DNA from: Botryococcus braunii
Taxonomy: Eukaryota > Chlorophyta > Trebouxiophyceae
Reading direction: 5' to 3'
Length of the DNA stretch: 64,000 nt
NCBI GenBank assembly: GCA_002005505.1
Contig: KV908359.1
Location: 723,760-787,759 of the forward strand
Positions within the stretch are counted from its first letter, which is position 1; every line of letters starts with the position of its first letter. The notes below the pieces were generated by a model. It was given only the letters and a program-made list of their open reading frames with translations. It searched no databases and was not told the DNA's origin. The translations under genes were made by a program, and so were the position numbers. Below are positions 1 to 64,000 of this stretch, piece by piece.

Positions 1-234
1 CGAGCATTATTTGAACGACATCTACAACAGATCGGAGGACCCAGCAAACCCGAATACTGGGAAGAAAGGGCAGCCTACACAGCAGTGGAGTGTGCTCTCG
101 CCACTCTTGACGAGGACTTCCTACTTTCCCTTTTGGGCAGCAGAAAAGGATTCAGCCCAGAGGAGTGGTGCACGGACCCAGATAACGGAGACGAAGACGG
201 GGACTCGCAGCGTTCAGAACCTAACGAAGACTGA
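1..234 (+). CDS. ORF0 of copia element A, C-terminal part
   Basis: Frame 1 is open from the first base to a TGA at 232-234, giving about 77 C-terminal codons of an accessory protein (ORF0) whose start lies left of the window. It corresponds to about residues 98-174 of the complete copy at 41084-41608 (minus). Visible features are an Ala/Glu-rich helical stretch (AAYTAVECALATLDEDF) and a very acidic tail rich in Asp, Glu and Ser. The gag ATG follows 16 nt after the stop, so the two frames are probably read from one RNA by reinitiation or leaky scanning. I recognise no known domain and function is unknown. Homologous ORFs precede gag in elements C and G, which argues for a real gene. Confidence 0.7.
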   Translation, partial: RALFERHLQQIGGPSKPEYWEERAAYTAVECALATLDEDFLLSLLGSRKGFSPEEWCTDPDNGDEDGDSQRSEPNED

Positions 235-250
235 GTGACATTCGAGCAAC

Positions 251-3200
251 ATGGCGAGGAAGAGATCTAAATCAAGGGAGCCATCAGAGGAGGAGCCCAC
301 AACAGAGGAGGTGTCTACATCGTCTCCCACACGACAGCCATGTACACCCAGTACATCAAAGGGTGAGGGAGATGTACTTCCTAAGGTCATAGCCACCCAA
401 GTCAAGGTGCATATTAAGCTGGATCGTCATGGCACAAATTTTGTGGTATGGGACAATGCCTTCACTGCGGCTAATAGTGCTAAGGGTTCTTTTCCTGCCA
501 TTCAGTCAGCCATGCCTGGGACTATCCAGAATGCTGCTGCAATGCTTCTGCTGTATGAGTCAGTTCCAGAGGAATGGTTAGGGGAAGTGTCAAGTAAGCC
601 GTCAGCATATGATGCATATCTGTTCATTTGCAAGAAATTTGTTGGTGGTTACAACATTCAAGCCAATGCAGACTGGCTGAAGGAAATGTCAAGAGGGATG
701 AAACGTGGAGAAACGATCTCTCAGTATGTGTCTAGAATGATAAATCTCAAAATCTCCTTGAAACGCAACGGCCATGACCTCTTGGATGGTCATGTGGCCA
801 CTCAGATAGTGCATGGACTGCCAGCAGCAGCTAATCCTCCCGGGCTGTTACCAACTGCAGTAGCTTACCCCCTGGATGAACTGGCAGCTCTCATTTCCAC
901 CACTGCAGAGGCTTCTGGCTACAACGATGATGGAGAACAGCCTGCCATGGTGATGAAAGCAATGCCTGCTCAACTAGAGACTGCTCCAGCCACTTCCACT
1001 AGCGGGGCCAATCCCTCCAGACAGCCAACAGACACAGAATCAAGGGGAGAAGTGAGGGGCACGTGCAACTACTGCCACAGGAAAGGCCATTTCTGGAGAG
1101 ACTGCCGCAAACGTCAAAGGGATGCAGAGACACAACGCAATGTGGTGGCAGCTGTACAGCAACTTGCTGCCATGTGGCCCCAAGGACAGTTTCCTGGTGC
1201 ACCCCAGCCACCTCCAAGCGTGCAGCATGCATTCCCAGGCACTGGAGCGTTCCCACTGCTGCACCCTCCTCCAGGCCCACCTTCTCCTCCCTCAGAAGGT
1301 ATGCCATACGTGGTATCTTATAATGTGCTGGATGGCAGTAAACGTCAACAGTCCAAACAGTCGTGGCTTGTGGACAGTGGAGCGTCTGTACATCTTGTGA
1401 ACAACCTTTCCCTGCTGCATGCCCCTACAGTACATGACCACCCTATTCCACTGCTGCTTGCTACATCTGATGCCACTGGGGGTATTGTTGCTACTGGGTC
1501 AGTGTGTCTCATGTCCTCTCAGCATATTCCAGTGTGGCTGCATCATGTCCAGTGTGTTCCCTCAGCCACCACCAATATTCTATCAGTATCTGCTGCTCTG
1601 CGTGATGGAATCCGGTTCAGTACAGATAGACTGGGAGCATTCACTGCTGTCTCCGGACCGAGTGGTTGGCAGATGCCTGTGAAACCAGAGAATGGCCTCT
1701 ATTATATTCACAACTGCCTCCCAGTAGCACCAGTGAAGGTTCCTTATTCAGTGACAGCTGCCCTGAAGAAATGCTTCAAAGGTCAAAGCCATGACTGTGC
1801 CAAACGTTTTCTGTGGCACAGCAGATTGGGACACCCAGGAGACCCATGGATGAAACGCCTGAGCAGTGAGCAACTGGTTACTGGTCTAGACACTTTAATG
1901 TCCCCTTGTGAAAAGTGTCCTAAGTACTGTAAAGCATGCATTGAGGGGAAGCATGCACGTCCCCCATTTGGTGAAAGCTCTAGACCTGCTGAGAAACCCC
2001 TTGACAGAATCCACATTGACACTGTGGGTCCCATATCACCAGCAGCCATTACTGGGGAACGCTTTTGGGTAACTGTAACTGATGAGGCATCTGGGTGGAA
2101 GGCAGTGCTGCCAGTGAAGTCAAAAGATGTAATTGGAGCTGTTGTCAGAGACCTAATTTTGTATTGGCAAACTGAGAAGGAAACTACAGTGAAGTGCATC
2201 CGCAGTGACAGAGGCACAGAGTTCTTAAATGCCAAGTTCAAAGAATTTTGTGCATCCCAGGGCACTAAGCTGGAGACATCTGCCCCATATACCCCTCAGC
2301 AGAATGGAGTTGCTGAGAGAGCCAACAGAACCCTCAAGGAGCGCACCAGGACCCTCCTCAATTTTGCTGCAGCAAGCCCTGTTATGTGGAAGGAAGCCCT
2401 GGAGACAGCCTGCACCCTCCTAAATATGGGACCCAGCACAGGCAGGCCCCTATCTCCCTGCGAAATGTTCATGGGATATAAACCAGATGTATCCTTGCTG
2501 CGCACATGGGGATGCCTTGCATTTGTGCACGTTCCTGATCAGCAGAGGGGGGCATTTGCACCAAAGGCTGTGGCTGGGATGTTCACTGGTTACTCTCCAG
2601 CATCAAAGGCATACCGTGTCTATATGGGAGGGGGGATATGGAGAGAGAGCAGAGATGTCCAATTTGTGGAACACATTCGAGGAGCTACTCGGGTGGGAAT
2701 GGCAATTCTCACTGACCAGCCTCAGCAGTTCTCATACCCTGAAGACTTACCAGGGCCAATGCACAGCAGCAACCCAGTGGTGTCATTGCCACAGCGCAGC
2801 ACGCAGAATCAGACTGTCAGCAGCCCATGCTCCAGCAGTAGACCTGACAGCTCCTTCCCAGTACCCTCTGACCAGGCTGCAACTGAGCCTGCTAGTCAGG
2901 GGAAGCTTTCCCAAGAGGAGGGCATTCTCAATGTGACTCCCGAATCAAGCACGGGAGAACAGCAGCCGGACTTGGATCAGTCCGAGGCTCTGGACGCAAT
3001 TCAACGACTGGCGCGAGGAAGTGCAGACGGCGGGCAACACCAACGGATCTTAGAGCGAGTACAGCAATCACTGCGTAACACTCATCCGGCTACTACCATT
3101 CCGCCTCCGGACGGACTGTCGCGGGCTCAACGCTACGAGCAACGAACTGCGGCTCGAGATATCCTGCTGGCACAGGATAAGGGAGAGAGCTGTGAGCGAG

Positions 3201-3877
3201 AGGGGATGACTGAAGGTGACACAGAGTCACAGGGACCAGGGGAAGCGCAGGAATTGGGGCAGGACACCGAGAGACCTGTGTCACTTGTAAGAGATGAGAG
3301 GGGGGCAGTCTCTGATCAGACTGCAGATGGTCCAAGTGAGATGAGCTGTACGGGTGGGACCTGTTCAGTGCCTGAGAGACATGTTAGAGATGAGAATTCA
3401 ATTTGTGATGCCCAAGGACAATGTGGTGCCAGCCACGCAAGTGTGGGCCATGCATGGGAGTGTGCTGCTGGGCCTGCGCCCCAGCGCTCATGTCTAAGAG
3501 GGAGCAGACAGAGAGAGAGAGAGACAGGGTCACAGCCTCAAGACAGACCAAGAGCTAATGCAATGCAGAGTGGTTCAAATGCCTGTGAGAGTCCTGACGG
3601 GACTGCAGACCGTCAGCCATGTGAGAGTGTGTCTGAGGAGGTGAATCGGAAGCTCAGACAGTGTGGGAATTCTCCCAATTACAAGAGCTTTCCGAGAGGT
3701 ACCTGTGTTTGGGAGGATGATGTTAGAGTGTCTGACAGCAAGCTTGAGAGGGCTAACTGTGAGTCTAAGAGAGAGAAAGAGCAGAGGGGGAGGTGTGGAT
3801 CTTTGCCCACAGTTCCCACATGCAGTGCGGCAACATTCAGCGAAAGAGTAGTGGGTGACAGTGAGTGTGAGAGTAAG
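251..3877 (+). CDS. gag-pol: Copia element A Gag-PR-INT-linker (5' part of split gag-pol)
   Basis: First 1,209 codons of a Ty1/copia polyprotein. Order: Gag with a CCHC zinc knuckle (CNYCHRKGHFWRDC, about residue 271); aspartic protease WLVDSGASVH (about 371); integrase HHCC finger (LWHSRLGHPG, about 520); integrase core with HIDTVGP (about 588), RSDRGTEF (about 650) and QQNGVAERANR (about 683); then a long low-complexity linker with Cys-containing motifs (GTCSVPERHV; RGTCVWEDDV). The frame stops being element A after codon AAG at 3875-3877, where element B is inserted; an apparent ORF extension to 3979 is B's LTR. The frame resumes at 12116. Start chosen at the ATG after ORF0. Apart from B it is uninterrupted, so A was probably intact when B landed. 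Confidence 0.95.
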
Positions 3878-3942
3878 TGTTATGTATTAGTTGGAGGATG
3901 CCGTAACTGTAAGCGGTACGTATGCCGTTGGAGAATCACTTC

Positions 3943-4269
3943 CTGTGAACACCACCAAGTAATCTCAATGTCTATATAGACCAGTGCTCGCACTGCCGTC
4001 TATATCTGCCGACTGCTCTCCGATCAGGACACCCTTGGCCCTTCAGCAGTCCCAGGAGTTTAATGGCTACTCCCAACCAATCGCTATAACCAGTGTGCAA
4101 CTCGTCACACACAAATAGCCTTACTGTTCGCACAACAGTAACACACAAGCAATGCAGCTCCTGTATTGAAATGAATGTGACAGCAGTATATCAAGCAATC
4201 CTTCAATACAGAGCAAACACTATTCAGCTTGGAGTTCGAAGCCCAGATGCATTCCACACCCCATCGAGA
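3943..4269 (-). other. Compact (intron-less) leader copy in B 3' LTR
   Basis: 327 nt that match, base for base as far as I can read, the four exon segments of 4299-4938 joined end to end. In sense (minus) orientation this copy lies downstream of the intron-containing one and runs directly into the last 65 nt of the LTR, as if spliced onto a fifth exon. The same arrangement recurs at 10667-10993 in the 5' LTR and in both LTRs of element D. Confidence 0.85.
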
Positions 4270-4298
4270 CTCGTTACAAATGGTTTACGTATATTTAC

Positions 4299-4938
4299 CT
4301 GTGAACACCACCAAGTAATCTCAATGTCTATATAGACCAGTGCTCGCACTGCCGTCTATATCTGCCTGCACCCGAGCGTTACGATTTACTTGTGGGTTCA
4401 TCAGTGTCCACAAAATATATCTAAACCACATGAAACACACACGCAACCTATCCACATATGTGTACGTACCGACTGCTCTCCGATCAGGACACCCTTGGCC
4501 CTTCAGCAGTCCCAGGAGTTTAATGGCTACTCCCAACCAATCTGCACAATATGTGGATCATCAGAGATCAAAACAAAACAGTTATTTAACCAGCAGGAGC
4601 ATGCTTGTTATACGTATCTGTACTCACCGCTATAACCAGTGTGCAACTCGTCACACACAAATAGCCTTACTGTTCGCACAACAGTAACACACAAGCAATG
4701 CAGCTCCTGCAACACAAGACACATGTAATGTTTCATAATCAGCAGAAACATCAGTATGCATGTGCTTAACGCCTACGATCGCAGCCACACGACTGCGACC
4801 GTTACCCTTGCCAGCGATCGCAAGCTTACCTGTATTGAAATGAATGTGACAGCAGTATATCAAGCAATCCTTCAATACAGAGCAAACACTATTCAGCTTG
4901 GAGTTCGAAGCCCAGATGCATTCCACACCCCATCGAGA
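4299..4938 (-). other. Intron-containing leader copy in B 3' LTR
   Basis: 640 nt holding the same 327 nt of exon as the compact copy plus three insertions that read as GT-AG introns on the minus strand (CT...AC on plus): 4707-4829 (123 nt, GTAAGC...TTGCAG), 4542-4627 (86 nt, GTGAGT...GTGCAG) and 4366-4469 (104 nt, GTACGT...GTGCAG). 640 minus 313 is exactly 327. Exon 1 is preceded by GGCAG (sense), a possible acceptor, and exon 4 is followed by GTAAATATAC, a possible donor; the 29 nt at 4270-4298 also run GT...AG. Confidence 0.85.
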
Positions 4939-5386
4939 CTGCCAAGCTTGCTCGCGATCTGGCGTTTCTATGCCTTCTGATCGTAACCGGCGGTAACGGT
5001 ACAGTTCCTTTCGAGAGGCTGTACCGTACTGCATGGTCACATAAACAACCCTGAGTTGGCCCTATGCCAACGTGTAGCTCTATAGCTGCACCAGGGATCT
5101 CATACTTATACACGCGTACACACTCAATAGAGTCTTTACCTTGTGACCTTACCGTCACTAGCACAAGACCTGTACTGCATGGAGGTCACTTATATGATCA
5201 ACCTAACTGAACATAATACAATACCCTTTGACACGCAATCAGGCGCATCTTCTTACTTGTACTCCACACGTGGAGAAATTCAAGTTATACAATGTTTCCT
5301 AAAACCACTTGATAACCTGATAGCGCCCCCTGTATCTAGTACGTTTGCCATCACGTATCTATACGTACCTATCAGTTTATACAACA

Positions 5387-5399
5387 ATCTTCCCCTTTT
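5387..5399 (-). promoter_or_regulatory. Polypurine tract of element B
   Basis: Reads AAAAGGGGAAGAT on the minus strand, directly before the 3' LTR: the expected plus-strand primer site. The same 13 nt are found in element D at 46932-46944. Confidence 0.8.
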
Positions 5400-5488
5400 A
5401 GAAAACATGTATAATGTCGTTCATTAATGTTGAGTTCAATTGTTCCCATTAACGCACTACTCTTCCGAGCCAAACTTAGAATCTTTGA

Positions 5489-5516
5489 AGCCCTAAAGCC
5501 CTAAAGCCCTAGAACT
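5489..5516 (-). repeat. Telomere-like TTTAGGGC repeats in 3' UTR of B
   Basis: Three tandem GCCCTAAA-type units on the plus strand (TTTAGGGC on the sense strand) between the gag-pol stop and the PPT. Conserved in element D near 47033-47054. An 8-nt unit, close to but not identical with the plant telomere repeat TTTAGGG. The rest of 5400-5530 shows nothing recognisable. Confidence 0.7.
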
Positions 5517-5530
5517 TCAACACTCTAGGC

Positions 5531-8500
5531 TTAACCCATTCTCAAGCTGTCACGGTGCTTGAGAAATGCTGGACTGGCCAACGGCTTTGTAAAAATGTCA
5601 GCCAGATTTTCCTCTGTGTTGACGTACACCGGCGTGATCTGCCCCCATGCTACCTTTTCCCTCGCTTGATGATAGCACACGCTAATATGCTTGGTGTATT
5701 TGGACAATACATGGTTTTGCAGATTTGCAATACAGCCCATGTTGTCCATTCTTAATTCTACACCAGACACAGACTGACCGAGCTCCTCCAACAAGCTCCC
5801 AAGCCATACTCCTTCCTTTATTGCATGGCTGGCCGCAATAAACTCCGCCTCGACAGTGGAAGTAGCAACTGACTGTTGCTTCTTACTTCCCCACGACACT
5901 GCTCCCCCATTCAGCATGAACACGAAACCAGTTGTTGATTTTCGTGTATCAACATCTCCCGCAAAATCTGAATCTACAAAGCCAGCCAGACTTTGCTTCC
6001 CCTTTCCCCCATAAACCAAACCCATCTCCTTGGTGCCCAACAGGTATCTCACAATCCTCAACCCTGCACGCATGTGTGCAGTGGTTGGGGCAGCACGGTA
6101 ACGTGCCAGCAGGCTTACTGCCTGTGAAATATCAGGACGAGTGGTATTGGCCAGGTACTGCAGTGACCCTACGAGTTCCAGGTACCGGTGTCCGTCCGGT
6201 AGTGGAGACCCTGAACCCGCACTCTCATCCCCCACCTTCCCTTGTGGAAGCTCTGTCTGCACAAAGCTTTTACACATGGGTGTGCTCACTCCCTTGTCAC
6301 TCTCACTCACTCCAAATGACTCCGCAAGATCCTTGATCTTCTGAGTGTTGGAAATCACTATCACTCCCCCATCGCGATCGCGCCTGACTTCACTTCCCCC
6401 CAAGTCGTGAACCTTAAATCTTGCTTTCAACTCACCCTTGATTTCTGACACTCTCTCACCACTCTTGCAGATGATCAGCAAATCATCCACATAGGTAACA
6501 ATGAACGCCCGGTCTTCACCCCTTCCGGAGTCCAAGAATAAGGCCGGGTCGCTCCTACATGCCTTGAAACCCATCTCTCCAAGATCCTTGGAGAGCCTTT
6601 TGTGCCATGCCCGAGGTGCCTGCTTGAGTCCATACAAAGCCTTTCTCAAGCGAAACACCTCCCTTTTATCACCATTAGAGAAACCAGGAGGCTGCGTTAC
6701 ATACACCTCCTCCTCTAATTCTCCATTGAGAAATGCCGTCTTGATATCCACTTGGTGGATTTCAAGATTTTCTGTTGCTGCAATATTCAGCAACACTCTC
6801 CTACATGCATGGGTGCTGACAGGTGCAAAGGTTTGATCACAATCTATACCTTCTACCTGCCTGCAACCTTGCGCTACGAGTCTTGCCTTAAACCGGATGA
6901 CATCGCCATATTCATCCGTCTTTAAGGCAAACACCCAAATCAGAGGAATCACTTTTGCTCCCTCTGGCCTCCTCACCACCTCATACGTGTCACATTCTTC
7001 AATAGCATCTAGCTCCTCTTGCATGGCTTGCTTCCAGTACTCCTTTTGAGGACTGGCAAGCGCTTCTCCAATGTGTTTTGGAATGGACAACTCTGATGCT
7101 TTCAATTTTGCCTCCTCAACTACTACTGCATGGGCTTTCACTTGCGTGTGATATGCCCCAGGAACATACTTATCTGGCGGGCCAACTCTCTCTCTCAATT
7201 CGTAACGCCCACCACCTCTTCCCCTCTCTGCATTCTCCTCATTATCATGCTGCTCTTCGTCTCTCTCACTTGCCTGCCCTTGACTTTCACCATCACCATT
7301 TCCCTCATCAGTCACTTCCCCGGCTGGAAGTTCTGCAGGAAGCTGCTGCAGCACCTCCCGTGCACGCCTCATGACTTCATGCATATCGTCCGTTCGTAAT
7401 TCCGGGTTTATCGCAATTTCGCGCGGGGCATCAACTGCCTCTTCCAGGGAAACCTCAGGTACCTCCTCTTCATCATGAAACAACTCTTCAACCCTCACTT
7501 CAGGTTGTAGTGTGGGTGGAGTTACAACCGGATAGCCCAACTCATCTTCAATAAATCTCACATCCTTACTCACCATTACCTTGCCTTGCACCAGGATCCG
7601 ATACGCCTTGGATCCTGTTTCATATCCCACAAACATGCCCGCAACTGAGCGCGGACCAAGTGCTGACAGCTGCCTATCAGGCAGCTTCACATAAGCCAAA
7701 CAACCCCAAACCTTCAGGTGAGCAACTGAGGGTTTCTTGCCATAGAATGCCTCATACGGACAAGACTCCTTTCCACTGACGGCACTCACATTCAGCAGTC
7801 GTACCACAGTGTGTGCTGCCTCAGCCCATAGTTCAGGCCCTGCCTCTGCTGTGAAGAGGAGAGCCCTCACTCGTTCCTTGATTACCCTGTTTACACGCTC
7901 TACCTTGCCATTTTGTTGAGGCGTGTACGGTGCAGAGGTCTGATGCGCGATCCCCTTTCTGGCAAAGAAATCTGCCAGCTCGCGATTTACAAATTCAGTA
8001 CCTCTGTCCGTCCTAACAGTGCCAACTTTACATTTGGTTGACACCTCCCAATTCAAGAGGACCTCTTGAACGAGTGCTCCTACCTCAGTCTTTGAACTGA
8101 ACGTCCTGATTTGGATTCTATGCGAGAAGTCGTCCAAAAGGACCAGCATATACTTCTCTCCATTCAGCCCAGCCACAGGCAGCTCTCCCACTACGTCCAT
8201 ATGGACCAGCTGAAGTCTCTCAGTAGACTCAGCCGCAGTGGAGGAAGGCGTGGGAGTCCTAGTCTGCTTCCCCCGTATACAACCGTCACAGTGAGTCACA
8301 ACTCTTTCTACTTCACCCACACTTCCTTTAACCTCATTCACAATCTGCTCTTTCAACATTCTTGACATGCATACAACTCCGGGATGTCCCAACCTTTTGT
8401 GCCACAACTCTGTCTCTTCTCGTGTTGTTACTAAAAGTGCAGCCGCCCCTCCCCATGCACAGAGCCCACTTTTGTGTGACAGGAAGTATAAGCTCCCTTT

Positions 8501-9805
8501 CGGTTCAATATCACATATGAACTCATTTGCCTGGCACATGACAGCCACATATTCCCCTTTTTCATTTACAGAGAATGTGCAACCATCTTTGACAGCAGCT
8601 GACACGGACAAGAGGTTATCAGTCGCTGTCGGGACATACTCAACATGTGTAAGCAACACACTTCCCCCACCTTGCACAGATAAACACACATTTCCCTGTG
8701 CCTTTCGCAATCCTTGACCATCACTCGCTGCCAGTCCCAGTGGTTTGGCTTCATCATAAACAATGACATTGGACATTAAATGCAAATCATTGCATATATG
8801 GTTAGTAGCACCCGTGTCAACAATCCACTGCCCTTCCCCAGTGTTTTGTAACTTTGAGGATGCCATCCCTGCCCTTGGATTTACCTCTTCTCCAGTGGGT
8901 GGGTTACCTCGGTTAGGAGGGTGCACAAGTCTTGGGCAGTTCACTTTAATATGCCCCCTCTCACCACACTCATAGCATGTCCGATAATCGTTCCTGACAG
9001 CCGGACCCGGCTTACGGACAACAGCCGCCCTTGGAGCCCTTGGTTGCTGATCATTGAAACCGATGGTTTCTGCAACCACCCTTATAGCAGCCAAGGTTTG
9101 GTTAACATTGCATGTAGCAGTGGAAGAAGATAAACTTGGTTTATGAGCATCAAACTTGTACGGAAGGCACTTCAGGATTGACTTCTTAAGTTTTGTTTGT
9201 GTTACTGGCATGTTGTTATCATTCAGTCTTTTTGCCAGCAGCTCTTTCCTAGCCACATATTCTTCCAACGTGCCCTCATTCCCCATTATTTCACTGTCCA
9301 ACAGCTCCAGCCATTGGTCATTGATTTCCAAGTTTGCTCCCCCTTGGAACTGGCTCATAATCCATTTAAATGCCACTGCTGCAGATTCAGCAAATGCCAC
9401 CTTCTGAGCCCACACTTCTGGAACCTTTTGCAGCAACAAATGCAGTGCCACTGCATCCCCTTTAGTCCCAGGCATGGACGTTTTTAGGCATTCCAGCACA
9501 TTCCTGCTCACGGCACAATGGAACACATTTTGTTTCCAGATGTCCAACGAAAAACCCAGTCTATCTAAGGAGGTGGTGACCTGCAGACTGGAGTTCACTG
9601 GACTCGTCGGATCTTCCCGGCCAGATGTACTGGCCGGTTCAGATCCCCTAGCCACTGCTGTTCCAACTCCTGAATCTCTTCCCATGTCAGTCGCTGTAAC
9701 CCCATCACTGGTTCCAGCCACCCCCGTGAGATCCCCTCGTAGGTCTGGAAGTAATCCGGATGGAGCCGCAACGGATTGAGTCCCAGCTCCTCCACCTCCC
9801 TCCAT
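5531..9805 (-). CDS. gag-pol: Copia element B Gag-Pol polyprotein
   Basis: 1,424 codons, single open frame. Gag core starts near residue 73; CCHC knuckle CYECGERGHIKVNC near 277; protease IVDTGATNHICND near 327; integrase finger LWHKRLGHPG (about 467) with CDGCIRGKQ (about 505); integrase core at MDVVGELP (about 535), RTDRGTEF (about 597) and QQNGKVERVNR (about 633); reverse transcriptase from about 915 with catalytic YVDDLLII near 1105; RNase H with DSDFAGD near 1280 and the C-terminal NLADIFTKPL. Its first 70 codons overlap ORF0 in the -1 frame, so the true Gag start may be later or reached by frameshift. Compared with A, C, E and F it lacks the FLG(C)Q segment after the catalytic motif (HDLGGSEV instead of HDLGEVKDFLGCQV), a net loss of 18 nt that keeps frame. 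Activity is therefore doubtful. Confidence 0.93.
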   Translation of the reverse strand: MEGGGGAGTQSVAAPSGLLPDLRGDLTGVAGTSDGVTATDMGRDSGVGTAVARGSEPASTSGREDPTSPVNSSLQVTTSLDRLGFSLDIWKQNVFHCAVSRNVLECLKTSMPGTKGDAVALHLLLQKVPEVWAQKVAFAESAAVAFKWIMSQFQGGANLEINDQWLELLDSEIMGNEGTLEEYVARKELLAKRLNDNNMPVTQTKLKKSILKCLPYKFDAHKPSLSSSTATCNVNQTLAAIRVVAETIGFNDQQPRAPRAAVVRKPGPAVRNDYRTCYECGERGHIKVNCPRLVHPPNRGNPPTGEEVNPRAGMASSKLQNTGEGQWIVDTGATNHICNDLHLMSNVIVYDEAKPLGLAASDGQGLRKAQGNVCLSVQGGGSVLLTHVEYVPTATDNLLSVSAAVKDGCTFSVNEKGEYVAVMCQANEFICDIEPKGSLYFLSHKSGLCAWGGAAALLVTTREETELWHKRLGHPGVVCMSRMLKEQIVNEVKGSVGEVERVVTHCDGCIRGKQTRTPTPSSTAAESTERLQLVHMDVVGELPVAGLNGEKYMLVLLDDFSHRIQIRTFSSKTEVGALVQEVLLNWEVSTKCKVGTVRTDRGTEFVNRELADFFARKGIAHQTSAPYTPQQNGKVERVNRVIKERVRALLFTAEAGPELWAEAAHTVVRLLNVSAVSGKESCPYEAFYGKKPSVAHLKVWGCLAYVKLPDRQLSALGPRSVAGMFVGYETGSKAYRILVQGKVMVSKDVRFIEDELGYPVVTPPTLQPEVRVEELFHDEEEVPEVSLEEAVDAPREIAINPELRTDDMHEVMRRAREVLQQLPAELPAGEVTDEGNGDGESQGQASERDEEQHDNEENAERGRGGGRYELRERVGPPDKYVPGAYHTQVKAHAVVVEEAKLKASELSIPKHIGEALASPQKEYWKQAMQEELDAIEECDTYEVVRRPEGAKVIPLIWVFALKTDEYGDVIRFKARLVAQGCRQVEGIDCDQTFAPVSTHACRRVLLNIAATENLEIHQVDIKTAFLNGELEEEVYVTQPPGFSNGDKREVFRLRKALYGLKQAPRAWHKRLSKDLGEMGFKACRSDPALFLDSGRGEDRAFIVTYVDDLLIICKSGERVSEIKGELKARFKVHDLGGSEVRRDRDGGVIVISNTQKIKDLAESFGVSESDKGVSTPMCKSFVQTELPQGKVGDESAGSGSPLPDGHRYLELVGSLQYLANTTRPDISQAVSLLARYRAAPTTAHMRAGLRIVRYLLGTKEMGLVYGGKGKQSLAGFVDSDFAGDVDTRKSTTGFVFMLNGGAVSWGSKKQQSVATSTVEAEFIAASHAIKEGVWLGSLLEELGQSVSGVELRMDNMGCIANLQNHVLSKYTKHISVCYHQAREKVAWGQITPVYVNTEENLADIFTKPLASPAFLKHRDSLRMG

Positions 9806-10575
9806 GATGGCAGTCGGTCAAATACTGCCTTACTCTGCCCTTGGTGTAAACGGAACTGGAACTGTACCAGCTCGATATACACGTGGTATTCTCTGTACCA
9901 CCTGAGTACCTGTCCTGTTCCCTCTCTTCCCTCAACAATAGCTCTGTCGAGAAAGAACGAAGGAAAACCTTCCAGTGGCCCGCCTGCAGTTAGCTTAAAT
10001 AACTCCTGCAAACGGTTCCACACTTTCAGAAAATAGTGCACCTCCCAGTCTTCTTTTGGAAGGCTCTTCCCGTATAGCTCTGCTACCTCATGCACCAGGC
10101 TATCAGCAAGGGGATCACTGAACACAATCAATTCCTCCCACTTGACCAGAATGGGCTCCTCTCGTGGCTGTGTCAGACCAGCCAAGAATGCCGTTGATAT
10201 GATTCCTTCACACAGAGCGGACCCTTCTTCACTTTCACAAGTCTTAACAAAGATGTAGTTTGCTCGTTCAACAGGATCAGGAAGATTGTTCAGCACAATG
10301 TCTTGGTGATGCACAATTGGCCTTTGAAATTGACCCTTTGGAACACCAGGCCTCTCAATATGAATATACAGACCCGGGTCTCCAAAATAGTCAGGAACTT
10401 TAAAGTGAGTCCTGACAAAAGGAATGGGATACTCTGAGTATTCCGGTCTTCTTGGATGCTGTTGACGTACTGCAGGTCGCAGTCCTCTTCCTCTCGTTGT
10501 TGGGAAAGGTCTCGGCGTCCGTTGCTCTTCAGGTTCCGGTGTATCTTCGATCACAATGACTTCCTCCTCTGGCAT
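9595..10575 (-). CDS. ORF0 of element B (accessory protein, unknown function)
   Basis: 326 codons starting at an ATG only 11 nt downstream of the primer-binding site, so this is the first long frame of the internal region. N terminus is acidic (MPEEEVIVIEDTPEPEE), followed by a Pro/Arg-rich stretch and a globular region rich in aromatic and Glu/Leu residues (LVKWEELIVFSDPLADSLVH; WEVHYFLKVWNRLQELF). The last 211 nt overlap gag-pol in another frame, and the stop falls just before the conserved Gag core. Element D keeps a diverged copy of the start (MQDDDVILIEDT), showing that the ORF belongs to the family. No clear similarity to the ORF0 of elements A, C and G, and no known domain recognised. 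It could supply a Gag extension or a nucleic-acid-binding cofactor; this is inference. Confidence 0.7.
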   Translation of the reverse strand: MPEEEVIVIEDTPEPEEQRTPRPFPTTRGRGLRPAVRQQHPRRPEYSEYPIPFVRTHFKVPDYFGDPGLYIHIERPGVPKGQFQRPIVHHQDIVLNNLPDPVERANYIFVKTCESEEGSALCEGIISTAFLAGLTQPREEPILVKWEELIVFSDPLADSLVHEVAELYGKSLPKEDWEVHYFLKVWNRLQELFKLTAGGPLEGFPSFFLDRAIVEGREGTGQVLRWYREYHVYIELVQFQFRLHQGQSKAVFDRLPSWREVEELGLNPLRLHPDYFQTYEGISRGWLEPVMGLQRLTWEEIQELEQQWLGDLNRPVHLAGKIRRVQ

Positions 10576-10586
10576 GCAGCAAGTTG

Positions 10587-10599
10587 TGGGCCCATAACC
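10587..10599 (-). promoter_or_regulatory. Primer-binding site of B (initiator tRNA-Met anticodon arm)
   Basis: Sense strand GGTTATGGGCCCA, 2 nt after the 5' LTR. It is the exact complement of UGGGCCCAUAACC, the anticodon stem-loop of eukaryotic initiator tRNA-Met, not of a tRNA 3' end. Drosophila copia is known to prime from a cleaved half of this tRNA. Confidence 0.85.
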
Positions 10600-10601
10600 T
10601 T

Positions 10602-12110
10602 TGTTATGTATTAGTTGGAGGATGCCGTAACTGTAAGCGGTACGTATGCCGTTGGAGAATCACTTCCTGTGAACACCACCAAGTAATCTCAATGTCTATA
10701 TAGACCAGTGCTCGCACTGCCGTCTATATCTGCCGACTGCTCTCCGATCAGGACACCCTTGGCCCTTCAGCAGTCCCAGGAGTTTAATGGCTACTCCCAA
10801 CCAATCGCTATAACCAGTGTGCAACTCGTCACACACAAATAGCCTTACTGTTCGCACAACAGTAACACACAAGCAATGCAGCTCCTGTATTGAAATGAAT
10901 GTGACAGCAGTATATCAAGCAATCCTTCAATACAGAGCAAACACTATTCAGCTTGGAGTTCGAAGCCCAGATGCATTCCACACCCCATCGAGACTCGTTA
11001 CAAATGGTTTACGTATATTTACCTGTGAACACCACCAAGTAATCTCAATGTCTATATAGACCAGTGCTCGCACTGCCGTCTATATCTGCCTGCACCCGAG
11101 CGTTACGATTTACTTGTGGGTTCATCAGTGTCCACAAAATATATCTAAACCACTTGAAACACACACGCAACCTATCCACATATGTGTACGTACCGACTGC
11201 TCTCCGATCAGGACACCCTTGGCCCTTCAGCAGTCCCAGGAGTTTAATGGCTACTCCCAACCAATCTGCACAATATGTGGATCATCAGAGATCAAAACAA
11301 AACAGTTATTTAACCAGCAGGAGCATGCTTGTTATACGTATCTGTACTCACCGCTATAACCAGTGTGCAACTCGTCACACACAAATAGCCTTACTGTTCG
11401 CACAACAGTAACACACAAGCAATGCAGCTCCTGCAACACAAGACACATGTAATGTTTCATAATCAGCAGAAACATCAGTATGCATGTGCTTAACGCCTAC
11501 GATCGCAGCCACACGACTGCGACCGTTACCCTTGCCAGCGATCGCAAGCTTACCTGTATTGAAATGAATGTGACAGCAGTATATCAAGCAATCCTTCAAT
11601 ACAGAGCAAACACTATTCAGCTTGGAGTTCGAAGCCCAGATGCATTCCACACCCCATCGAGACTGCCAAGCTTGCTCGCGATCTGGCGTTTCTATGCCTT
11701 CTGATCGTAACCGGCGGTAACGGTACAGTTCCTTTCGAGAGGCTGTACCGTACTGCATGGTCACATAAACAACCCTGAGTTGGCCCTATGCCAACGTGTA
11801 GCTCTATAGCTGCACCAGGGATCTCATACTTATACACGCGTACACACTCAATAGAGTCTTTACCTTGTGACCTTACCGTCACTAGCACAAGACCTGTACT
11901 GCATGGAGGTCACTTATATGATCAACCTAACTGAACATAATACAATACCCTTTGACACGCAATCAGGCGCATCTTCTTACTTGTACTCCACACGTGGAGA
12001 AATTCAAGTTATACAATGTTTCCTAAAACCACTTGATAACCTGATAGCGCCCCCTGTATCTAGTACGTTTGCCATCACGTATCTATACGTACCTATCAGT
12101 TTATACAACA
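10602..12110 (-). repeat. 5' LTR of element B
   Basis: 1,509 bp, same length as the left LTR and almost identical. Contains the compact copy at 10667-10993 and the intron-containing copy at 11023-11662, with introns at 11090-11193, 11266-11351 and 11431-11553. Should carry B's promoter on the minus strand. Its plus-strand right end happens to be open in frame with element A pol. Confidence 0.95.
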
Positions 12111-12115
12111 GTAAG

Positions 12116-13738
12116 CAAGATCAGGGGAAGCACACTGGGGTGAGATTTGGGAAGATTAGTGTGCCTTCCAGTCTAAAGGAGGCCAAGCAGTCCCCACAGT
12201 GGGAATATTGGAAGGCTGCTATGCAGGAAGAGCAAAATTCATTAGATGCTCATGAGGTGATGGAGTTTGTTCCGAGACCTCGTGGCCACAAAGTAATCCC
12301 AGTTCACTGGATTTTTTCAGTGAAAATGGATGCTCATGGTAATGTGCTGAGGTTCAAGGCTAGGCTAGTGGCTCAAGGGTGTAGGCAAATTCCAGGAGTG
12401 GATGTAATGGAGGTATTTGCTCCCACCAGCAGTTATGGGTCTAGGAGAGCTTTGCTGTCAGTGGCTGCACAAGAGGGTCTTGAAATCCACCAGGTGGATG
12501 TCAAGACTGCATTTTTAAATGGTGATTTAGAGGAGGAGGTCTATGTCACACAACCTCTTGGGTTTGAAAATGGGGATGGGAACACAGTGTGTCGCTTGAA
12601 GAAGGCACTGTATGGCCTGAAGCAAGCTCCAAGGGCATGGCATAAGACCCTCAATGAAAAGCTCCATACCATGGGGTATGAGGTGTGCAAGAGTGATGCT
12701 GGTGTCTATGTGAAATGTTCTGTGGATGGTGGAAAATCCTTTGTGCTGATTTATGTTGATGATCTATTGATAGTTTCCAAGGGCATGGGTGAGATTGAGA
12801 GAGTGAAAGGGTTGCTTAAGCAGGAGTTCACCATTCATGATCTAGGAGAGGTGAAAGATTTCCTGGGCGGCCAAGTGATGAGAGATAGAGAGAAAGGGTT
12901 GATTTCATTGAGCTGCATTCCGAAGATTGATGCACTCATTGAGAAATTTGGGCTGGATCTGGAGTCTGTGGGGCCTGACACCCCTATGACTAAGGATTTT
13001 GTGGCCACACAGCAACCTGTGTCTAAGGACAACAGTGCCAGCATTGGAGCTGGGAGTCCCTTGCCACCAGGTCATAGATATTGTGAACTGTTTGGGTCAC
13101 TGTTGTACATTGCTAACACCACTAGGCCTGATATTTCCCAGGCTGTGGGAGTGCTCTCCAGGTATAGGATTACTCCCACTACTGCTCACTGGAATGAAGC
13201 CATCAGAGTGTTGAAATATCTGAAGGCTACCAGGGATCTTGTTCTAGTACTTGGAGGGAATGACACAGAGCTGGAGGGCTTTGTTGATGCAGATTATGGT
13301 GGTGATCAGGATCATCGGTTTTCCACTACTGGTTACGTAATTCGTGTGTTCGGAGGGGCTGTAGTTTGGGGAAGCAAGAAGCAGTCTGCAGTGGCCACAT
13401 CCACTGTAGAGGCTGAGTTTATGGCGGCAAGTGCAGCTGTCAAAGAGGCAAATTGGATGAAGGGATTCCTGGAAGAAATTGGTATTTCTCCTTGGATTGT
13501 GAAGATCCACTGTGATAATCAGGGATGCATCAATCATCTCAGAAATCCAGTGTTCTCTAAACATACCAAGCACATTGCAATCAGCTTTCATTTTGCTCGG
13601 GAAGCTATTGCATTGGGACAGGTGGATTTGAAATACGTTCCTTCTGCTAGGAATGTGGCAGATATATTTACGAAGCCTTTGACAAGGCAGGTATTTCAGG
13701 GCCATCGTGAGGCTCTAGGACTGGCCAAGTTTTTGTGA
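12116..13738 (+). CDS. gag-pol: Copia element A RT-RNase H (3' part of split gag-pol)
   Basis: Continues the frame of 251-3877 after the TSD at 12111-12115: 540 codons to TGA at 13736-13738. Reverse transcriptase begins at SPQWEYWKAAMQEE, has KARLVAQGCRQ, VDVKTAFLNGDLEEEVYV, LYGLKQAPRAWH and the catalytic YVDDLLIVSKG, then DLGEVKDFLGGQV; RNase H has VDADYGGD, STVEAEFMAAS and DNQGCINHL, ending VADIFTKPL. No stops. The open frame upstream to 11867 is only B's LTR read through and is not part of this gene. With the 5' part, the ancestral protein would be about 1,749 residues. Confidence 0.95.
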   Translation, partial: QDQGKHTGVRFGKISVPSSLKEAKQSPQWEYWKAAMQEEQNSLDAHEVMEFVPRPRGHKVIPVHWIFSVKMDAHGNVLRFKARLVAQGCRQIPGVDVMEVFAPTSSYGSRRALLSVAAQEGLEIHQVDVKTAFLNGDLEEEVYVTQPLGFENGDGNTVCRLKKALYGLKQAPRAWHKTLNEKLHTMGYEVCKSDAGVYVKCSVDGGKSFVLIYVDDLLIVSKGMGEIERVKGLLKQEFTIHDLGEVKDFLGGQVMRDREKGLISLSCIPKIDALIEKFGLDLESVGPDTPMTKDFVATQQPVSKDNSASIGAGSPLPPGHRYCELFGSLLYIANTTRPDISQAVGVLSRYRITPTTAHWNEAIRVLKYLKATRDLVLVLGGNDTELEGFVDADYGGDQDHRFSTTGYVIRVFGGAVVWGSKKQSAVATSTVEAEFMAASAAVKEANWMKGFLEEIGISPWIVKIHCDNQGCINHLRNPVFSKHTKHIAISFHFAREAIALGQVDLKYVPSARNVADIFTKPLTRQVFQGHREALGLAKFL

Positions 13739-13747
13739 GGAAAAGTC

Positions 13748-13756
13748 AAGGGGAAG
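13748..13756 (+). promoter_or_regulatory. Polypurine tract of element A
   Basis: AAGGGGAAG immediately before the 3' LTR. The identical 9 nt precede the 3' LTRs of A2, C and F. Confidence 0.8.
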
Positions 13757-14482
13757 TGTTATAATAGTAAAAGAACAATTAGTGACTTTCCCTCAGAAGA
13801 GTAATAGTGGCCAGGCTTCTCTAAAGCAATCACTGTGAACAATCTTAGAGGTTGAGTAAGGGATGGCAGAACTCTAGAGTTCTGCCATAATTGATCTGGA
13901 CTGATTCCATTTCGGAGAAAGAGAGTAATGCAATCTGACGCGTTCTTGCGAGAAAGGATATAGGCAGCAGGCATGAAGGGCTCGGTACTTGTTTGGGACT
14001 GAAAGAGCACTCCGGGTGCTTATCTCTGATCAGTTGCCACAAGTGTCAACACATAGTCGGGCTCTGCTTGCTCTCCTACACACAGCAAGAGACCCGACCG
14101 AGCTTAACACCCTTCGTGCCGGGACATACAGGTGAAGTGCTGCATCTTAGTAACTTGCATGAACAATTGATTAGGAAGAGGTCTAGATAAGCGTATTAGA
14201 ATATTGCTAATGCTTGGCTCATCGAACAATGGTAATGCGAACTATCTGTCGATGCGTAGAAGAGGTAGTTTGAATTCCTTGGCGTTGAGAGAGAGCAAGA
14301 AGCAATGTAATGACTTGTTTGGGACTGAAAGAGCACTCCGGGTGCTTATCTCTGATCAGTTGCCACAAGTGTCAACACATAGTCGGGCTCTGCTTGCTCT
14401 CCTACACACAGCAAGAGACCCGACCGAGCTTAACACCCTTCGTGCCGGGACATACAGGGAACATTACGCCCAGAATTGTACA
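13757..14482 (+). repeat. 3' LTR of element A
   Basis: 726 bp, TGTTATAATAG...AATTGTACA; same length as both A2 LTRs. Contains a 145-nt segment twice: 13987-14131 and 14313-14457, apparently identical. The first copy ends CATACAG followed by GTGAAGTG (donor-like); the second ends CATACAG followed by GGAACATT and the LTR end. Confidence 0.93.
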
Positions 14483-15207
14483 ATAATAGTGACAGAACAT
14501 TTTGGTGCCTTTCCCTCAGAAGAGTAATAGTGGCCAGATTAGCTCCAATTACCAGTGAGAACATTTATTAGAATGAGTAATAGGTGGCAGAACCTAGGAG
14601 TTCTGCCAGAACCAATCTAGACCAATTGTACGTCAATAAGGGAGGATAAGGTAATCAGACACGGTTTGCTCGAAAGGCTATATGCTCCTGGCTCGAAGGA
14701 CTGAGGCACTTGATTGGGACATCAAAAGCACTTCGGGTGTTTGATACTTTACTGTTGCCAGTCAAGTCATCTCATTCACAGTCGACACTGCTTGTTACTC
14801 GACACACAACAAGAGTGTCGCCGGGCTAAACACCCTCGTGCCGGGTCATACAGGTAAACTGCTGTCAGGACATCACATGCATAAGAACAATGGATTAGGA
14901 AAGGGTCTAGATAGTGTGTAATAGAAAGGTGCTACTGCTTAGCTCATCGGACATCGGTAATGCAGACTATCAGTAACCTCGCAGATAGAGTAGTTTGAAT
15001 TGCTGAGTGATGAGAGAGAGCAATAAGCATTGTAAGACTTGATTGGGACATCAAAAGCACTTCGGGTGTTTGATACTTCACTGTTGCCAGTCAAGTCATC
15101 TCATTCACAGTCGACACTGCTTGTTACTCGACACACAACAAGAGTGTCGCCGGGCTAAACACCCTCGTGCCGGGTCATACAGGGAACGCCGAACTCAGAA
15201 GTTTACA
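14483..15207 (+). repeat. LTR of a further copia element (J), start cut by element A
   Basis: About 725 bp, related to but clearly different from A's LTR (shared start ATAATAGT, CCCTCAGAAGAGTAATAGTG). Ends GAAGTTTACA. Holds a 146-nt segment twice, 14708-14853 and 15037-15182, one difference seen; the 183 nt between them begin GTAAACTG and end TGTAAG, a GT-AG pair. No primer-binding site follows, so this is either a solo LTR or the 3' LTR of an element extending left of the window. It sits in the 5' part of element E. Confidence 0.75.
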
Positions 15208-15209
15208 AA

Positions 15210-15348
15210 TCACCATACGAATCCTTGAAAGACAAACTTGCTGAGACAATCAATTCCATTGGCAGTGATCTAGAAAACAATTCGGAGCAAAAGTGCAGGT
15301 GCTACATTCCCAGGCATGACAACATCGGCTACGAACCCTACCCCAGGT
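15210..15348 (+). pseudogene. Possible ORF0 tail of element E
   Basis: A frame open from the J LTR boundary to TGA at 15346-15348 encodes SPYESLKDKLAETINSIGSD and a short tail. It overlaps the gag start by 33 nt in another frame, as ORF0 and gag overlap in element B. Its upstream part is missing because J was inserted. No family recognised; it may be chance. Confidence 0.35.
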
Positions 15349-16167
15349 GATTTATCCAATCCACAATCAAATCCACCCACAAACCCTTCAGATGGCACCA
15401 CTAGTCAGTCTGCCCAGTCAGGAAATGGTATAGATCAGACAAACCCTGTCTATACTAATCTGAAATTAGTTCAGGCATTGGACCTGGATTGTGAGAATGG
15501 TTTCAGGTGGCAGAAAGATGTTCTGAATGTTGCCAATAGTAAACGCATTAAGCTATGTCTTGAGGAGGAGCATCCTAAAACAGCTGGAGACTCTCTTGCT
15601 ATGAGTCTCCTCACTGAGAAAATTCTTGACGTTTGGGTGGACAGGGCATTAGACATGCCAAGGGCAAAGCATGCCTATGATTGGCTGCTGCGCAAGTTTA
15701 CTGGTGGGCACAATGAAGAGTTAATGAGAAAATGGTCCAAGGTCTTGGACTATGGGAGTATCGAAGATGGTCAAGAATACCATGCTTATGTGGCTAGGAA
15801 GTTCAGGCTGGCCAGAGGTCTACAGGCTAATAACCACCCATGTTCTGATGGAAGGCTGAAAATGGGGATCGTGGAGGGTTTGCCTAAGCAATTTGAGCAT
15901 GCAAAGTCAAATCTGTACACCTCGTGTCTTGGTCAGGATGAGGATAAGGTCACACTCAATATTCAGGCATGTTCAAGGTTGCTTGGGATTGATGAATTCA
16001 AGGCCCCCTCACACTCTGCCAATATTGCCCATTCAGTCAGAGGTCCCCCTCCTCCAAGAAATGCCCAAGGATCCCGACCACAGGGAATGCGAGAAGATCT
16101 TGCTAACAACTTCAGGGGCTGCTGGGGCACTGCTTGGAAGATGGACACTCCAGAAACGTGCGTGTAA
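15316..16167 (+). pseudogene. gag: Copia element E Gag, frameshifted
   Basis: 283 codons from ATG. Low-complexity Ser/Thr/Pro N terminus, then a Ty1/copia-type Gag core (LLTEKILDVWVDRAL; WLLRKFTGGHNEELMRKWSK; YHAYVARKFRLARGL). The zinc knuckle is degraded: C..W....W...C spacing is visible near the end (GCWGTAWKMDTPETC) but the histidine is gone and the frame ends at 16167. The downstream part continues in other frames to about 16255. Gag packages element RNA into particles; this copy is unlikely to work. Confidence 0.75.
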
Positions 16168-16269
16168 AACTCCTAGCAGAAAAGGAGAGAAGGGCTGCCC
16201 TTATTGCAGCACGCAAAAACCAAGCAAATCCGACTGGAGGTATTGCATTGGGTGACTCCTCTGACTAAG

Positions 16270-17341
16270 GTAATCCATTTTCCAGATGGGTGGTAGACTC
16301 AGGAGCTTCAACGCACATATGCAATGATGTCAGACTCATGCAAAACATTCACTGGTATACACAACCAAAGGGCCTGAACTTAGCAACTGGTGAACAAATT
16401 GCACAACGCAAGGCATGTGGCTCTGTATGTTTAGTAGGTGAACTGGGTAATATGTGTAAACTAAAAAATGTAGAGTATGTGCCTACTGCCATTGAAAATC
16501 TATTGTCAGTTTCATGTGCAGTAACGGATGGCATATCGTTTTCAAATAATGCACATGGAGAGATCATATGCATGTCTAGTAACACCTCAAGATTCACTTC
16601 AGAGGTCAGAAAGGAAAGGGGATTGTATTTTGTTCACTGTCTGTGCTGTAAAATTCAGCCATCACACAGTGTGGGTTATGCTCACAAATGTTCTGAATAT
16701 GATTTGTGGCATCAACGTTTAGGACATCCAGGGAGTAAAAACCTGGAACGACTGCAGACTGAGGATATGGTGAATGGAATATCTACATCTCTTTCTCCTT
16801 GTTTGCACGGTCATTCACTGTGTGATGTGTGTGTGATGGGCAAGCAGATTAGAGAAAGCTACCAACGGCCTCCAGTATCAGCAACTGAATGTCTTCAGCT
16901 GTTGCACCTGGATGTTATTGGTGAGCTACCAGTGCCAGGAGCTGAGGGTGAGCGCTACATGCTCACAGTACTAGATGATTACTCTAGAGCCGGTGAATCT
17001 ATGGCATTGACCTCCAAGTCCCAGGTGGGTGGTGCTGTTAAGTCTATCATCCTGTATCTAGAAAATCAGACTAATCACAATGTCAAGGTGGTTAGGTCTG
17101 ACAGGGGAAGTGAGTTTGTAAACTCTGACTTGCTTGACTTTTTCCAGCCTAAAGGGATCAGACACGAAACGTCTGCCCCTTACACCCCTCAGCAGAATGG
17201 GAGAGCAGAACGTTTTAACAGATCATTAAAAGAAAAAGTTAGAATTCTTCTGCTTCAGGCAAAGGCTCCACAAAGCATGTGGGCGGATGCACTCCCAACA
17301 GCTGTCAGGTTGTTAAATCTCAGAGCAGTAAAGGGGAAGAC
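16270..17341 (+). pseudogene. pol: Copia element E protease-integrase, cut by gypsy element Z
   Basis: Frame carrying protease VVDSGASTHICND (about 16290), integrase finger LWHQRLGHPG with CDVCVMGKQ, and integrase core LDVIGELP, RSDRGSEFVN and QQNGRAERFNR. It ends at codon AAG/AC where Z is inserted (TSD AAGAC, 17337-17341) and resumes at 24217. It is separated from gag by frameshifts around 16170-16280, so a Gag-Pol fusion cannot be made. Residues after the Z LTR boundary in the open frame are not part of this gene. Confidence 0.85.
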
Positions 17342-17639
17342 TGTAACAGGAAAAGTCGCGTGTTATAGGAAAATGACCGGACCACGAGGATTTGGACCTC
17401 CATAAAGGTCCCTTCGTGAGTTATGTTCCTCCACGCCAAGAAGTGGCTACTTCACGCGCCAAGGGAGTGACCCTTACTTGACAAGGCGCATTGGCGATGG
17501 AGACAGGGACACACTTAGAACAGGATAGAATAAGGCTTTGGCAGAGGAAGGACCGGGCCGGACTGGACGGGTACTGAGGTGGAGCCCAAACAACTTGTAA
17601 CCATTGTTTTCGCATCCTTTGGCCGTTTCTACTGTATCA
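17342..17639 (+). repeat. 5' LTR of gypsy element Z
   Basis: 298 bp, TG...CA; matches 23914-24211 throughout my comparison. Confidence 0.95.
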
Positions 17640-17640
17640 C

Positions 17641-17655
17641 TGGTATCGGCGAGAG
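17641..17655 (+). promoter_or_regulatory. Primer-binding site of gypsy element Z
   Basis: TGGTATCGGCGAGAG, one base after the LTR; complementary to a tRNA 3' end with CCA. The same 15 nt serve gypsy element I at 61277-61291. Shares TGGTATC with the plant initiator-Met site but then differs, so the tRNA is not certain. 17656-17855 is leader without a clear gene. Confidence 0.8.
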
Positions 17656-17855
17656 GGGCCAAATTTTGAGCTCCTCTCGTTGAAAAAATTTCCCAAAGAA
17701 GTTTTTCAGAGAATTCTATAGATTCGGATTGGGTTAGTTGTGGTGTGTGTGGCGCTTTTAGGGGCCTACGACTCGGGTCACCGAGTTTAGGGCCCCCACC
17801 CGGACTTTCTCGATTTCCTGTGTCACCGAGCCTCGCCAGCACTGACAGCTCAGAT

Positions 17856-19187
17856 ATGGCTAGACGACAAGTCGAAGAGCTGCAGGCTGCTTTGGCAGAG
17901 GCCGAGGGGCGTGAAGCGGCAATGGCTGCCGAACTGGCTGAGTTACGACAACAGGCAGAAAACGCTGAAGTTGCGGCTCAAAACCCCGCGAACCCACAGG
18001 CAAGAATCCCGACCGTTAGAACCCACTTACCGGAAAAATTCGAGGGACGCAGGGACGATCTCGAACAATTCCTAGACGATGTGAGGTAATATTGTGAACT
18101 CACCGGTGTGCCCGCGAACCTCAGGGTTGACTACGCAGTGCGCTGCTTAGGAAAGAGCGTGAAAAAGGTGTGGTTAACCAAAAAAGCAGCTTACGTGAGG
18201 CAAAATCCAGGTGCTGTCGTGGATTTAGCTCTCTTTGGGGATCTGTTGTCTTCTGTCTATGATAACACTGATAAGGTTGCAAAGGCAAGGGATAAACTTG
18301 ATTCCGTATATCAGGGCAACGAATCAGTTGAGAAGTATGTTGAGCGCTTTACAACCTTGCTAGCAGAGGTAGAAGTCAGTGGGGACCTATCCATGGGGGA
18401 GAAAATCCATAGGTTTCGTAAAGGCCTACGTGAGGATTTAAAGAAATATTCAGCAATTAACCCTACAACAGGCAAAGGTTTTGATGATTTGGATGCCTTG
18501 ATAAGTTTACTCACACGGTACGATGCCGCGGTGGGCGGGCCCTTACAGGCAAAGAGACTGAGAACCGGCCCCGGGGGCCCTAACTCAAGCATTGCAACCG
18601 CCACCGTTGGCCCAGCACCGCACGTTGCTGGCGTCGGACAGGACTGGACAATCCCCTACTACAGTCATGAATTTGGGATGATGGCAGCTGCACCGATGGT
18701 GGCAGCGCCAATCCAGATGGCCCATGGTTACCCTGCGCCGCTCGCCACGGTCGCCGCGATCCAAGGCGCGACTCCTTATCCCCGCAGGGATGGTTTACCT
18801 CCCGAGTATCGGAGGGACACTAGAGTTGCCTTTCCCCTCAACAGAAGCTGTTACGCGTGCAATACCCCTGGCCATGAATCTTGGTTTTGCCCACTCAAAA
18901 AACTTAGAGAGGACCCTAACGCCTATCTTAATCAACAACAGTGGGACATCTTGCAACACATTGTGAAGGCCAGACAGGAGGTAAACCAGCCTGCTCCACC
19001 AATTCCAGGTCTGGCTGGTGATTTGCTGCGGCGACGGGTAGGAGGGGGCCACAACAACTTTAGGTCCCTCGGTGTGGGAGCAGCCCCTATGCAAGGGTGG
19101 ACAGCACAGGGTGGGGCCGGACGGGGACGGAGAATCAGAGGACGGGGCCGTGGACGGGGCCGGGCAAGGGGACGCGGTAGGCCATGA
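17856..19187 (+). pseudogene. gag: Gypsy element Z Gag with one in-frame stop
   Basis: 444-codon frame from ATG 17856 to TGA 19185-19187, broken only by TAA at 18087-18089; both sides are in the same frame. N terminus has a coiled-coil-like Ala/Glu region (ELQAALAEAEGREAAMAAEL), then a Ty3 Gag core (VEKYVERFTTLLAEVE), a CCHC knuckle CYACNTPGHESWFC near residue 331 and an Arg/Gly-rich tail suited to RNA binding. An open GTG-initiated extension upstream to 17745 is probably not used. The stop is most simply a single C-to-T change (CAA to TAA), unless it is read through. Its TGA overlaps the pol ATG. Confidence 0.85.
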
Positions 19188-22100
19188 GTGGAGTTAGAGA
19201 AGGAAACCTCCACACTTTTGTTCCTTGGGAATCTTTTCATTCTTCTATCGAGCAACGTTGTTCTGAGTTTTTGCATTGTTCTTTTTCTAGAGGCCCCTTT
19301 GACAATACCCTACCCGATGGAACGTCTAAACCGACATTTGTTGCAGTACCTATAGGTAAAGCGGAGGACACCTTATCCACTTTCGCTCGTGAGCAACAAG
19401 CAAATAAACATTTAAGTGCTTGTTTTCTAATGGGTAGTAAAGTGGCGAAATCCAAGGCAGTGTACCCATGGCTAAAAGGCATGAGAGTTATCCTGCAAGG
19501 TACCAAGGGACCTGATGTCCCCTACTCCTATGTAGTTTACCATGCCGGACCCAAATTTAGCGTATCTTTTGCTCAAGCTTTTTCAAATAGGCATTTAGCA
19601 ATGCTTTTTCATGTTAACTGTACTGGTGTGAAGGGCGTCGCTTTAGTCGATACCGGGGCGACGCACTCGTTCGTCAGACAAGACTTCCTAGCTACTCTCG
19701 GAGTGAGGCTGTCAAAGAAGTGTGTGGATGTCCAGCTGGCAGATGGACAGACCATGCGCTCGGCGGGGACAGCTAAGCTCAGGGTGCACTTATCTCAAAC
19801 ATATGTGGAACAGAGGGATTTCATTGTCTGCGAAACTCTGTTGGATGGGGTGGACTTAATCCTTGGGGAGGATTTTCTGAAAGAAAGAAAAGCGTTAATT
19901 GACTACAATCATGGCGCAGTTCATCTTAAACCGCCTCATTCCTCACACTACATTACACTCCTCAACCCGCTGCCCCCTAGTGAAAGATGTACCTTACCGG
20001 CGCAAAAAGTGAATGTTATAAGTGAGGGTCAAGCTAGGCGGGCTATGCGAAAGGGTTGTCCAGGGTTTTGGGGGGTTGTGCGAGAGGCAAGGAGTGGACA
20101 GGACTCAGTTTGTGCAACACACTATCTCCATAGGGTTGCAGTGGCAACTACAGAGGGGGATAATCCTTGGGACGAAGACAGCGGAGCCACCGGCCTAGAT
20201 TTAAACGAAAACTCCCGGCGTGTTATTGAGGGTATGACTGACAAGCCACAAGACTTGAAGCAATTGTTGTTAGAGTTTTTGGATGTTTTTCCAGAGAAAT
20301 TGCCAGATTTACCTCCAGACAGGGGCATCTTGCACACTATACCTATGACACCCGGCCATACGCCGCCCTGTCGCCCCACTTATAGGTTGGCTGAACCAGA
20401 AGTGGCGGAGTGTCGGAGGCAGGTTGAGGAATTACTAGCACAGGGTTTCATCAGGCCGAGTGCATCACCGTATGGTAGCCCCATATTGTTTGTGAGAAAG
20501 AAAGACGGAACATTCCGAATGGTTATAGATTACAGGGCAGTTAATAACTTAACAAGGAAGGACAAATATCCGTTGCCACGGATAGACGATCTTCTGGACA
20601 AGCTGCAGGGTTCAAAGTTCTTTACCTCTTTTGATCTCTTGTCAGGTTACCATCAAGTGCGATTACATGAATCCGATGTTCCCAAAACCGCCTTTAGAAC
20701 ACCCTTAGGTTCATTTGAATTTTTGGTGCTTCCTTTTGGTCTCACGAATGCTCCCTCCACGTTTCAGAGACTGATGAACAGTGTGTTTCATGATTTTATT
20801 CGAGAAGGTTTTGTTGTGGTTTACCTAGATGATTTGTTGGTATACAGCAAGTCCAGGGAACAGCACTTAGAGCACTTAACTCGCATCCTTACTCGGCTGA
20901 GAGAGGAAAAACTTTATGCAAAATTATCCAAGTGTGAGTTTTTTGCTGACGAGTTGCGGTATTTGGGACATGTCGTGGGGCGCGACGGCATCAAAGTTGA
21001 CCCTGCCAAAGTTCGGACTATTGTGGACTGGCCAACACCCACGGGGAGCACGCACGTACGACAATTCTTGGGACTAGCCAACTACTTCCGCAAGTTCGTC
21101 CCGGGTTACAGTACGCTTGCGGCCCCCTTAACCCGGCTCACTGGCAAAGTTCCTTGGACGTGGGGAGAAGCTGAAGAGCACGCGTTTCAAAGTTTAAAAG
21201 AAACTTTGTCCAATGCTCCTGTACTAGCACTCCCAGACAGTAGCAAGCCTTTCAAAGTGATCTCAGATGCCAGTGACTATGGGGTGGGTGCAGTACTATT
21301 GCAAGAAGGTAGACCTGTAGCATACTTCAGTAAAAAGCGTAGTAATGCCGAACGCAATTATTCCACAACTGAGAAAGAGCTTGCAGGTGTGTTGTATGCC
21401 CTCAAGGAGTGGAGGTGTTACTTATTAGGGCAAACTTTCACAGTTGTTACGGACCATCGCGCGAATAGTTTTTTGCAAACCCAAACCCTACTCTCACCCA
21501 GACGGGCGCGCTGGGCGGAGTTTCTACAGTTATTCGACATCCAATGGGAATATGCGCCGGGATCCACTAACCCTGCTGACCCATTGTCTAGGAGTCCTCA
21601 CTTAGCCGGGGCCCACGTCCGAGCCCTAGCTCGGGCCCAGGCTGGGGTTCAGGCGTCGGTTCAGGCTAGGGCAGGACCCCTGGGGGAGCACTCTCCCCCT
21701 GTCGGAGTAGGAGCGATGGGGGTTGGGGAGGCTGCAGACTCCACCACCCTACCCACGCCGATGGACGGGTTGAGGGGATGGGGAAGGGTTTTAAGTGAGG
21801 CATATGAGATAGATTATTGGCTCCATCGTAAACAAAATCGCCGCAAGTTAAGCTTCCATAGTGGCTTGTGGAAGCGCGGTGCGCGCATTTACGTTCCCTC
21901 CCACCATATGAGTTCTGACGGTGTCGAACGTAACCTTCGTAGAGAAATCCTGGAAAATTTGCATGGACCACCTATAGTTGGTCATCCAGGCAGGGACAGG
22001 ACCCTCGAATTAGTGCAACGTTCCTGGTGGTGGCCAGGGATGGCCTCAGATGTGGCTGACTTTGTGGCCAAATGTGACTCGTGTCAACGTGTCAAAGCCC

Positions 22101-23329
22101 CAGCACACTTACCTGTAGGGTTACTACACCCTCTAGAAATACCTGACAGAAAGTGGCAATCAATGTCTATGGACCTAATCACTGGACTGCCAAGAACTAA
22201 GGAAGGATATGACGCTATCTGGGTTGCTGTTGATAGGTTGTCAAAGTATGCGCACTTCGCTCCGACAACCACTGACGCAAGTGCAGAAGTGATAGCTCAA
22301 CTGTTACGGACCCGGGTTTTCACCTTGCATGGGTTTCCCACTCACATTGTATCAGACAGAGATCCTAGGTGGGTGGGTCGCTTCTGTCAAGAGCTCTTTC
22401 GGTTGACCGGTTGTCGCTCTGCGCTATCTACAGCGTTTCATCCGCAGACCGACGGTCAAACGGAACGAATTAATAGGATTTTGGAGGATTATTTGCGTCA
22501 TTACGTCACTGGAAGACACAACGACTGGGATAAACATTTGTGTGAGGCTGAATTTTCTTACAACAACACTTTTCAGCAATCAATCAACACTACTCCATTT
22601 AGGTTGACTTTCGGTCAGGATCCCACGATTCCCTTCCAGGAAGTCTATGAAGGTGTGACATCTTCTGTACGTGAGTATGTACCGGCAGCAGCAGAGTTTG
22701 TACGAAGGATGAGATGGGATCTAGAAAGAGCGCGGACATGTCTCAAAGCTGCGCAGGACCGCATGAAGGCATATGCGGACGCGAGGAGAAAAGATGCTCC
22801 TATTTTAAAAATAGGCCAACCTGTCCTCCTCTCAACAAAGAATCTGAAATTCAAGCATACTCGGACAAGAAAACTCTTACCTCGGTTTATTGGGCCTTTT
22901 CCCATCGTCCAGGAGGTATCATCGGTAGCTTTCAGAATTAGGCTTCCAAAAACTCTGAGGGTTCATGATGTCTTCCATGTTTCTATGCTTAAGCCTTATA
23001 AGGAAGGTGGGACGGTACAACCTCCTCCTCTACCTGAGATTATTGATGGAGAAGAGGAGTATGAGGTCGAGGCTGTGCTAGCTCATAGGGAACGAAAGTT
23101 ACGAGGTCGAAAAACTGCGCGAGAATATCTTGTAAAGTGGACCGGGTATCAGGATATTCATAATACTTGGGAGCCAGAGGATAACTTAGAACACGCCAGG
23201 GAGGCGTTACAGCGGTACTGGGATTTAACCACGGAGCACAGGCCGGAACAAAAAGAAAAGGTGGACAAGAAACGTAAAGGACGTGGTAAAAATGCTGAGA
23301 AGCAGCGGAAGCGCGCTAGGCGCGCTTAG
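19184..23329 (+). CDS. pol: Gypsy element Z Pol with chromodomain
   Basis: 1,381 codons, intact. An N-terminal extension, then aspartic protease ALVDTGATHSFV (about 153); reverse transcriptase with IDYRAVNNLT and catalytic YLDDLLVYS (about 546); RNase H (ISDASDYGVGAVLLQ about 691; TTEKELAGVLYALKEWR); integrase HHCC finger (HPGRDRTLELV, CDSCQRVK, about 932) and core (SMDLITGLP about 995, VSDRDPRW about 1055, HPQTDGQTERINR); chromodomain about 1292-1340 (YLVKWTGYQDIHNTWEPEDN), which in chromoviruses steers integration to marked chromatin; Lys/Arg-rich tail. The ATG overlaps gag's TGA as ATGA, suggesting coupled termination-reinitiation. Confidence 0.95.
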   Translation: MSGVREGNLHTFVPWESFHSSIEQRCSEFLHCSFSRGPFDNTLPDGTSKPTFVAVPIGKAEDTLSTFAREQQANKHLSACFLMGSKVAKSKAVYPWLKGMRVILQGTKGPDVPYSYVVYHAGPKFSVSFAQAFSNRHLAMLFHVNCTGVKGVALVDTGATHSFVRQDFLATLGVRLSKKCVDVQLADGQTMRSAGTAKLRVHLSQTYVEQRDFIVCETLLDGVDLILGEDFLKERKALIDYNHGAVHLKPPHSSHYITLLNPLPPSERCTLPAQKVNVISEGQARRAMRKGCPGFWGVVREARSGQDSVCATHYLHRVAVATTEGDNPWDEDSGATGLDLNENSRRVIEGMTDKPQDLKQLLLEFLDVFPEKLPDLPPDRGILHTIPMTPGHTPPCRPTYRLAEPEVAECRRQVEELLAQGFIRPSASPYGSPILFVRKKDGTFRMVIDYRAVNNLTRKDKYPLPRIDDLLDKLQGSKFFTSFDLLSGYHQVRLHESDVPKTAFRTPLGSFEFLVLPFGLTNAPSTFQRLMNSVFHDFIREGFVVVYLDDLLVYSKSREQHLEHLTRILTRLREEKLYAKLSKCEFFADELRYLGHVVGRDGIKVDPAKVRTIVDWPTPTGSTHVRQFLGLANYFRKFVPGYSTLAAPLTRLTGKVPWTWGEAEEHAFQSLKETLSNAPVLALPDSSKPFKVISDASDYGVGAVLLQEGRPVAYFSKKRSNAERNYSTTEKELAGVLYALKEWRCYLLGQTFTVVTDHRANSFLQTQTLLSPRRARWAEFLQLFDIQWEYAPGSTNPADPLSRSPHLAGAHVRALARAQAGVQASVQARAGPLGEHSPPVGVGAMGVGEAADSTTLPTPMDGLRGWGRVLSEAYEIDYWLHRKQNRRKLSFHSGLWKRGARIYVPSHHMSSDGVERNLRREILENLHGPPIVGHPGRDRTLELVQRSWWWPGMASDVADFVAKCDSCQRVKAPAHLPVGLLHPLEIPDRKWQSMSMDLITGLPRTKEGYDAIWVAVDRLSKYAHFAPTTTDASAEVIAQLLRTRVFTLHGFPTHIVSDRDPRWVGRFCQELFRLTGCRSALSTAFHPQTDGQTERINRILEDYLRHYVTGRHNDWDKHLCEAEFSYNNTFQQSINTTPFRLTFGQDPTIPFQEVYEGVTSSVREYVPAAAEFVRRMRWDLERARTCLKAAQDRMKAYADARRKDAPILKIGQPVLLSTKNLKFKHTRTRKLLPRFIGPFPIVQEVSSVAFRIRLPKTLRVHDVFHVSMLKPYKEGGTVQPPPLPEIIDGEEEYEVEAVLAHRERKLRGRKTAREYLVKWTGYQDIHNTWEPEDNLEHAREALQRYWDLTTEHRPEQKEKVDKKRKGRGKNAEKQRKRARRA

Positions 23330-23913
23330 TGCTCTGGCAGGTCGGGTCGGCCCCTCGGTGCGTCCTTGGGCCACCTTGGAAGCTCTAAGCTTGGCCCTTA
23401 GAGTGTACCCTGGGGGTATCCCAGTACTAGAGCGCACTCGGATGAATAGGACGTAAGCGGGGTAGAATGTCTGCCTCGGGTGCGTGCGGTGATGACCGCT
23501 CACCCTGGACAGGACTCGTCGAGGTAGGGTGTCGTCTACCTCGGGTGCGTGCGGTGTTGACTGCTCACCCTTGTCAGGTTTCGGACGTCAATCATGTAAT
23601 GTCGCGACATCCGTGCTAGCTCGCGCTGTAGCGTAACGCCCGACGCAGATGGGTGGCCCCACTGCCGTTGGGTAGAATTCCTATTGGACAGGACGGGCGA
23701 ATTTATGTATGGACGGGACAGATTTTACATTGTTATACGGACAGGGCTGGACAAGACAGGACAGGGGTCTGGCTTGGGCTGGGGACGCCAGACTAGTACC
23801 CGCGGACAGGACGTGACAGGACCGTACCTCTGCCAAGTGTGTTAGGTGCGTAGTGTAGTTGTTTAGAGTGAGTCTCCCTCTTGGCCGTGACGTCCAAGCT
23901 AAGGGGGGGAGGG
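23330..23913 (+). other. 3' UTR of gypsy element Z with short repeats and PPT
   Basis: No gene. Two copies of a roughly 45-nt motif (CCTCGGGTGCGTGCGGTG...CTCACCC) lie at about 23474-23575, and GGACAGG/GGACGGG words recur between 23680 and 23820. The purine run AAGGGGGGGAGGG at 23901-23913 just before the LTR is the polypurine tract. Confidence 0.75.
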
Positions 23914-24211
23914 TGTAACAGGAAAAGTCGCGTGTTATAGGAAAATGACCGGACCACGAGGATTTGGACCTCCATAAAGGTCCCTTCGTGAGTTATGTTC
24001 CTCCACGCCAAGAAGTGGCTACTTCACGCGCCAAGGGAGTGACCCTTACTTGACAAGGCGCATTGGCGATGGAGACAGGGACACACTTAGAACAGGATAG
24101 AATAAGGCTTTGGCAGAGGAAGGACCGGGCCGGACTGGACGGGTACTGAGGTGGAGCCCAAACAACTTGTAACCATTGTTTTCGCATCCTTTGGCCGTTT
24201 CTACTGTATCA
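23914..24211 (+). repeat. 3' LTR of gypsy element Z
   Basis: 298 bp, pair of 17342-17639. Confidence 0.95.
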
Positions 24212-24216
24212 AAGAC

Positions 24217-26425
24217 TGCCACTCCCTTTGAACTGCTGTTTGGAAGGAAACCATCAGTCCACTACTTGAGAGTATGGGGATGTCTGGCGTTTATTAAAAT
24301 ACCAGATAAGGATCTGTCAGCCTTTTCGGGCAGATCTGAGGCTGGGATGTTTGTGGGATATGAGCCTGCATCAAAGGCATATCGAGTCAGAGTGGGCAAC
24401 AAGGTAAAGGTGTCAAAGAACGTCAAATTCTTTGAAGATAAGCTAGGAATTCAGGCTCTATCACCTAGTAAATCCTTGCCTGCTGAGTTCTCCCATGAGA
24501 TTAACTTTGATCAAGTTTCATGCACTGATGATGGGGATGATTGGGATTTTGTACCGGTTGTCCTCACAGGCGCATTGGAACTAAGCAGGGAAGTAGGAAG
24601 GGGTACTGCACCAATCCTTCCAGCTAACATAGAAGTCATGCAAAGAATGAATGACATCTTGAGGGGCTTGGGAACAGTGGAAGAGAGTGGTCCAAGTGGG
24701 CTATCTGGGTCAGAAGCTCCAGGGGAAGGAGTAGTGGGCACTGGGGACGCACAGAATCCAGAGTCACACGTATCTGATAGTTCACGTGAGGAGTCAGATA
24801 ATCACCCCTCTACTGAAAATAGTGACTTAAGTGATGAATTGCAAAATGGTGCCAGAGGTGGTGGAGGTAGATATGAACTGAGGCAAACGTTGGCAGAACC
24901 AGACATGTATGTTCCTGGTACATACCACATTGGGGAAACGCCAGTTACAGATGCATCAGAAATAATCCCTCCAAATCAAAATGGGGCACAAGAGCAAGTA
25001 AAATTATCATCCAGTAAAATCAAGGTTCCAGAAGACTGGTGGGAAGCTAAAAAATCACCACAGTGGGCATATTGGTTAGAGGCCATGAATGAAGAGATGG
25101 ACTCTTTTGACTCTCATGAAACGTTTGAATATTGTGAGAGACCTGCTGATGCCAAAATTATTCCTCTGAAATGGGTCTATGCTTTAAAAACTGACAGTTT
25201 TGGTGATATTGTCAGATTTAAGGCGAGACTAGTGGCCCAAGGTTGCAAGCAAAGGCCTGGTGTTGACTACTTTGAAACCTTTGCTCCAGTCAGTACACAC
25301 ACGTCTAGGAGGGTGCTGTTAAATCTAGCCACGTCAAATGGGTGGAAAATACACCAAGTCGATGTGAAAACAGCATTCCTAAATGGAACACTGGATGAGG
25401 AAGTGTATGTAGCCCAACCTCCCTGTTTCTTCAATGGTGATTCTAATATAGTGTGCAAGCTACGCAGATCCTTATATGGTCTAAAGCAAGCACCACGTGC
25501 ATGGCATAAGTGTCTGGTTGAAGAGCTTGGAAAGTTTGGGTTTACAGCCTGTCAGTGTGATCCAGCTCTCTTCATTAACAAAGAGTCATTCAAGTCACAC
25601 GTATACTTGTTAGTGTATGTGGATGATTTGTTAATTGTGAGTGAGGATGTGGAATCTATTCAGTGTGTTAAGCAACAGCTGACTAGCATATTCTCAATTC
25701 ATTATCTTGGTGAAATAAAGTCATTTTTGGGGTGTGAAATTAAGATAAACGAATCCTCACATACTCTTAAAATGACTAATGTTCTAAAAATTGAGAAACT
25801 AGTGGGAGAATATGGGCTACCTGATCAAGGAAAGGAGGTGGATACACCAATGTCAAGTTCCTTCTTGCCTACTCAAATTCCCGAGCCTCCTAAAGGGATG
25901 ACTGGAGAGCAGATTGGATCAGGAGTTCCCCTACCAGAAGGTCACAGGTACTTAGAATTGATCGGGTCTCTTCAGTATTTGTCAACCACTACAAGGCCTG
26001 ATATTTCTCAAGCTGTGGGAATGTTGAGCAGGAATAGAGGACAGCCAACAACATCCCATTGGAATGGAGCAATTAGGATACGGAGGTATCTCAACTGTAC
26101 CAAGTATATGGGGATTAAGTATACTGGATCTAATCAAAATGAACTGGTATGCTTTGTGGATGCAGATTTTGCAGGTGATCTGGATAGTAGAAAATCCACA
26201 ACTGGGTTTGCCTTTCTACTTAACGGATCTATTGTGTCCTGGTCAAGCAAGAGGCAAACTTCCATAGCAACATCCACTGTGGAGTCTGAAGATATTGCTG
26301 TGAGTGCAGCAGTAAAAGAGGCCATGTGGGTGGGAAGTATGCTTTGTGAGTTGGGAGAAGAGATCACATATGTAACCATGTATTGTGTCAAACCTGAGAA
26401 ATCACATGGTCTCAAAACACACTAA
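24217..26425 (+). pseudogene. pol: Copia element E integrase C-terminus, RT and RNase H
   Basis: Resumes E's frame after Z's TSD (ATPFELLFGRKPSVHYLRVWG). Integrase C-terminal region, an acidic linker, then reverse transcriptase (VDVKTAFLNGTLDEEVYV, LYGLKQAPRAWH, catalytic YVDDLLIVSED, HYLGEIKSFLGCEI) and most of RNase H (VDADFAGDLDSRKST, TSTVESEDIAVSAAV). The frame is lost near 26384 through a small deletion that removes the DN-GCI part of RNase H, so the protein ends aberrantly at 26425. Confidence 0.9.
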
Positions 26426-26585
26426 ACATGTTAGTGTGAGTTATCATCATGCTCGAGAGAAGGTGGCTTGGGGTCAAATTGATCCTACATATGTGCCAAC
26501 TACTGAAAATGCAGCTGACATGTTCACAAAGCCATTAGCATCTACTGTATTCGAAAGGCATCGTAAAAATTTGGGGATGGAGTAA
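26385..26585 (+). pseudogene. Copia element E RNase H C-terminal tail in shifted frame
   Basis: Encodes SNLRNHMVSKHTKHVSVSYH and on to NAADMFTKPLAS, the expected end of copia RNase H, in a different frame from 24217-26425. Confirms a frameshift and small deletion at about 26384. Confidence 0.85.
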
Positions 26586-26612
26586 ACTAATGTTGGCATG
26601 TCCTGAAAGTAC

Positions 26613-26622
26613 AAGGAAAAGA
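26613..26622 (+). promoter_or_regulatory. Polypurine tract of element E
   Basis: AAGGAAAAGA just before the 3' LTR that begins at 26624. Confidence 0.6.
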
Positions 26623-26623
26623 T

Positions 26624-26876
26624 TGTGGGAATTTGTGTACTGTCAGGCCAATCCAAAGATGACAATTCTAGCAAGAATAAATTAGCTGTATAGTTGACCC
26701 ATGTGCTCAACTCAAGGGAAACTCTTTGACAAACAACCAGTGGTCTCTTGGCCACAAGTATTAATGTATAAAGGTATCTAAGAACATGGTGGAGAATGTC
26801 CTTCCTGTTGCTTGTGGCTATCAGATATGGGATTATCCTAGTAGCTAATAACGTGATAAACTCTCATTAGGATAAG
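26624..26876 (+). repeat. 3' LTR of element E, first part
   Basis: Starts TGTGGGAATTTGTG. Ends where element F is inserted (TSD ATAAG at 26872-26876, repeated at 32439-32443) and resumes at 32444. Same family as solo LTR K2. Confidence 0.88.
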
Positions 26877-27576
26877 TGTTGAGTTGTGAACATACATTAT
26901 AGAATGCCTTGTGCTTTAGGTGATCTTCAAATGTACATTATTAGGATACGGGTCCACTATCCACATAAGGTACCTCAAGACACGTTCGGATGAGGTCTAT
27001 TTCAAACATAAGGTACAATCTGATTTAGATTACGCGTTAGTGTGAAAGGACTATTAAAGCTGCGATCACCGCATAGTCGAGCAACTGGTTTGGAAAGATA
27101 CTGGGCACATAGGATGCCAGTCTTGTTCATGCAGTTGCATGTGTCTAAAGAGCAGACAGTCGTCAAGGACTGTAGCTGGAGAGGCACGAGCTTACGACCT
27201 ATCTGCTTGCTTACAGGTGCGGTGACGCAGGGGGTGTATTGGTAATGTGTTCATGTTTGATTGTTTGTTTGTAAGTGAACCATCTTAGTGGACAATCAAG
27301 TCTCCCAAACAGCTAAGGGACGGAGTCTTGATTGAGTATAGGAAGGTACTTGCTTTCAGCCGTCAGGAGCTTATCCGTGTGTAGATGCTCATTGACAGAT
27401 CAACATGTAACGGAACTGGTTTGGAAAGATACTGGGCACATAAGGATGCCAGTCTTGTTCATGCAGTTGCATGTGTCTAACGAGCAGACAGTCGTCAAGG
27501 ACTGTAGCTGGAGAGGCACGAACTTACGACCTGTCTGCTTGCTTACAGGATACGCCACTGCCCATAACCTTTTACA
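26877..27576 (+). repeat. 5' LTR of element F
   Basis: 700 bp, TGTTGAGTTG...CCTTTTACA. A 134-135-nt segment occurs twice (27083-27216 and 27414-27548); the first is followed by GTGCGGTG, the second by GATACGCC. The LTR ends with GCCCATAACC, which is complementary to the adjoining PBS. Two CATAAGGTAC words lie at about 26966 and 27007. Confidence 0.92.
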
Positions 27577-27589
27577 GGTTATGGGCCCA
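27577..27589 (+). promoter_or_regulatory. Primer-binding site of F, in a hairpin with the LTR end
   Basis: GGTTATGGGCCCA directly after the LTR, complementary to the initiator tRNA-Met anticodon arm. GCCCATAACC at 27560-27569 is its perfect 10-nt inverted complement across a 7-nt loop. Confidence 0.85.
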
Positions 27590-27625
27590 CGCCCTTCCAG
27601 CTGAGCCAAGGGCAGACAGGAGTGC

Positions 27626-27781
27626 ATGGCATCATCGGATGCATCTGTACTGGGTTTTCCACGGACTCGCCTGACGGCAAGAAGAAGTAAAAAAGGAACA
27701 ACTGGATATTCACTCAGAAGGCCTACCGACAGAGTCTTCAATATCTTGGGAAGTTTTTTTTTTTTTTTTTTTTTTCCGTGA
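27626..27781 (+). pseudogene. Truncated ORF0 of element F
   Basis: 51 codons from the first ATG after the PBS: a basic start (LTARRSKKGTTGY) similar in character to the ORF0 start of element C (MAKRRRSKQTARK), then seven Phe codons from a T22 run at 27754-27775 and a stop. The rest of ORF0 and all of gag are missing; the homopolymer marks the deletion or insertion point. 27782-27880 shows nothing recognisable. Confidence 0.5.
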
Positions 27782-27814
27782 AGTGACCTGAGATTATCAC
27801 CCGTCGTCGTTGTC

Positions 27815-28138
27815 GTGAGACCGTCAGTAGGTCCGGGTGGTCAGGCAATTGAATTGCTGAAGAATATTTTGCATATCTTGCATATTAAGGCCACTTCTGA
27901 CGCCAAAGGAGGGATAGTTGCAACTGGGTCTGTGTGTCTGGTCAATGCCAGACAAGAGGTGTTTTGGCTGCATAATGTGAAGTGTGTGCCCACTGCACAC
28001 ACTAATCTGATTTCTGTCACAGGAGCCTTTCAGGATGGAGCATCATTCCTCACTGACAGTGCAGGTGGGTACACGACCATGAAAGGCCCAGCAGGCTGGT
28101 CTGGTGAGATAGCCAGAGAGCGAGGGCTGTTTTTTTAG
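27815..28138 (+). pseudogene. Copia element F protease remnant
   Basis: Lacks the catalytic DSGA part; begins at the level of ATSDAKGGIVATGSVCL, corresponding to the second half of the protease region of A and C, and ends at TAG in a T7 run (28130-28138). A -1 shift here restores the frame of 28144-31065. Upstream codons are not homologous. Confidence 0.75.
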
Positions 28139-28143
28139 AATGG

Positions 28144-31065
28144 GTGTGTCCCGTCAAGAGCCAGCATGATGCGCAGCCACAGTCCAGTCCTCATGTTGCC
28201 TCGTATCATGCCAGGAAAGGGCACGTGTGTACAGATCGACTACTGTGGCATGCAAGGTTGGGGCATCCTGGGGTTAAGAGTATGACAAGGTTGGACAACG
28301 AAGACCTGGTCACTGGGATCAATGTGTCCCTTGCTCCATGCTCAGAGTGTTCTCCCCAGTGTGAGTCATGTATAAAAGGGAAACATTCTCGCCCCCCCTT
28401 TCCAGCTTCCTCTAGGCCTGCAGAGAGTGTGTTAGATAGAGTGCATGTGGACACTGTGGGTCCCATTTCACCAGCTGCAATCACGGGAGAGCGTTTTTGG
28501 GTTACTGTGGTGAATGAAAAATCCCACCTGATAGCCTCATTGGCAGTGAAGTCGAAAGAAGCCATTCCCAAGGCCCTCATTGAGCTCTTGAAGTACTGGC
28601 AGACATTTCATGAGAAAGTGGTGAAGTGTGTGAGATCTGATAGAGGGACAGAATTTCTGAATCAGCAGTTCAAAGAATTTTTTGCTCAGCAGGGCACTAA
28701 AATGGAGACCTCAGCTCCATCCACGCCTCAGCAAAATGGACTTGCTGAGCGCATGAATCGGACTCTGAAGGAGCGCACAAGGACCCTGTTGGTGCACGCT
28801 GCAGCAGACCCTTCCTTGTGGAAGGAGGCACTGGAGTCTGTCACCCTGCTGTACAACGTGGGCCCCACCACAGGCAGGCCTCTGACCCCTACTGAGATGT
28901 TCTATGGGGTAAAGCCTGATGTTGCTTCCTTGCGCACATGGGGCTGTGTGGCACATGTTCACATTCCCCCAGGTCAGCGGTCTGTATTTGGACCAAAGAC
29001 CATTCCAGGCATGTTCACTGGGTATTGCCCACAGTCCAAGGCCTATAGAGTGTACGTAGGCAATGGTGTATGGAAAGAGAGCAGGGATGTTACATTCCTT
29101 GAGCATTTGGGAGGAGGGGAGAGAGTGGGTATGTCTAAGGTGCAACCTGGATCCTCTCAATGGCTCTCAGGAGCGTCCTCGCAGGGCAGGGGAGGCAATT
29201 CCAATGTCCCCAGCTCACCAACAGCCATTCCCGTGAATTTTTGGGAAGCAGAGGATGACCCTGTGGTGGAGTGCAAGCCCACTGGATCTCATGCTACCAC
29301 TGCCAGCTCTCCAGAGGATCACAGCAGGCTGAGGAGCTCAGTCGGATCTGTGGCTGGAGCCCCCAGCAGCCAGGATGGTTCCCCTGCCACTTCAGAGACC
29401 TCACAGCAGTCATGGTCAGTGCTGGGCCATCTTCAAAATTTAGCTCGGAGGGGTGCTGAAGCGCACTCGCAGCTGGGCAAACTGCAGAAGATGCAGGAGG
29501 GGGTCAGGTTCCAGGGGAAGTCTCGACATAGACTTCCCCCAGGAACCACCCTCACAAGGGATCAGCGTTATGAACAGCGCCAGGCTAGGAGGGACTCAGT
29601 AGGGGTCCCCATGCATGACCCTGGCTCAGGCCAGGTACTTGTGAGTGAGCCACCCTTGGTAGGTCTCCCTGATTTGCAGAGGCAGGTTGAGACAAGGGAG
29701 GCTATGCTTGGAGAAGATGTTAGCGAGAAGAGTAGTGGGCTAGAAGTGCCAGCAGCAGGGGAAGCACGTAGCCAAGTTGAGCTGGGAACCAGTCATGCTT
29801 ATGGTGTGCAGCCTGACACAGTAGGCGCAGCTCAGGAAAGTCAGAGTAGTGTACCTAGGTGTGAGTCCAGGAGAGAGAGAGAGCTGCTGCTTCCACCTGC
29901 ATTGAGAAAGGTGAGAGATTGTAATGGTGGATCGCATGAGTCTGACAGTTCAAGAGAGAGAGTTGGGGAGGGCTCTGGCAGTTCTGGCTGTACTGCAGGA
30001 TCTCAACATAAGGTACAAAATGTACCTTATTCTGGGAACCAGGATCAGAGGGATATAAAAGACAACAGTCCCAGGAGTGCTGACAGTACTGCAGAGTCTC
30101 AGCATAAGGTACAAAATGTACCTTATGTCAAGCTGGGAAAGGTTCACGTGCCATCTAACCTGAGGGAAGCCCAATGCTCCCCTCAGTGGGATTTTCGGCA
30201 ACAAGCAATGAGGGAAGAGATGGATTCCCTTGATACCCATGAGGTTCTAGAGTATGTGGACAGACCACATGGACAAAAAGTTATTCCTGTCCATTGGATA
30301 TTCTCCACTAAAATTGATGCACATGGGAATGTTACTCGCTTTAAAGCGAGGTTAGTTGCCCAAGGGTGTAGACAGATCCCTGGGATAGATGTTGGGGAGG
30401 TATTTGCACCCACCAGCAGCTATGGGGCAAGGAGGGCTGTGCTGGCAGTGGCTGCCACACAGAATCTTGAGATCCACCAAGTGGATATCAAGACGGCTTT
30501 TCTCAATGGAGAGTTGGAGGAAGAGGTCTATGTGACCCAACCACCAGGATTTGAGAATGGCAACACGAGGGTTGTGTGCAAGCTTAGGAAGGCACTATAT
30601 GGTCTAAAACAAGCCCCACGGGCTTGGCACAAGACCTTGACCGACAAGTTGAGCGTGATGGGGTATAGTGTGTGCAAGAGTGATGCGGGTGTATACATCA
30701 GGAGGGCCCCTGATGGCAACCTGTCCTTTATTCTTGTTTATGTTGATGATCTTCTCATAGTTGCCAGATTGGTTGCAGAGATTGAGTGGGGGAAAGAGTT
30801 GTTGAAGAAGGACTTCACCATCCATGATTTGGGAGAGGTGAATGATTTCCTGGGGTGTCAGGTCCTACGCAATAGAGTTCAGAGCACTATTTCCATGAGT
30901 TGCACTCCCAAGATTGATGCTCTTGTGGAAAAGTTTGGTGTTGCTGATGATGGACGTGTGGTTGATACCCTCATGTCCAAGGACTTCGTGGCTAGCAGCA
31001 GAGTCCTCAGATGGTTTGTCACATGGGGCAGGTACCCCACTGCCACCTGTTCATCGGTACTGTGA
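28144..31065 (+). pseudogene. pol: Copia element F integrase-RT, frameshifted
   Basis: Integrase finger LLWHARLGHPG and CESCIKGKH, core HVDTVGP, RSDRGTEF and QQNGLAERMNR, then a long low-complexity linker, then reverse transcriptase (SPQWDFRQQAMREEM, VDIKTAFLNGELEEEVYV, LYGLKQAPRAWH, catalytic YVDDLLIVA, DLGEVNDFLGCQV). The frame is lost near 31000 and continues in the next piece. The linker contains a roughly 96-nt tandem duplication, each copy with a palindrome ATAAGGTAC-N5-GTACCTTAT (30008-30030 and 30104-30126). The first in-frame codon is not a natural start; this is a fragment of a polyprotein. Confidence 0.9.
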
Positions 31066-31717
31066 GTTGATTGGATCGTTGCTATATATTGCCAATACGA
31101 CCCGGCCTGACATTCCTCAGGCTGTTGGAGTGTTGTCAAGGTATAGAATGACACCCACTACCTCACACTGGAATGAGGCCATTCGAGTGCTGAAGTACTT
31201 GAGAGATACGAGAGAATTAGCTCTTACTCTGGGTGGAAAGGGGCCTGAGCTAGAAGGCTATGTTGATGCCGACTATGCTGGGGACCTGGACCACAGGTAT
31301 TCCACCACTGGCTATGTTCTATCAGTCTATGGTAGTGCCGTGGTTTGGGGAAGCAAGAAGCAGAGCTCAGTTGCTACCTCAACTGTGCAAGCCGAGTTTA
31401 TGGCAGCCGGCCATATTGTGAAGGAAGCCAACTGGCTTAGGGGCTTCTTGGAAGAGATTGGAGCTGCACCTTGGAGAGTCAAAATTTTCTGTGACAACCA
31501 AGGATGCATTTCCAATTTACGGAACCCCCTTTATTCCAAATTCACAAAGCATGTTGCAGTAAGCTTCCACTATGCTAGGGAAGCTATGGCACTTGGGCAG
31601 GTAGATATCCTCTATGTAGAATCTGCTCGAAATGTGGCTGACATTATGACCAAGCCACTTGCTAAGCCCGTGTTTGTTGGTCATCGTGATTCACTAGGTT
31701 TGAGAAGATACACATAA
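31000..31717 (+). pseudogene. pol: Copia element F RT end and RNase H
   Basis: Continues element F in the next frame: RYCELIGSLLYIANTTRPDI, VDADYAGDLDHRYST, TSTVQAEFMAAGH, DNQGCISNLRNP, ending VADIMTKPLAKP. Complete RNase H, separated from RT by a frameshift around 31000. Confidence 0.9.
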
Positions 31718-31728
31718 AGCATGCAGGC

Positions 31729-31737
31729 AAGGGGAAG
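31729..31737 (+). promoter_or_regulatory. Polypurine tract of element F
   Basis: AAGGGGAAG directly before the 3' LTR. Confidence 0.8.
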
Positions 31738-32438
31738 TGTTGAGTTGTGAACATACATTATAGAATGCCTTGTGCTTTAGGTGATCTTCAAATGTACATT
31801 ATTAGGATACGGGTCCACTATCCACATAAGGTACCTCAAGACACGTTCGGATGAGGTCTATTTCGAACATAAGGTACAATCTGATTTAGATTACGCGTTA
31901 GTGTGAAAGGACTATTAAAGCTGCGATCACCGCATAGTCGAGCAACTGGTTTGGAAAGATACTGGGCACATAAGGATGCTAGTCTTGTTCATGCAATTGC
32001 ATGTGTCTAAAGAGCAGACAGTCGTCAAGGACTGTAGCTGGAGAGGCACGAACTTACGACCTGTCTGCTTGCTTACAGGTGCGGTGACGCAGGGGGTGTA
32101 TTGGTAATGTGTTCATGTTTGATTGCTTGTTTGTAAGTGAACCATCTTAGTGGACAATCAAGTCTCCCAAACAGCTAAGGGACGGAGTATTGATTGAGTA
32201 TAGGAAGGTACTTGCTTTCAGCCGTCAGGAGCTTATCCGTGTGTAGATGCTCATTGACAGATCAACATGTAACGGAACTGGTTTGGAAAGATACTGGGCA
32301 CATAAGGATGCCAGTCTTGTTCATGCAGTTGCATGTGTCTAAAGAGCAGACACTCGTCAAGGACTGTAGCTGGAGAGGCACGAACTTACGACCTGTCTGC
32401 TTGCTTACAGGATACGCCGCTGCCCATAACCTTTTACA
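31738..32438 (+). repeat. 3' LTR of element F
   Basis: 701 bp, same structure as 26877-27576 with several substitutions and a 1-bp indel. Confidence 0.92.
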
Positions 32439-32443
32439 ATAAG

Positions 32444-33288
32444 GGCCAATTTCCAAGGCTCTGATCCTAAATTCTGATAGGAAGTCGTGAAAAAGGGGCA
32501 GAACAGCGCAATTCAACGCGCTGATCTGATAATACTAGGTGCGACTGAACGAAGTCTCAAGCAGTCATTCCGTAGTGTTTCTGAAACGTCTTGTTGTCAA
32601 AAACCCTGACTCACAGACTGATCTACATTCACTCTCATCTGTGTTTGGCATCGTGTATGTATTGTTCAGATCCAGAGAAGATCAATCTGGTGAGGCGTAT
32701 GTTCGTCGCTGACGTTATTTGGACAGCCATAAGTGCTGTTCATTAATCTCATACTAATAATGTTATTGCTAATGTGCAGACCTGTTAAACTGCTTCCACC
32801 TTGTGATGGTGTTGATGTTGAAAGTGTTTACTTATCTGGTAAGCAGTTTATGCTGCACGTTCGCATGCAAGGAAGTGATCGTGTGATAGTTACCAGCAAG
32901 ACACTAATGGATTAATATGCACAGGATGACACATGTGTGTGTCTTATTATCTGTGATTTATAACATTAAATCCAAACTGGATCTTGCAGGTAATCGTTAG
33001 ATAGGTCAGTGTCGTATACTGCCCGTGTGAGTCATTCCGTAGTGTTTTTGAAACGTCTTGTTGTCAAAAACCCTGACTCACAGACTGATCTACATTCACT
33101 CTCATCTGTGTTTGGCATCATGTATGCATTGTTCAGATCAAGAGAAGATCAGTCTGACCTGTTAAACTGCTTCCACCTTGTGATGGTGTTGATGTTGAAA
33201 GTGTTTACTTATCTGGATGACACATGTGCAAGTCTTATTATCTGTGATTTATAACAATAAATCCAAACTGGATCTTGCAGGATCCACA
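32444..33288 (+). repeat. 3' LTR of element E, second part, with spliced and unspliced leader copies
   Basis: Continues the LTR begun at 26624 and ends GGATCCACA. Contains an intron-bearing copy (32563-32989, 427 nt) and a compact copy (33030-33280, 251 nt). Introns 32690-32779 (GTGAGG...GTGCAG, 90 nt) and 32839-32924 (GTAAGC...GCACAG, 86 nt) account for the whole difference. The first copy is followed by GTAATCGT (donor-like), the second by GATCCACA and the LTR end. The copies differ at several bases, consistent with age. Confidence 0.88.
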
Positions 33289-33708
33289 CCTCGTTTGTAC
33301 AACGATCGAAATAAAGCCGGGGGACCTTGAGGAGATCGTACTCCAGACGAACGAGCACTCATCCTCAAAGATTACGTCCTTGACCTGTACGCTGGACGCC
33401 CTCTTCCTCGACCATCGTGGTTTGTGGAAAGATTTCCTGTATATCCAGCTTATAGGTTTACCCCGTGGGAGGTCTCGTTTGTGAATCTCGAGCCGGGGTT
33501 TATCACGAAGGCCAAGTTCCTGAGGTATTGGCGGGCTATCGTTTGGTTGAACAAGGAGCAAGAAACTGCTGAACTTGCATTATACAACGCAGTTGAATTA
33601 GCATTGTCCACTATTCCTGTGGCTGCGTTCAAGGACACCCTGTCCCTGAGTGTTCGGAGTGAAGCTGATTGGGAGACGGAGTCAGATAGCGACGAGTCTG
33701 TCGATTGA
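33289..33708 (+). pseudogene. ORF0 of element G (partial, one stop)
   Basis: Frame from the E LTR boundary to TGA at 33706-33708, with one internal TGA near 33328. Encodes GDRTPDERALILKDYVLDLY, WFVERFPVYPAYRFTPWE, SFVNLEPGFIT and an acidic end (ETESDSDESVD), closely matching ORF0 of element C. The 5' end was lost to E's insertion. The gag ATG follows 45 nt later. Function unknown. Confidence 0.75.
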
Positions 33709-33753
33709 AGTGACTGTCTAAGTTTCCCTTGTCCACTGTGAACATTTCTGACA

Positions 33754-34618
33754 ATGACTTCAAAAAAGAAGGGTCAGTCAACGAGTGGGGCTTCTACCTC
33801 AAACAGTGAGACCACCACCTCTACTCCTATTCGAGAACCCTGCACCCCCAATACCTCGAGGGGGGAAGGAGATGAATTGCCCAAAGTTATTCCTACTCAG
33901 GTTAAAGTGCATATAAAACTGAGGGACAAGGGACACAATATTATAATCTGGAAGAGTGCATATATGGCAGCAAATGAGGCAAAGGGATCTCTTCCTGCAG
34001 TGCTGGAGGCCATGCCAGGCACCTTGCATGATGCAGCAGCCTTATTACTGCTCTATGAATCTGTGCCTGAGGAGTGGCAAGGCGAATTGTCTGAGATGCC
34101 GTCTGCATATGATGCTTATGAGTACATATGCAGGAAATTCATTGGTGGCCACAATCTTCAGCCAAACATGGACTGGTTGCAAGAAATGGGTCAGGGGATG
34201 AGACATGATGAAACAATCTCTCAATATGTGAACCGCATGCTCAATCTCAAAGCCTGCCTTCACAGAAATAATCATCATCTGATGGATGGGTTTGTAGCGA
34301 CCCAAATCGTGAAGGGTCTCCCTGAAGCAGCTAAGGAGCCTGGCAGCGTGTCCACAGCCGTCGCACACCCACTCAACAAGCTGGCTGAACTCCTGCGCAC
34401 CACTGCAGCAGCCCCTGGGCTTTGATGAGACAGCTCCCCGCCAGCCCAGAGTCCTGGCCATTGCCCCATGCACTAGTGGAGCCAGGAATCCTCCAACTGC
34501 GAGTGCAGCCAACACACAGCAGTCCACATAACCCCCTGAGCCCAAGGGAGTATGCAATTACTGCAACAAAAAGGGTCACTATCGGAGGGATTGCAGAAAG
34601 AGGCGCAGGGACGAGGAG
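33754..34618 (+). pseudogene. gag: Copia element G Gag, frameshifted and cut by A2
   Basis: ATG at 33754 (MTSKKKGQSTSG), Gag core (WKSAYMAANEAKGSLPAVLE; ETISQYVNRMLNLKACL). A 1-nt insertion near 34408 ends the main frame at 34425; the CCHC knuckle NYCNKKGHYRRDC survives in another frame. Ends at 34618 with the AGGAG duplication of A2. The remainder is at 58231. Confidence 0.88.
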
Positions 34619-35344
34619 TGTACAATTCTGGGCGTAATGTTCCCTGTATGTCCCGGCACGAAGGGTGTTAAGCTCGGTCGGGTCTCTTGCTGTGTGTAGG
34701 GAAGCAAGCAGAGCCCGACTATGTGTTGACACTTGTGGCAACTGATCAGAGATAAGCACCCGGAGTGCTCTTTCAGTCCCAAACAAGTTATTACATTGCT
34801 TCTTGCTCTCTCTCAACGCCAAGGAATTCAAACTACCTCTTCTACGCATCGACAGATAATTCGCATTACCATTGTTTGATGAGCCAAGCATTAGCAATAT
34901 TCTAATACGCTTATCTAGACCTCTTCCTAATCAATTGTTCATGCAAGTTACTAAGATGCAGCACTTCACCTGTATGTCCCGGCACGAAGGGTGTTAAGCT
35001 CGGTCGGGTCTCTTGCTGTGTGTAGGAGAGCAAGCAGAGCCCGACTATGTGTTGACACTTGTGGCAACTGATCAGAGATAAGCACCCGGAGTGCTCTTTC
35101 AGTCCCAAACAAGTACCGAGCCCTTCATGCCTGCTGCCTATATCCTTTCTCGCAAGAACGCGTCAGATTGCATTACTTTCTTTCTCCGAAATGGAATCAG
35201 TCCAGATCAATTATGGCAGAACTCTAGAGTTCTGCCATCCCCTACTCAACCTCTAAGATTGTTCACAATGATTGCTTTAGAGAAGCCTGGCCACTATTAC
35301 TCTTCTGAGGGAAAGTCACTAATTGTTCTTTTACTATTATAACA
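34619..35344 (-). repeat. 3' LTR of element A2
   Basis: 726 bp, TGTACAATTC...ATTATAACA on plus. Contains the duplicated 145-nt leader segment typical of this family. Followed on plus by CTTCCCCTT, the complement of the PPT (35345-35353). Confidence 0.93.
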
Positions 35345-35362
35345 CTTCCCCTTGACTTTTCC

Positions 35363-36472
35363 TCACAAAAACTTGGCCAGTCCTAGAGCCTCACGATGGC
35401 CCTGAAATACCTGCCTTGTCAAAGGCTTGGTAAATATATCTGCCACATTCCTAGCAGAAGGAACGTATTTCACATCCACCTGTCCCAATGCAATAGCTTC
35501 CCGAGCAAAGTGAAAGCTGATTGCAATGTGCTTGGTATGCTTAGAGAACACTGGATTTCTGAGATGATTGATGCATCCCTGATTATCACAGTGGATCTTC
35601 ACAATCCAAGGAGAAATACCAATTTCTTCCAGGAATCCCTTCATCCAATTTGCCTCTTTGACAGCTGCACTTGCCGCCATAAACTCAGCCTCTACAGTGG
35701 ATGTGGCCACTGCAGACTGCTTCTTGCTTCCCCAAACTGCAGCCCCTCCGAACACACGAATTACGTAACCAGTAGTGGAAAACCGATGATCCTGATCACC
35801 ACCATAATCTGCATCAACAAAGCCCTCCAGCTCTGTGTCATTCCCTCCAAGTACTAGAACAAGATCCCGGGTAGCCTTCAGATATTTCAACACTCTGATG
35901 GCTTCATTCCAGTGAGCAGTAGTGGGAGTAATCCTATACCTGGAGAGCACTCCCACAGCCTGGGAAATAGCAGGCCTAGTGGTGTTAGCAATGTACAACA
36001 GTGACCCAACCAGTTCACAATATCTATGACCTGGTGGCAAGGGACTCCCAGCTCCAATGCCGGCACTGTTGTCCTTAGACACAGGTTGCTGTGTGGCCAC
36101 AAAATCCTTAGTCATAGGGGTGTCAGGCCCCACAGACTCCAGATCCAGCCCAAATTTCTCAATGAGTGCATCAATCTTGGGAATGCAGCTCAATGAAATC
36201 AACCCTTTCTCTCTATCTCTCATCACTTGGCAGCCCAGGAAATCTTTCACCTCTCCTAGATCATGAATGGTGAACTCCTGCTTAAGCAACCCTTTCACTC
36301 TCTCAATCTCACCCATGCCCTTGGAAACTATCAATAGATCATCAACATAAATCAGCACAAAGGATTTTCCACCATCCACAGAACATTTCACATACACACC
36401 AGCATCACTCTTGCACACCTCATACCCCATGGTATGGAGCTTTTCATTGAGGGTCTTATGCCATGCCCTTGG
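35363..36472 (-). pseudogene. pol: Copia element A2 RT C-terminal half and RNase H
   Basis: Same sequence as the end of element A: YEVCKSDAGVYVKCS, catalytic YVDDLLIVSKG, DLGEVKDFLGCQV, RNase H VDADYGGD, STVEAEFMAAS, VADIFTKPL. Separated from the N-terminal half by insertion X. Confidence 0.92.
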
Positions 36473-36925
36473 TTTAACGAAGTGAGACGTGTAACTAAGA
36501 TTTATAACAGCTAAGCAAGGGTTTCAGGCAAGGGTGACACCGAAGGTAGAAATCGAAGTTCCAATCCGTTACAAGTTCGCAGCCCTCCTCACGCAGGTCG
36601 TCCGAGTCTCCAAAGAACAATATATAATGAACAATGTAGATAATGCTAGATGTCTCACTCGTAGCAGCAAACCCAAAGACAATGATAACCACCCGACTTC
36701 CTAGTCCACCTATGCGCGGATCCGGCTACGTCGTCCCTCTACGAGATGCTCTCGCGAGCATAGCGATATGGATGACGAGAGGAGACCCACTAGGATATTA
36801 CAGTCATTTTCCTACACACAAGGACAACGAGATCTACTCGTATCCCAAAGGGCACGAAGAAACATGAACTACGCGCACATCCTACGTGAGACGCGTCGCG
36901 CTGACGCGGCACCTCACTACACTTG
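36473..36925 (-). mobile_element. Unclassified 453-bp insertion (X) in A2 reverse transcriptase
   Basis: Absent from element A at the same place (between the codons for LKQA and PRAW). Flanked by a probable short target duplication CTTG (36468-36471 and 36922-36925). GC-richer at one end (CGCGTCGCGCTGACGCGG); carries GTGAGACG near both ends in the same orientation and a TATA-like run at about 36621. No gene or clear terminal inverted repeat. Could be a solo LTR, a short interspersed element or a small DNA transposon. Confidence 0.55.
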
Positions 36926-37524
36926 AGCTTGCTTCAGGCCATACAGTGCCTTCTTCAAGCGACACACTGTGTTCCCATCCCCATTTTCAAACCCAGGAGG
37001 TTGTGTGACATAGACCTCCTCCTCTAATTCACCATTTAAAAATGCAGTCTTGACATCCACCTGGTGGATTTCAAGACCCTCTTGTGCAGCCACTGACAGC
37101 AAAGCTCTCCTAGACCCATAACTGCTGGTGGGAGCAAATACCTCCATTACATCCACTCCTGGAATTTGCCTACACCCTTGAGCCACTAGCCTAGCCTTGA
37201 ACCTCAGCACATTACCATGAGCATCCATTTTCACTGAAAAAATCCAGTGAACTGGGATTACTTTGTGGCCACGAGGTCTCGGAACAAACTCCATCACCTC
37301 ATGAGCATCTAATGAATTTTGCTCTTCCTGCATAGCAGCCTTCCAATATTCCCACTGTGGGGACTGCTTGGCCTCCTTTAGACTGGAAGGCACACTAATC
37401 TTCCCAAATCTCACCCCAGTGTGCTTCCCCTGATCTTGCTTACTCTCACACTCACTGTCACCCACTACTCTTTCGCTGAATGTTGCCGCACTGCATGTAG
37501 GAACTGTGGGCAAAGATCCACACT
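36926..37524 (-). pseudogene. pol: Copia element A2 linker end and RT N-terminal half
   Basis: Encodes the linker end (TCSAATFSERVVGDSECESK) running without interruption into QDQGKHTGVRFGK and RT up to LYGLKQA: the uninterrupted state of the site where element B landed in element A. A 1-nt deletion near 37524 puts it out of frame with gag-integrase. Confidence 0.92.
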
Positions 37525-40500
37525 CCCCCTCTGCTCTTTCTCTCTCTTAGACTCACAGCTAGCCCTCTCAAGCTTGCTGTCAGACACTCTAACATCATCC
37601 TCCCAAACACAGGTACCTCTCGGAAAGCTCTTGTAATTGGGAGAATTCCCACACTGTCTGAGCTTCCGATTCACCTCCTCAGACACACTCTCACATGGCT
37701 GACGGTCTGCAGTCCCGTCAGCACTCTCACAGGCATTTGAACCACTCTGCATTGCATGAGCTCTTAGTCTGTCTTGAGGCTGTGACCATGTCTCTCTCTC
37801 TCTCTGTCTGCTCCCTCTTAGACATGAGCGCTGGGGCGCAGGCCCAGCAGCACACTCCCATGCATGGCCCACACTTTCGTGGCTGGCACCACATTGTCCT
37901 TGGGCATCACAAATTGAATTCTCATCTCTAACATGTCTCTCAGGCACTGAACAGGTCCCACCCGTACAGCTCATCTCACTTGGACCATCTGCAGTCTGAT
38001 CAGAGACTGCCCCCCTCTCATCTCTTACAAGTGAAACAGGTCTCTCGGTGTCCTGCCCCAATTCCTGCGCTTCCCCTGGTCCCTGTGACTCTGTGTCACC
38101 TTCAGTCATCCCCTCTCGCTCACAGCTCTCTCCCTTATCCTGTGCCAGCAGGATATCTCGAGCCGCAGTTCGTTGCTCGTAGCGTTGAGCCCGCGACAGT
38201 CCGTCCGGAGGCGGAATGGTAGTAGCCGGATGAGTGTTACGCAGTGATTGCTGTACTCGCTCTAAGATCCGTTGGTGTTGCCCACCGTCTGCACTTCCTC
38301 GCGCCAGTCGTTGAATTGCGTCCAGAGCCCCGGACTGATCCAAGTCCGGCTGCTGTTCTCCCGTGCTTGATTCGGGAGTCACATTGAGAATGCCCTCCTC
38401 TTGGGAAAGCTTCCCCTGACTAGCAGGCTCAGTTGCAGCCTGGTCAGAGGGTACTGGGAAGGAGCTGTCAGGTCTACTGCTGGAGCATGGGCTGCTGACA
38501 GTCTGATTCTGCGTGCTGCGCTGTGGCAATGACACCACTGGGTTGCTGCTGTGCATTGGCCCTGGTAAGTCTTCAGGGTATGAGAACTGCTGAGGCTGGT
38601 CAGGGAGAACTGCCATTCCCACCCGAGTAGCTCCTCGAATGTGTTCCACAAATTGGACATCTCTGCTCTCTCTCCATATCCCCCCTCCCATATAGACACG
38701 GTATGCCTTTGATGCTGGAGAGTAACCAGTGAACATCCCAGCCACAGCCTTTGGTGCAAATGCCCCCCTCTGCTGATCAGGAACGTGCACAAATGCAAGG
38801 CATCCCCACGTGCGCAGCAAGGATACATCTGGTTTATATCCCATGAACATTTCGCAGGGAGATAGGGGCCTGCCTGTGCTGGGTCCCATATTTAGGAGGG
38901 TGCAGGCTGTCTCCAGGGCTTCCTTCCACATAACAGGGCTTGCTGCAGCAAAATTGAGGAGGGTCCTGGTGCGCTCCTTGAGGGTTGTGTTGGCTCTCTC
39001 AGCAACTCCATTCTGCTGAGGGGTATATGGGGCAGATGTCTCCAGCTTAGTGCCCTGGGATGCACAGAATTCTTTGAACTTGGCATTTAAGAACTCTGTG
39101 CCTCTGTCACTGCGGATGCACTTCACTGTAGTTTCCTTCTCAGTTTGCCAATACAAAATTAGGTCTCTGACAACAGCTCCAATTACATCTTTTGACTTCA
39201 CTGGCAGCACTGCCTTCCACCCAGATGCCTCATCAGTTACAGTTACCCAAAAGCGTTCCCCAGTAATGGCTGCTGGTGATATGGGACCCACAGTGTCAAT
39301 GTGGATTCTGTCAAGGGGTTTCTCAGCAGGTCTAGAGCTTTCACCAAATGGGGGACGTGCATGCTTCCCCTCAATGCATGCTTCACAGTACTTAGGACAC
39401 TTTTCACAAGGGGACATTAAAGTGTCTAGACCAGTAACCAGTTGCTCACTGCTCAGGCGGTTCATCCATGGGTCTCCTGGGTGTCCCAATCTGCTGTGCC
39501 ACAGAAAACGTTTGGCACAGTCATGGCTTTGACCTTTGAAGCATTTCTTCTTCAGGGCAGCTGTCACTGAATAAGGAACCTTCACTGGTGCTACTGGGAG
39601 GCAGTTGTGAATATAATAGAGGCCATTCTCTGGTTTCACAGGCATCTGCCAACCACTCGGTCCTGAGACAGCAGTGAATGCTCCCAGTCTATCTCTACTG
39701 AACCGGATTCCATCACGCAGAGCAGCAGATACTGATAGAATATTGGTGGTGGCTGAGGGAACACACTGGACACGATGCAGCCACACTGGAATATGCTGAG
39801 AGGACATGAGACACACTGACCCAGTAGCAACAATACCCCCAGTGGCATCAGATGTAGCAAGCAGCAGTGGAATAGGGTGGTCATGTACTGTAGGGGCATG
39901 CAGCAGGGAAAGGTTGTTCACAAGATGTACAGACGCTCCACTGTCCACAAGCCACGACTGTTTGGACTGTTGATGTTTACTGCCATCCAGCACATTATAA
40001 AATACCACGTATGGCATACCTTCTGAGGGAGGAGAAGGTGGGCCTGGAGGAGGGTGCAGCAGTGGGAACGCTCCAGTGCCTGGGAATGCATGCTGCACGC
40101 TTGGAGGTGGCTGGGGTGCACCAGGAAACTGTCCTTGGGGCCACATGGCAGCAAGTTGCTGTACAGCTGCCACCACATTGCGTTGTGTCTCTGCATCCCT
40201 TTGGCGTTTGCGGCAGTCTCTCCAGAAATGGCCTTTCCTGTGGCAGTAGTTGCACGTGCCCCTCACTTCTCCCCTTGATTCTGTGTCTGTTGGCTGTCTG
40301 GAGGGATTGGCCCCGCTAGTGGAAGGGGCTGGAGCAGTCTCTAGTTGAGCAGGCATTGCTTTCATCACCATGGCAGGCTGTTCTCCATCATCGTTGTAGC
40401 CAGAAGCCTCTGCAGTGGTGGAAATGAGAGCTGCCAGTTCATCCAGGGGGTAAGCTACTGCAGTTGGTAACAGCCCGGGAGGATTAGCTGCTGCTGGCAG

Positions 40501-41067
40501 TCCCTGCACTATCTGAGTGGCCACATGACCATCCAAGAGGTCATGGCCGTTGCGTTTCAAGCAGCCTTTGAGATTTATCATTCTAGACACATACTGAGAG
40601 ATCGTTTCTCCACGTTTCATCCCTCTTGACATTTCCTTCAGCCAGTCTGCATTGGCTTGAATGTTGTAACCACCAAAAAAATTCTTGCAAATGAACAGAT
40701 ATGCATCATATGCTGACGGCTTACTTGACACTTCCCCTAACCATTCCTCTGGAACTGACTCATACAGCAGAAGCATTGCAGCAGCATTATGGATAGTCCC
40801 AGGCATGGCTGACTGAATGGCAGGAAAAGAACCCTTAGCACTATTAGCCGCAGTGAAGGCATTGTCCCATACCACAAAATTTGTGCCATGACGATCCAGC
40901 TTAATATGCACCTTGACTTGGGTGGCTATGACCTTAGGAAGTACATCTCCCTCACCCTTTGATGTACTGGGTGTACATGGCTGTCGTGTGGGAGACGATG
41001 TAGACACCTCCTCTGTTGTGGGCTCCTCCTCTGATGGCTCCCTTGATTTAGATCTCTTCCTCGCCAT
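37524..41067 (-). pseudogene. gag-pol: Copia element A2 Gag-PR-INT-linker
   Basis: About 1,180 codons from ATG at 41067, nearly identical to element A. CCHC CNYCHRKGHFWRDC, protease WLVDSGASVHLVNN, integrase finger LWHSRLGHPG, core HIDTVGP, RSDRGTEF, QQNGVAERANT (last residue differs from A). The linker has the same Cys motif GTCVWEDDV. It frameshifts near 37524 and then runs to a false stop at 37465. Confidence 0.93.
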
Positions 41068-41083
41068 GTTGCTCGAATGTCAC

Positions 41084-41608
41084 TCAGTCTTCGTTAGGTT
41101 CTGAACGCTGCGAGTCCCCGTCTTCGTCTCCGTTATCTGGGTCCGTGCACCACTCCTCTGGGCTGAATCCTTTTCTGCTGCCCAAAAGGGAAAGTAGGAA
41201 GTCCTCGTCAAGAGTGGCGAGAGCACACTCCACTGCTGTGTAGGCTGCCCTTTCTTCCCAGTATTCGGGTTTGCTGGGTCCTCCGATCTGTTGTAGATGC
41301 CGTTCAAATAATGCTCGCGTGACGAAGCCTGGATCCGCGTTGATGAATGAACACTCCCACGCAGTTACTTTGTAGGCTGGGTATGCAGAGAAACGTCGTC
41401 TGAACCACTGAGGCTGTTCGACTTTACCCAGTCCGTACGCGCGGCTGACAAAATCCTTCACCAGGAATGCTCGTTCTTCTGGTGTTCTCGGTCCTGTATC
41501 TCCTCCAGCTCGCCTCAGGCTATCGTATGTAGGTGGTGAAGGAGGTGGGGGTACAAATGGTCTTTTACCGCCAGTCGACATCCTTCCGCTCTGCTTCGTT
41601 CGTCCCAT
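41084..41608 (-). CDS. ORF0 of element A2 (complete, unknown function)
   Basis: 174 codons from ATG 44 nt past the PBS to a stop 16 nt before gag. Basic start (MGRTKQSGR), Pro-rich segment (PFVPPPPSPP), then a conserved block shared with elements C and G: RTPEERAFLVKDFV, WFRRRFSAYPAYKVTAWE, SFINADPGFVT, AAYTAVECALAT, and an acidic tail (DPDNGDEDGDSQRSEPNED). No catalytic motif or membrane segment. It is the best reference for the part of ORF0 missing in element A; the overlapping part shows at least one silent change (CGA versus CGG), as expected if protein-coding. Confidence 0.78.
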   Translation of the reverse strand: MGRTKQSGRMSTGGKRPFVPPPPSPPTYDSLRRAGGDTGPRTPEERAFLVKDFVSRAYGLGKVEQPQWFRRRFSAYPAYKVTAWECSFINADPGFVTRALFERHLQQIGGPSKPEYWEERAAYTAVECALATLDEDFLLSLLGSRKGFSPEEWCTDPDNGDEDGDSQRSEPNED

Positions 41609-41652
41609 CGTAGGCTCGGAACATACTCTCAGTTGCCCAGCTCAAGAGTTGG

Positions 41653-41665
41653 TGGGCCCATAACC
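41653..41665 (-). promoter_or_regulatory. Primer-binding site of A2
   Basis: Sense GGTTATGGGCCCA, abutting the LTR; complement of the initiator tRNA-Met anticodon arm, extended to GGTTATGGGCCCACCA. Confidence 0.85.
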
Positions 41666-42391
41666 TGTACAATTCTGGGCGTAATGTTCCCTGTATGTCC
41701 CGGCACGAAGGGTGTTAAGCTCGGTCGGGTCTCTTGCTGTGTGTAGGAGAGCAAGCAGAGCCCGACTATGTGTTGACACTTGTGGCAACTGATCAGAGAT
41801 AAGCACCCGGAGTGCTCTTTCAGTCCCAAACAAGTTATTACATTGCTTCTTGCTCTCTCTCAACGCCAAGGAATTCAAACTACCTCTTCTACGCATCGAC
41901 AGATAATTCGCATTACCATTGTTTGATGAGCCAAGCATTAGCAATATTCTAATACGCTTATCTAGACCTCTTCCTAATCAATTGTTCATGCAAGTTACTA
42001 AGATGCAGCACTTCACCTGTATGTCCCGGCACGAAGGGTGTTAAGCTCGGTCGGGTCTCTTGCTGTGTGTAGGAGAGCAAGCAGAGCCCGACTATGTGTT
42101 GACACTTGTGGCAACTGATCAGAGATAAGCACCCGGAGTGCTCTTTCAGTCCCAAACAAGTACCGAGCCCTTCATGCCTGCTGCCTATATCCTTTCTCGC
42201 AAGAACGCGTCAGATTGCATTACTTTCTTTCTCCGAAATGGAATCAGTCCAGATCAATTATGGCAGAACTCTAGAGTTCTGCCATCCCCTACTCAACCTC
42301 TAAGATTGTTCACAGTGATTGCTTTAGAGAAGCCTGGCCACTATTACTCTTCTGAGGGAAAGTCACTAATTGTTCTTTTACTATTATAACA
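41666..42391 (-). repeat. 5' LTR of element A2
   Basis: 726 bp, pair of 34619-35344 with a few substitutions (for example the GTAGGAGAGC/GTAGGGAAGC difference). Confidence 0.93.
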
Positions 42392-42398
42392 AGGAGAC

Positions 42399-42553
42399 TG
42401 TGGGAATTTGTGTACGGTCAGGCCAATCCAAAGATGACAATTCTAGCAAGAATAAATTAGCTGTATAGTTGACCCATGTGCTCAACTCAAGGGAAACTCT
42501 TTGACAGACAGCCAGTGGTCTCTTGGCCACAAGTATTACTGTATAAAGGTATC
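42399..42553 (+). repeat. Solo LTR K2 (E family), first part
   Basis: Starts TGTGGGAATTTGTG like E's 3' LTR. Preceded by GAGAC (42394-42398), which recurs at 58226-58230 after the LTR end. Interrupted by element C (TSD GTATC, 42549-42553) and resumed at 57752. No internal region, hence a solo LTR of about 629 bp. Confidence 0.88.
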
Positions 42554-43245
42554 TGTTATATTGGATGAGTTATTTATGCCTTTCCCTCAGTGGAGTAATA
42601 GTGGCTATTCCGTCAGTGACAATAATAAATGACTAATATGGGCGAAACTACAAAGACTTAGCGGTTAGGAACAATTTGAATGAAGATAAAGATAACGCAA
42701 GTTACAGACACGTTTAGTGCAGGAAGGTAGTGGTGCTAACACGGAGAGGCAAGGCACTTGTTTGGGACTTCACAAGCACTCCGGGTGTTTCCTTAAAGTT
42801 GCCCAATCAGTCCTTGATTGTTCATGTTCTAGACTCTACTCTTCGTCACACAGTAGAGCGAACTTTGACTCACACCCTCCGTGCCGCCACTGCACAGGTA
42901 ACGTGATGGTGAATAGACTGGGAGATTTGAGGCTTTGTTGACCTTAATATTTCGTGTTATGTGTATGTGCTTGGCTATCTTATCATCGGACAATGAGATT
43001 GATCCTTTCTGAGTACGTACCAGTTAGGATAGTTTGAATTCCGTTGTTAAGAGAGAGCAAGTGAGCAATTGTAATAGACTTGTTTGGGACTTCACAAGCA
43101 CTCCGGGTGTTTCCTTAAAGTTGCCCAATCAGTCCTTGATTGTTCATGTTCTAGACTCTACTCTTCGTCACACAGTAGAGCGAACTTTGACTCACACCCT
43201 CCGTGCCGCCACTGCACAGGAATACGCCAAGCCCATAACCTAACA
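42554..43245 (+). repeat. 5' LTR of element C
   Basis: 692 bp, TGTTATATTGG...CATAACCTAACA. A 142-nt segment occurs twice without visible difference (42756-42897 and 43078-43219); the 180 nt between begin GTAACGTG and end GTAATAG, a GT-AG pair. Ends with GCCCATAACC (43231-43240), complementary to the PBS. Confidence 0.94.
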
Positions 43246-43258
43246 GGTTATGGGCCCA
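43246..43258 (+). promoter_or_regulatory. Primer-binding site of C, in a hairpin with the LTR end
   Basis: GGTTATGGGCCCA directly after the LTR; the match to the complement of a plant-type initiator tRNA-Met anticodon arm extends to 17 nt (GGTTATGGGCCCACCAC). GCCCATAACC-TAACA-GGTTATGGGC forms a 10-bp stem with a 5-nt loop. Confidence 0.87.
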
Positions 43259-43313
43259 CCACTCTCCCGTTGAGTGTGTGTGGCTGGCTCAAGAATCGGA
43301 GACGAGAAGCTGT

Positions 43314-43811
43314 ATGGCCAAGCGCCGCAGATCGAAGCAGACTGCTCGCAAGACTACCAACGTCGACGTTCCTGCTCGGTTAAGAACCGGTCCACCTTCG
43401 TACAACGATAGAATCAGAAACGGAGGACAGCAAGGAGATCGGACTCCTGACGAACGGGCTGCCATTGTAAAAGACTACGTGTTTCATCTGTACGTTGGAC
43501 GACCTCTCCCCCTGCCAGCGTGGTTTGGTTCAAGATTTCCCACGTATCCAGCATACAAGTTCACTCCTTGGGAACAATCATTCGTTAATTTGGAACCAGG
43601 TTTCATCACCAAAGAGAAATTTCGGAGGTATTGTAGTGTAACGAAGTGGCTCAACAGAGAGCAAGAATTTGCTGAGCACACTGCATATTTGGCGGTTGAG
43701 TCTGCACTGGCAACTATTCCAGTGAAGGCCTTTCAGGATGTGCTGATCCCTAACATTCGTGACGAGTCTGAGTGGGAAACTGATTCAGACCTTGAAGGCA
43801 TTGTGGAGTAA
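43314..43811 (+). CDS. ORF0 of element C (accessory protein, unknown function)
   Basis: 165 codons from ATG 55 nt past the PBS (an in-frame GTG upstream is not needed). Basic N terminus MAKRRRSKQTARK; conserved core with GDRTPDERAAIVKDYV, WFGSRFPTYPAYKFTPWE, SFVNLEPGFIT, AVESALATIP; acidic end (EWETDSDLEG). Ends 51 nt before the gag ATG. Same layout as ORF0 of A, A2 and G; A and C differ at many positions yet keep the PAYK-T-WE-SF-N-PGF pattern, so the protein appears to be under selection. No known domain recognised. Possible roles are Gag assembly, nuclear transport or control of translation; this is inference. Confidence 0.78.
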   Translation: MAKRRRSKQTARKTTNVDVPARLRTGPPSYNDRIRNGGQQGDRTPDERAAIVKDYVFHLYVGRPLPLPAWFGSRFPTYPAYKFTPWEQSFVNLEPGFITKEKFRRYCSVTKWLNREQEFAEHTAYLAVESALATIPVKAFQDVLIPNIRDESEWETDSDLEGIVE

Positions 43812-43862
43812 GTGGTTTAAGTGTACCTCTGACGCTAGAAACTGACATTCAGTGTGCACACT

Positions 43863-45433
43863 ATGACTTCTAAGAAGAAGAGTCAGTCATCTAGTGGAAC
43901 CTCTGCGTCTGTGAGTGAGACCACTACCTCAACACCTGTGAGAGAGCCTTGCACTCCCAGCACATCCAGGGGAGAAGGTGATGAGTTGCCAAAGGTGATT
44001 CCTACACTTGTGAAGGTACATATCAAGCTAAAAGAAAAGGGACACAACATTATGATTTGGAAGAATGCGTACCTTGCAGCAAATGAGGCCAAGGGATCAC
44101 TGCCTGCAGTACTTGAGGACATGCCTGGGACCACGCATGATGCTGCAGCACTGCTGTTGCCGTATGAATCTGTACCCGAAGAGTGGCACGGGGAATTATC
44201 TGATTTATCCTCTGCATATGTTGCATATGAATATATCTGTAGGAAGTTCATTGGGGGTTATAATCTCCAAGCCAACATGGACTGGCTGTTGGAGATGAGT
44301 CAGGGGATGAAGCACGACGAGACCATTTCCCAATATGTGAGTCGCATGCTGAATCTGAAGGCATGTCTTCAGAGGAATAATCATCCTCTTCTGGATAGCT
44401 TTGTAGCTACCCAAATTGTGCAGGGTCTACCAGAAGCAGCCAAGGAGACAGGCAGCCTGTCAACAGCAGCAGGGACCCCACTCAACAAGCTGGCAGACCT
44501 GCTGAGGACCACAGCCGTTGCTCTGGGGTTTGATGAGACTGCCCCACGTCAGCCACGAGTTTTGGCTGTTCCTCAGGGCAGCAACAGAGTCAGCACCCCT
44601 GGAGCATTCAGTGGAGCCAGTCCTTCGCCCTCAACCGGACAGTCTGATTCCAAGGGAGTTTGCAACTACTGCAATAAAAAGGGCCATTATTGGAGAGACT
44701 GCAGAAAGAGGCGCAGGGACGAGGAGACACAGAGGAACGTGGTGGCAGCTGTCCAACAGCTGCAAGGCATGTGGCCTCAGGGCCAGCCATCTATGGGTGG
44801 ACACCATCCCCCAGTAGCCCAACTGGCCCATCATGGTGCAGATGCCTTCCCTGCTTGGTTTCAGCCTCCTGCTCCACCTCCACCTCCTCCTGAAGGTATG
44901 CTGTACACAATATCTCACAATGTCTTGGACAGTACGATCAGTAAACCCCTGCAGCACTCCTGGCTGGTTGACAGTGGGGCCTCGGTCCACCTAGTAAATG
45001 ACGTGGCATTGCTGTATAACCCTATCATCCATGCCAAACCAATTCCCCTGCACTTGGCCACCTCTGATGCCACTGGGTGTATTATTGCATCTGGGTCAGT
45101 CTGCATTTTGAGCCCGCAACGCATTCCCCTCTGGATCCATCATGTGCAGTGTGTCCCTTCAGCTACCACCAACATCCTGTCAGTATCTGCTGCCCTTAGG
45201 GATGGTGCAGTATTCCAAACAGACAATGTGGGTGCCTTTTCGTATGTCAGTGGACCAAACCACTGGAGAGCTCAGGTCACTGCAGAGATGGGACTGTACT
45301 ACATTCATAGTGTAGTTGCAGTGAGAGGAACCAGCACATCAAAGCATGCAGCCAGTGCAACCAAACAGCTAAAATCCAGTATCTTATCACACAGCTGTGC
45401 CAAACGTTACTTGTGGCATAGCAGAATGGGACA
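43863..45433 (+). CDS. gag-pol: Copia element C Gag-PR-INT start (5' part of split gag-pol)
   Basis: Start at ATG 43863 (MTSKKKSQSSSG). Gag core (WKNAYLAANEAKGSLPAVLE), CCHC knuckle CNYCNKKGHYWRDC near residue 265, Pro-rich segment, protease WLVDSGASVHLVND near 366, and the beginning of the integrase zinc finger (LWHSRMGH) near 516. Element D interrupts exactly in the finger, within the His codon of MGH; the next base of that codon is at 53208. Nothing else breaks the frame. Confidence 0.95.
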
Positions 45434-46931
45434 TGTAGTGTATTGAGTGGAGGCTGCCGTAACCGTCAGCGGTCCGTTTGCATGAAGAGAGACGTATCCC
45501 CTGTGAACACCACCAAGTAATCTCAATGTCTATATAGACCAGTGCTCGCACTGCCGTCTATATCTGCCGACTGCTCTCCGATCAGGACACCCTTGGCCCT
45601 TCAGCAGTCCCAGGAGTTTAATGGCTACTCCCAACCAATCGCTATAACCAGTGTGCAACTCGTCACACACAAATAGCCTTACTGTTCGCACAACAGTAAC
45701 ATACAAGCAATGCAGCTCCTGTATTGAAATGAATGTGACAGCAGTATATCAAGCAGTCCTTCAATACAGAGCAAACACTATTCAGCTTGGAGCTCGAAGC
45801 CCAGATGCATTCCACACCCCATCGACTCGTTACAAATGGTTTACGTATATTTACCTGTGAACACCACCAAGTAATCTCAATGTCTATATAGACCAGTGCT
45901 CGCACTGCCGTCTATATCTGCCTGCACCCGAGCGTTACGATTTACTTGTGGGTTCATCAGTGTCCATAAAATATATCTAAACCACATAAAAAACACACGC
46001 AACCTATCCACATATGTGTACGTACCGACTCCTCTCCGATCAGGACACCCTTGGCCCTTCAGCAGTCCCAGGAGTTTAATGGCTACTCCCAACCAATCTG
46101 CACAATATGTGGATCATCAGAGATCAAAACAAAACAGTTATTTAACCAGCAGGAGCATGCTTGTTATACGTATCTGTACTCACCGCTATAACCAGTGTGC
46201 AACTCGTCACACACAAATAGCCTTACTGTTCGCACAACAGTAACATACAAGCAATGCAGCTCCTGCAACACAAGACACATGTAATGTTTCATAATCAGCA
46301 GAAACATCAGTATGCATGTGCTTAACGCCTACGATCGCAGCCACACGACTGCGACCGTTACCCTTGCCAGCGATCGCAAGCTTACCTGTATTGAAATGAA
46401 TGTGACAGCAGTATATCAAGCAGTCCTTCAATACAGAGCAAACACTATTCAGCTTGGAGCTCGAAGCCCAGATGCATTCCACACCCCATCGACTGCCAAG
46501 CTTGCTCGCGATCTGGCGTTTCTATGCCTTCTGATCGTAACCGGCGGTAACGGTACAGTTCCTTTCGAGAGGCTGTACCGTACTGCATGGTCACATAAAC
46601 AACCCTGACACGGCCCTATGCCATCGTGTAGCCTTACAACTGTACCACAAATCCTGAACTTATACACGTGTACACGCTCACTGGAGTCTATTACTTGTGA
46701 CACATCGTCACCAGTACAAGACCTGTACTGCATGGAGGTCTCTATATGATCAACCAAACTGATCACAATACATTTAACCCTAGAAACGCAATCAGGCGCA
46801 TCCTCTTTCTTGTACTCCACACGTGGAGAGGTTCTAGTTATACAATGTTTCCTAAAACCACATGTTAAACTGATAGTACCCTTGTACGTTTGCCATCACG
46901 TATCTATACGTACCTATCAGTTTACACAACA
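45434..46931 (-). repeat. 3' LTR of element D
   Basis: 1,498 bp, TGTAGTGTATTG...TTACACAACA on plus. Same double-leader structure as B: compact copy about 45499-45823, intron-bearing copy about 45853-46492. Diagnostic differences from B (CAGTCC for CAATCC, GAGCTCG for GAGTTCG, AACATAC for AACACAC, loss of GA in CATCGAGA) appear in both copies. Confidence 0.94.
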
Positions 46932-46944
46932 ATCTTCCCCTTTT
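46932..46944 (-). promoter_or_regulatory. Polypurine tract of element D
   Basis: AAAAGGGGAAGAT on the minus strand, as in B. Confidence 0.78.
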
Positions 46945-47032
46945 AGAAAACATTTATAACAACGTTCAATAATGATGAGTTCAATTGTTCCAGTCAACGC
47001 ACTACTCTTCCGAGTTAACTTAGGCACTGTGA

Positions 47033-47054
47033 AGCCCTAAAGCCCTAAAGCCCT
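47033..47054 (-). repeat. Telomere-like repeats in 3' UTR of D
   Basis: Same AGCCCTAA units as in B at 5489-5516; kept although D lost most of its coding region. Confidence 0.65.
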
Positions 47055-47074
47055 AGAACTTCAACTCTCTAGGG

Positions 47075-47775
47075 TTAAGCCATTCTCAAGCTGTCACGGT
47101 GCTTGGGGAAGACAGGACCGGCCAACGGCTTTGTGAAAATATCAGCCACATTGTCTTCTGTGCTGACGTACACTGGCGTGATTTGCCCCCATGCAACCTT
47201 CTCCCTCGCTTGATGATAGCACACGCTAATGTGCTTGGTGTATTTGGACAACACGTGGTTCTGCAGATTTGCAATACAACCCATGTTGTCCATCCTCGAT
47301 TCTACACCCGACACTGCCTGACCAAGCTCCTCCAACAAGCTCCCAAGCCACACACCTTTCTTTATTGCGTGACTTGCCGCAATAAATTCGGCCTCAACAG
47401 TTGAAGTCGCAACTGATTGTTGCTTCTTACTTCCCCACGACACTGCTCCCCTATTTAGCATAAACACGAAACCGGTGTTGATTTTCTTGTATCAACATCC
47501 CCCGCAAAATCAGAGTCAATAAAGCCAGTCAGACTTTGCTTCCCCTTTCCTTCGTACACCAATCCCGTATCCTTGGTACCTAACAGATACCTCACAATCC
47601 TCAACCCTGCACGCATGTGTGCAGTGGTTGGGGCTGCACAATAACGTGCCAGCATGCTAACTGCATGTGAGATGTCTGGCCGTGTGATATTGGCCAAACA
47701 TTGCAGCGATCCGATGAGCTCCAAGTACCGGTGTCGGTCCGGCCGTGAAGATCCAGAACCCGCATTCTCTTCCCC
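47075..47775 (-). pseudogene. Copia element D RT end/RNase H remnant
   Basis: Two frames (47455-47724 and 47075-47467) that match the end of B's pol: RYLELIGSLQCLANITRPDI, IDSDFAGDVDTRKST, then SKKQQSVATSTVEAEFIAAS, NVADIFTKPLAG. A 1-nt deletion near 47478 separates them. Homology to B stops near 47775 at the SGS-PDRHRYLEL region; everything further upstream in sense is replaced. Confidence 0.88.
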
Positions 47776-50700
47776 AAAGATCTGAGAATACTTCGTACCA
47801 ACTTCTTGCTTCCCCGTTCCTTTGCTTCCCCCGACCGGTACTCATCCTGGCATTGGAACACAGCAAGAATCCAAAGTACAACTTTTTCTTTGATCACCAC
47901 AACACAAACATGTACTACATGCTGTCCCTTCCCCCTTCAAGAAAGATACGAGCACTCTTAACATTACTTACTAGTCTAGAACCACCGTTGTTAGCAGAAC
48001 CAACCCTCTACCATAAGGTGCCAACCACCTCAATTCACAAAGCTTGAATAACCAGAAGCGCGGGACTACAAATTAGCAGTCCCCAACCAACACTTCTATT
48101 GTTAAAACCACTTATATAGTTTCCAGGTACACTCCAGTACCTGCAAACAACATGCATATCATGCAACAAACTGCAATGCAATCCAATTCATGAGTTCTAC
48201 CATTGTACTCAACCAACCAGTAGAGAGCTCAGCGCCGACAACAAACAAGGCTGTCAGTACATACTTAAGTGTTTCCAAATACCTCCCCTCAAACCCTGGG
48301 GAGATGCACGGCACACACAGAGTGACCAAATGTTCAAGGGCCAAAACACAAAAGATCCTCAGCAAGGTCCCAGCCAATAACCATGGCTGAGATAAATCAT
48401 GAGGTTAAAAACAACTTAAGAGATTCGAACCACGAATCGTCCGGAGTATCGACCAGTACCTCGATCAACAGAATTCACACTTCGACACGGAGTCTTAAGC
48501 CTAAACCGCGTGACTACCACTCGAACTCAAGTGGTAAAAACAACTTAGGAGATTCGAACCACGAATCGTCCGGAGTATCGAACAGTACCCCGATCAACAA
48601 AATTCACGATTCGACACGGAGTGTCAAGCTTAAAACCGCGTGGCTACCACTCGAACTCACTCGAGTCGAACCGTAAAACCAGAAATCGACGTGCAGTCTC
48701 TCTCACTAACGTGTGAGAACTAGACCTAGCACGTTTTCTGTGCAGTAAGAGCTACAAGGCCTCCCTGAGCCATTCAGGACCAGGAGAACACTCAGTTCAC
48801 ACCAAATTGTCTAAGTATTTTCTAAAAAAATTATCTCAACCGCAATGCCACACTAAAAGACCTCTTTCCAAGTGTTTCTAGTGGCAATCTTGCACGCTGC
48901 GCACCAGTGCAACGATGTCTGAAAGCACTTAACCAGCCACAACCCCTTTCCAATTTTAACCAAAATCTTAACAACTCTACAGAAGATTGTAGAATTAAAT
49001 TGACTACCCTGGAGGAAAAATTACAATCCTTAACAATGTGCAGTATCTTCTCAACTAGATTTCACCTCAAAAGGTTGTCTGTCACACACACAAGAGTATT
49101 CCAGCCATCACACATCATGGCCCATCCCCACCTCAATACTCCAATCAACATCATGTCTTATCTTGTCAGAAAATTGTCACAGGAAACAAGGAAGTGACCA
49201 GCCTCTCACCAGAATGGTCCCCTTGCACCAATATTCCAACAAATACTCAACATTAAGGCAGCAACTGCTCTCAACAAGAACAGATGCCCCATCTTAACAC
49301 ATGCAATCGTAATCATCAGCATGACCTGGCAATCCAACCATATGTAAATCTTCAGATCATGGTGGTAGTGTAAACATACACATAGGCACATCCCTCATGA
49401 CATATGAGTTGATCGAAACATGCTGTCTCCAAGGAGTTTTAAGCAAGTACAGCTACTTGAGTCCTACCCCTGACTCTCAGCTACATGCCTAAACATCTAA
49501 ACCAACCAAAAAACAAGACAGGAAATATCTCATCCCTTTGTTTTCTTGGATTCCCAACCACAACATTAGGAGGATTAAATGCCTACTCCATACTAGGATA
49601 CCTCAGTCCAATTTGGCATGAACTTCCCTCCTCTATGTTTAAACCTTTTGAACCAAAATGCACCATGGATGCTCAAACTCTGCTACCAACTTTTGAGCAA
49701 AATTTAAGCATTTCTTGTCATCCCCTTGCTCTTTTGTTTTTTGATGTGAAGAGCACCCTCTTTCTACTGCAACCCATCCCATCACTGTGAATGTGTTCCA
49801 ACTGTTTTTATCACAACTCATGTACCCCAACAATTCTTTATCATCTAATCCAGATTTCACACTTTATGTACCACAACCTGATGCAGTACTAACATTTACA
49901 TCTTCCCCAGAACCCTCAAAGGAATACCAGATTTCCACTACCCTGTTCAATTTTTCCTTCCCAAGTCTACTCTCTCTGGATCATGATCAGTCCCATAATC
50001 AACTTGAAATCCTCTGTACTTTCAAAAACTGATGGTGTAGAGCTTGAAGGATCTCACATCTCAACTTTCTGAGCCCCAGGTACACTTCTTTGCGTCTCCC
50101 AAAACTCCCCTCCCTCTTCCGGGCAAGAACCTGAGTCTTGGAAACCCACACGTTTACGCAACGATAACCTGAAACCTACTCACTCCAATATTTCTGCGCT
50201 AACCACTCTGATTTCCCCTTTCATAGATCAGGGCACAAGGTTTGAAGACAATTGCCATTACCTTAAGCCATCATGGTAAAGCACTAATAATTTGGTGCAA
50301 TACCAGTCTTCACCACCTAAACGCGTGATCGCACCGATAACTTTTAAACTTCTCATGACCCAATTATGCATCAGCTTTGGCCCAAACACTCCCACATTTG
50401 GACAGCATACTCAGCTCACACACTTTTAGGCTCTAGTTGCTGCCATGCAATTTCTCATCCTCACTCAACCCTATATATCTTATCTTGATCAACAAGTCCC
50501 TCTGTTGATTAAGATATGCATGTGCTGCACTATCCTACAACACACACATGCACATGAATGTGCACCAGAGACAATTCATACTAACTCTACACCCAATCTA
50601 GTATCATGTAACTCAGCCCATGTACATACATAACTTGCACATACTCATTATCACTGTCTCTTCGACACCAAGTAGGCTCCTGCCAAGAGCCCCCTTTTCT

Positions 50701-51640
50701 TTTTCTTGGTTCAGGCTTAAATCCTAACATCAATAGGACAAACCTACAGAAGAAACTGTAGACCGCCCGAGAGGATGTGCCCCCAATGACACCTCATCGT
50801 GGGGCCAGCTCCAGCAGAAGTTGCTTGAGGTACTCAATGAGCCCGCCAGCCATCCTCTTCCCTTGCATCCTCAATCAATGCAACTCAAAATCAGTGTCAT
50901 GTTCACTTTTACTCATGCCAGCCCAGTCAGACCAGCCATATTCCCTCCACTTCATTGCTTCGCAATGCCAAAACTGACTCACGCTTTTAAGTGATTTACA
51001 TACACTAAGGATTTTGAACTCCATTGTTCACTCAACAATGAACATGATATCAACAAAACCCAGTCATCACATGCCTCTGATATAATAGCTTCAACAACTT
51101 CACAAGAAGCCACTCACTCCTCTTGCATGCAATCTCCCAACATCTTGATCTTCACACAGCACCAAATCACGCTCCCAAAGTACATCTGGTACCATGCACC
51201 GTGATGTGAATTATGTAATCACCCTGGCTGAAACTCCACATCACCACACATCAATGATATCAAATGCAACTGCGCTCTTTCACGCCAACCAGCATTTTCA
51301 CAACAACCACCCCTGAAGCAAGCATACAAACAACAACGCCATCTTTCAAATGACACATCAGTTGGCTCGGCCACAATCAATGAGAAGGTGCATCCCCATT
51401 GCCACATGCACAACTCTCCAGGTTGCAAGCCGCATCCGATGTTGTCTAATGGAGCCAATTGTCGATGTAGCTCCATCCAGTCGTCTCAAACCCCGAGCCC
51501 GCTCGCCTGTTTTGCAGCTGCTCTCTCACTGTACTGCTGGCTACTAATCAGTAACCACTTGTCTTTCAGAGTGTATCTTTACCACTCTGACTCTATCTGT
51601 AGCCCCACTGACCGTACGGCCCCGCGTGGCTCTTTTCTCT
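47776..51640 (-). other. Non-coding passenger region of element D
   Basis: 3.9 kb without copia homology and without a convincing gene: ORFs are short on both strands and match no family I know. The plus strand is poor in G relative to C (7 G to 14 C in 49021-49080), so the element RNA would be G-rich. Contains the tandem repeat at 48406-48662. Comparable to large retrotransposon derivatives that carry long non-coding interiors, or captured host DNA. Confidence 0.6.
48406..48662 (-). repeat. Tandem pair of ~129-bp tRNA-like units in element D
   Basis: Two diverged copies (about 48406-48533 and 48535-48662). On the minus strand each has GAGTGGTAG(T/C)CACGCGG, like a tRNA D-arm/A box, then GGTTCGAATCT, a near-perfect B box (plus 48421-48431 and 48550-48560), then TTTTT, a Pol III-type terminator. 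The first unit can also pair ACTTGAG with CTTAAGT as an acceptor stem. Arms are imperfect, so this is more likely a tRNA-derived short repeat than a tRNA gene. Confidence 0.5.
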
Positions 51641-51680
51641 CTAGTGTCTTCTATCAGGATGACGTCGTCGTCTTGCATGC
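51544..51680 (-). pseudogene. ORF0 start remnant in element D
   Basis: Begins MQDDDVILIEDT ten nt after the PBS, matching B's ORF0 start MPEEEVIVIEDT, then diverges and ends after about 45 codons. Shows that D derives from a B-type element with ORF0 in this position. Confidence 0.65.
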
Positions 51681-51689
51681 AACGAGCGG

Positions 51690-51702
51690 TGGGCCCATGA
51701 CC
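51690..51702 (-). promoter_or_regulatory. Primer-binding site of D
   Basis: Sense GGTCATGGGCCCA, one mismatch to the initiator tRNA-Met anticodon-arm site used by the other copia elements. Confidence 0.78.
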
Positions 51703-51704
51703 TT

Positions 51705-53202
51705 TGTAGTGTATTGAGTGGAGGCTGCCGTAACCGTCAGCGGTCCGTTTGCATGAAGAGAGACGTATCCCCTGTGAACACCACCAAGTAATCTCAATGT
51801 CTATATAGACCAGTGCTCGCACTGCCGTCTATATCTGCCGACTGCTCTCCGATCAGGACACCCTTGGCCCTTCAGCAGTCCCAGGAGTTTAATGGCTACT
51901 CCCAACCAATCGCTATAACCAGTGTGCAACTCGTCACACACAAATAGCCTTACTGTTCGCACAACAGTAACATACAAGCAATGCAGCTCCTGTATTGAAA
52001 TGAATGTGACAGCAGTATATCAAGCAGTCCTTCAATACAGAGCAAACACTATTCAGCTTGGAGCTCGAAGCCCAGATGCATTCCACACCCCATCGACTCG
52101 TTACAAATGGTTTACGTATATTTACCTGTGAACACCACCAAGTAATCTCAATGTCTATATAGACCAGTGCTCGCACTGCCGTCTATATCTGCCTGCACCC
52201 GAGCGTTACGATTTACTTGTGGGTTCATCAGTGTCCATAAAATATATCTAAACCACATAAAACACACACGCAACCTATCCACATATGTGTACGTACCGAC
52301 TCCTCTCCGATCAGGACACCCTTGGCCCTTCAGCAGTCCCAGGAGTTTAATGGCTACTCCCAACCAATCTGCACAATATGTGGATCATCAGAGATCAAAA
52401 CAAAACAGTTATTTAACCAGCAGGAGCATGCTTGTTATACGTATCTGTACTCACCGCTATAACCAGTGTGCAACTCGTCACACACAAATAGCCTTACTGT
52501 TCGCACAACAGTAACATACAAGCAATGCAGCTCCTGCAACACAAGACACATGTAATGTTTCATAATCAGCAGAAACAACAGTATGCATGTGCTTAACGCC
52601 TACGATCGCAGCCACACGACTGCGACCGTTACCCTTGCCAGCGATCGCAAGCTTACCTGTATTGAAATGAATGTGACAGCAGTATATCAAGCAGTCCTTC
52701 AATACAGAGCAAACACTATTCAGCTTGGAGCTCGAAGCCCAGATGCATTCCACACCCCATCGACTGCCAAGCTTGCTCGCGATCTGGCGTTTCTATGCCT
52801 TCTGATCGTAACCGGCGGTAACGGTACAGTTCCTTTCGAGAGGCTGTACCGTACTGCATGGTCACATAAACAACCCTGACACGGCCCTATGCCATCGTGT
52901 AGCCTTACAACTGTACCACAAATCCTGAACTTATACACGTGTACACGCTCACTGGAGTCTATTACTTGTGACACATCGTCACCAGTACAAGACCTGTACT
53001 GCATGGAGGTCTCTATATGATCAACCAAACTGATCACAATACATTTAACCCTAGAAACGCAATCAGGCGCATCCTCTTTCTTGTACTCCACACGTGGAGA
53101 GGTTCTAGTTATACAATGTTTCCTAAAACCACATGTTAAACTGATAGTACCCTTGTACGTTTGCCATCACGTATCTATACGTACCTATCAGTTTACACAA
53201 CA
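51705..53202 (-). repeat. 5' LTR of element D
   Basis: 1,498 bp, pair of 45434-46931. Compact copy about 51770-52094, intron-bearing copy about 52124-52763. Confidence 0.94.
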
Positions 53203-53207
53203 GGACA

Positions 53208-56200
53208 CCCTGGAGAAACGTGGATGCAGCGTCTTGCTAAGGAGAACCTGGTGACTGGGATTGACACCTCCCTCTCTCCCTGCACTGATTGCCCGGTACA
53301 CTGTGAAGCGTGTATTGAAGGAAAGACTGCCAGACCCTCTTTCGGAATCAGTACCAGACCTGCCTTGGAACCTCTGGATCGAGTACACATAGATACTGTG
53401 GGTCCTATTACACCTGCAGCCATTACTGGTGAACGTTTGTGGGTTACTGTACTGGATGAAGCCTCTCAGTGGAAAGCAGTTATTCCAGTAAAGTCCAAAG
53501 ACACCATCAGTGCAGCTGTCAGGGACTTACTTGTTTACTGGCAGACGCAACGAAAAACCACTCTGAAGTGTGTCAGATGTGACAGAGGAACTGAATTTGT
53601 TAATGCCCGGTTCAAGGAGTTCTGTGCCTCCCAGGGGACTAAGCTGGAGACCTCTGCCCCGTACACCCCACAGCAGAATGGAGCAGCTGAACGAGCCAAC
53701 CGAACCCTGAAGGAAAGAACCCGGACTATCCTGAGCTTTGCTACTGCCAGTCCCACCCTCTGGAAAGAAGCCCTGGAGACAGCATGCACCCTGCTTAACA
53801 TGGGCCCAAGCACAGGCAGGGACCTTACCCCCTTTGAATTGTTCTGGGGATATAAGCCTGATGTCTCACTCCTGCGCACATGCGGTTGCCTTGCATATGT
53901 GCATATCCCAGATGTCCAGAGGCCAGTCTTTGCACCAAAAACTGTGCCAGGAATGCTCACCGGTTATTCAGCCTCCTCCAAAGCCTATCGGATATACATG
54001 GGTGGGGGTATATGGCGAGAGAGCAGAGATGTCATCTTTGTGGAGCATCTCAGAGGGACCTCTCGTGTTGGTCTCAGTGTGACTCCTGCTCAGTCTGAGG
54101 AATTTCTGTCCCCTGTTCCCTCTGAACCCAGCACTACCAAACAGCACCCAGAGCCAGTTAAGGTATCCTGTGGAGACGACAGTGAGGCAGAGATCCAGGA
54201 CTCATCAGTTGAGACAGTGCATCCACACGTTTCCCAGGAAGACACAGACTCAGAATGTCCAGGACCCTCTGGGAAGGCTGAGCCCGAGCCTGACCCCCAG
54301 AGATCCACTGCTCCCGCGGAGATCCGAAGGACCATCGAAGCAGCTCTGGACCTGGCCCGCGGCACTCATTCGGACTCTGGACTACAGCAACAAATGATGC
54401 GAGCTCAAGAGTCTCTCAGACCGACCAGCCTGGAAAATTCCAATTTGGCTGCTGATGGGCTAACAAGAGCCCAGAGGCATGAGCAACGAACACTTGCAAG
54501 AGAACTCCTGCTGTCACAGGAGGTGGGAGAGAGCAGAGACAAAGTGGGGCTAACAGAAAGTGACACACAGTCACAGGGACCAGGGGAAGTGCAGATAGAT
54601 GGGTGCCAGTCTGAGAGCCCTGATTTTCATGTTAGTGATGAGAGGGGGGCAGCCACAATCATGACTGCAAATGGTCCCAGGGAGCTGAGTTGCACGGGTG
54701 GGTCCTGTCCAGTGAATGAGCTTCATGTCAGTGGTGAGACTTGTGTGGAAACATCTGGCTCTCCCCATCAGTGGCGTGGACTGGTAGGGGAAGGTGGTGA
54801 CAGCCACAGTCCTGAGAAGAGTCATTCCACTCTCTCGGAAACAGCCAGAAATGTCTGTGCGAGCAGTACTGGGTCAGCATCCCAGTACTTGTGTGAGAGC
54901 CGAGAAGAGGAGGTGAATCAGGTGCACGGACAATGTGTGGTACCACCAAATTACAAGTGCAGCCTGAGAGGTACCTGTGTATGGGAGAAGGATGTCAGGG
55001 ATGAGAGGTCACAGTCTCTTGTGACACAACGTGGAAGTCAGAGACATACAAGTCAAGAAAGGGAGGGGAAGCAAAGGGGCGACCAGAGCCCACCTCCCTC
55101 TGCCTGTGAGAGCCCTCAAGAGCCTGAGCTTGAGAGGATGTGTAAGAGTGTGGATGTGGAGGTGAACCGGAAGCTCAGACAATGTGAGAAACCTCCGGAC
55201 TATGGATGCTTCCCGGGAGGTACCTGTGTTTGGGAGGAAGATGTGAGCGTGCGAGGCAACAAGTTGAGCAGTGCGAGGTGCGAATCCAAGAGAGAGAGAA
55301 GCATGAGAGAAAGCTCTGATACCACTGAGAGAAAAGCTAGCTGTAGTGCGGCGAGTGTCAGTGGAAGAGTAGTGGGTTCTGAGGGTGCAACCAACGATTC
55401 TCCCAAGGGTAAGGGAGAGGAGGGGAAGCACACTGGTGTTAGATTTGGTAAAATCCATGTTCCCTCTAATTTAAGAGAAGCTCAGATGTCTCCTCAGTGG
55501 GAATACTGGAAGGCTGCTATGCAAGAAGAGCAGAATTCATTAGACACCCATGAGGTTATGGAATATGTTCCCAGACCTCATGGGCATAAGGTAATACCAG
55601 TTCACTGGATTTTCTCAGTGAAAATGGATGCACATGGCAATGTGTTGAGATTCAAGGCAAGATTGGTTGCTCAGGGTTGTCGACAAATTCCTGGAGTAGA
55701 TGTCATGGAGGTCTTTGCACCAACCAGCAGCTATGGAGCTAGGAGAACCTTGTTAGCTGTGGCTGCTAGGGAAGGTTATGAGATTCACCAGGTAGATGTT
55801 CAGACAGCCTTTCTCAATGGTGAGCTGGAGGAAGAAGTGTATGTAACGCAACCTCCTGGATTTGAGAATGGTGATCGCAATACCGTGTGTCGACTCAAAA
55901 AGGCACTGTATGGCCTAAAGCAGGCCCCACGTGCCTGGCACAAAACCCTTAATGACAAACTTGAAGTCATGGGGTATGAGGTGTGCAAGAGTGATGCTGG
56001 AGTTTATGTGAGATGCTCTGAAGATGGGGGTAAATCCTACGTGCTAATTTATGTAGATGATCTCTTGATTGTATCCAAGGGCATGTCAGAGGTGGAGAGA
56101 GTGAAAGAGCTTCTCAAGAAAGAATTCACCATCCACGATCTAGGGGAAGTGAAGGATTTCTTAGGTTGTCAAGTCATGAGAGATAGAGAGAAGGGGTTAA

Positions 56201-57036
56201 TCTCCCTGAGTTGCATTCCTAAGATAGATGCACTTGTGGAGAAGTTTGGTCTTGATCTTGAGTCAGTTGGGCCCGATACCCCAATGACAAAAGATTTTGT
56301 AATGTCTCAGATGCCTGCACCAAAGGATGGGAATGATAGTATTGGTGCTGGGAGTGTTCTGCCTCCTGGTCATCGATACTGTGAGTTAGTAGGGTCACTA
56401 CTCTACATAGCTAACACCACTCGTCCTGATATATCCCAGGCTGTAGGAGTTCTGTCGAGGTACAGGATGTCACCCACAACAGCACACTGGAATGAAGCAA
56501 TCCATGTGTTGAAATATCTTAAGGGAACCCGAGACCTGGTTCTGATCCTTGGTGGAAAAGAAACAGAGTTGGAGGGATATGTTGATGCTGATTACGGTGG
56601 GGATCAAGACCACCGTTTCTCCACCACCGGCTTCGTTCTCACTGTGTTTGGAGGAGCAGTTGTGTGGGGAAGTAAAAAGCAATCTGCTGTGGCTACTTCC
56701 ACAGTAGAAGCAGAATTCATGGCAGCAAGTGCTGTTGTGAAGGAAGCTAATTGGCTGAGGGGGTTCCTAGAGGAAATTGGTGTGTTTCCCTGGATAGTGA
56801 AGATACATTGTGATAACCAAGGGTGCATCAATCACCTCAGGAATCCAGTGTATTCTAAACATACCAAGCACATTGCAATCAGCTGTCACTTTGCACGTGA
56901 AGCTATTGCAAAGGGGCAGGTTGACTTCAAATACATTCAGTCTGCCAGAAATGTGGCTGACATCTTCACTAAACCTCTAGTAAGATTAGTGTTTCAGGGT
57001 CATAGAAACTCACTGGGTCTTGCCAAGTTCTGGTGA
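53208..57036 (+). CDS. gag-pol: Copia element C INT-RT-RNase H (3' part of split gag-pol)
   Basis: Continues 43863-45433 after D's TSD; total about 1,799 residues. Integrase finger second half (CEACIEGKT), core HIDTVGPITP, RCDRGTEFVN, QQNGAAERANR; a linker of several hundred residues with repeated Cys motifs (LSCTGGSCPV; YKCSLRGTCVWEKDV; YGCFPGGTCVWEEDV); reverse transcriptase from about residue 1284 (SPQWEYWKAAMQEE, LYGLKQAPRAWH, catalytic YVDDLLIVSKG near 1471, DLGEVKDFLGCQV); RNase H (VDADYGGD, STVEAEFMAAS, DNQGCINHL), ending VADIFTKPL. No stop or frameshift. The open frame upstream to 53161 is D's LTR. Confidence 0.95.
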
Positions 57037-57045
57037 GGAAAAGGC

Positions 57046-57054
57046 AAGGGGAAG
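57046..57054 (+). promoter_or_regulatory. Polypurine tract of element C
   Basis: AAGGGGAAG directly before the 3' LTR. Confidence 0.8.
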
Positions 57055-57746
57055 TGTTATATTGGATGAGTTATTTATGCCTTTCCCTCAGTGGAGTAAT
57101 AGTGGCTATTCCGTCAGTGACAATAATAAATGACTAATATGGGCGAAACTACAAAGACTTAGCGGTTAGGAACAATTTGAATGAAGATAAAGATAACGCA
57201 AGTTACAGACACGTTTAGTGCAGGAAGGTAGTGGTGCTAGCACGGAGAGGCAAGGCACTTGTTTGGGACTTCACAAGCACTCCGGGTGTTTCCTTAAAGT
57301 TGCCCAATCAGTCCTTGATTGTTCATGTTCTAGACTCTACTCTTCGTCACACAGTAGAGCGAACTTTGACTCACACCCTCCGTGCCGCCACTGCATAGGT
57401 AACGTGATGGTGAATAGATTGGGAGATTTGAGGCTTTGTTGACCTTAATATTTCGTGTTATGTGTATGTGCTTGGCTATCTTATCATCGGACAATGAGAT
57501 TGATCCTTTCTGAGTACGTACCAGTTAGGATAGTTTGAATTCCGTTGTTAAGAGAGAGCAAGTGAGCAATTGTAATAGACTTGTTTGGGACTTCACAAGC
57601 ACTCCGGGTGTTTCCTTAAAGTTGCCCAATCAGTCCTTGATTGTTCATGTTCTAGACTCTACTCTTCGTCACACAGTAGAGCGAACTTTGACTCACACCC
57701 TCCGTGCCGCCACTGCACAGGAATACGCCAAGCCCATAACCTAACA
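57055..57746 (+). repeat. 3' LTR of element C
   Basis: 692 bp, pair of 42554-43245 with about three substitutions, one of them CACAG to CATAG at the end of the first repeated segment. Confidence 0.94.
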
Positions 57747-57751
57747 GTATC

Positions 57752-58225
57752 TAAGAACATGGTAGAACGTCCTTCCTGTTGTTTGTGGCTATCAGATATG
57801 GGATTATCCTAGTAGCCAATAACGTGATAAACTCATATTAGGATAAGGGCCAATTTCCAAGGGTCTGAACCTAAATTCTGATAGGAATTCGTGAAAAAGG
57901 GGCAGAACAGCGCAATTCAACGCGCTGATCTGATAATACTAGGTGCGACTGAACGAAGTCTCAAGCAGTCATTCCGTAGTGTTTTTGAAACGTCTTGTTG
58001 TCAAAAACCCTGACTCACAGACTGATCTACATTCACTCTCATCTGTGTTTGGCATCGTGTATGCATTGTTCAAATCAAGAGAAGATCAGTCTGACCTGTT
58101 AACCTGCTTCCACGGTGTGATGGTGTTGATATTGAAAGTGTTCACTTATCTTGATGACACATGTGTGTGTCTTACTATCTCTGATTTATAATATTAAATC
58201 CAAACTGGATCTTGCAGGATCCACA
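57752..58225 (+). repeat. Solo LTR K2 (E family), second part, compact leader only
   Basis: Continues K2 after element C and ends GGATCCACA, then the TSD GAGAC. It contains the leader exons joined without introns (GATCAGTCTG-ACCTGTTAAC; CTTATCTTG-ATGACAC) and no intron-bearing copy, unlike E's 3' LTR. Total K2 length about 629 bp against 1,098 bp for E's LTR; the 469-bp difference fits loss of the unspliced copy plus spacer (467 bp). Confidence 0.85.
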
Positions 58226-58230
58226 GAGAC

Positions 58231-61083
58231 ACAGAGGAACGTGGTAGCAGCAGTCCAGCAGCTGCAAGGCATGTGGCCCCATGGCCAGCCTCCAGTGGGT
58301 GGCCCCCATCCTCCAGTGGCCCAACTGGCCCACCACGGTGCAGAAGCCGTCCCTGCATGGTTTCAGCCTCCTGCTCCTCCTCCACCTCCTCCAGAAGGTA
58401 TGCAGTACACAGTGTCCCACAATATCCTAGACAGTACGATAAGTAAACCTTTGCTGCACTCCTGGCTAGTAGACAGTGGGGCGTCAGTGCACCTAGTAAA
58501 TGACGTGGCATTGATGCATATCCAATCATTCATGCCAAACCAATCCCCTTGCACTTGGCCACCTCTGATGCCATTGGCTGCATCGTTGCATCCGGGTTAG
58601 TCTGTATCCTGAGTCCTCAACGCATTCCATTCTGGATTCACCATGTGCAGTGTGTTTCCTCAGCCACCACCAACATCATGTCAGTGTTTGCTGCCCTTAG
58701 GGATGGTGCAGTATTCCAAACAAACAATGTGGGTGCCTTTTCGTATGTCAGTGGACCAAACCACTGAAGAGCTCAGGTCACTGTAGAGATGGGACTGTAC
58801 TACATCCACCGTGTAGTTGCAGTGAGATGGACCAGCATTCTAAAGCACGCAGCTAGTGTAACCAAACCGTCAAAGTCCAGTCCTCTGTCCCACAACTGTG
58901 CCAGACGTTACTTGTGGCATAGCAGAATGGGACATCCTGGAGACACGTGGATGCAGCGCCTTGCTAAGGAGAAACTGGTGACTGGGATTGACACCTCTCT
59001 CTCTCCGTGTACTGACTGCCCAATGCACTCTGAAGCTTGTATTGAGGGAAAGACTGCCAGACTCTCTTTTGGAATCAGCAGCAGACTTGCCTTGGAACCC
59101 TTGGACAGAGTGCACATGGATACTGTGGGTCCCATCACACCTGCAGCTATTACTGGTGAACGCTTGTGGGTTACTGTAATAGACGAAGCCTCTCAGTGGA
59201 AAGCTGTCATTCCAGTAAAGTCCAAAGACACCATCATTGCAGCAGTCAGAGACTTACTCGTCTACTGGCAGACACAAAGGAAAACGACTGTGAAGTGTAT
59301 CAGATGTGACAGGGGAACTGAATTTATCAATGCTCGGTTCAAGGAGTTCTGTGCCTCCCAGGGGACTAAGCTAGAGACCTCTGCTCCCTACACTCCATAG
59401 CAGAATGGAGTGGCAGAACGAGCCAACCGCACCTTGAAGGAAAGAACCCGGACCATCCTGGCCTTTGCTGCAGCCAGCCCCACCCTTTGGAAAGAAGCAC
59501 TGGAGACAGCATGCACCCTGCTCAACATGGGCCCAAGTACAGGCAGGGACCTTACCCCTTTTGAGTTATTCTGGGGATATAAGCCTGATGTCTCACTTCT
59601 GCGCACGTGGGGCTGCCTGGCATATGTGCATATTCCAGATGTACAGAGGCCAGTCTTCGCACCTAAGACTTTGCCTGGGATGCTCACCGGTTATTCAGCT
59701 TCCTCCAAAGCTTACCGTATATACATGGGTGGGGGTGTATGGAGAGAGAGCAGAGATGTCATCTTTGTGGAGCACCTCAGAGGGGCTTCTCGTATCGGTC
59801 TCAGTGTGAGTCCAGCTCAGTCTTAGGAGTTCCTGTGCCCTGTTCCCTCTGAGACCAGCATCCCCCAACAGTACCCTGAGACAGTGCATGTATCCAGCGA
59901 GAACGACAATGAGGCAGAGACCCAGGATTCAGTCAGTGAGTCCCTACACTCCCACGTTTCCCAAAAAGATGCAGACTCAGACAGTCCGGGGCCCTCTGGG
60001 AAGGCTGAGCCCGAGCCTGGCCCCCAGAGAACCCCTGCACCCACGGAGATCCGAAGGACCATCGAAGCAGCTTAGGACCTGGCTCGCGGCGCTCATTCGG
60101 ACCCTGGTCTGCAGCAACAAATGATGCGAGCTCAGGAGATGCTCAGGCCAACTGGTCTGGAGAATACCAGTCTGCAAGCGGATGGGCTGACCAGAGCTCA
60201 GAGACATGAGCAACGAACATTTGCAAGAGAACTCCTTTGGCTGTCACAGGAGATGGGAGAGAGCAGAGGTGGAGTGGGGCTGACTGAAAGTGACACACCG
60301 TCACCGGGACCAGGGGAAGTGCAGGTAGATGGGTGTCAGTCTGAGAGCCCTGACTTAAATGTAAGTGCTGTGAGGGGGGCAGCTACAATCATGGCTGCAA
60401 ATGGTCCCAGGGAGCTGAGTTGCATGGGTGGGTTTTGTCCAGTGAATGAGCATCATGTCAGCGATGAGACTTGTGTGGGAACATCTGGCGCTTCCTCCCA
60501 GTGGTGTGGACTGGCAAGGGAAGGTGGTGACCGCCACAGACCTGAGAAGGGACATCCAACTCTCTCAGAAACAGCCAGGAATGTCTGTGAGAGCAGTACT
60601 GGGTCTGCATCTCAGTACCTGTGTGAGAGCCGAGAAGAGGAGGTGAATCAGCTGCACAGACACTGTGTGATATCACCGAATTACAAGTGCAGCCTGAGAG
60701 GTACCTGTGTATGGGAGAAGGATGTCAGGGATGAGAGGTCACAAACTGCTGTGACACAATGTGGAAGTCAGAGACACACAAGTCACGAAAGTGAGGGGAA
60801 GCTCAGTGGTGACCAGAGCCTACCTCCTCCTCCTTGTGAGAGCCCTCTGGAGCCGGAGTTTAAGAGGGTGTGTAAGCGTGTGGATGTGGAGGTGAACCGG
60901 GAGCCCAGACAATGTGAGAAACCTCCTGATTATGCAAGCTTCCCGGGAGGTACCTGTGTCTGCGAGGACGATGTGAGTGTGAGAGGCAGTAAATTGAGCA
61001 GTGCAAAATGCGAGTCTAAGCGAGAGAGATGTATGAGAGAAAGTTCTGATCCCACTGAGAGATAGACTAGCTGTAGTGCGGCG
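58231..61083 (+). pseudogene. gag-pol: Copia element G Gag end, PR, INT and linker, degraded
   Basis: Continues G gag (TQRNVVAAVQQLQGMW). Protease WLVDSGASVHLVND, integrase finger LWHSRMGHPGDTW, core HMDTVGPITP, RCDRGTEFIN, QNGVAERANR, then the Cys-motif linker (YKCSLRGTCVWEKDV; FPGGTCVCEDDV). Stops at 58765-58767, 59398-59400, 59824-59826, 60073-60075 and 61063-61065, and a frameshift near 58530. Several stops differ from element C by a single C-to-T or G-to-A change. Cut at 61083 by gypsy element I before the RT domain. Confidence 0.9.
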
Positions 61084-61272
61084 TGTAACGATCCGAGCGA
61101 AAGGGGTCCCTTAGGGAGCCGATCGGCATCGAGCCGATAGCGCGTGATCGGAGAGCGGGGTACGATGACCTCATCACGTAATCTGGCCAGCTTGGCTGGC
61201 GGGGTGCAATCAGACGGGTCGCACCTGTGTGAGGTCATTCTCACACGAATTTGAGATAAGCAAGATACTACA
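61084..61272 (+). repeat. Probable 5' LTR of gypsy element I
   Basis: About 189 bp from TGTAACG to ATACTACA, followed 4 nt later by the PBS. Boundaries rest on TG...CA ends and the PBS only, since no second copy is in the window. Confidence 0.6.
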
Positions 61273-61276
61273 TCTT

Positions 61277-61291
61277 TGGTATCGGCGAGAG
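61277..61291 (+). promoter_or_regulatory. Primer-binding site of gypsy element I
   Basis: TGGTATCGGCGAGAG, identical to the site of element Z, although the LTRs otherwise differ. Confidence 0.75.
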
Positions 61292-61378
61292 AATTTAAAA
61301 CCTCGGGTTTTAGACCTCGCGTATCTTGTGTGTGTTACGGACCTGGGGTCCGTGGTCGCGAACCGGGGGTTTGCGACG

Positions 61379-62865
61379 ATGGCTCTTCGTACTCTTGTCG
61401 AGGTACCGTTGGGCCTGAGAAACACGTTCATAGTAGTTCCTCCTGTTAGGAGGGCTGCTCTAAGTCCCATTTGGGACGATACGTGGCCCAATTGGGCGAA
61501 GAAAAACCCGCGAGTTCCGGATCTCACGAACGGATTGAGCTACGATGATTGTCGCGGTTTCACAAAGGCAAAGCTCACAGAGATTAAAGCACTCGCAGAT
61601 GCTGAGATCGCTGTGCAGCAGTTGGTTTGTGAAATCGGTGAGTATTTCACGAAGCTCGAGCCGATCGAGGTTCACCTCGCGGAGCTGTCCAAGCAGCTGC
61701 ACCTCCAGGTAGCTGGAGAGGGCGGTTTTAAGCCGGGTTTCGACTCGGTGGCACATTTCGCCAAAATGCAGAGGCTAGCGACGGCGAAAACGGAATATGT
61801 GACGAGAGTGTGGCAGCTGTACTTCATTGCTGCCGAGCTCGACACGGATTCTTCCGTCGGTCGTACGGAGGACCGCGTGGATATGCTCGAGGCCGAAGTG
61901 GCAGTGCTAACTCAGCGTGTTGCCGGTAAGCACCCCACTTCTGGTCTGTCCTCTGACGTGCTGAACTCTGATTTCAATGCGAGACGAACAACGGAACCGT
62001 CACGTGGGCCCTTTCGGCGCCCACCGGCCCCGTTATTCAATGGAGAAAAGGAGGGGACGGATATCATCACATGGTTCGGTCAATATTTTGATGGACTACT
62101 CGTCTATTTTGGGCCTTCGTGATGATGAATTAGTGTCCCACGCGTCCCTTTGCCTTACTGGTCGAGCCGCTAAGGAATGGGCGCTCCTAAAAGGGTCCCT
62201 TTCTGTTCAAGGAAAGGACGTGAAGGACTTATGCCATTTTCAGGACCTCCCTTCTCGCACATTTCGTTGAAGTGGAAGTTGAAAATACTGTGCGTCCACG
62301 GTTGGCGCGATTGAGGCAGACTAAGTCCGTGGCAGCTTACCATGCTATGTTTCGTGCTATCATGGTTGAAGCTGTCAAGTATCCTATCTCGGGCCCTGAA
62401 GCTTGTGCCTACTTTAGGGCGGGGTTAAAACCGAACATTTTGGAGGTTTTAACAAGAGATTCACTCGTTCGGAACGAGCTTGGTAACCTTGACATTGTTG
62501 TTCAAGCTGCCAAGGAAGCTGAATCCTTCTTGCGTATGTTGCCGGGTGCAGCGAGCGAGAAGGAGACTCAGGAGCTGAAGGCCTTGATCAAGGGCAAGCG
62601 CCTGGCAGACGGGGATGCTATTCCACCTCCTAAGCGCGTTGCCTTTGGGAAGCCTCCGGGCTCGAATGGATCTGGTGCTGGGCCTTCGGGCACGCAGCCC
62701 AACGTGTCTGCAGCGAGGATGGAGCGCGAAGGCCGCTGCTACAAGTGCGGGGAACTGGGCCACACGGCTAAGTTCTGCAAGAAGCCTGATGCCCACGACA
62801 AGGGCAAGGGCAAGGACCTGCTTCCTGAAGGTATGGGCCTTCAGACCAAGTGGGGGCTGATGTAA
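61379..62865 (+). pseudogene. gag: Gypsy element I Gag, two frameshifts
   Basis: Starts at ATG 61379 (MALRTLVEVPLGLRN). The first frame ends at 62122; the middle (GLRDDELVSHASLCLTGRAA) continues in a second frame to 62270, and the end in a third frame from about 62272 with a CCHC knuckle CYKCGELGHTAKFC near 62737. Typical Ty3 Gag order. An open extension upstream reads through the PBS and is not used. Confidence 0.75.
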
Positions 62866-63419
62866 GTCCAATGCAGATTACAGCTAATGCTTTCCACCCA
62901 GATGTTGAGGTGCAAAAGCTGACTATGATTTTTGATGGCCAGGTGCAAGGCGTGCACTGCCAGGTATTGGCTGACTCTGGAGCTAGCTGCAACATCATCA
63001 GCGCAGCGCTCGCGGATAGACTTGGTCTACAAATAGAGTCACCACCGGAGAAGGCAGTGTTGCAAATGGCCAATGGCATGGAAGTTGATCATCTTGGGCA
63101 TGTTACAATCTCTGTGACGATCCAGGGTTACCGTTTTGCTGCTGTAACTCATACAGTGATGCATGTTCACTCCTGTGAGTGGGATGTGTTGTTAGGGCAG
63201 CAATGGTTGACCAGAGCTCGTGCTAGTGTGAACTTCGATGACAAATGTGTCACTGGGTACACTAGGAAGGGTAAACCCTTTCGGTTACGATGTAAGGACA
63301 ACATCGCTATGACTGACTCTGATTGTACAGATGTAAAGAAGTTAGTCATAACGATGGTACAGGCCAAGCGTCTTGCGCGCGCGGGGTGTAAAACGTTCTT
63401 ATCATCTGTAACGCAATAG
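62850..63419 (+). CDS. pol: Gypsy element I protease (start of pol)
   Basis: Retropepsin domain: VLADSGASCNIISAALADRL around 62968-63030 with DSGA catalytic core, then the flap-like region and WDVLLGQQWL. The frame overlaps the end of gag and lacks an ATG, so it would be made as a Gag-Pol fusion or by frameshift. It stops at TAG 63417-63419; a Ty3 pol should continue into RT, so it is probably truncated. Confidence 0.7.
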   Translation: MGADVSPMQITANAFHPDVEVQKLTMIFDGQVQGVHCQVLADSGASCNIISAALADRLGLQIESPPEKAVLQMANGMEVDHLGHVTISVTIQGYRFAAVTHTVMHVHSCEWDVLLGQQWLTRARASVNFDDKCVTGYTRKGKPFRLRCKDNIAMTDSDCTDVKKLVITMVQAKRLARAGCKTFLSSVTQ

Positions 63420-64000
63420 CTGTCTTCTGAAGCATCGCTTGTGGAAGTACCTGTGAGTGTGCACTCTTTGCTACAATGTAGTGAGCATTTGACCTTACGT
63501 TCGAAAATTCAAATTCGAACTCGTTAGGGTGTTTAATAAGGCTTCTTGTATGGATTACGTTACGTAACGAATCCGTGCCTGATCCAGATTGGGTGGACTA
63601 CTTGAGGCACCCACCATCTTTGTCTAGCCAGAATTCCAGGCTTGAGAGTTTTTGTTCTGTAATGAACGAAAGATTACATTGAGCCTTTCTTTGAGAAAGG
63701 GGTGTTGCACAAACATTATATACAGTTCATGCTAACTAAAGTCTAAAGATCAAGACCATGCATAGATATGCTCATTGCTCCATACATTTTGCCGTTGATC
63801 CGGTTCTGAAAAGTTCTGGCATTCGTCCGCGATACTGTCAAGTCTGACTGACATGCTTCATTCATCGCTAAGATTCTACCATTGTTCTCAGTGTTAGTCT
63901 TAGGAAGCAAAACAATTCCTATTACTATATTGTTCGTAGAGCTTAGGCTTGACAGAGCCTCTATGGGTTTTTTAGCCAAAAACACCCAAGCATGAGTTGA
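63420..64000 (-). other. Unresolved right end, with partial minus-strand ORF 63743-64000
   Basis: No recognised domain. A purine run GAGAAAGGGG followed by TGTTGCACAAAC at about 63700 resembles a PPT-LTR junction and may begin another element. On the minus strand a frame of about 85 codons is open from the window edge to a stop at 63743 (contains AKKPIEALSSLSS); it matches nothing I know and may be chance. Confidence 0.3.

Follow-up and report, generated by a model that had tools for sequence, protein, structure and literature searches.

Copia LTRs of Botryococcus braunii that carry an intron-bearing leader beside its spliced copy

Six Ty1/copia LTR families nested in a 64,000-nt window of the Botryococcus braunii genome (the whole stretch of DNA analysed here) carry their leader twice, once unspliced and once as a spliced copy, instead of following the canonical single-leader U3-R-U5 plan. 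To our knowledge, this two-leader plan departs from every canonical U3-R-U5 LTR known. The distribution of variants between the two copies suggests that every, or almost every, retrotransposition writes the spliced copy anew from the exons, and the best explanation, which we consider likely, is a replication cycle that passes through a spliced 5′ leader and rebuilds the LTR introns in each round. The window was characterized as a nest of LTR retrotransposons by self-comparison, and matches to its LTRs were sought across the 176-Mb assembly that contains it.

Element B, on the minus strand, is bounded by a 3′ LTR at 3878–5386 (1509 nt, TG...CA) and a 5′ LTR at 10602–12110, which is 99.93% identical and has the same anatomy shifted by +6724; its target site duplication (TSD) is GTAAG. 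Along the 3′ LTR, U3 (4941–5386) is followed by exon 1 (4830–4940, 111 nt), with the putative transcription start at its first base, intron 1 (4707–4829, 123 nt), exon 2 (4628–4706, 79 nt), intron 2 (4542–4627, 86 nt), exon 3 (4470–4541, 72 nt), intron 3 (4366–4469, 104 nt), and exon 4 (4299–4365, 67 nt), which ends in CAG immediately before a GT donor. All three introns have GT–AG ends. A 27-nt linker (4272–4298, GTAAATATACGTAAACCATTTGTAACG), which starts with GT, ends with TGTAACG, and would form the 5′ part of a last intron, leads into the spliced copy of exons 1–4 (3943–4271, 329 nt, 0 mismatches), whose terminal CAG we infer to be the acceptor of that last intron, and then into the remaining 65 nt of U5 (3878–3942). 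The 5′ LTR likewise has no exon/copy mismatch. Between the LTRs lie a primer binding site (PBS) region (10587–10599, GGTTATGGGCCCA), complementary to an initiator-tRNA-like anticodon arm, and a gag-pol open frame (5531–9817) with integrase before RVT_2. An intron-bearing leader thus stands beside its own exact spliced copy, and four blocks, three exact excisions, and 0 mismatches in 329 nt rule out chance as the source of this layout. The preliminary description of this DNA had recognized three sense GT–AG introns of 104, 86, and 123 nt, with the correct lengths and (minus) orientation, and had equated the joined exons with the neighbouring block; the match is indeed exact, at 329 rather than 327 nt, as identity runs 2 nt beyond the proposed block limits (4299–4940 and 3943–4271 instead of 4299–4938 and 3943–4269), and the spacer given as 29 nt measures 27 nt. 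That description had also named variable insertion points without GT–AG ends as the pattern that would count against it; instead, introns 1–3 are GT–AG in all 24 B-family LTRs (four in the window and 20 of the 36 matches outside it, from 40 full-length B matches in total). The spacer with its GT donor and TGTAA is present in the same 24 of 24, and AG ends the spliced copy in 22 of the 23 LTRs free of a contig-end cut, the exception (L083) having GG.

Element D (TSD TGTCC) is a second member of the B family, with a 3′ LTR at 45434–46931 (exon 1 from 46494 down, linker 45828–45854, spliced copy 45501–45827) and a 5′ LTR at 51705–53202, both on the minus strand and both following the B plan with one exon/copy mismatch. 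Compared to B, it has 51 substitutions over 436 positions of U3 and 20 over 65 of U5, and an almost identical leader. Between the LTRs at 3878–5386 and 45434–46931, this corresponds to a divergence of 12% in U3 and 31% in U5, against ~1% across exons, introns, and linker. This contrast suggests either that subfamilies have exchanged their R region or that it is under strong constraint.

The preliminary description had tied the two-copy plan to a single element; all six families share it as a standing, continually renewed architecture, with four exons in B/D, three in I, and a single one in E, F, G, and H. In these last four, a 134–146 nt exon ending in CAG is followed by a GT donor, a 180–197 nt linker ending in TGTAA plus 1–3 nt, a second exon copy that again ends in CAG, and U5. 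LTR F (34619–35344, minus strand) comprises an exon (34970–35114), linker (34789–34969, GT...TGTAATA), second copy (34644–34788), and U5 (34619–34643), with a partner at 41666–42391 and another copy at 13757–14482 on the plus strand. The remaining three are on the plus strand: LTR E (42554–43246; exon 42756–42897, linker 42898–43077 with GT...TGTAATAG, second copy 43078–43219) is paired with 57055–57747, and LTR G (26874–27576; exon 27083–27216, linker 27217–27413 with GT...TGTAACGG, second copy 27414–27548) with 31735–32438. LTR H (14483–15182; exon 14708–14853, linker 14854–15036 with GT...TGTAAG, second copy 15037–15182) was delimited as the stretch between the end of LTR F and the last base of its own second copy; no PBS was seen downstream of it, and no partner LTR was found. 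Family I combines three exons and two introns with a spliced copy. Its LTR I-a was divided by element G into a 5′ part at 26611–26874 and a 3′ part at 32439–33288 (plus strand), the latter with exons at 32563–32689, 32780–32838, and 32925–32989, introns at 32690–32779 and 32839–32924, a linker at 32990–33029, and the spliced copy at 33030–33280. LTR I-b was divided by element E into a 5′ part at 42389–42554 and a 3′ part at 57747–58225 (plus strand), and has a collapsed form described below. Genome-wide, a first look yielded 255 candidates for B, 910 for F, 158 for I, 1020 for E, and 1521 for G, of which 40 each were scored. For both E and G, all 40 scored places aligned over essentially the whole LTR at 99–100% identity, and the two-copy plan is therefore the form found among the best-scoring copies. 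Nested among the copia elements is also a Gypsy element (17333–24211) with a chromodomain and 307-nt LTRs; self-comparison revealed no internal duplication in these LTRs (17333–17639 and 23905–24211).

The relationship between the exons and the spliced copy was evaluated from variants. Because both LTRs of an element originate at the same time, an exon/copy mismatch common to both was present at birth. Across 21 paired elements (seven each from B, F, and I, paired by contig position and representing a subset of the possible F and B pairs), only two such mismatches occur in ~5,070 exon sites, a substitution in D and a homopolymer indel in L042/L047, which argues that the match between exons and copy is made at replication; the remaining mismatches are mostly private to one LTR. 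Alleles tell a similar story in family B, in which all six alleles common to at least two elements (two of the six being one 2-nt deletion) have identical carriers in both copies, and the 13 private alleles are found in both copies once and in a single copy 12 times (23 LTRs from 14 elements or clusters by position, with L082, at a contig end, dropped). The only shared allele of family F has identical carriers in both copies as well, with two private alleles in both copies and 12 in one (30 LTRs, 20 elements). For family I (24 LTRs, 17 elements, leaving out L062–L067), 33 shared alleles divide into 18 with identical carriers, 10 with overlapping carriers, three found in different elements, and two confined to the spliced copies of two elements (sites 176 and 238), and private alleles are present in both copies in 38 cases and in one in 72. 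Loci L001–L008 were not counted, as they overlap L069–L077 and places in the window. Exons and spliced copy of family I differ on average by 4.0 within an LTR and by 15.9 between elements (LTR pairs included), and the summed distance of own pairs is 73, compared to a mean of 279.8 and a minimum of 154 in 20,000 shuffles; three of the 24 LTRs (L039, L041, and L047) have a spliced copy closer to the exons of another element than to their own. Finally, exon 1 is 49–73% identical between E, F, G, and H and 97–100% identical between the copies inside one LTR, which points to a renewal that is both old and continual. Read directly from the sequence, then, are the anatomy, the GT–AG introns, the exactness of the copy, and its renewal. 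The spliced copy is no relic, a reading with which the older family I agrees with some scatter, and since none of the introns is present in the renewed copy, it is most naturally derived from spliced RNA.

Signals around the second copy are consistent with such an RNA source. UGUAA is the main poly(A) signal in Chlamydomonas (PMC4025486), and in chlorophytes it peaks at about –17 from the cleavage site (PMC1868727). In all six families, TGTAA ends 0–3 nt ahead of the second copy, and it starts 6–8 nt upstream of that copy in the window LTRs of B, D, E, F, G, and H. The motif is present in every linker analysed of families B (24 LTRs) and F (30 LTRs) and in the single window copies that represent E, G, and H, and TGTA/A abuts the spliced copy in 26 of 29 I LTRs, those without TGTAA being the window I-a, L040, and L062. 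Given this position and a motif-to-cleavage distance of ~17 nt, the RNA would end ~9–13 nt inside the second copy. Hence, the RNA 3′ end probably lies ~10 nt inside that copy and shares a short repeat with its own 5′ end; such a ~10-nt terminal repeat would represent a minimal R, and homology-free joining would not be needed. All six families have a leader that terminates in CAG, as expected if the second copy must serve as a 3′ splice site and the leader must accordingly end as an acceptor. We place the transcription start at the first base of exon 1, the point at which homology to the second copy sets in, as the preliminary description had also proposed. TATA-like hexamers (at most one mismatch) are found at –29 to –31 in B/D, F, G, and H, and not in E or I, the hexamer of LTR B being a weak TAGAAA at –30 with one mismatch. 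As proof of a start site, the TATA box was rejected as too weak, since the control region upstream of the second copy also has one-mismatch hexamers in B/D and I.

In the cycle that we favour, transcription would begin at exon 1 of the 5′ LTR, and every leader intron would be spliced out to yield a mature 5′ end of exons, U5, and PBS. The last of these introns would extend from the donor of the unspliced exons through the linker, the TGTAA, and the whole second copy to its terminal CAG. In the 3′ LTR, TGTAA would drive cleavage a few nucleotides past the start of the second copy and, because cleavage precedes the CAG of that copy, the donor there would be left without a usable acceptor; the unspliced exons would remain at the RNA 3′ end, together with the linker and ~10 nt from the start of the leader. 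Minus-strand cDNA primed at the PBS would then copy U5 and the spliced leader, the 3′ end of this cDNA would anneal to the ~10-nt terminal repeat that closes the RNA, and extension through linker, introns, and U3 would produce an LTR ordered as U3, unspliced leader, linker, spliced leader, and U5. Splicing in vivo, the position of the RNA ends, and the annealing through a short repeat are the parts of this cycle that we infer. The idea that a spliced-leader cDNA is attached at the RNA 3′ end was already part of the preliminary description and is supported, as is poly(A) addition within the intron after the last exon, also proposed there. Against this explanation, two or three entire introns that are spliced out at the 5′ end would have to survive at the 3′ RNA end in families B and I. 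This would be accommodated if unspliced and spliced RNAs were co-packaged and the transfer took place between molecules, and foamy viruses offer a parallel, as one and the same donor can act differently there depending on the RNA end (PMC3694450). We are inclined to accept, with some reserve, that the genomic RNA is spliced yet its introns are rebuilt every generation, that the ~10-nt repeat is preferred over 145–330 nt of internal homology, that poly(A) addition in the last intron protects the 3′ copy, and that the freshly processed copy supplies the 3′ half of the intron whose removal eliminates a premature 5′ poly(A) signal. The LTR introns may conceivably serve expression or the hiding of the 5′ poly(A) signal.

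A spliced RNA could also be used in a cycle in which the leader cDNA, with no homology involved, is joined directly to the end of an RNA whose poly(A) site lies exactly at the end of the linker. This would explain the anatomy and the renewal equally well, as well as a copy that begins exactly at the start of exon 1. We know of no LTR element with homology-free end-to-end joining, and no A run derived from a poly(A) tail was found at the junctions examined. Moreover, the junction lies 0–3 nt past TGTAA, compared to the ~12 nt that usually separate the motif end from the cleavage site and ~17 nt for the motif position itself (PMC1868727). The preliminary description had opted for end-to-end joining with poly(A) addition 29 nt into intron 4, which would put cleavage at TGTAACG, too near the motif, and we regard this route as unlikely.

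A conventional cycle through unspliced RNA, with a long R made of exon and linker and a spliced copy that arose once from a processed transcript and was kept alike by occasional recombination or template switching with the exons, would require no new transfer step, and the genomic RNA of retroviruses is unspliced as a rule. The few family I alleles restricted to the spliced copies of two elements (sites 176 and 238) would fit it too. However, homogenization extends to exons 1, 2, and 4 of B, on either side of three introns, and has left every intron in place. In addition, the paired LTRs of 21 elements share just two mismatches, so that each cycle would need an almost complete correction, which makes this alternative quite improbable. 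Duplication or gene conversion in chromosomal DNA after insertion has next to no chance of keeping the copies alike, given that the copies drift apart in inserted elements, where mismatches are mostly private to one LTR, and that changes at the DNA level do not remove introns exactly, even if one family I element on contig C228, with a standard 5′ LTR and an extra unspliced block in its 3′ LTR, likely owes that block to a later duplication.

Intron loss through spliced RNA is the classic proof of retrotransposition, established with the intron-marked Ty1 (cited in PMC12786077). In the abundant copia families described here, introns persist in precisely the stretch that reverse transcription copies, where loss would be expected, and the spliced copy logs each cycle beside its unspliced source. 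If the cycle through a spliced leader and a short terminal repeat is correct, it would provide a new answer to the problem of silencing the 5′ poly(A) site while using the 3′ one, its first-strand transfer would favour a very short repeat at the RNA end over extensive internal homology, and exon/copy mismatches, which date the last replication, would offer a built-in clock. If confirmed, this replication step would be new; a search restricted to open-access literature found no description of introns renewed in LTRs.

By their domains, LTR ends, TSD, and PBS, the elements belong to Ty1/copia. The gag-pol frame of B, which was scanned for domains, contains rve at 532–632 and RVT_2 at 942–1180, i.e., integrase upstream of reverse transcriptase (RT), and the sequences flanking family I were read by eye as copia-type RT. 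A PBS was seen in five of the six families (GGTTATGGGCCCAC in B, E, F, G, and I, GGTCATGGGCCCAC in D). Its complement occurs in initiator-tRNA-like sequences at two loci and its 16-nt core at six; we take the PBS-complementary loci to be initiator tRNA. Drosophila copia has a PBS to an internal stretch of initiator tRNA, and an internal initiator-tRNA PBS, integrase before RVT_2, TG...CA LTRs, and a 5-bp TSD are all features that the window elements share with Ty1/copia (Pseudoviridae, e.g., Osser of Volvox). They differ from it in the introns in R and the renewed spliced leader copy in U5, and we know of no copia element with both. Algal proteins of Micractinium (42% identity) and Tetradesmus (43%) were among the best protein matches, although many of the named ones came from land plants, and a search of viral contigs for relatives yielded no confirmed locus. 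Two metagenome proteins are 87% (P0001, over the full length; the closest match) and 94% (P0035, over half) identical to the RT region of B, which indicates that close relatives of B exist in environmental contigs.

Several other systems partially resemble this one. Foamy viruses have their major splice donor upstream of the LTR poly(A) signal (PMC3694450), and a donor so placed in R allows the 5′ signal to be suppressed and the 3′ one to be used; the window elements would work like them without being members, as they differ in RT class, and the spliced leader copy, complete R introns, and renewal are absent from the cited portion of the foamy virus description (PMC3694450). In the copia element EVADE/ATCOPIA93, splicing is coupled to cleavage and polyadenylation, and an intron and a poly(A) site similarly compete, but that intron is in GAG rather than in the LTR, yields a subgenomic mRNA, and, according to the passages cited, is not regenerated by strand transfer (PMC8892269). 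Penelope-like elements keep introns through replication, for which antisense or unspliced templates have been weighed; they differ in having pLTRs and an RT of another lineage, and a spliced copy beside an unspliced one does not feature in the cited part of their description (PMC3846280). Penelope-like elements are recognized by a telomerase-like RT and GIY-YIG without integrase, and B instead has RVT_2 and an integrase core.

LTRs that deviate from the two-copy plan were also detected. In the favoured cycle, the same cDNA could anneal to the internal unspliced exons, giving a collapsed LTR of U3, spliced leader, and U5 without TGTAA. The window contains one such LTR, I-b, in which U3 is joined to the spliced leader at 57967–58217 and TGTAA is lacking. 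With I-b as a query, 11 further full-length matches contiguous from U3 to the end of U5 were obtained at 85–87% identity among the 40 scored of 162 candidates, and the one read in sequence lacked TGTAA and was directly followed by the PBS. Eight of these 11 form four same-contig pairs (on C153, C322, C35, and C468), which argues that each such element was created with two LTRs already collapsed; collapsed LTRs can also result from recombination between tandem copies or from descent of one collapsed lineage. The paired I-type elements on these four contigs, with intronless, TGTAA-free LTRs, form one group. A pattern search for collapsed I LTRs returned 0 hits with a pattern that misfits even the window's own collapsed copy.

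Conversely, L062/L063 on C228 contains unspliced, unspliced, and spliced blocks in succession, and C264:166427–167687 has the same match layout. L062 (G000:C228:130993–132308) has no GT donor at the first intron of either unspliced block. Transfer of an unspliced leader was considered as the origin of this triple LTR and rejected, since the 5′ LTR of the C228 element (L041) is standard, and the extra block was thus probably gained after insertion; U3 of L041 differs from that of the 3′ LTR by three substitutions plus gaps over 391 columns. At the ends of LTRs E (43232–43262) and G (27555–27592), GCCCATAACC stands right before the PBS GGTTATGGGC and forms an inverted repeat with it, which may represent a copied segment of the tRNA primer.
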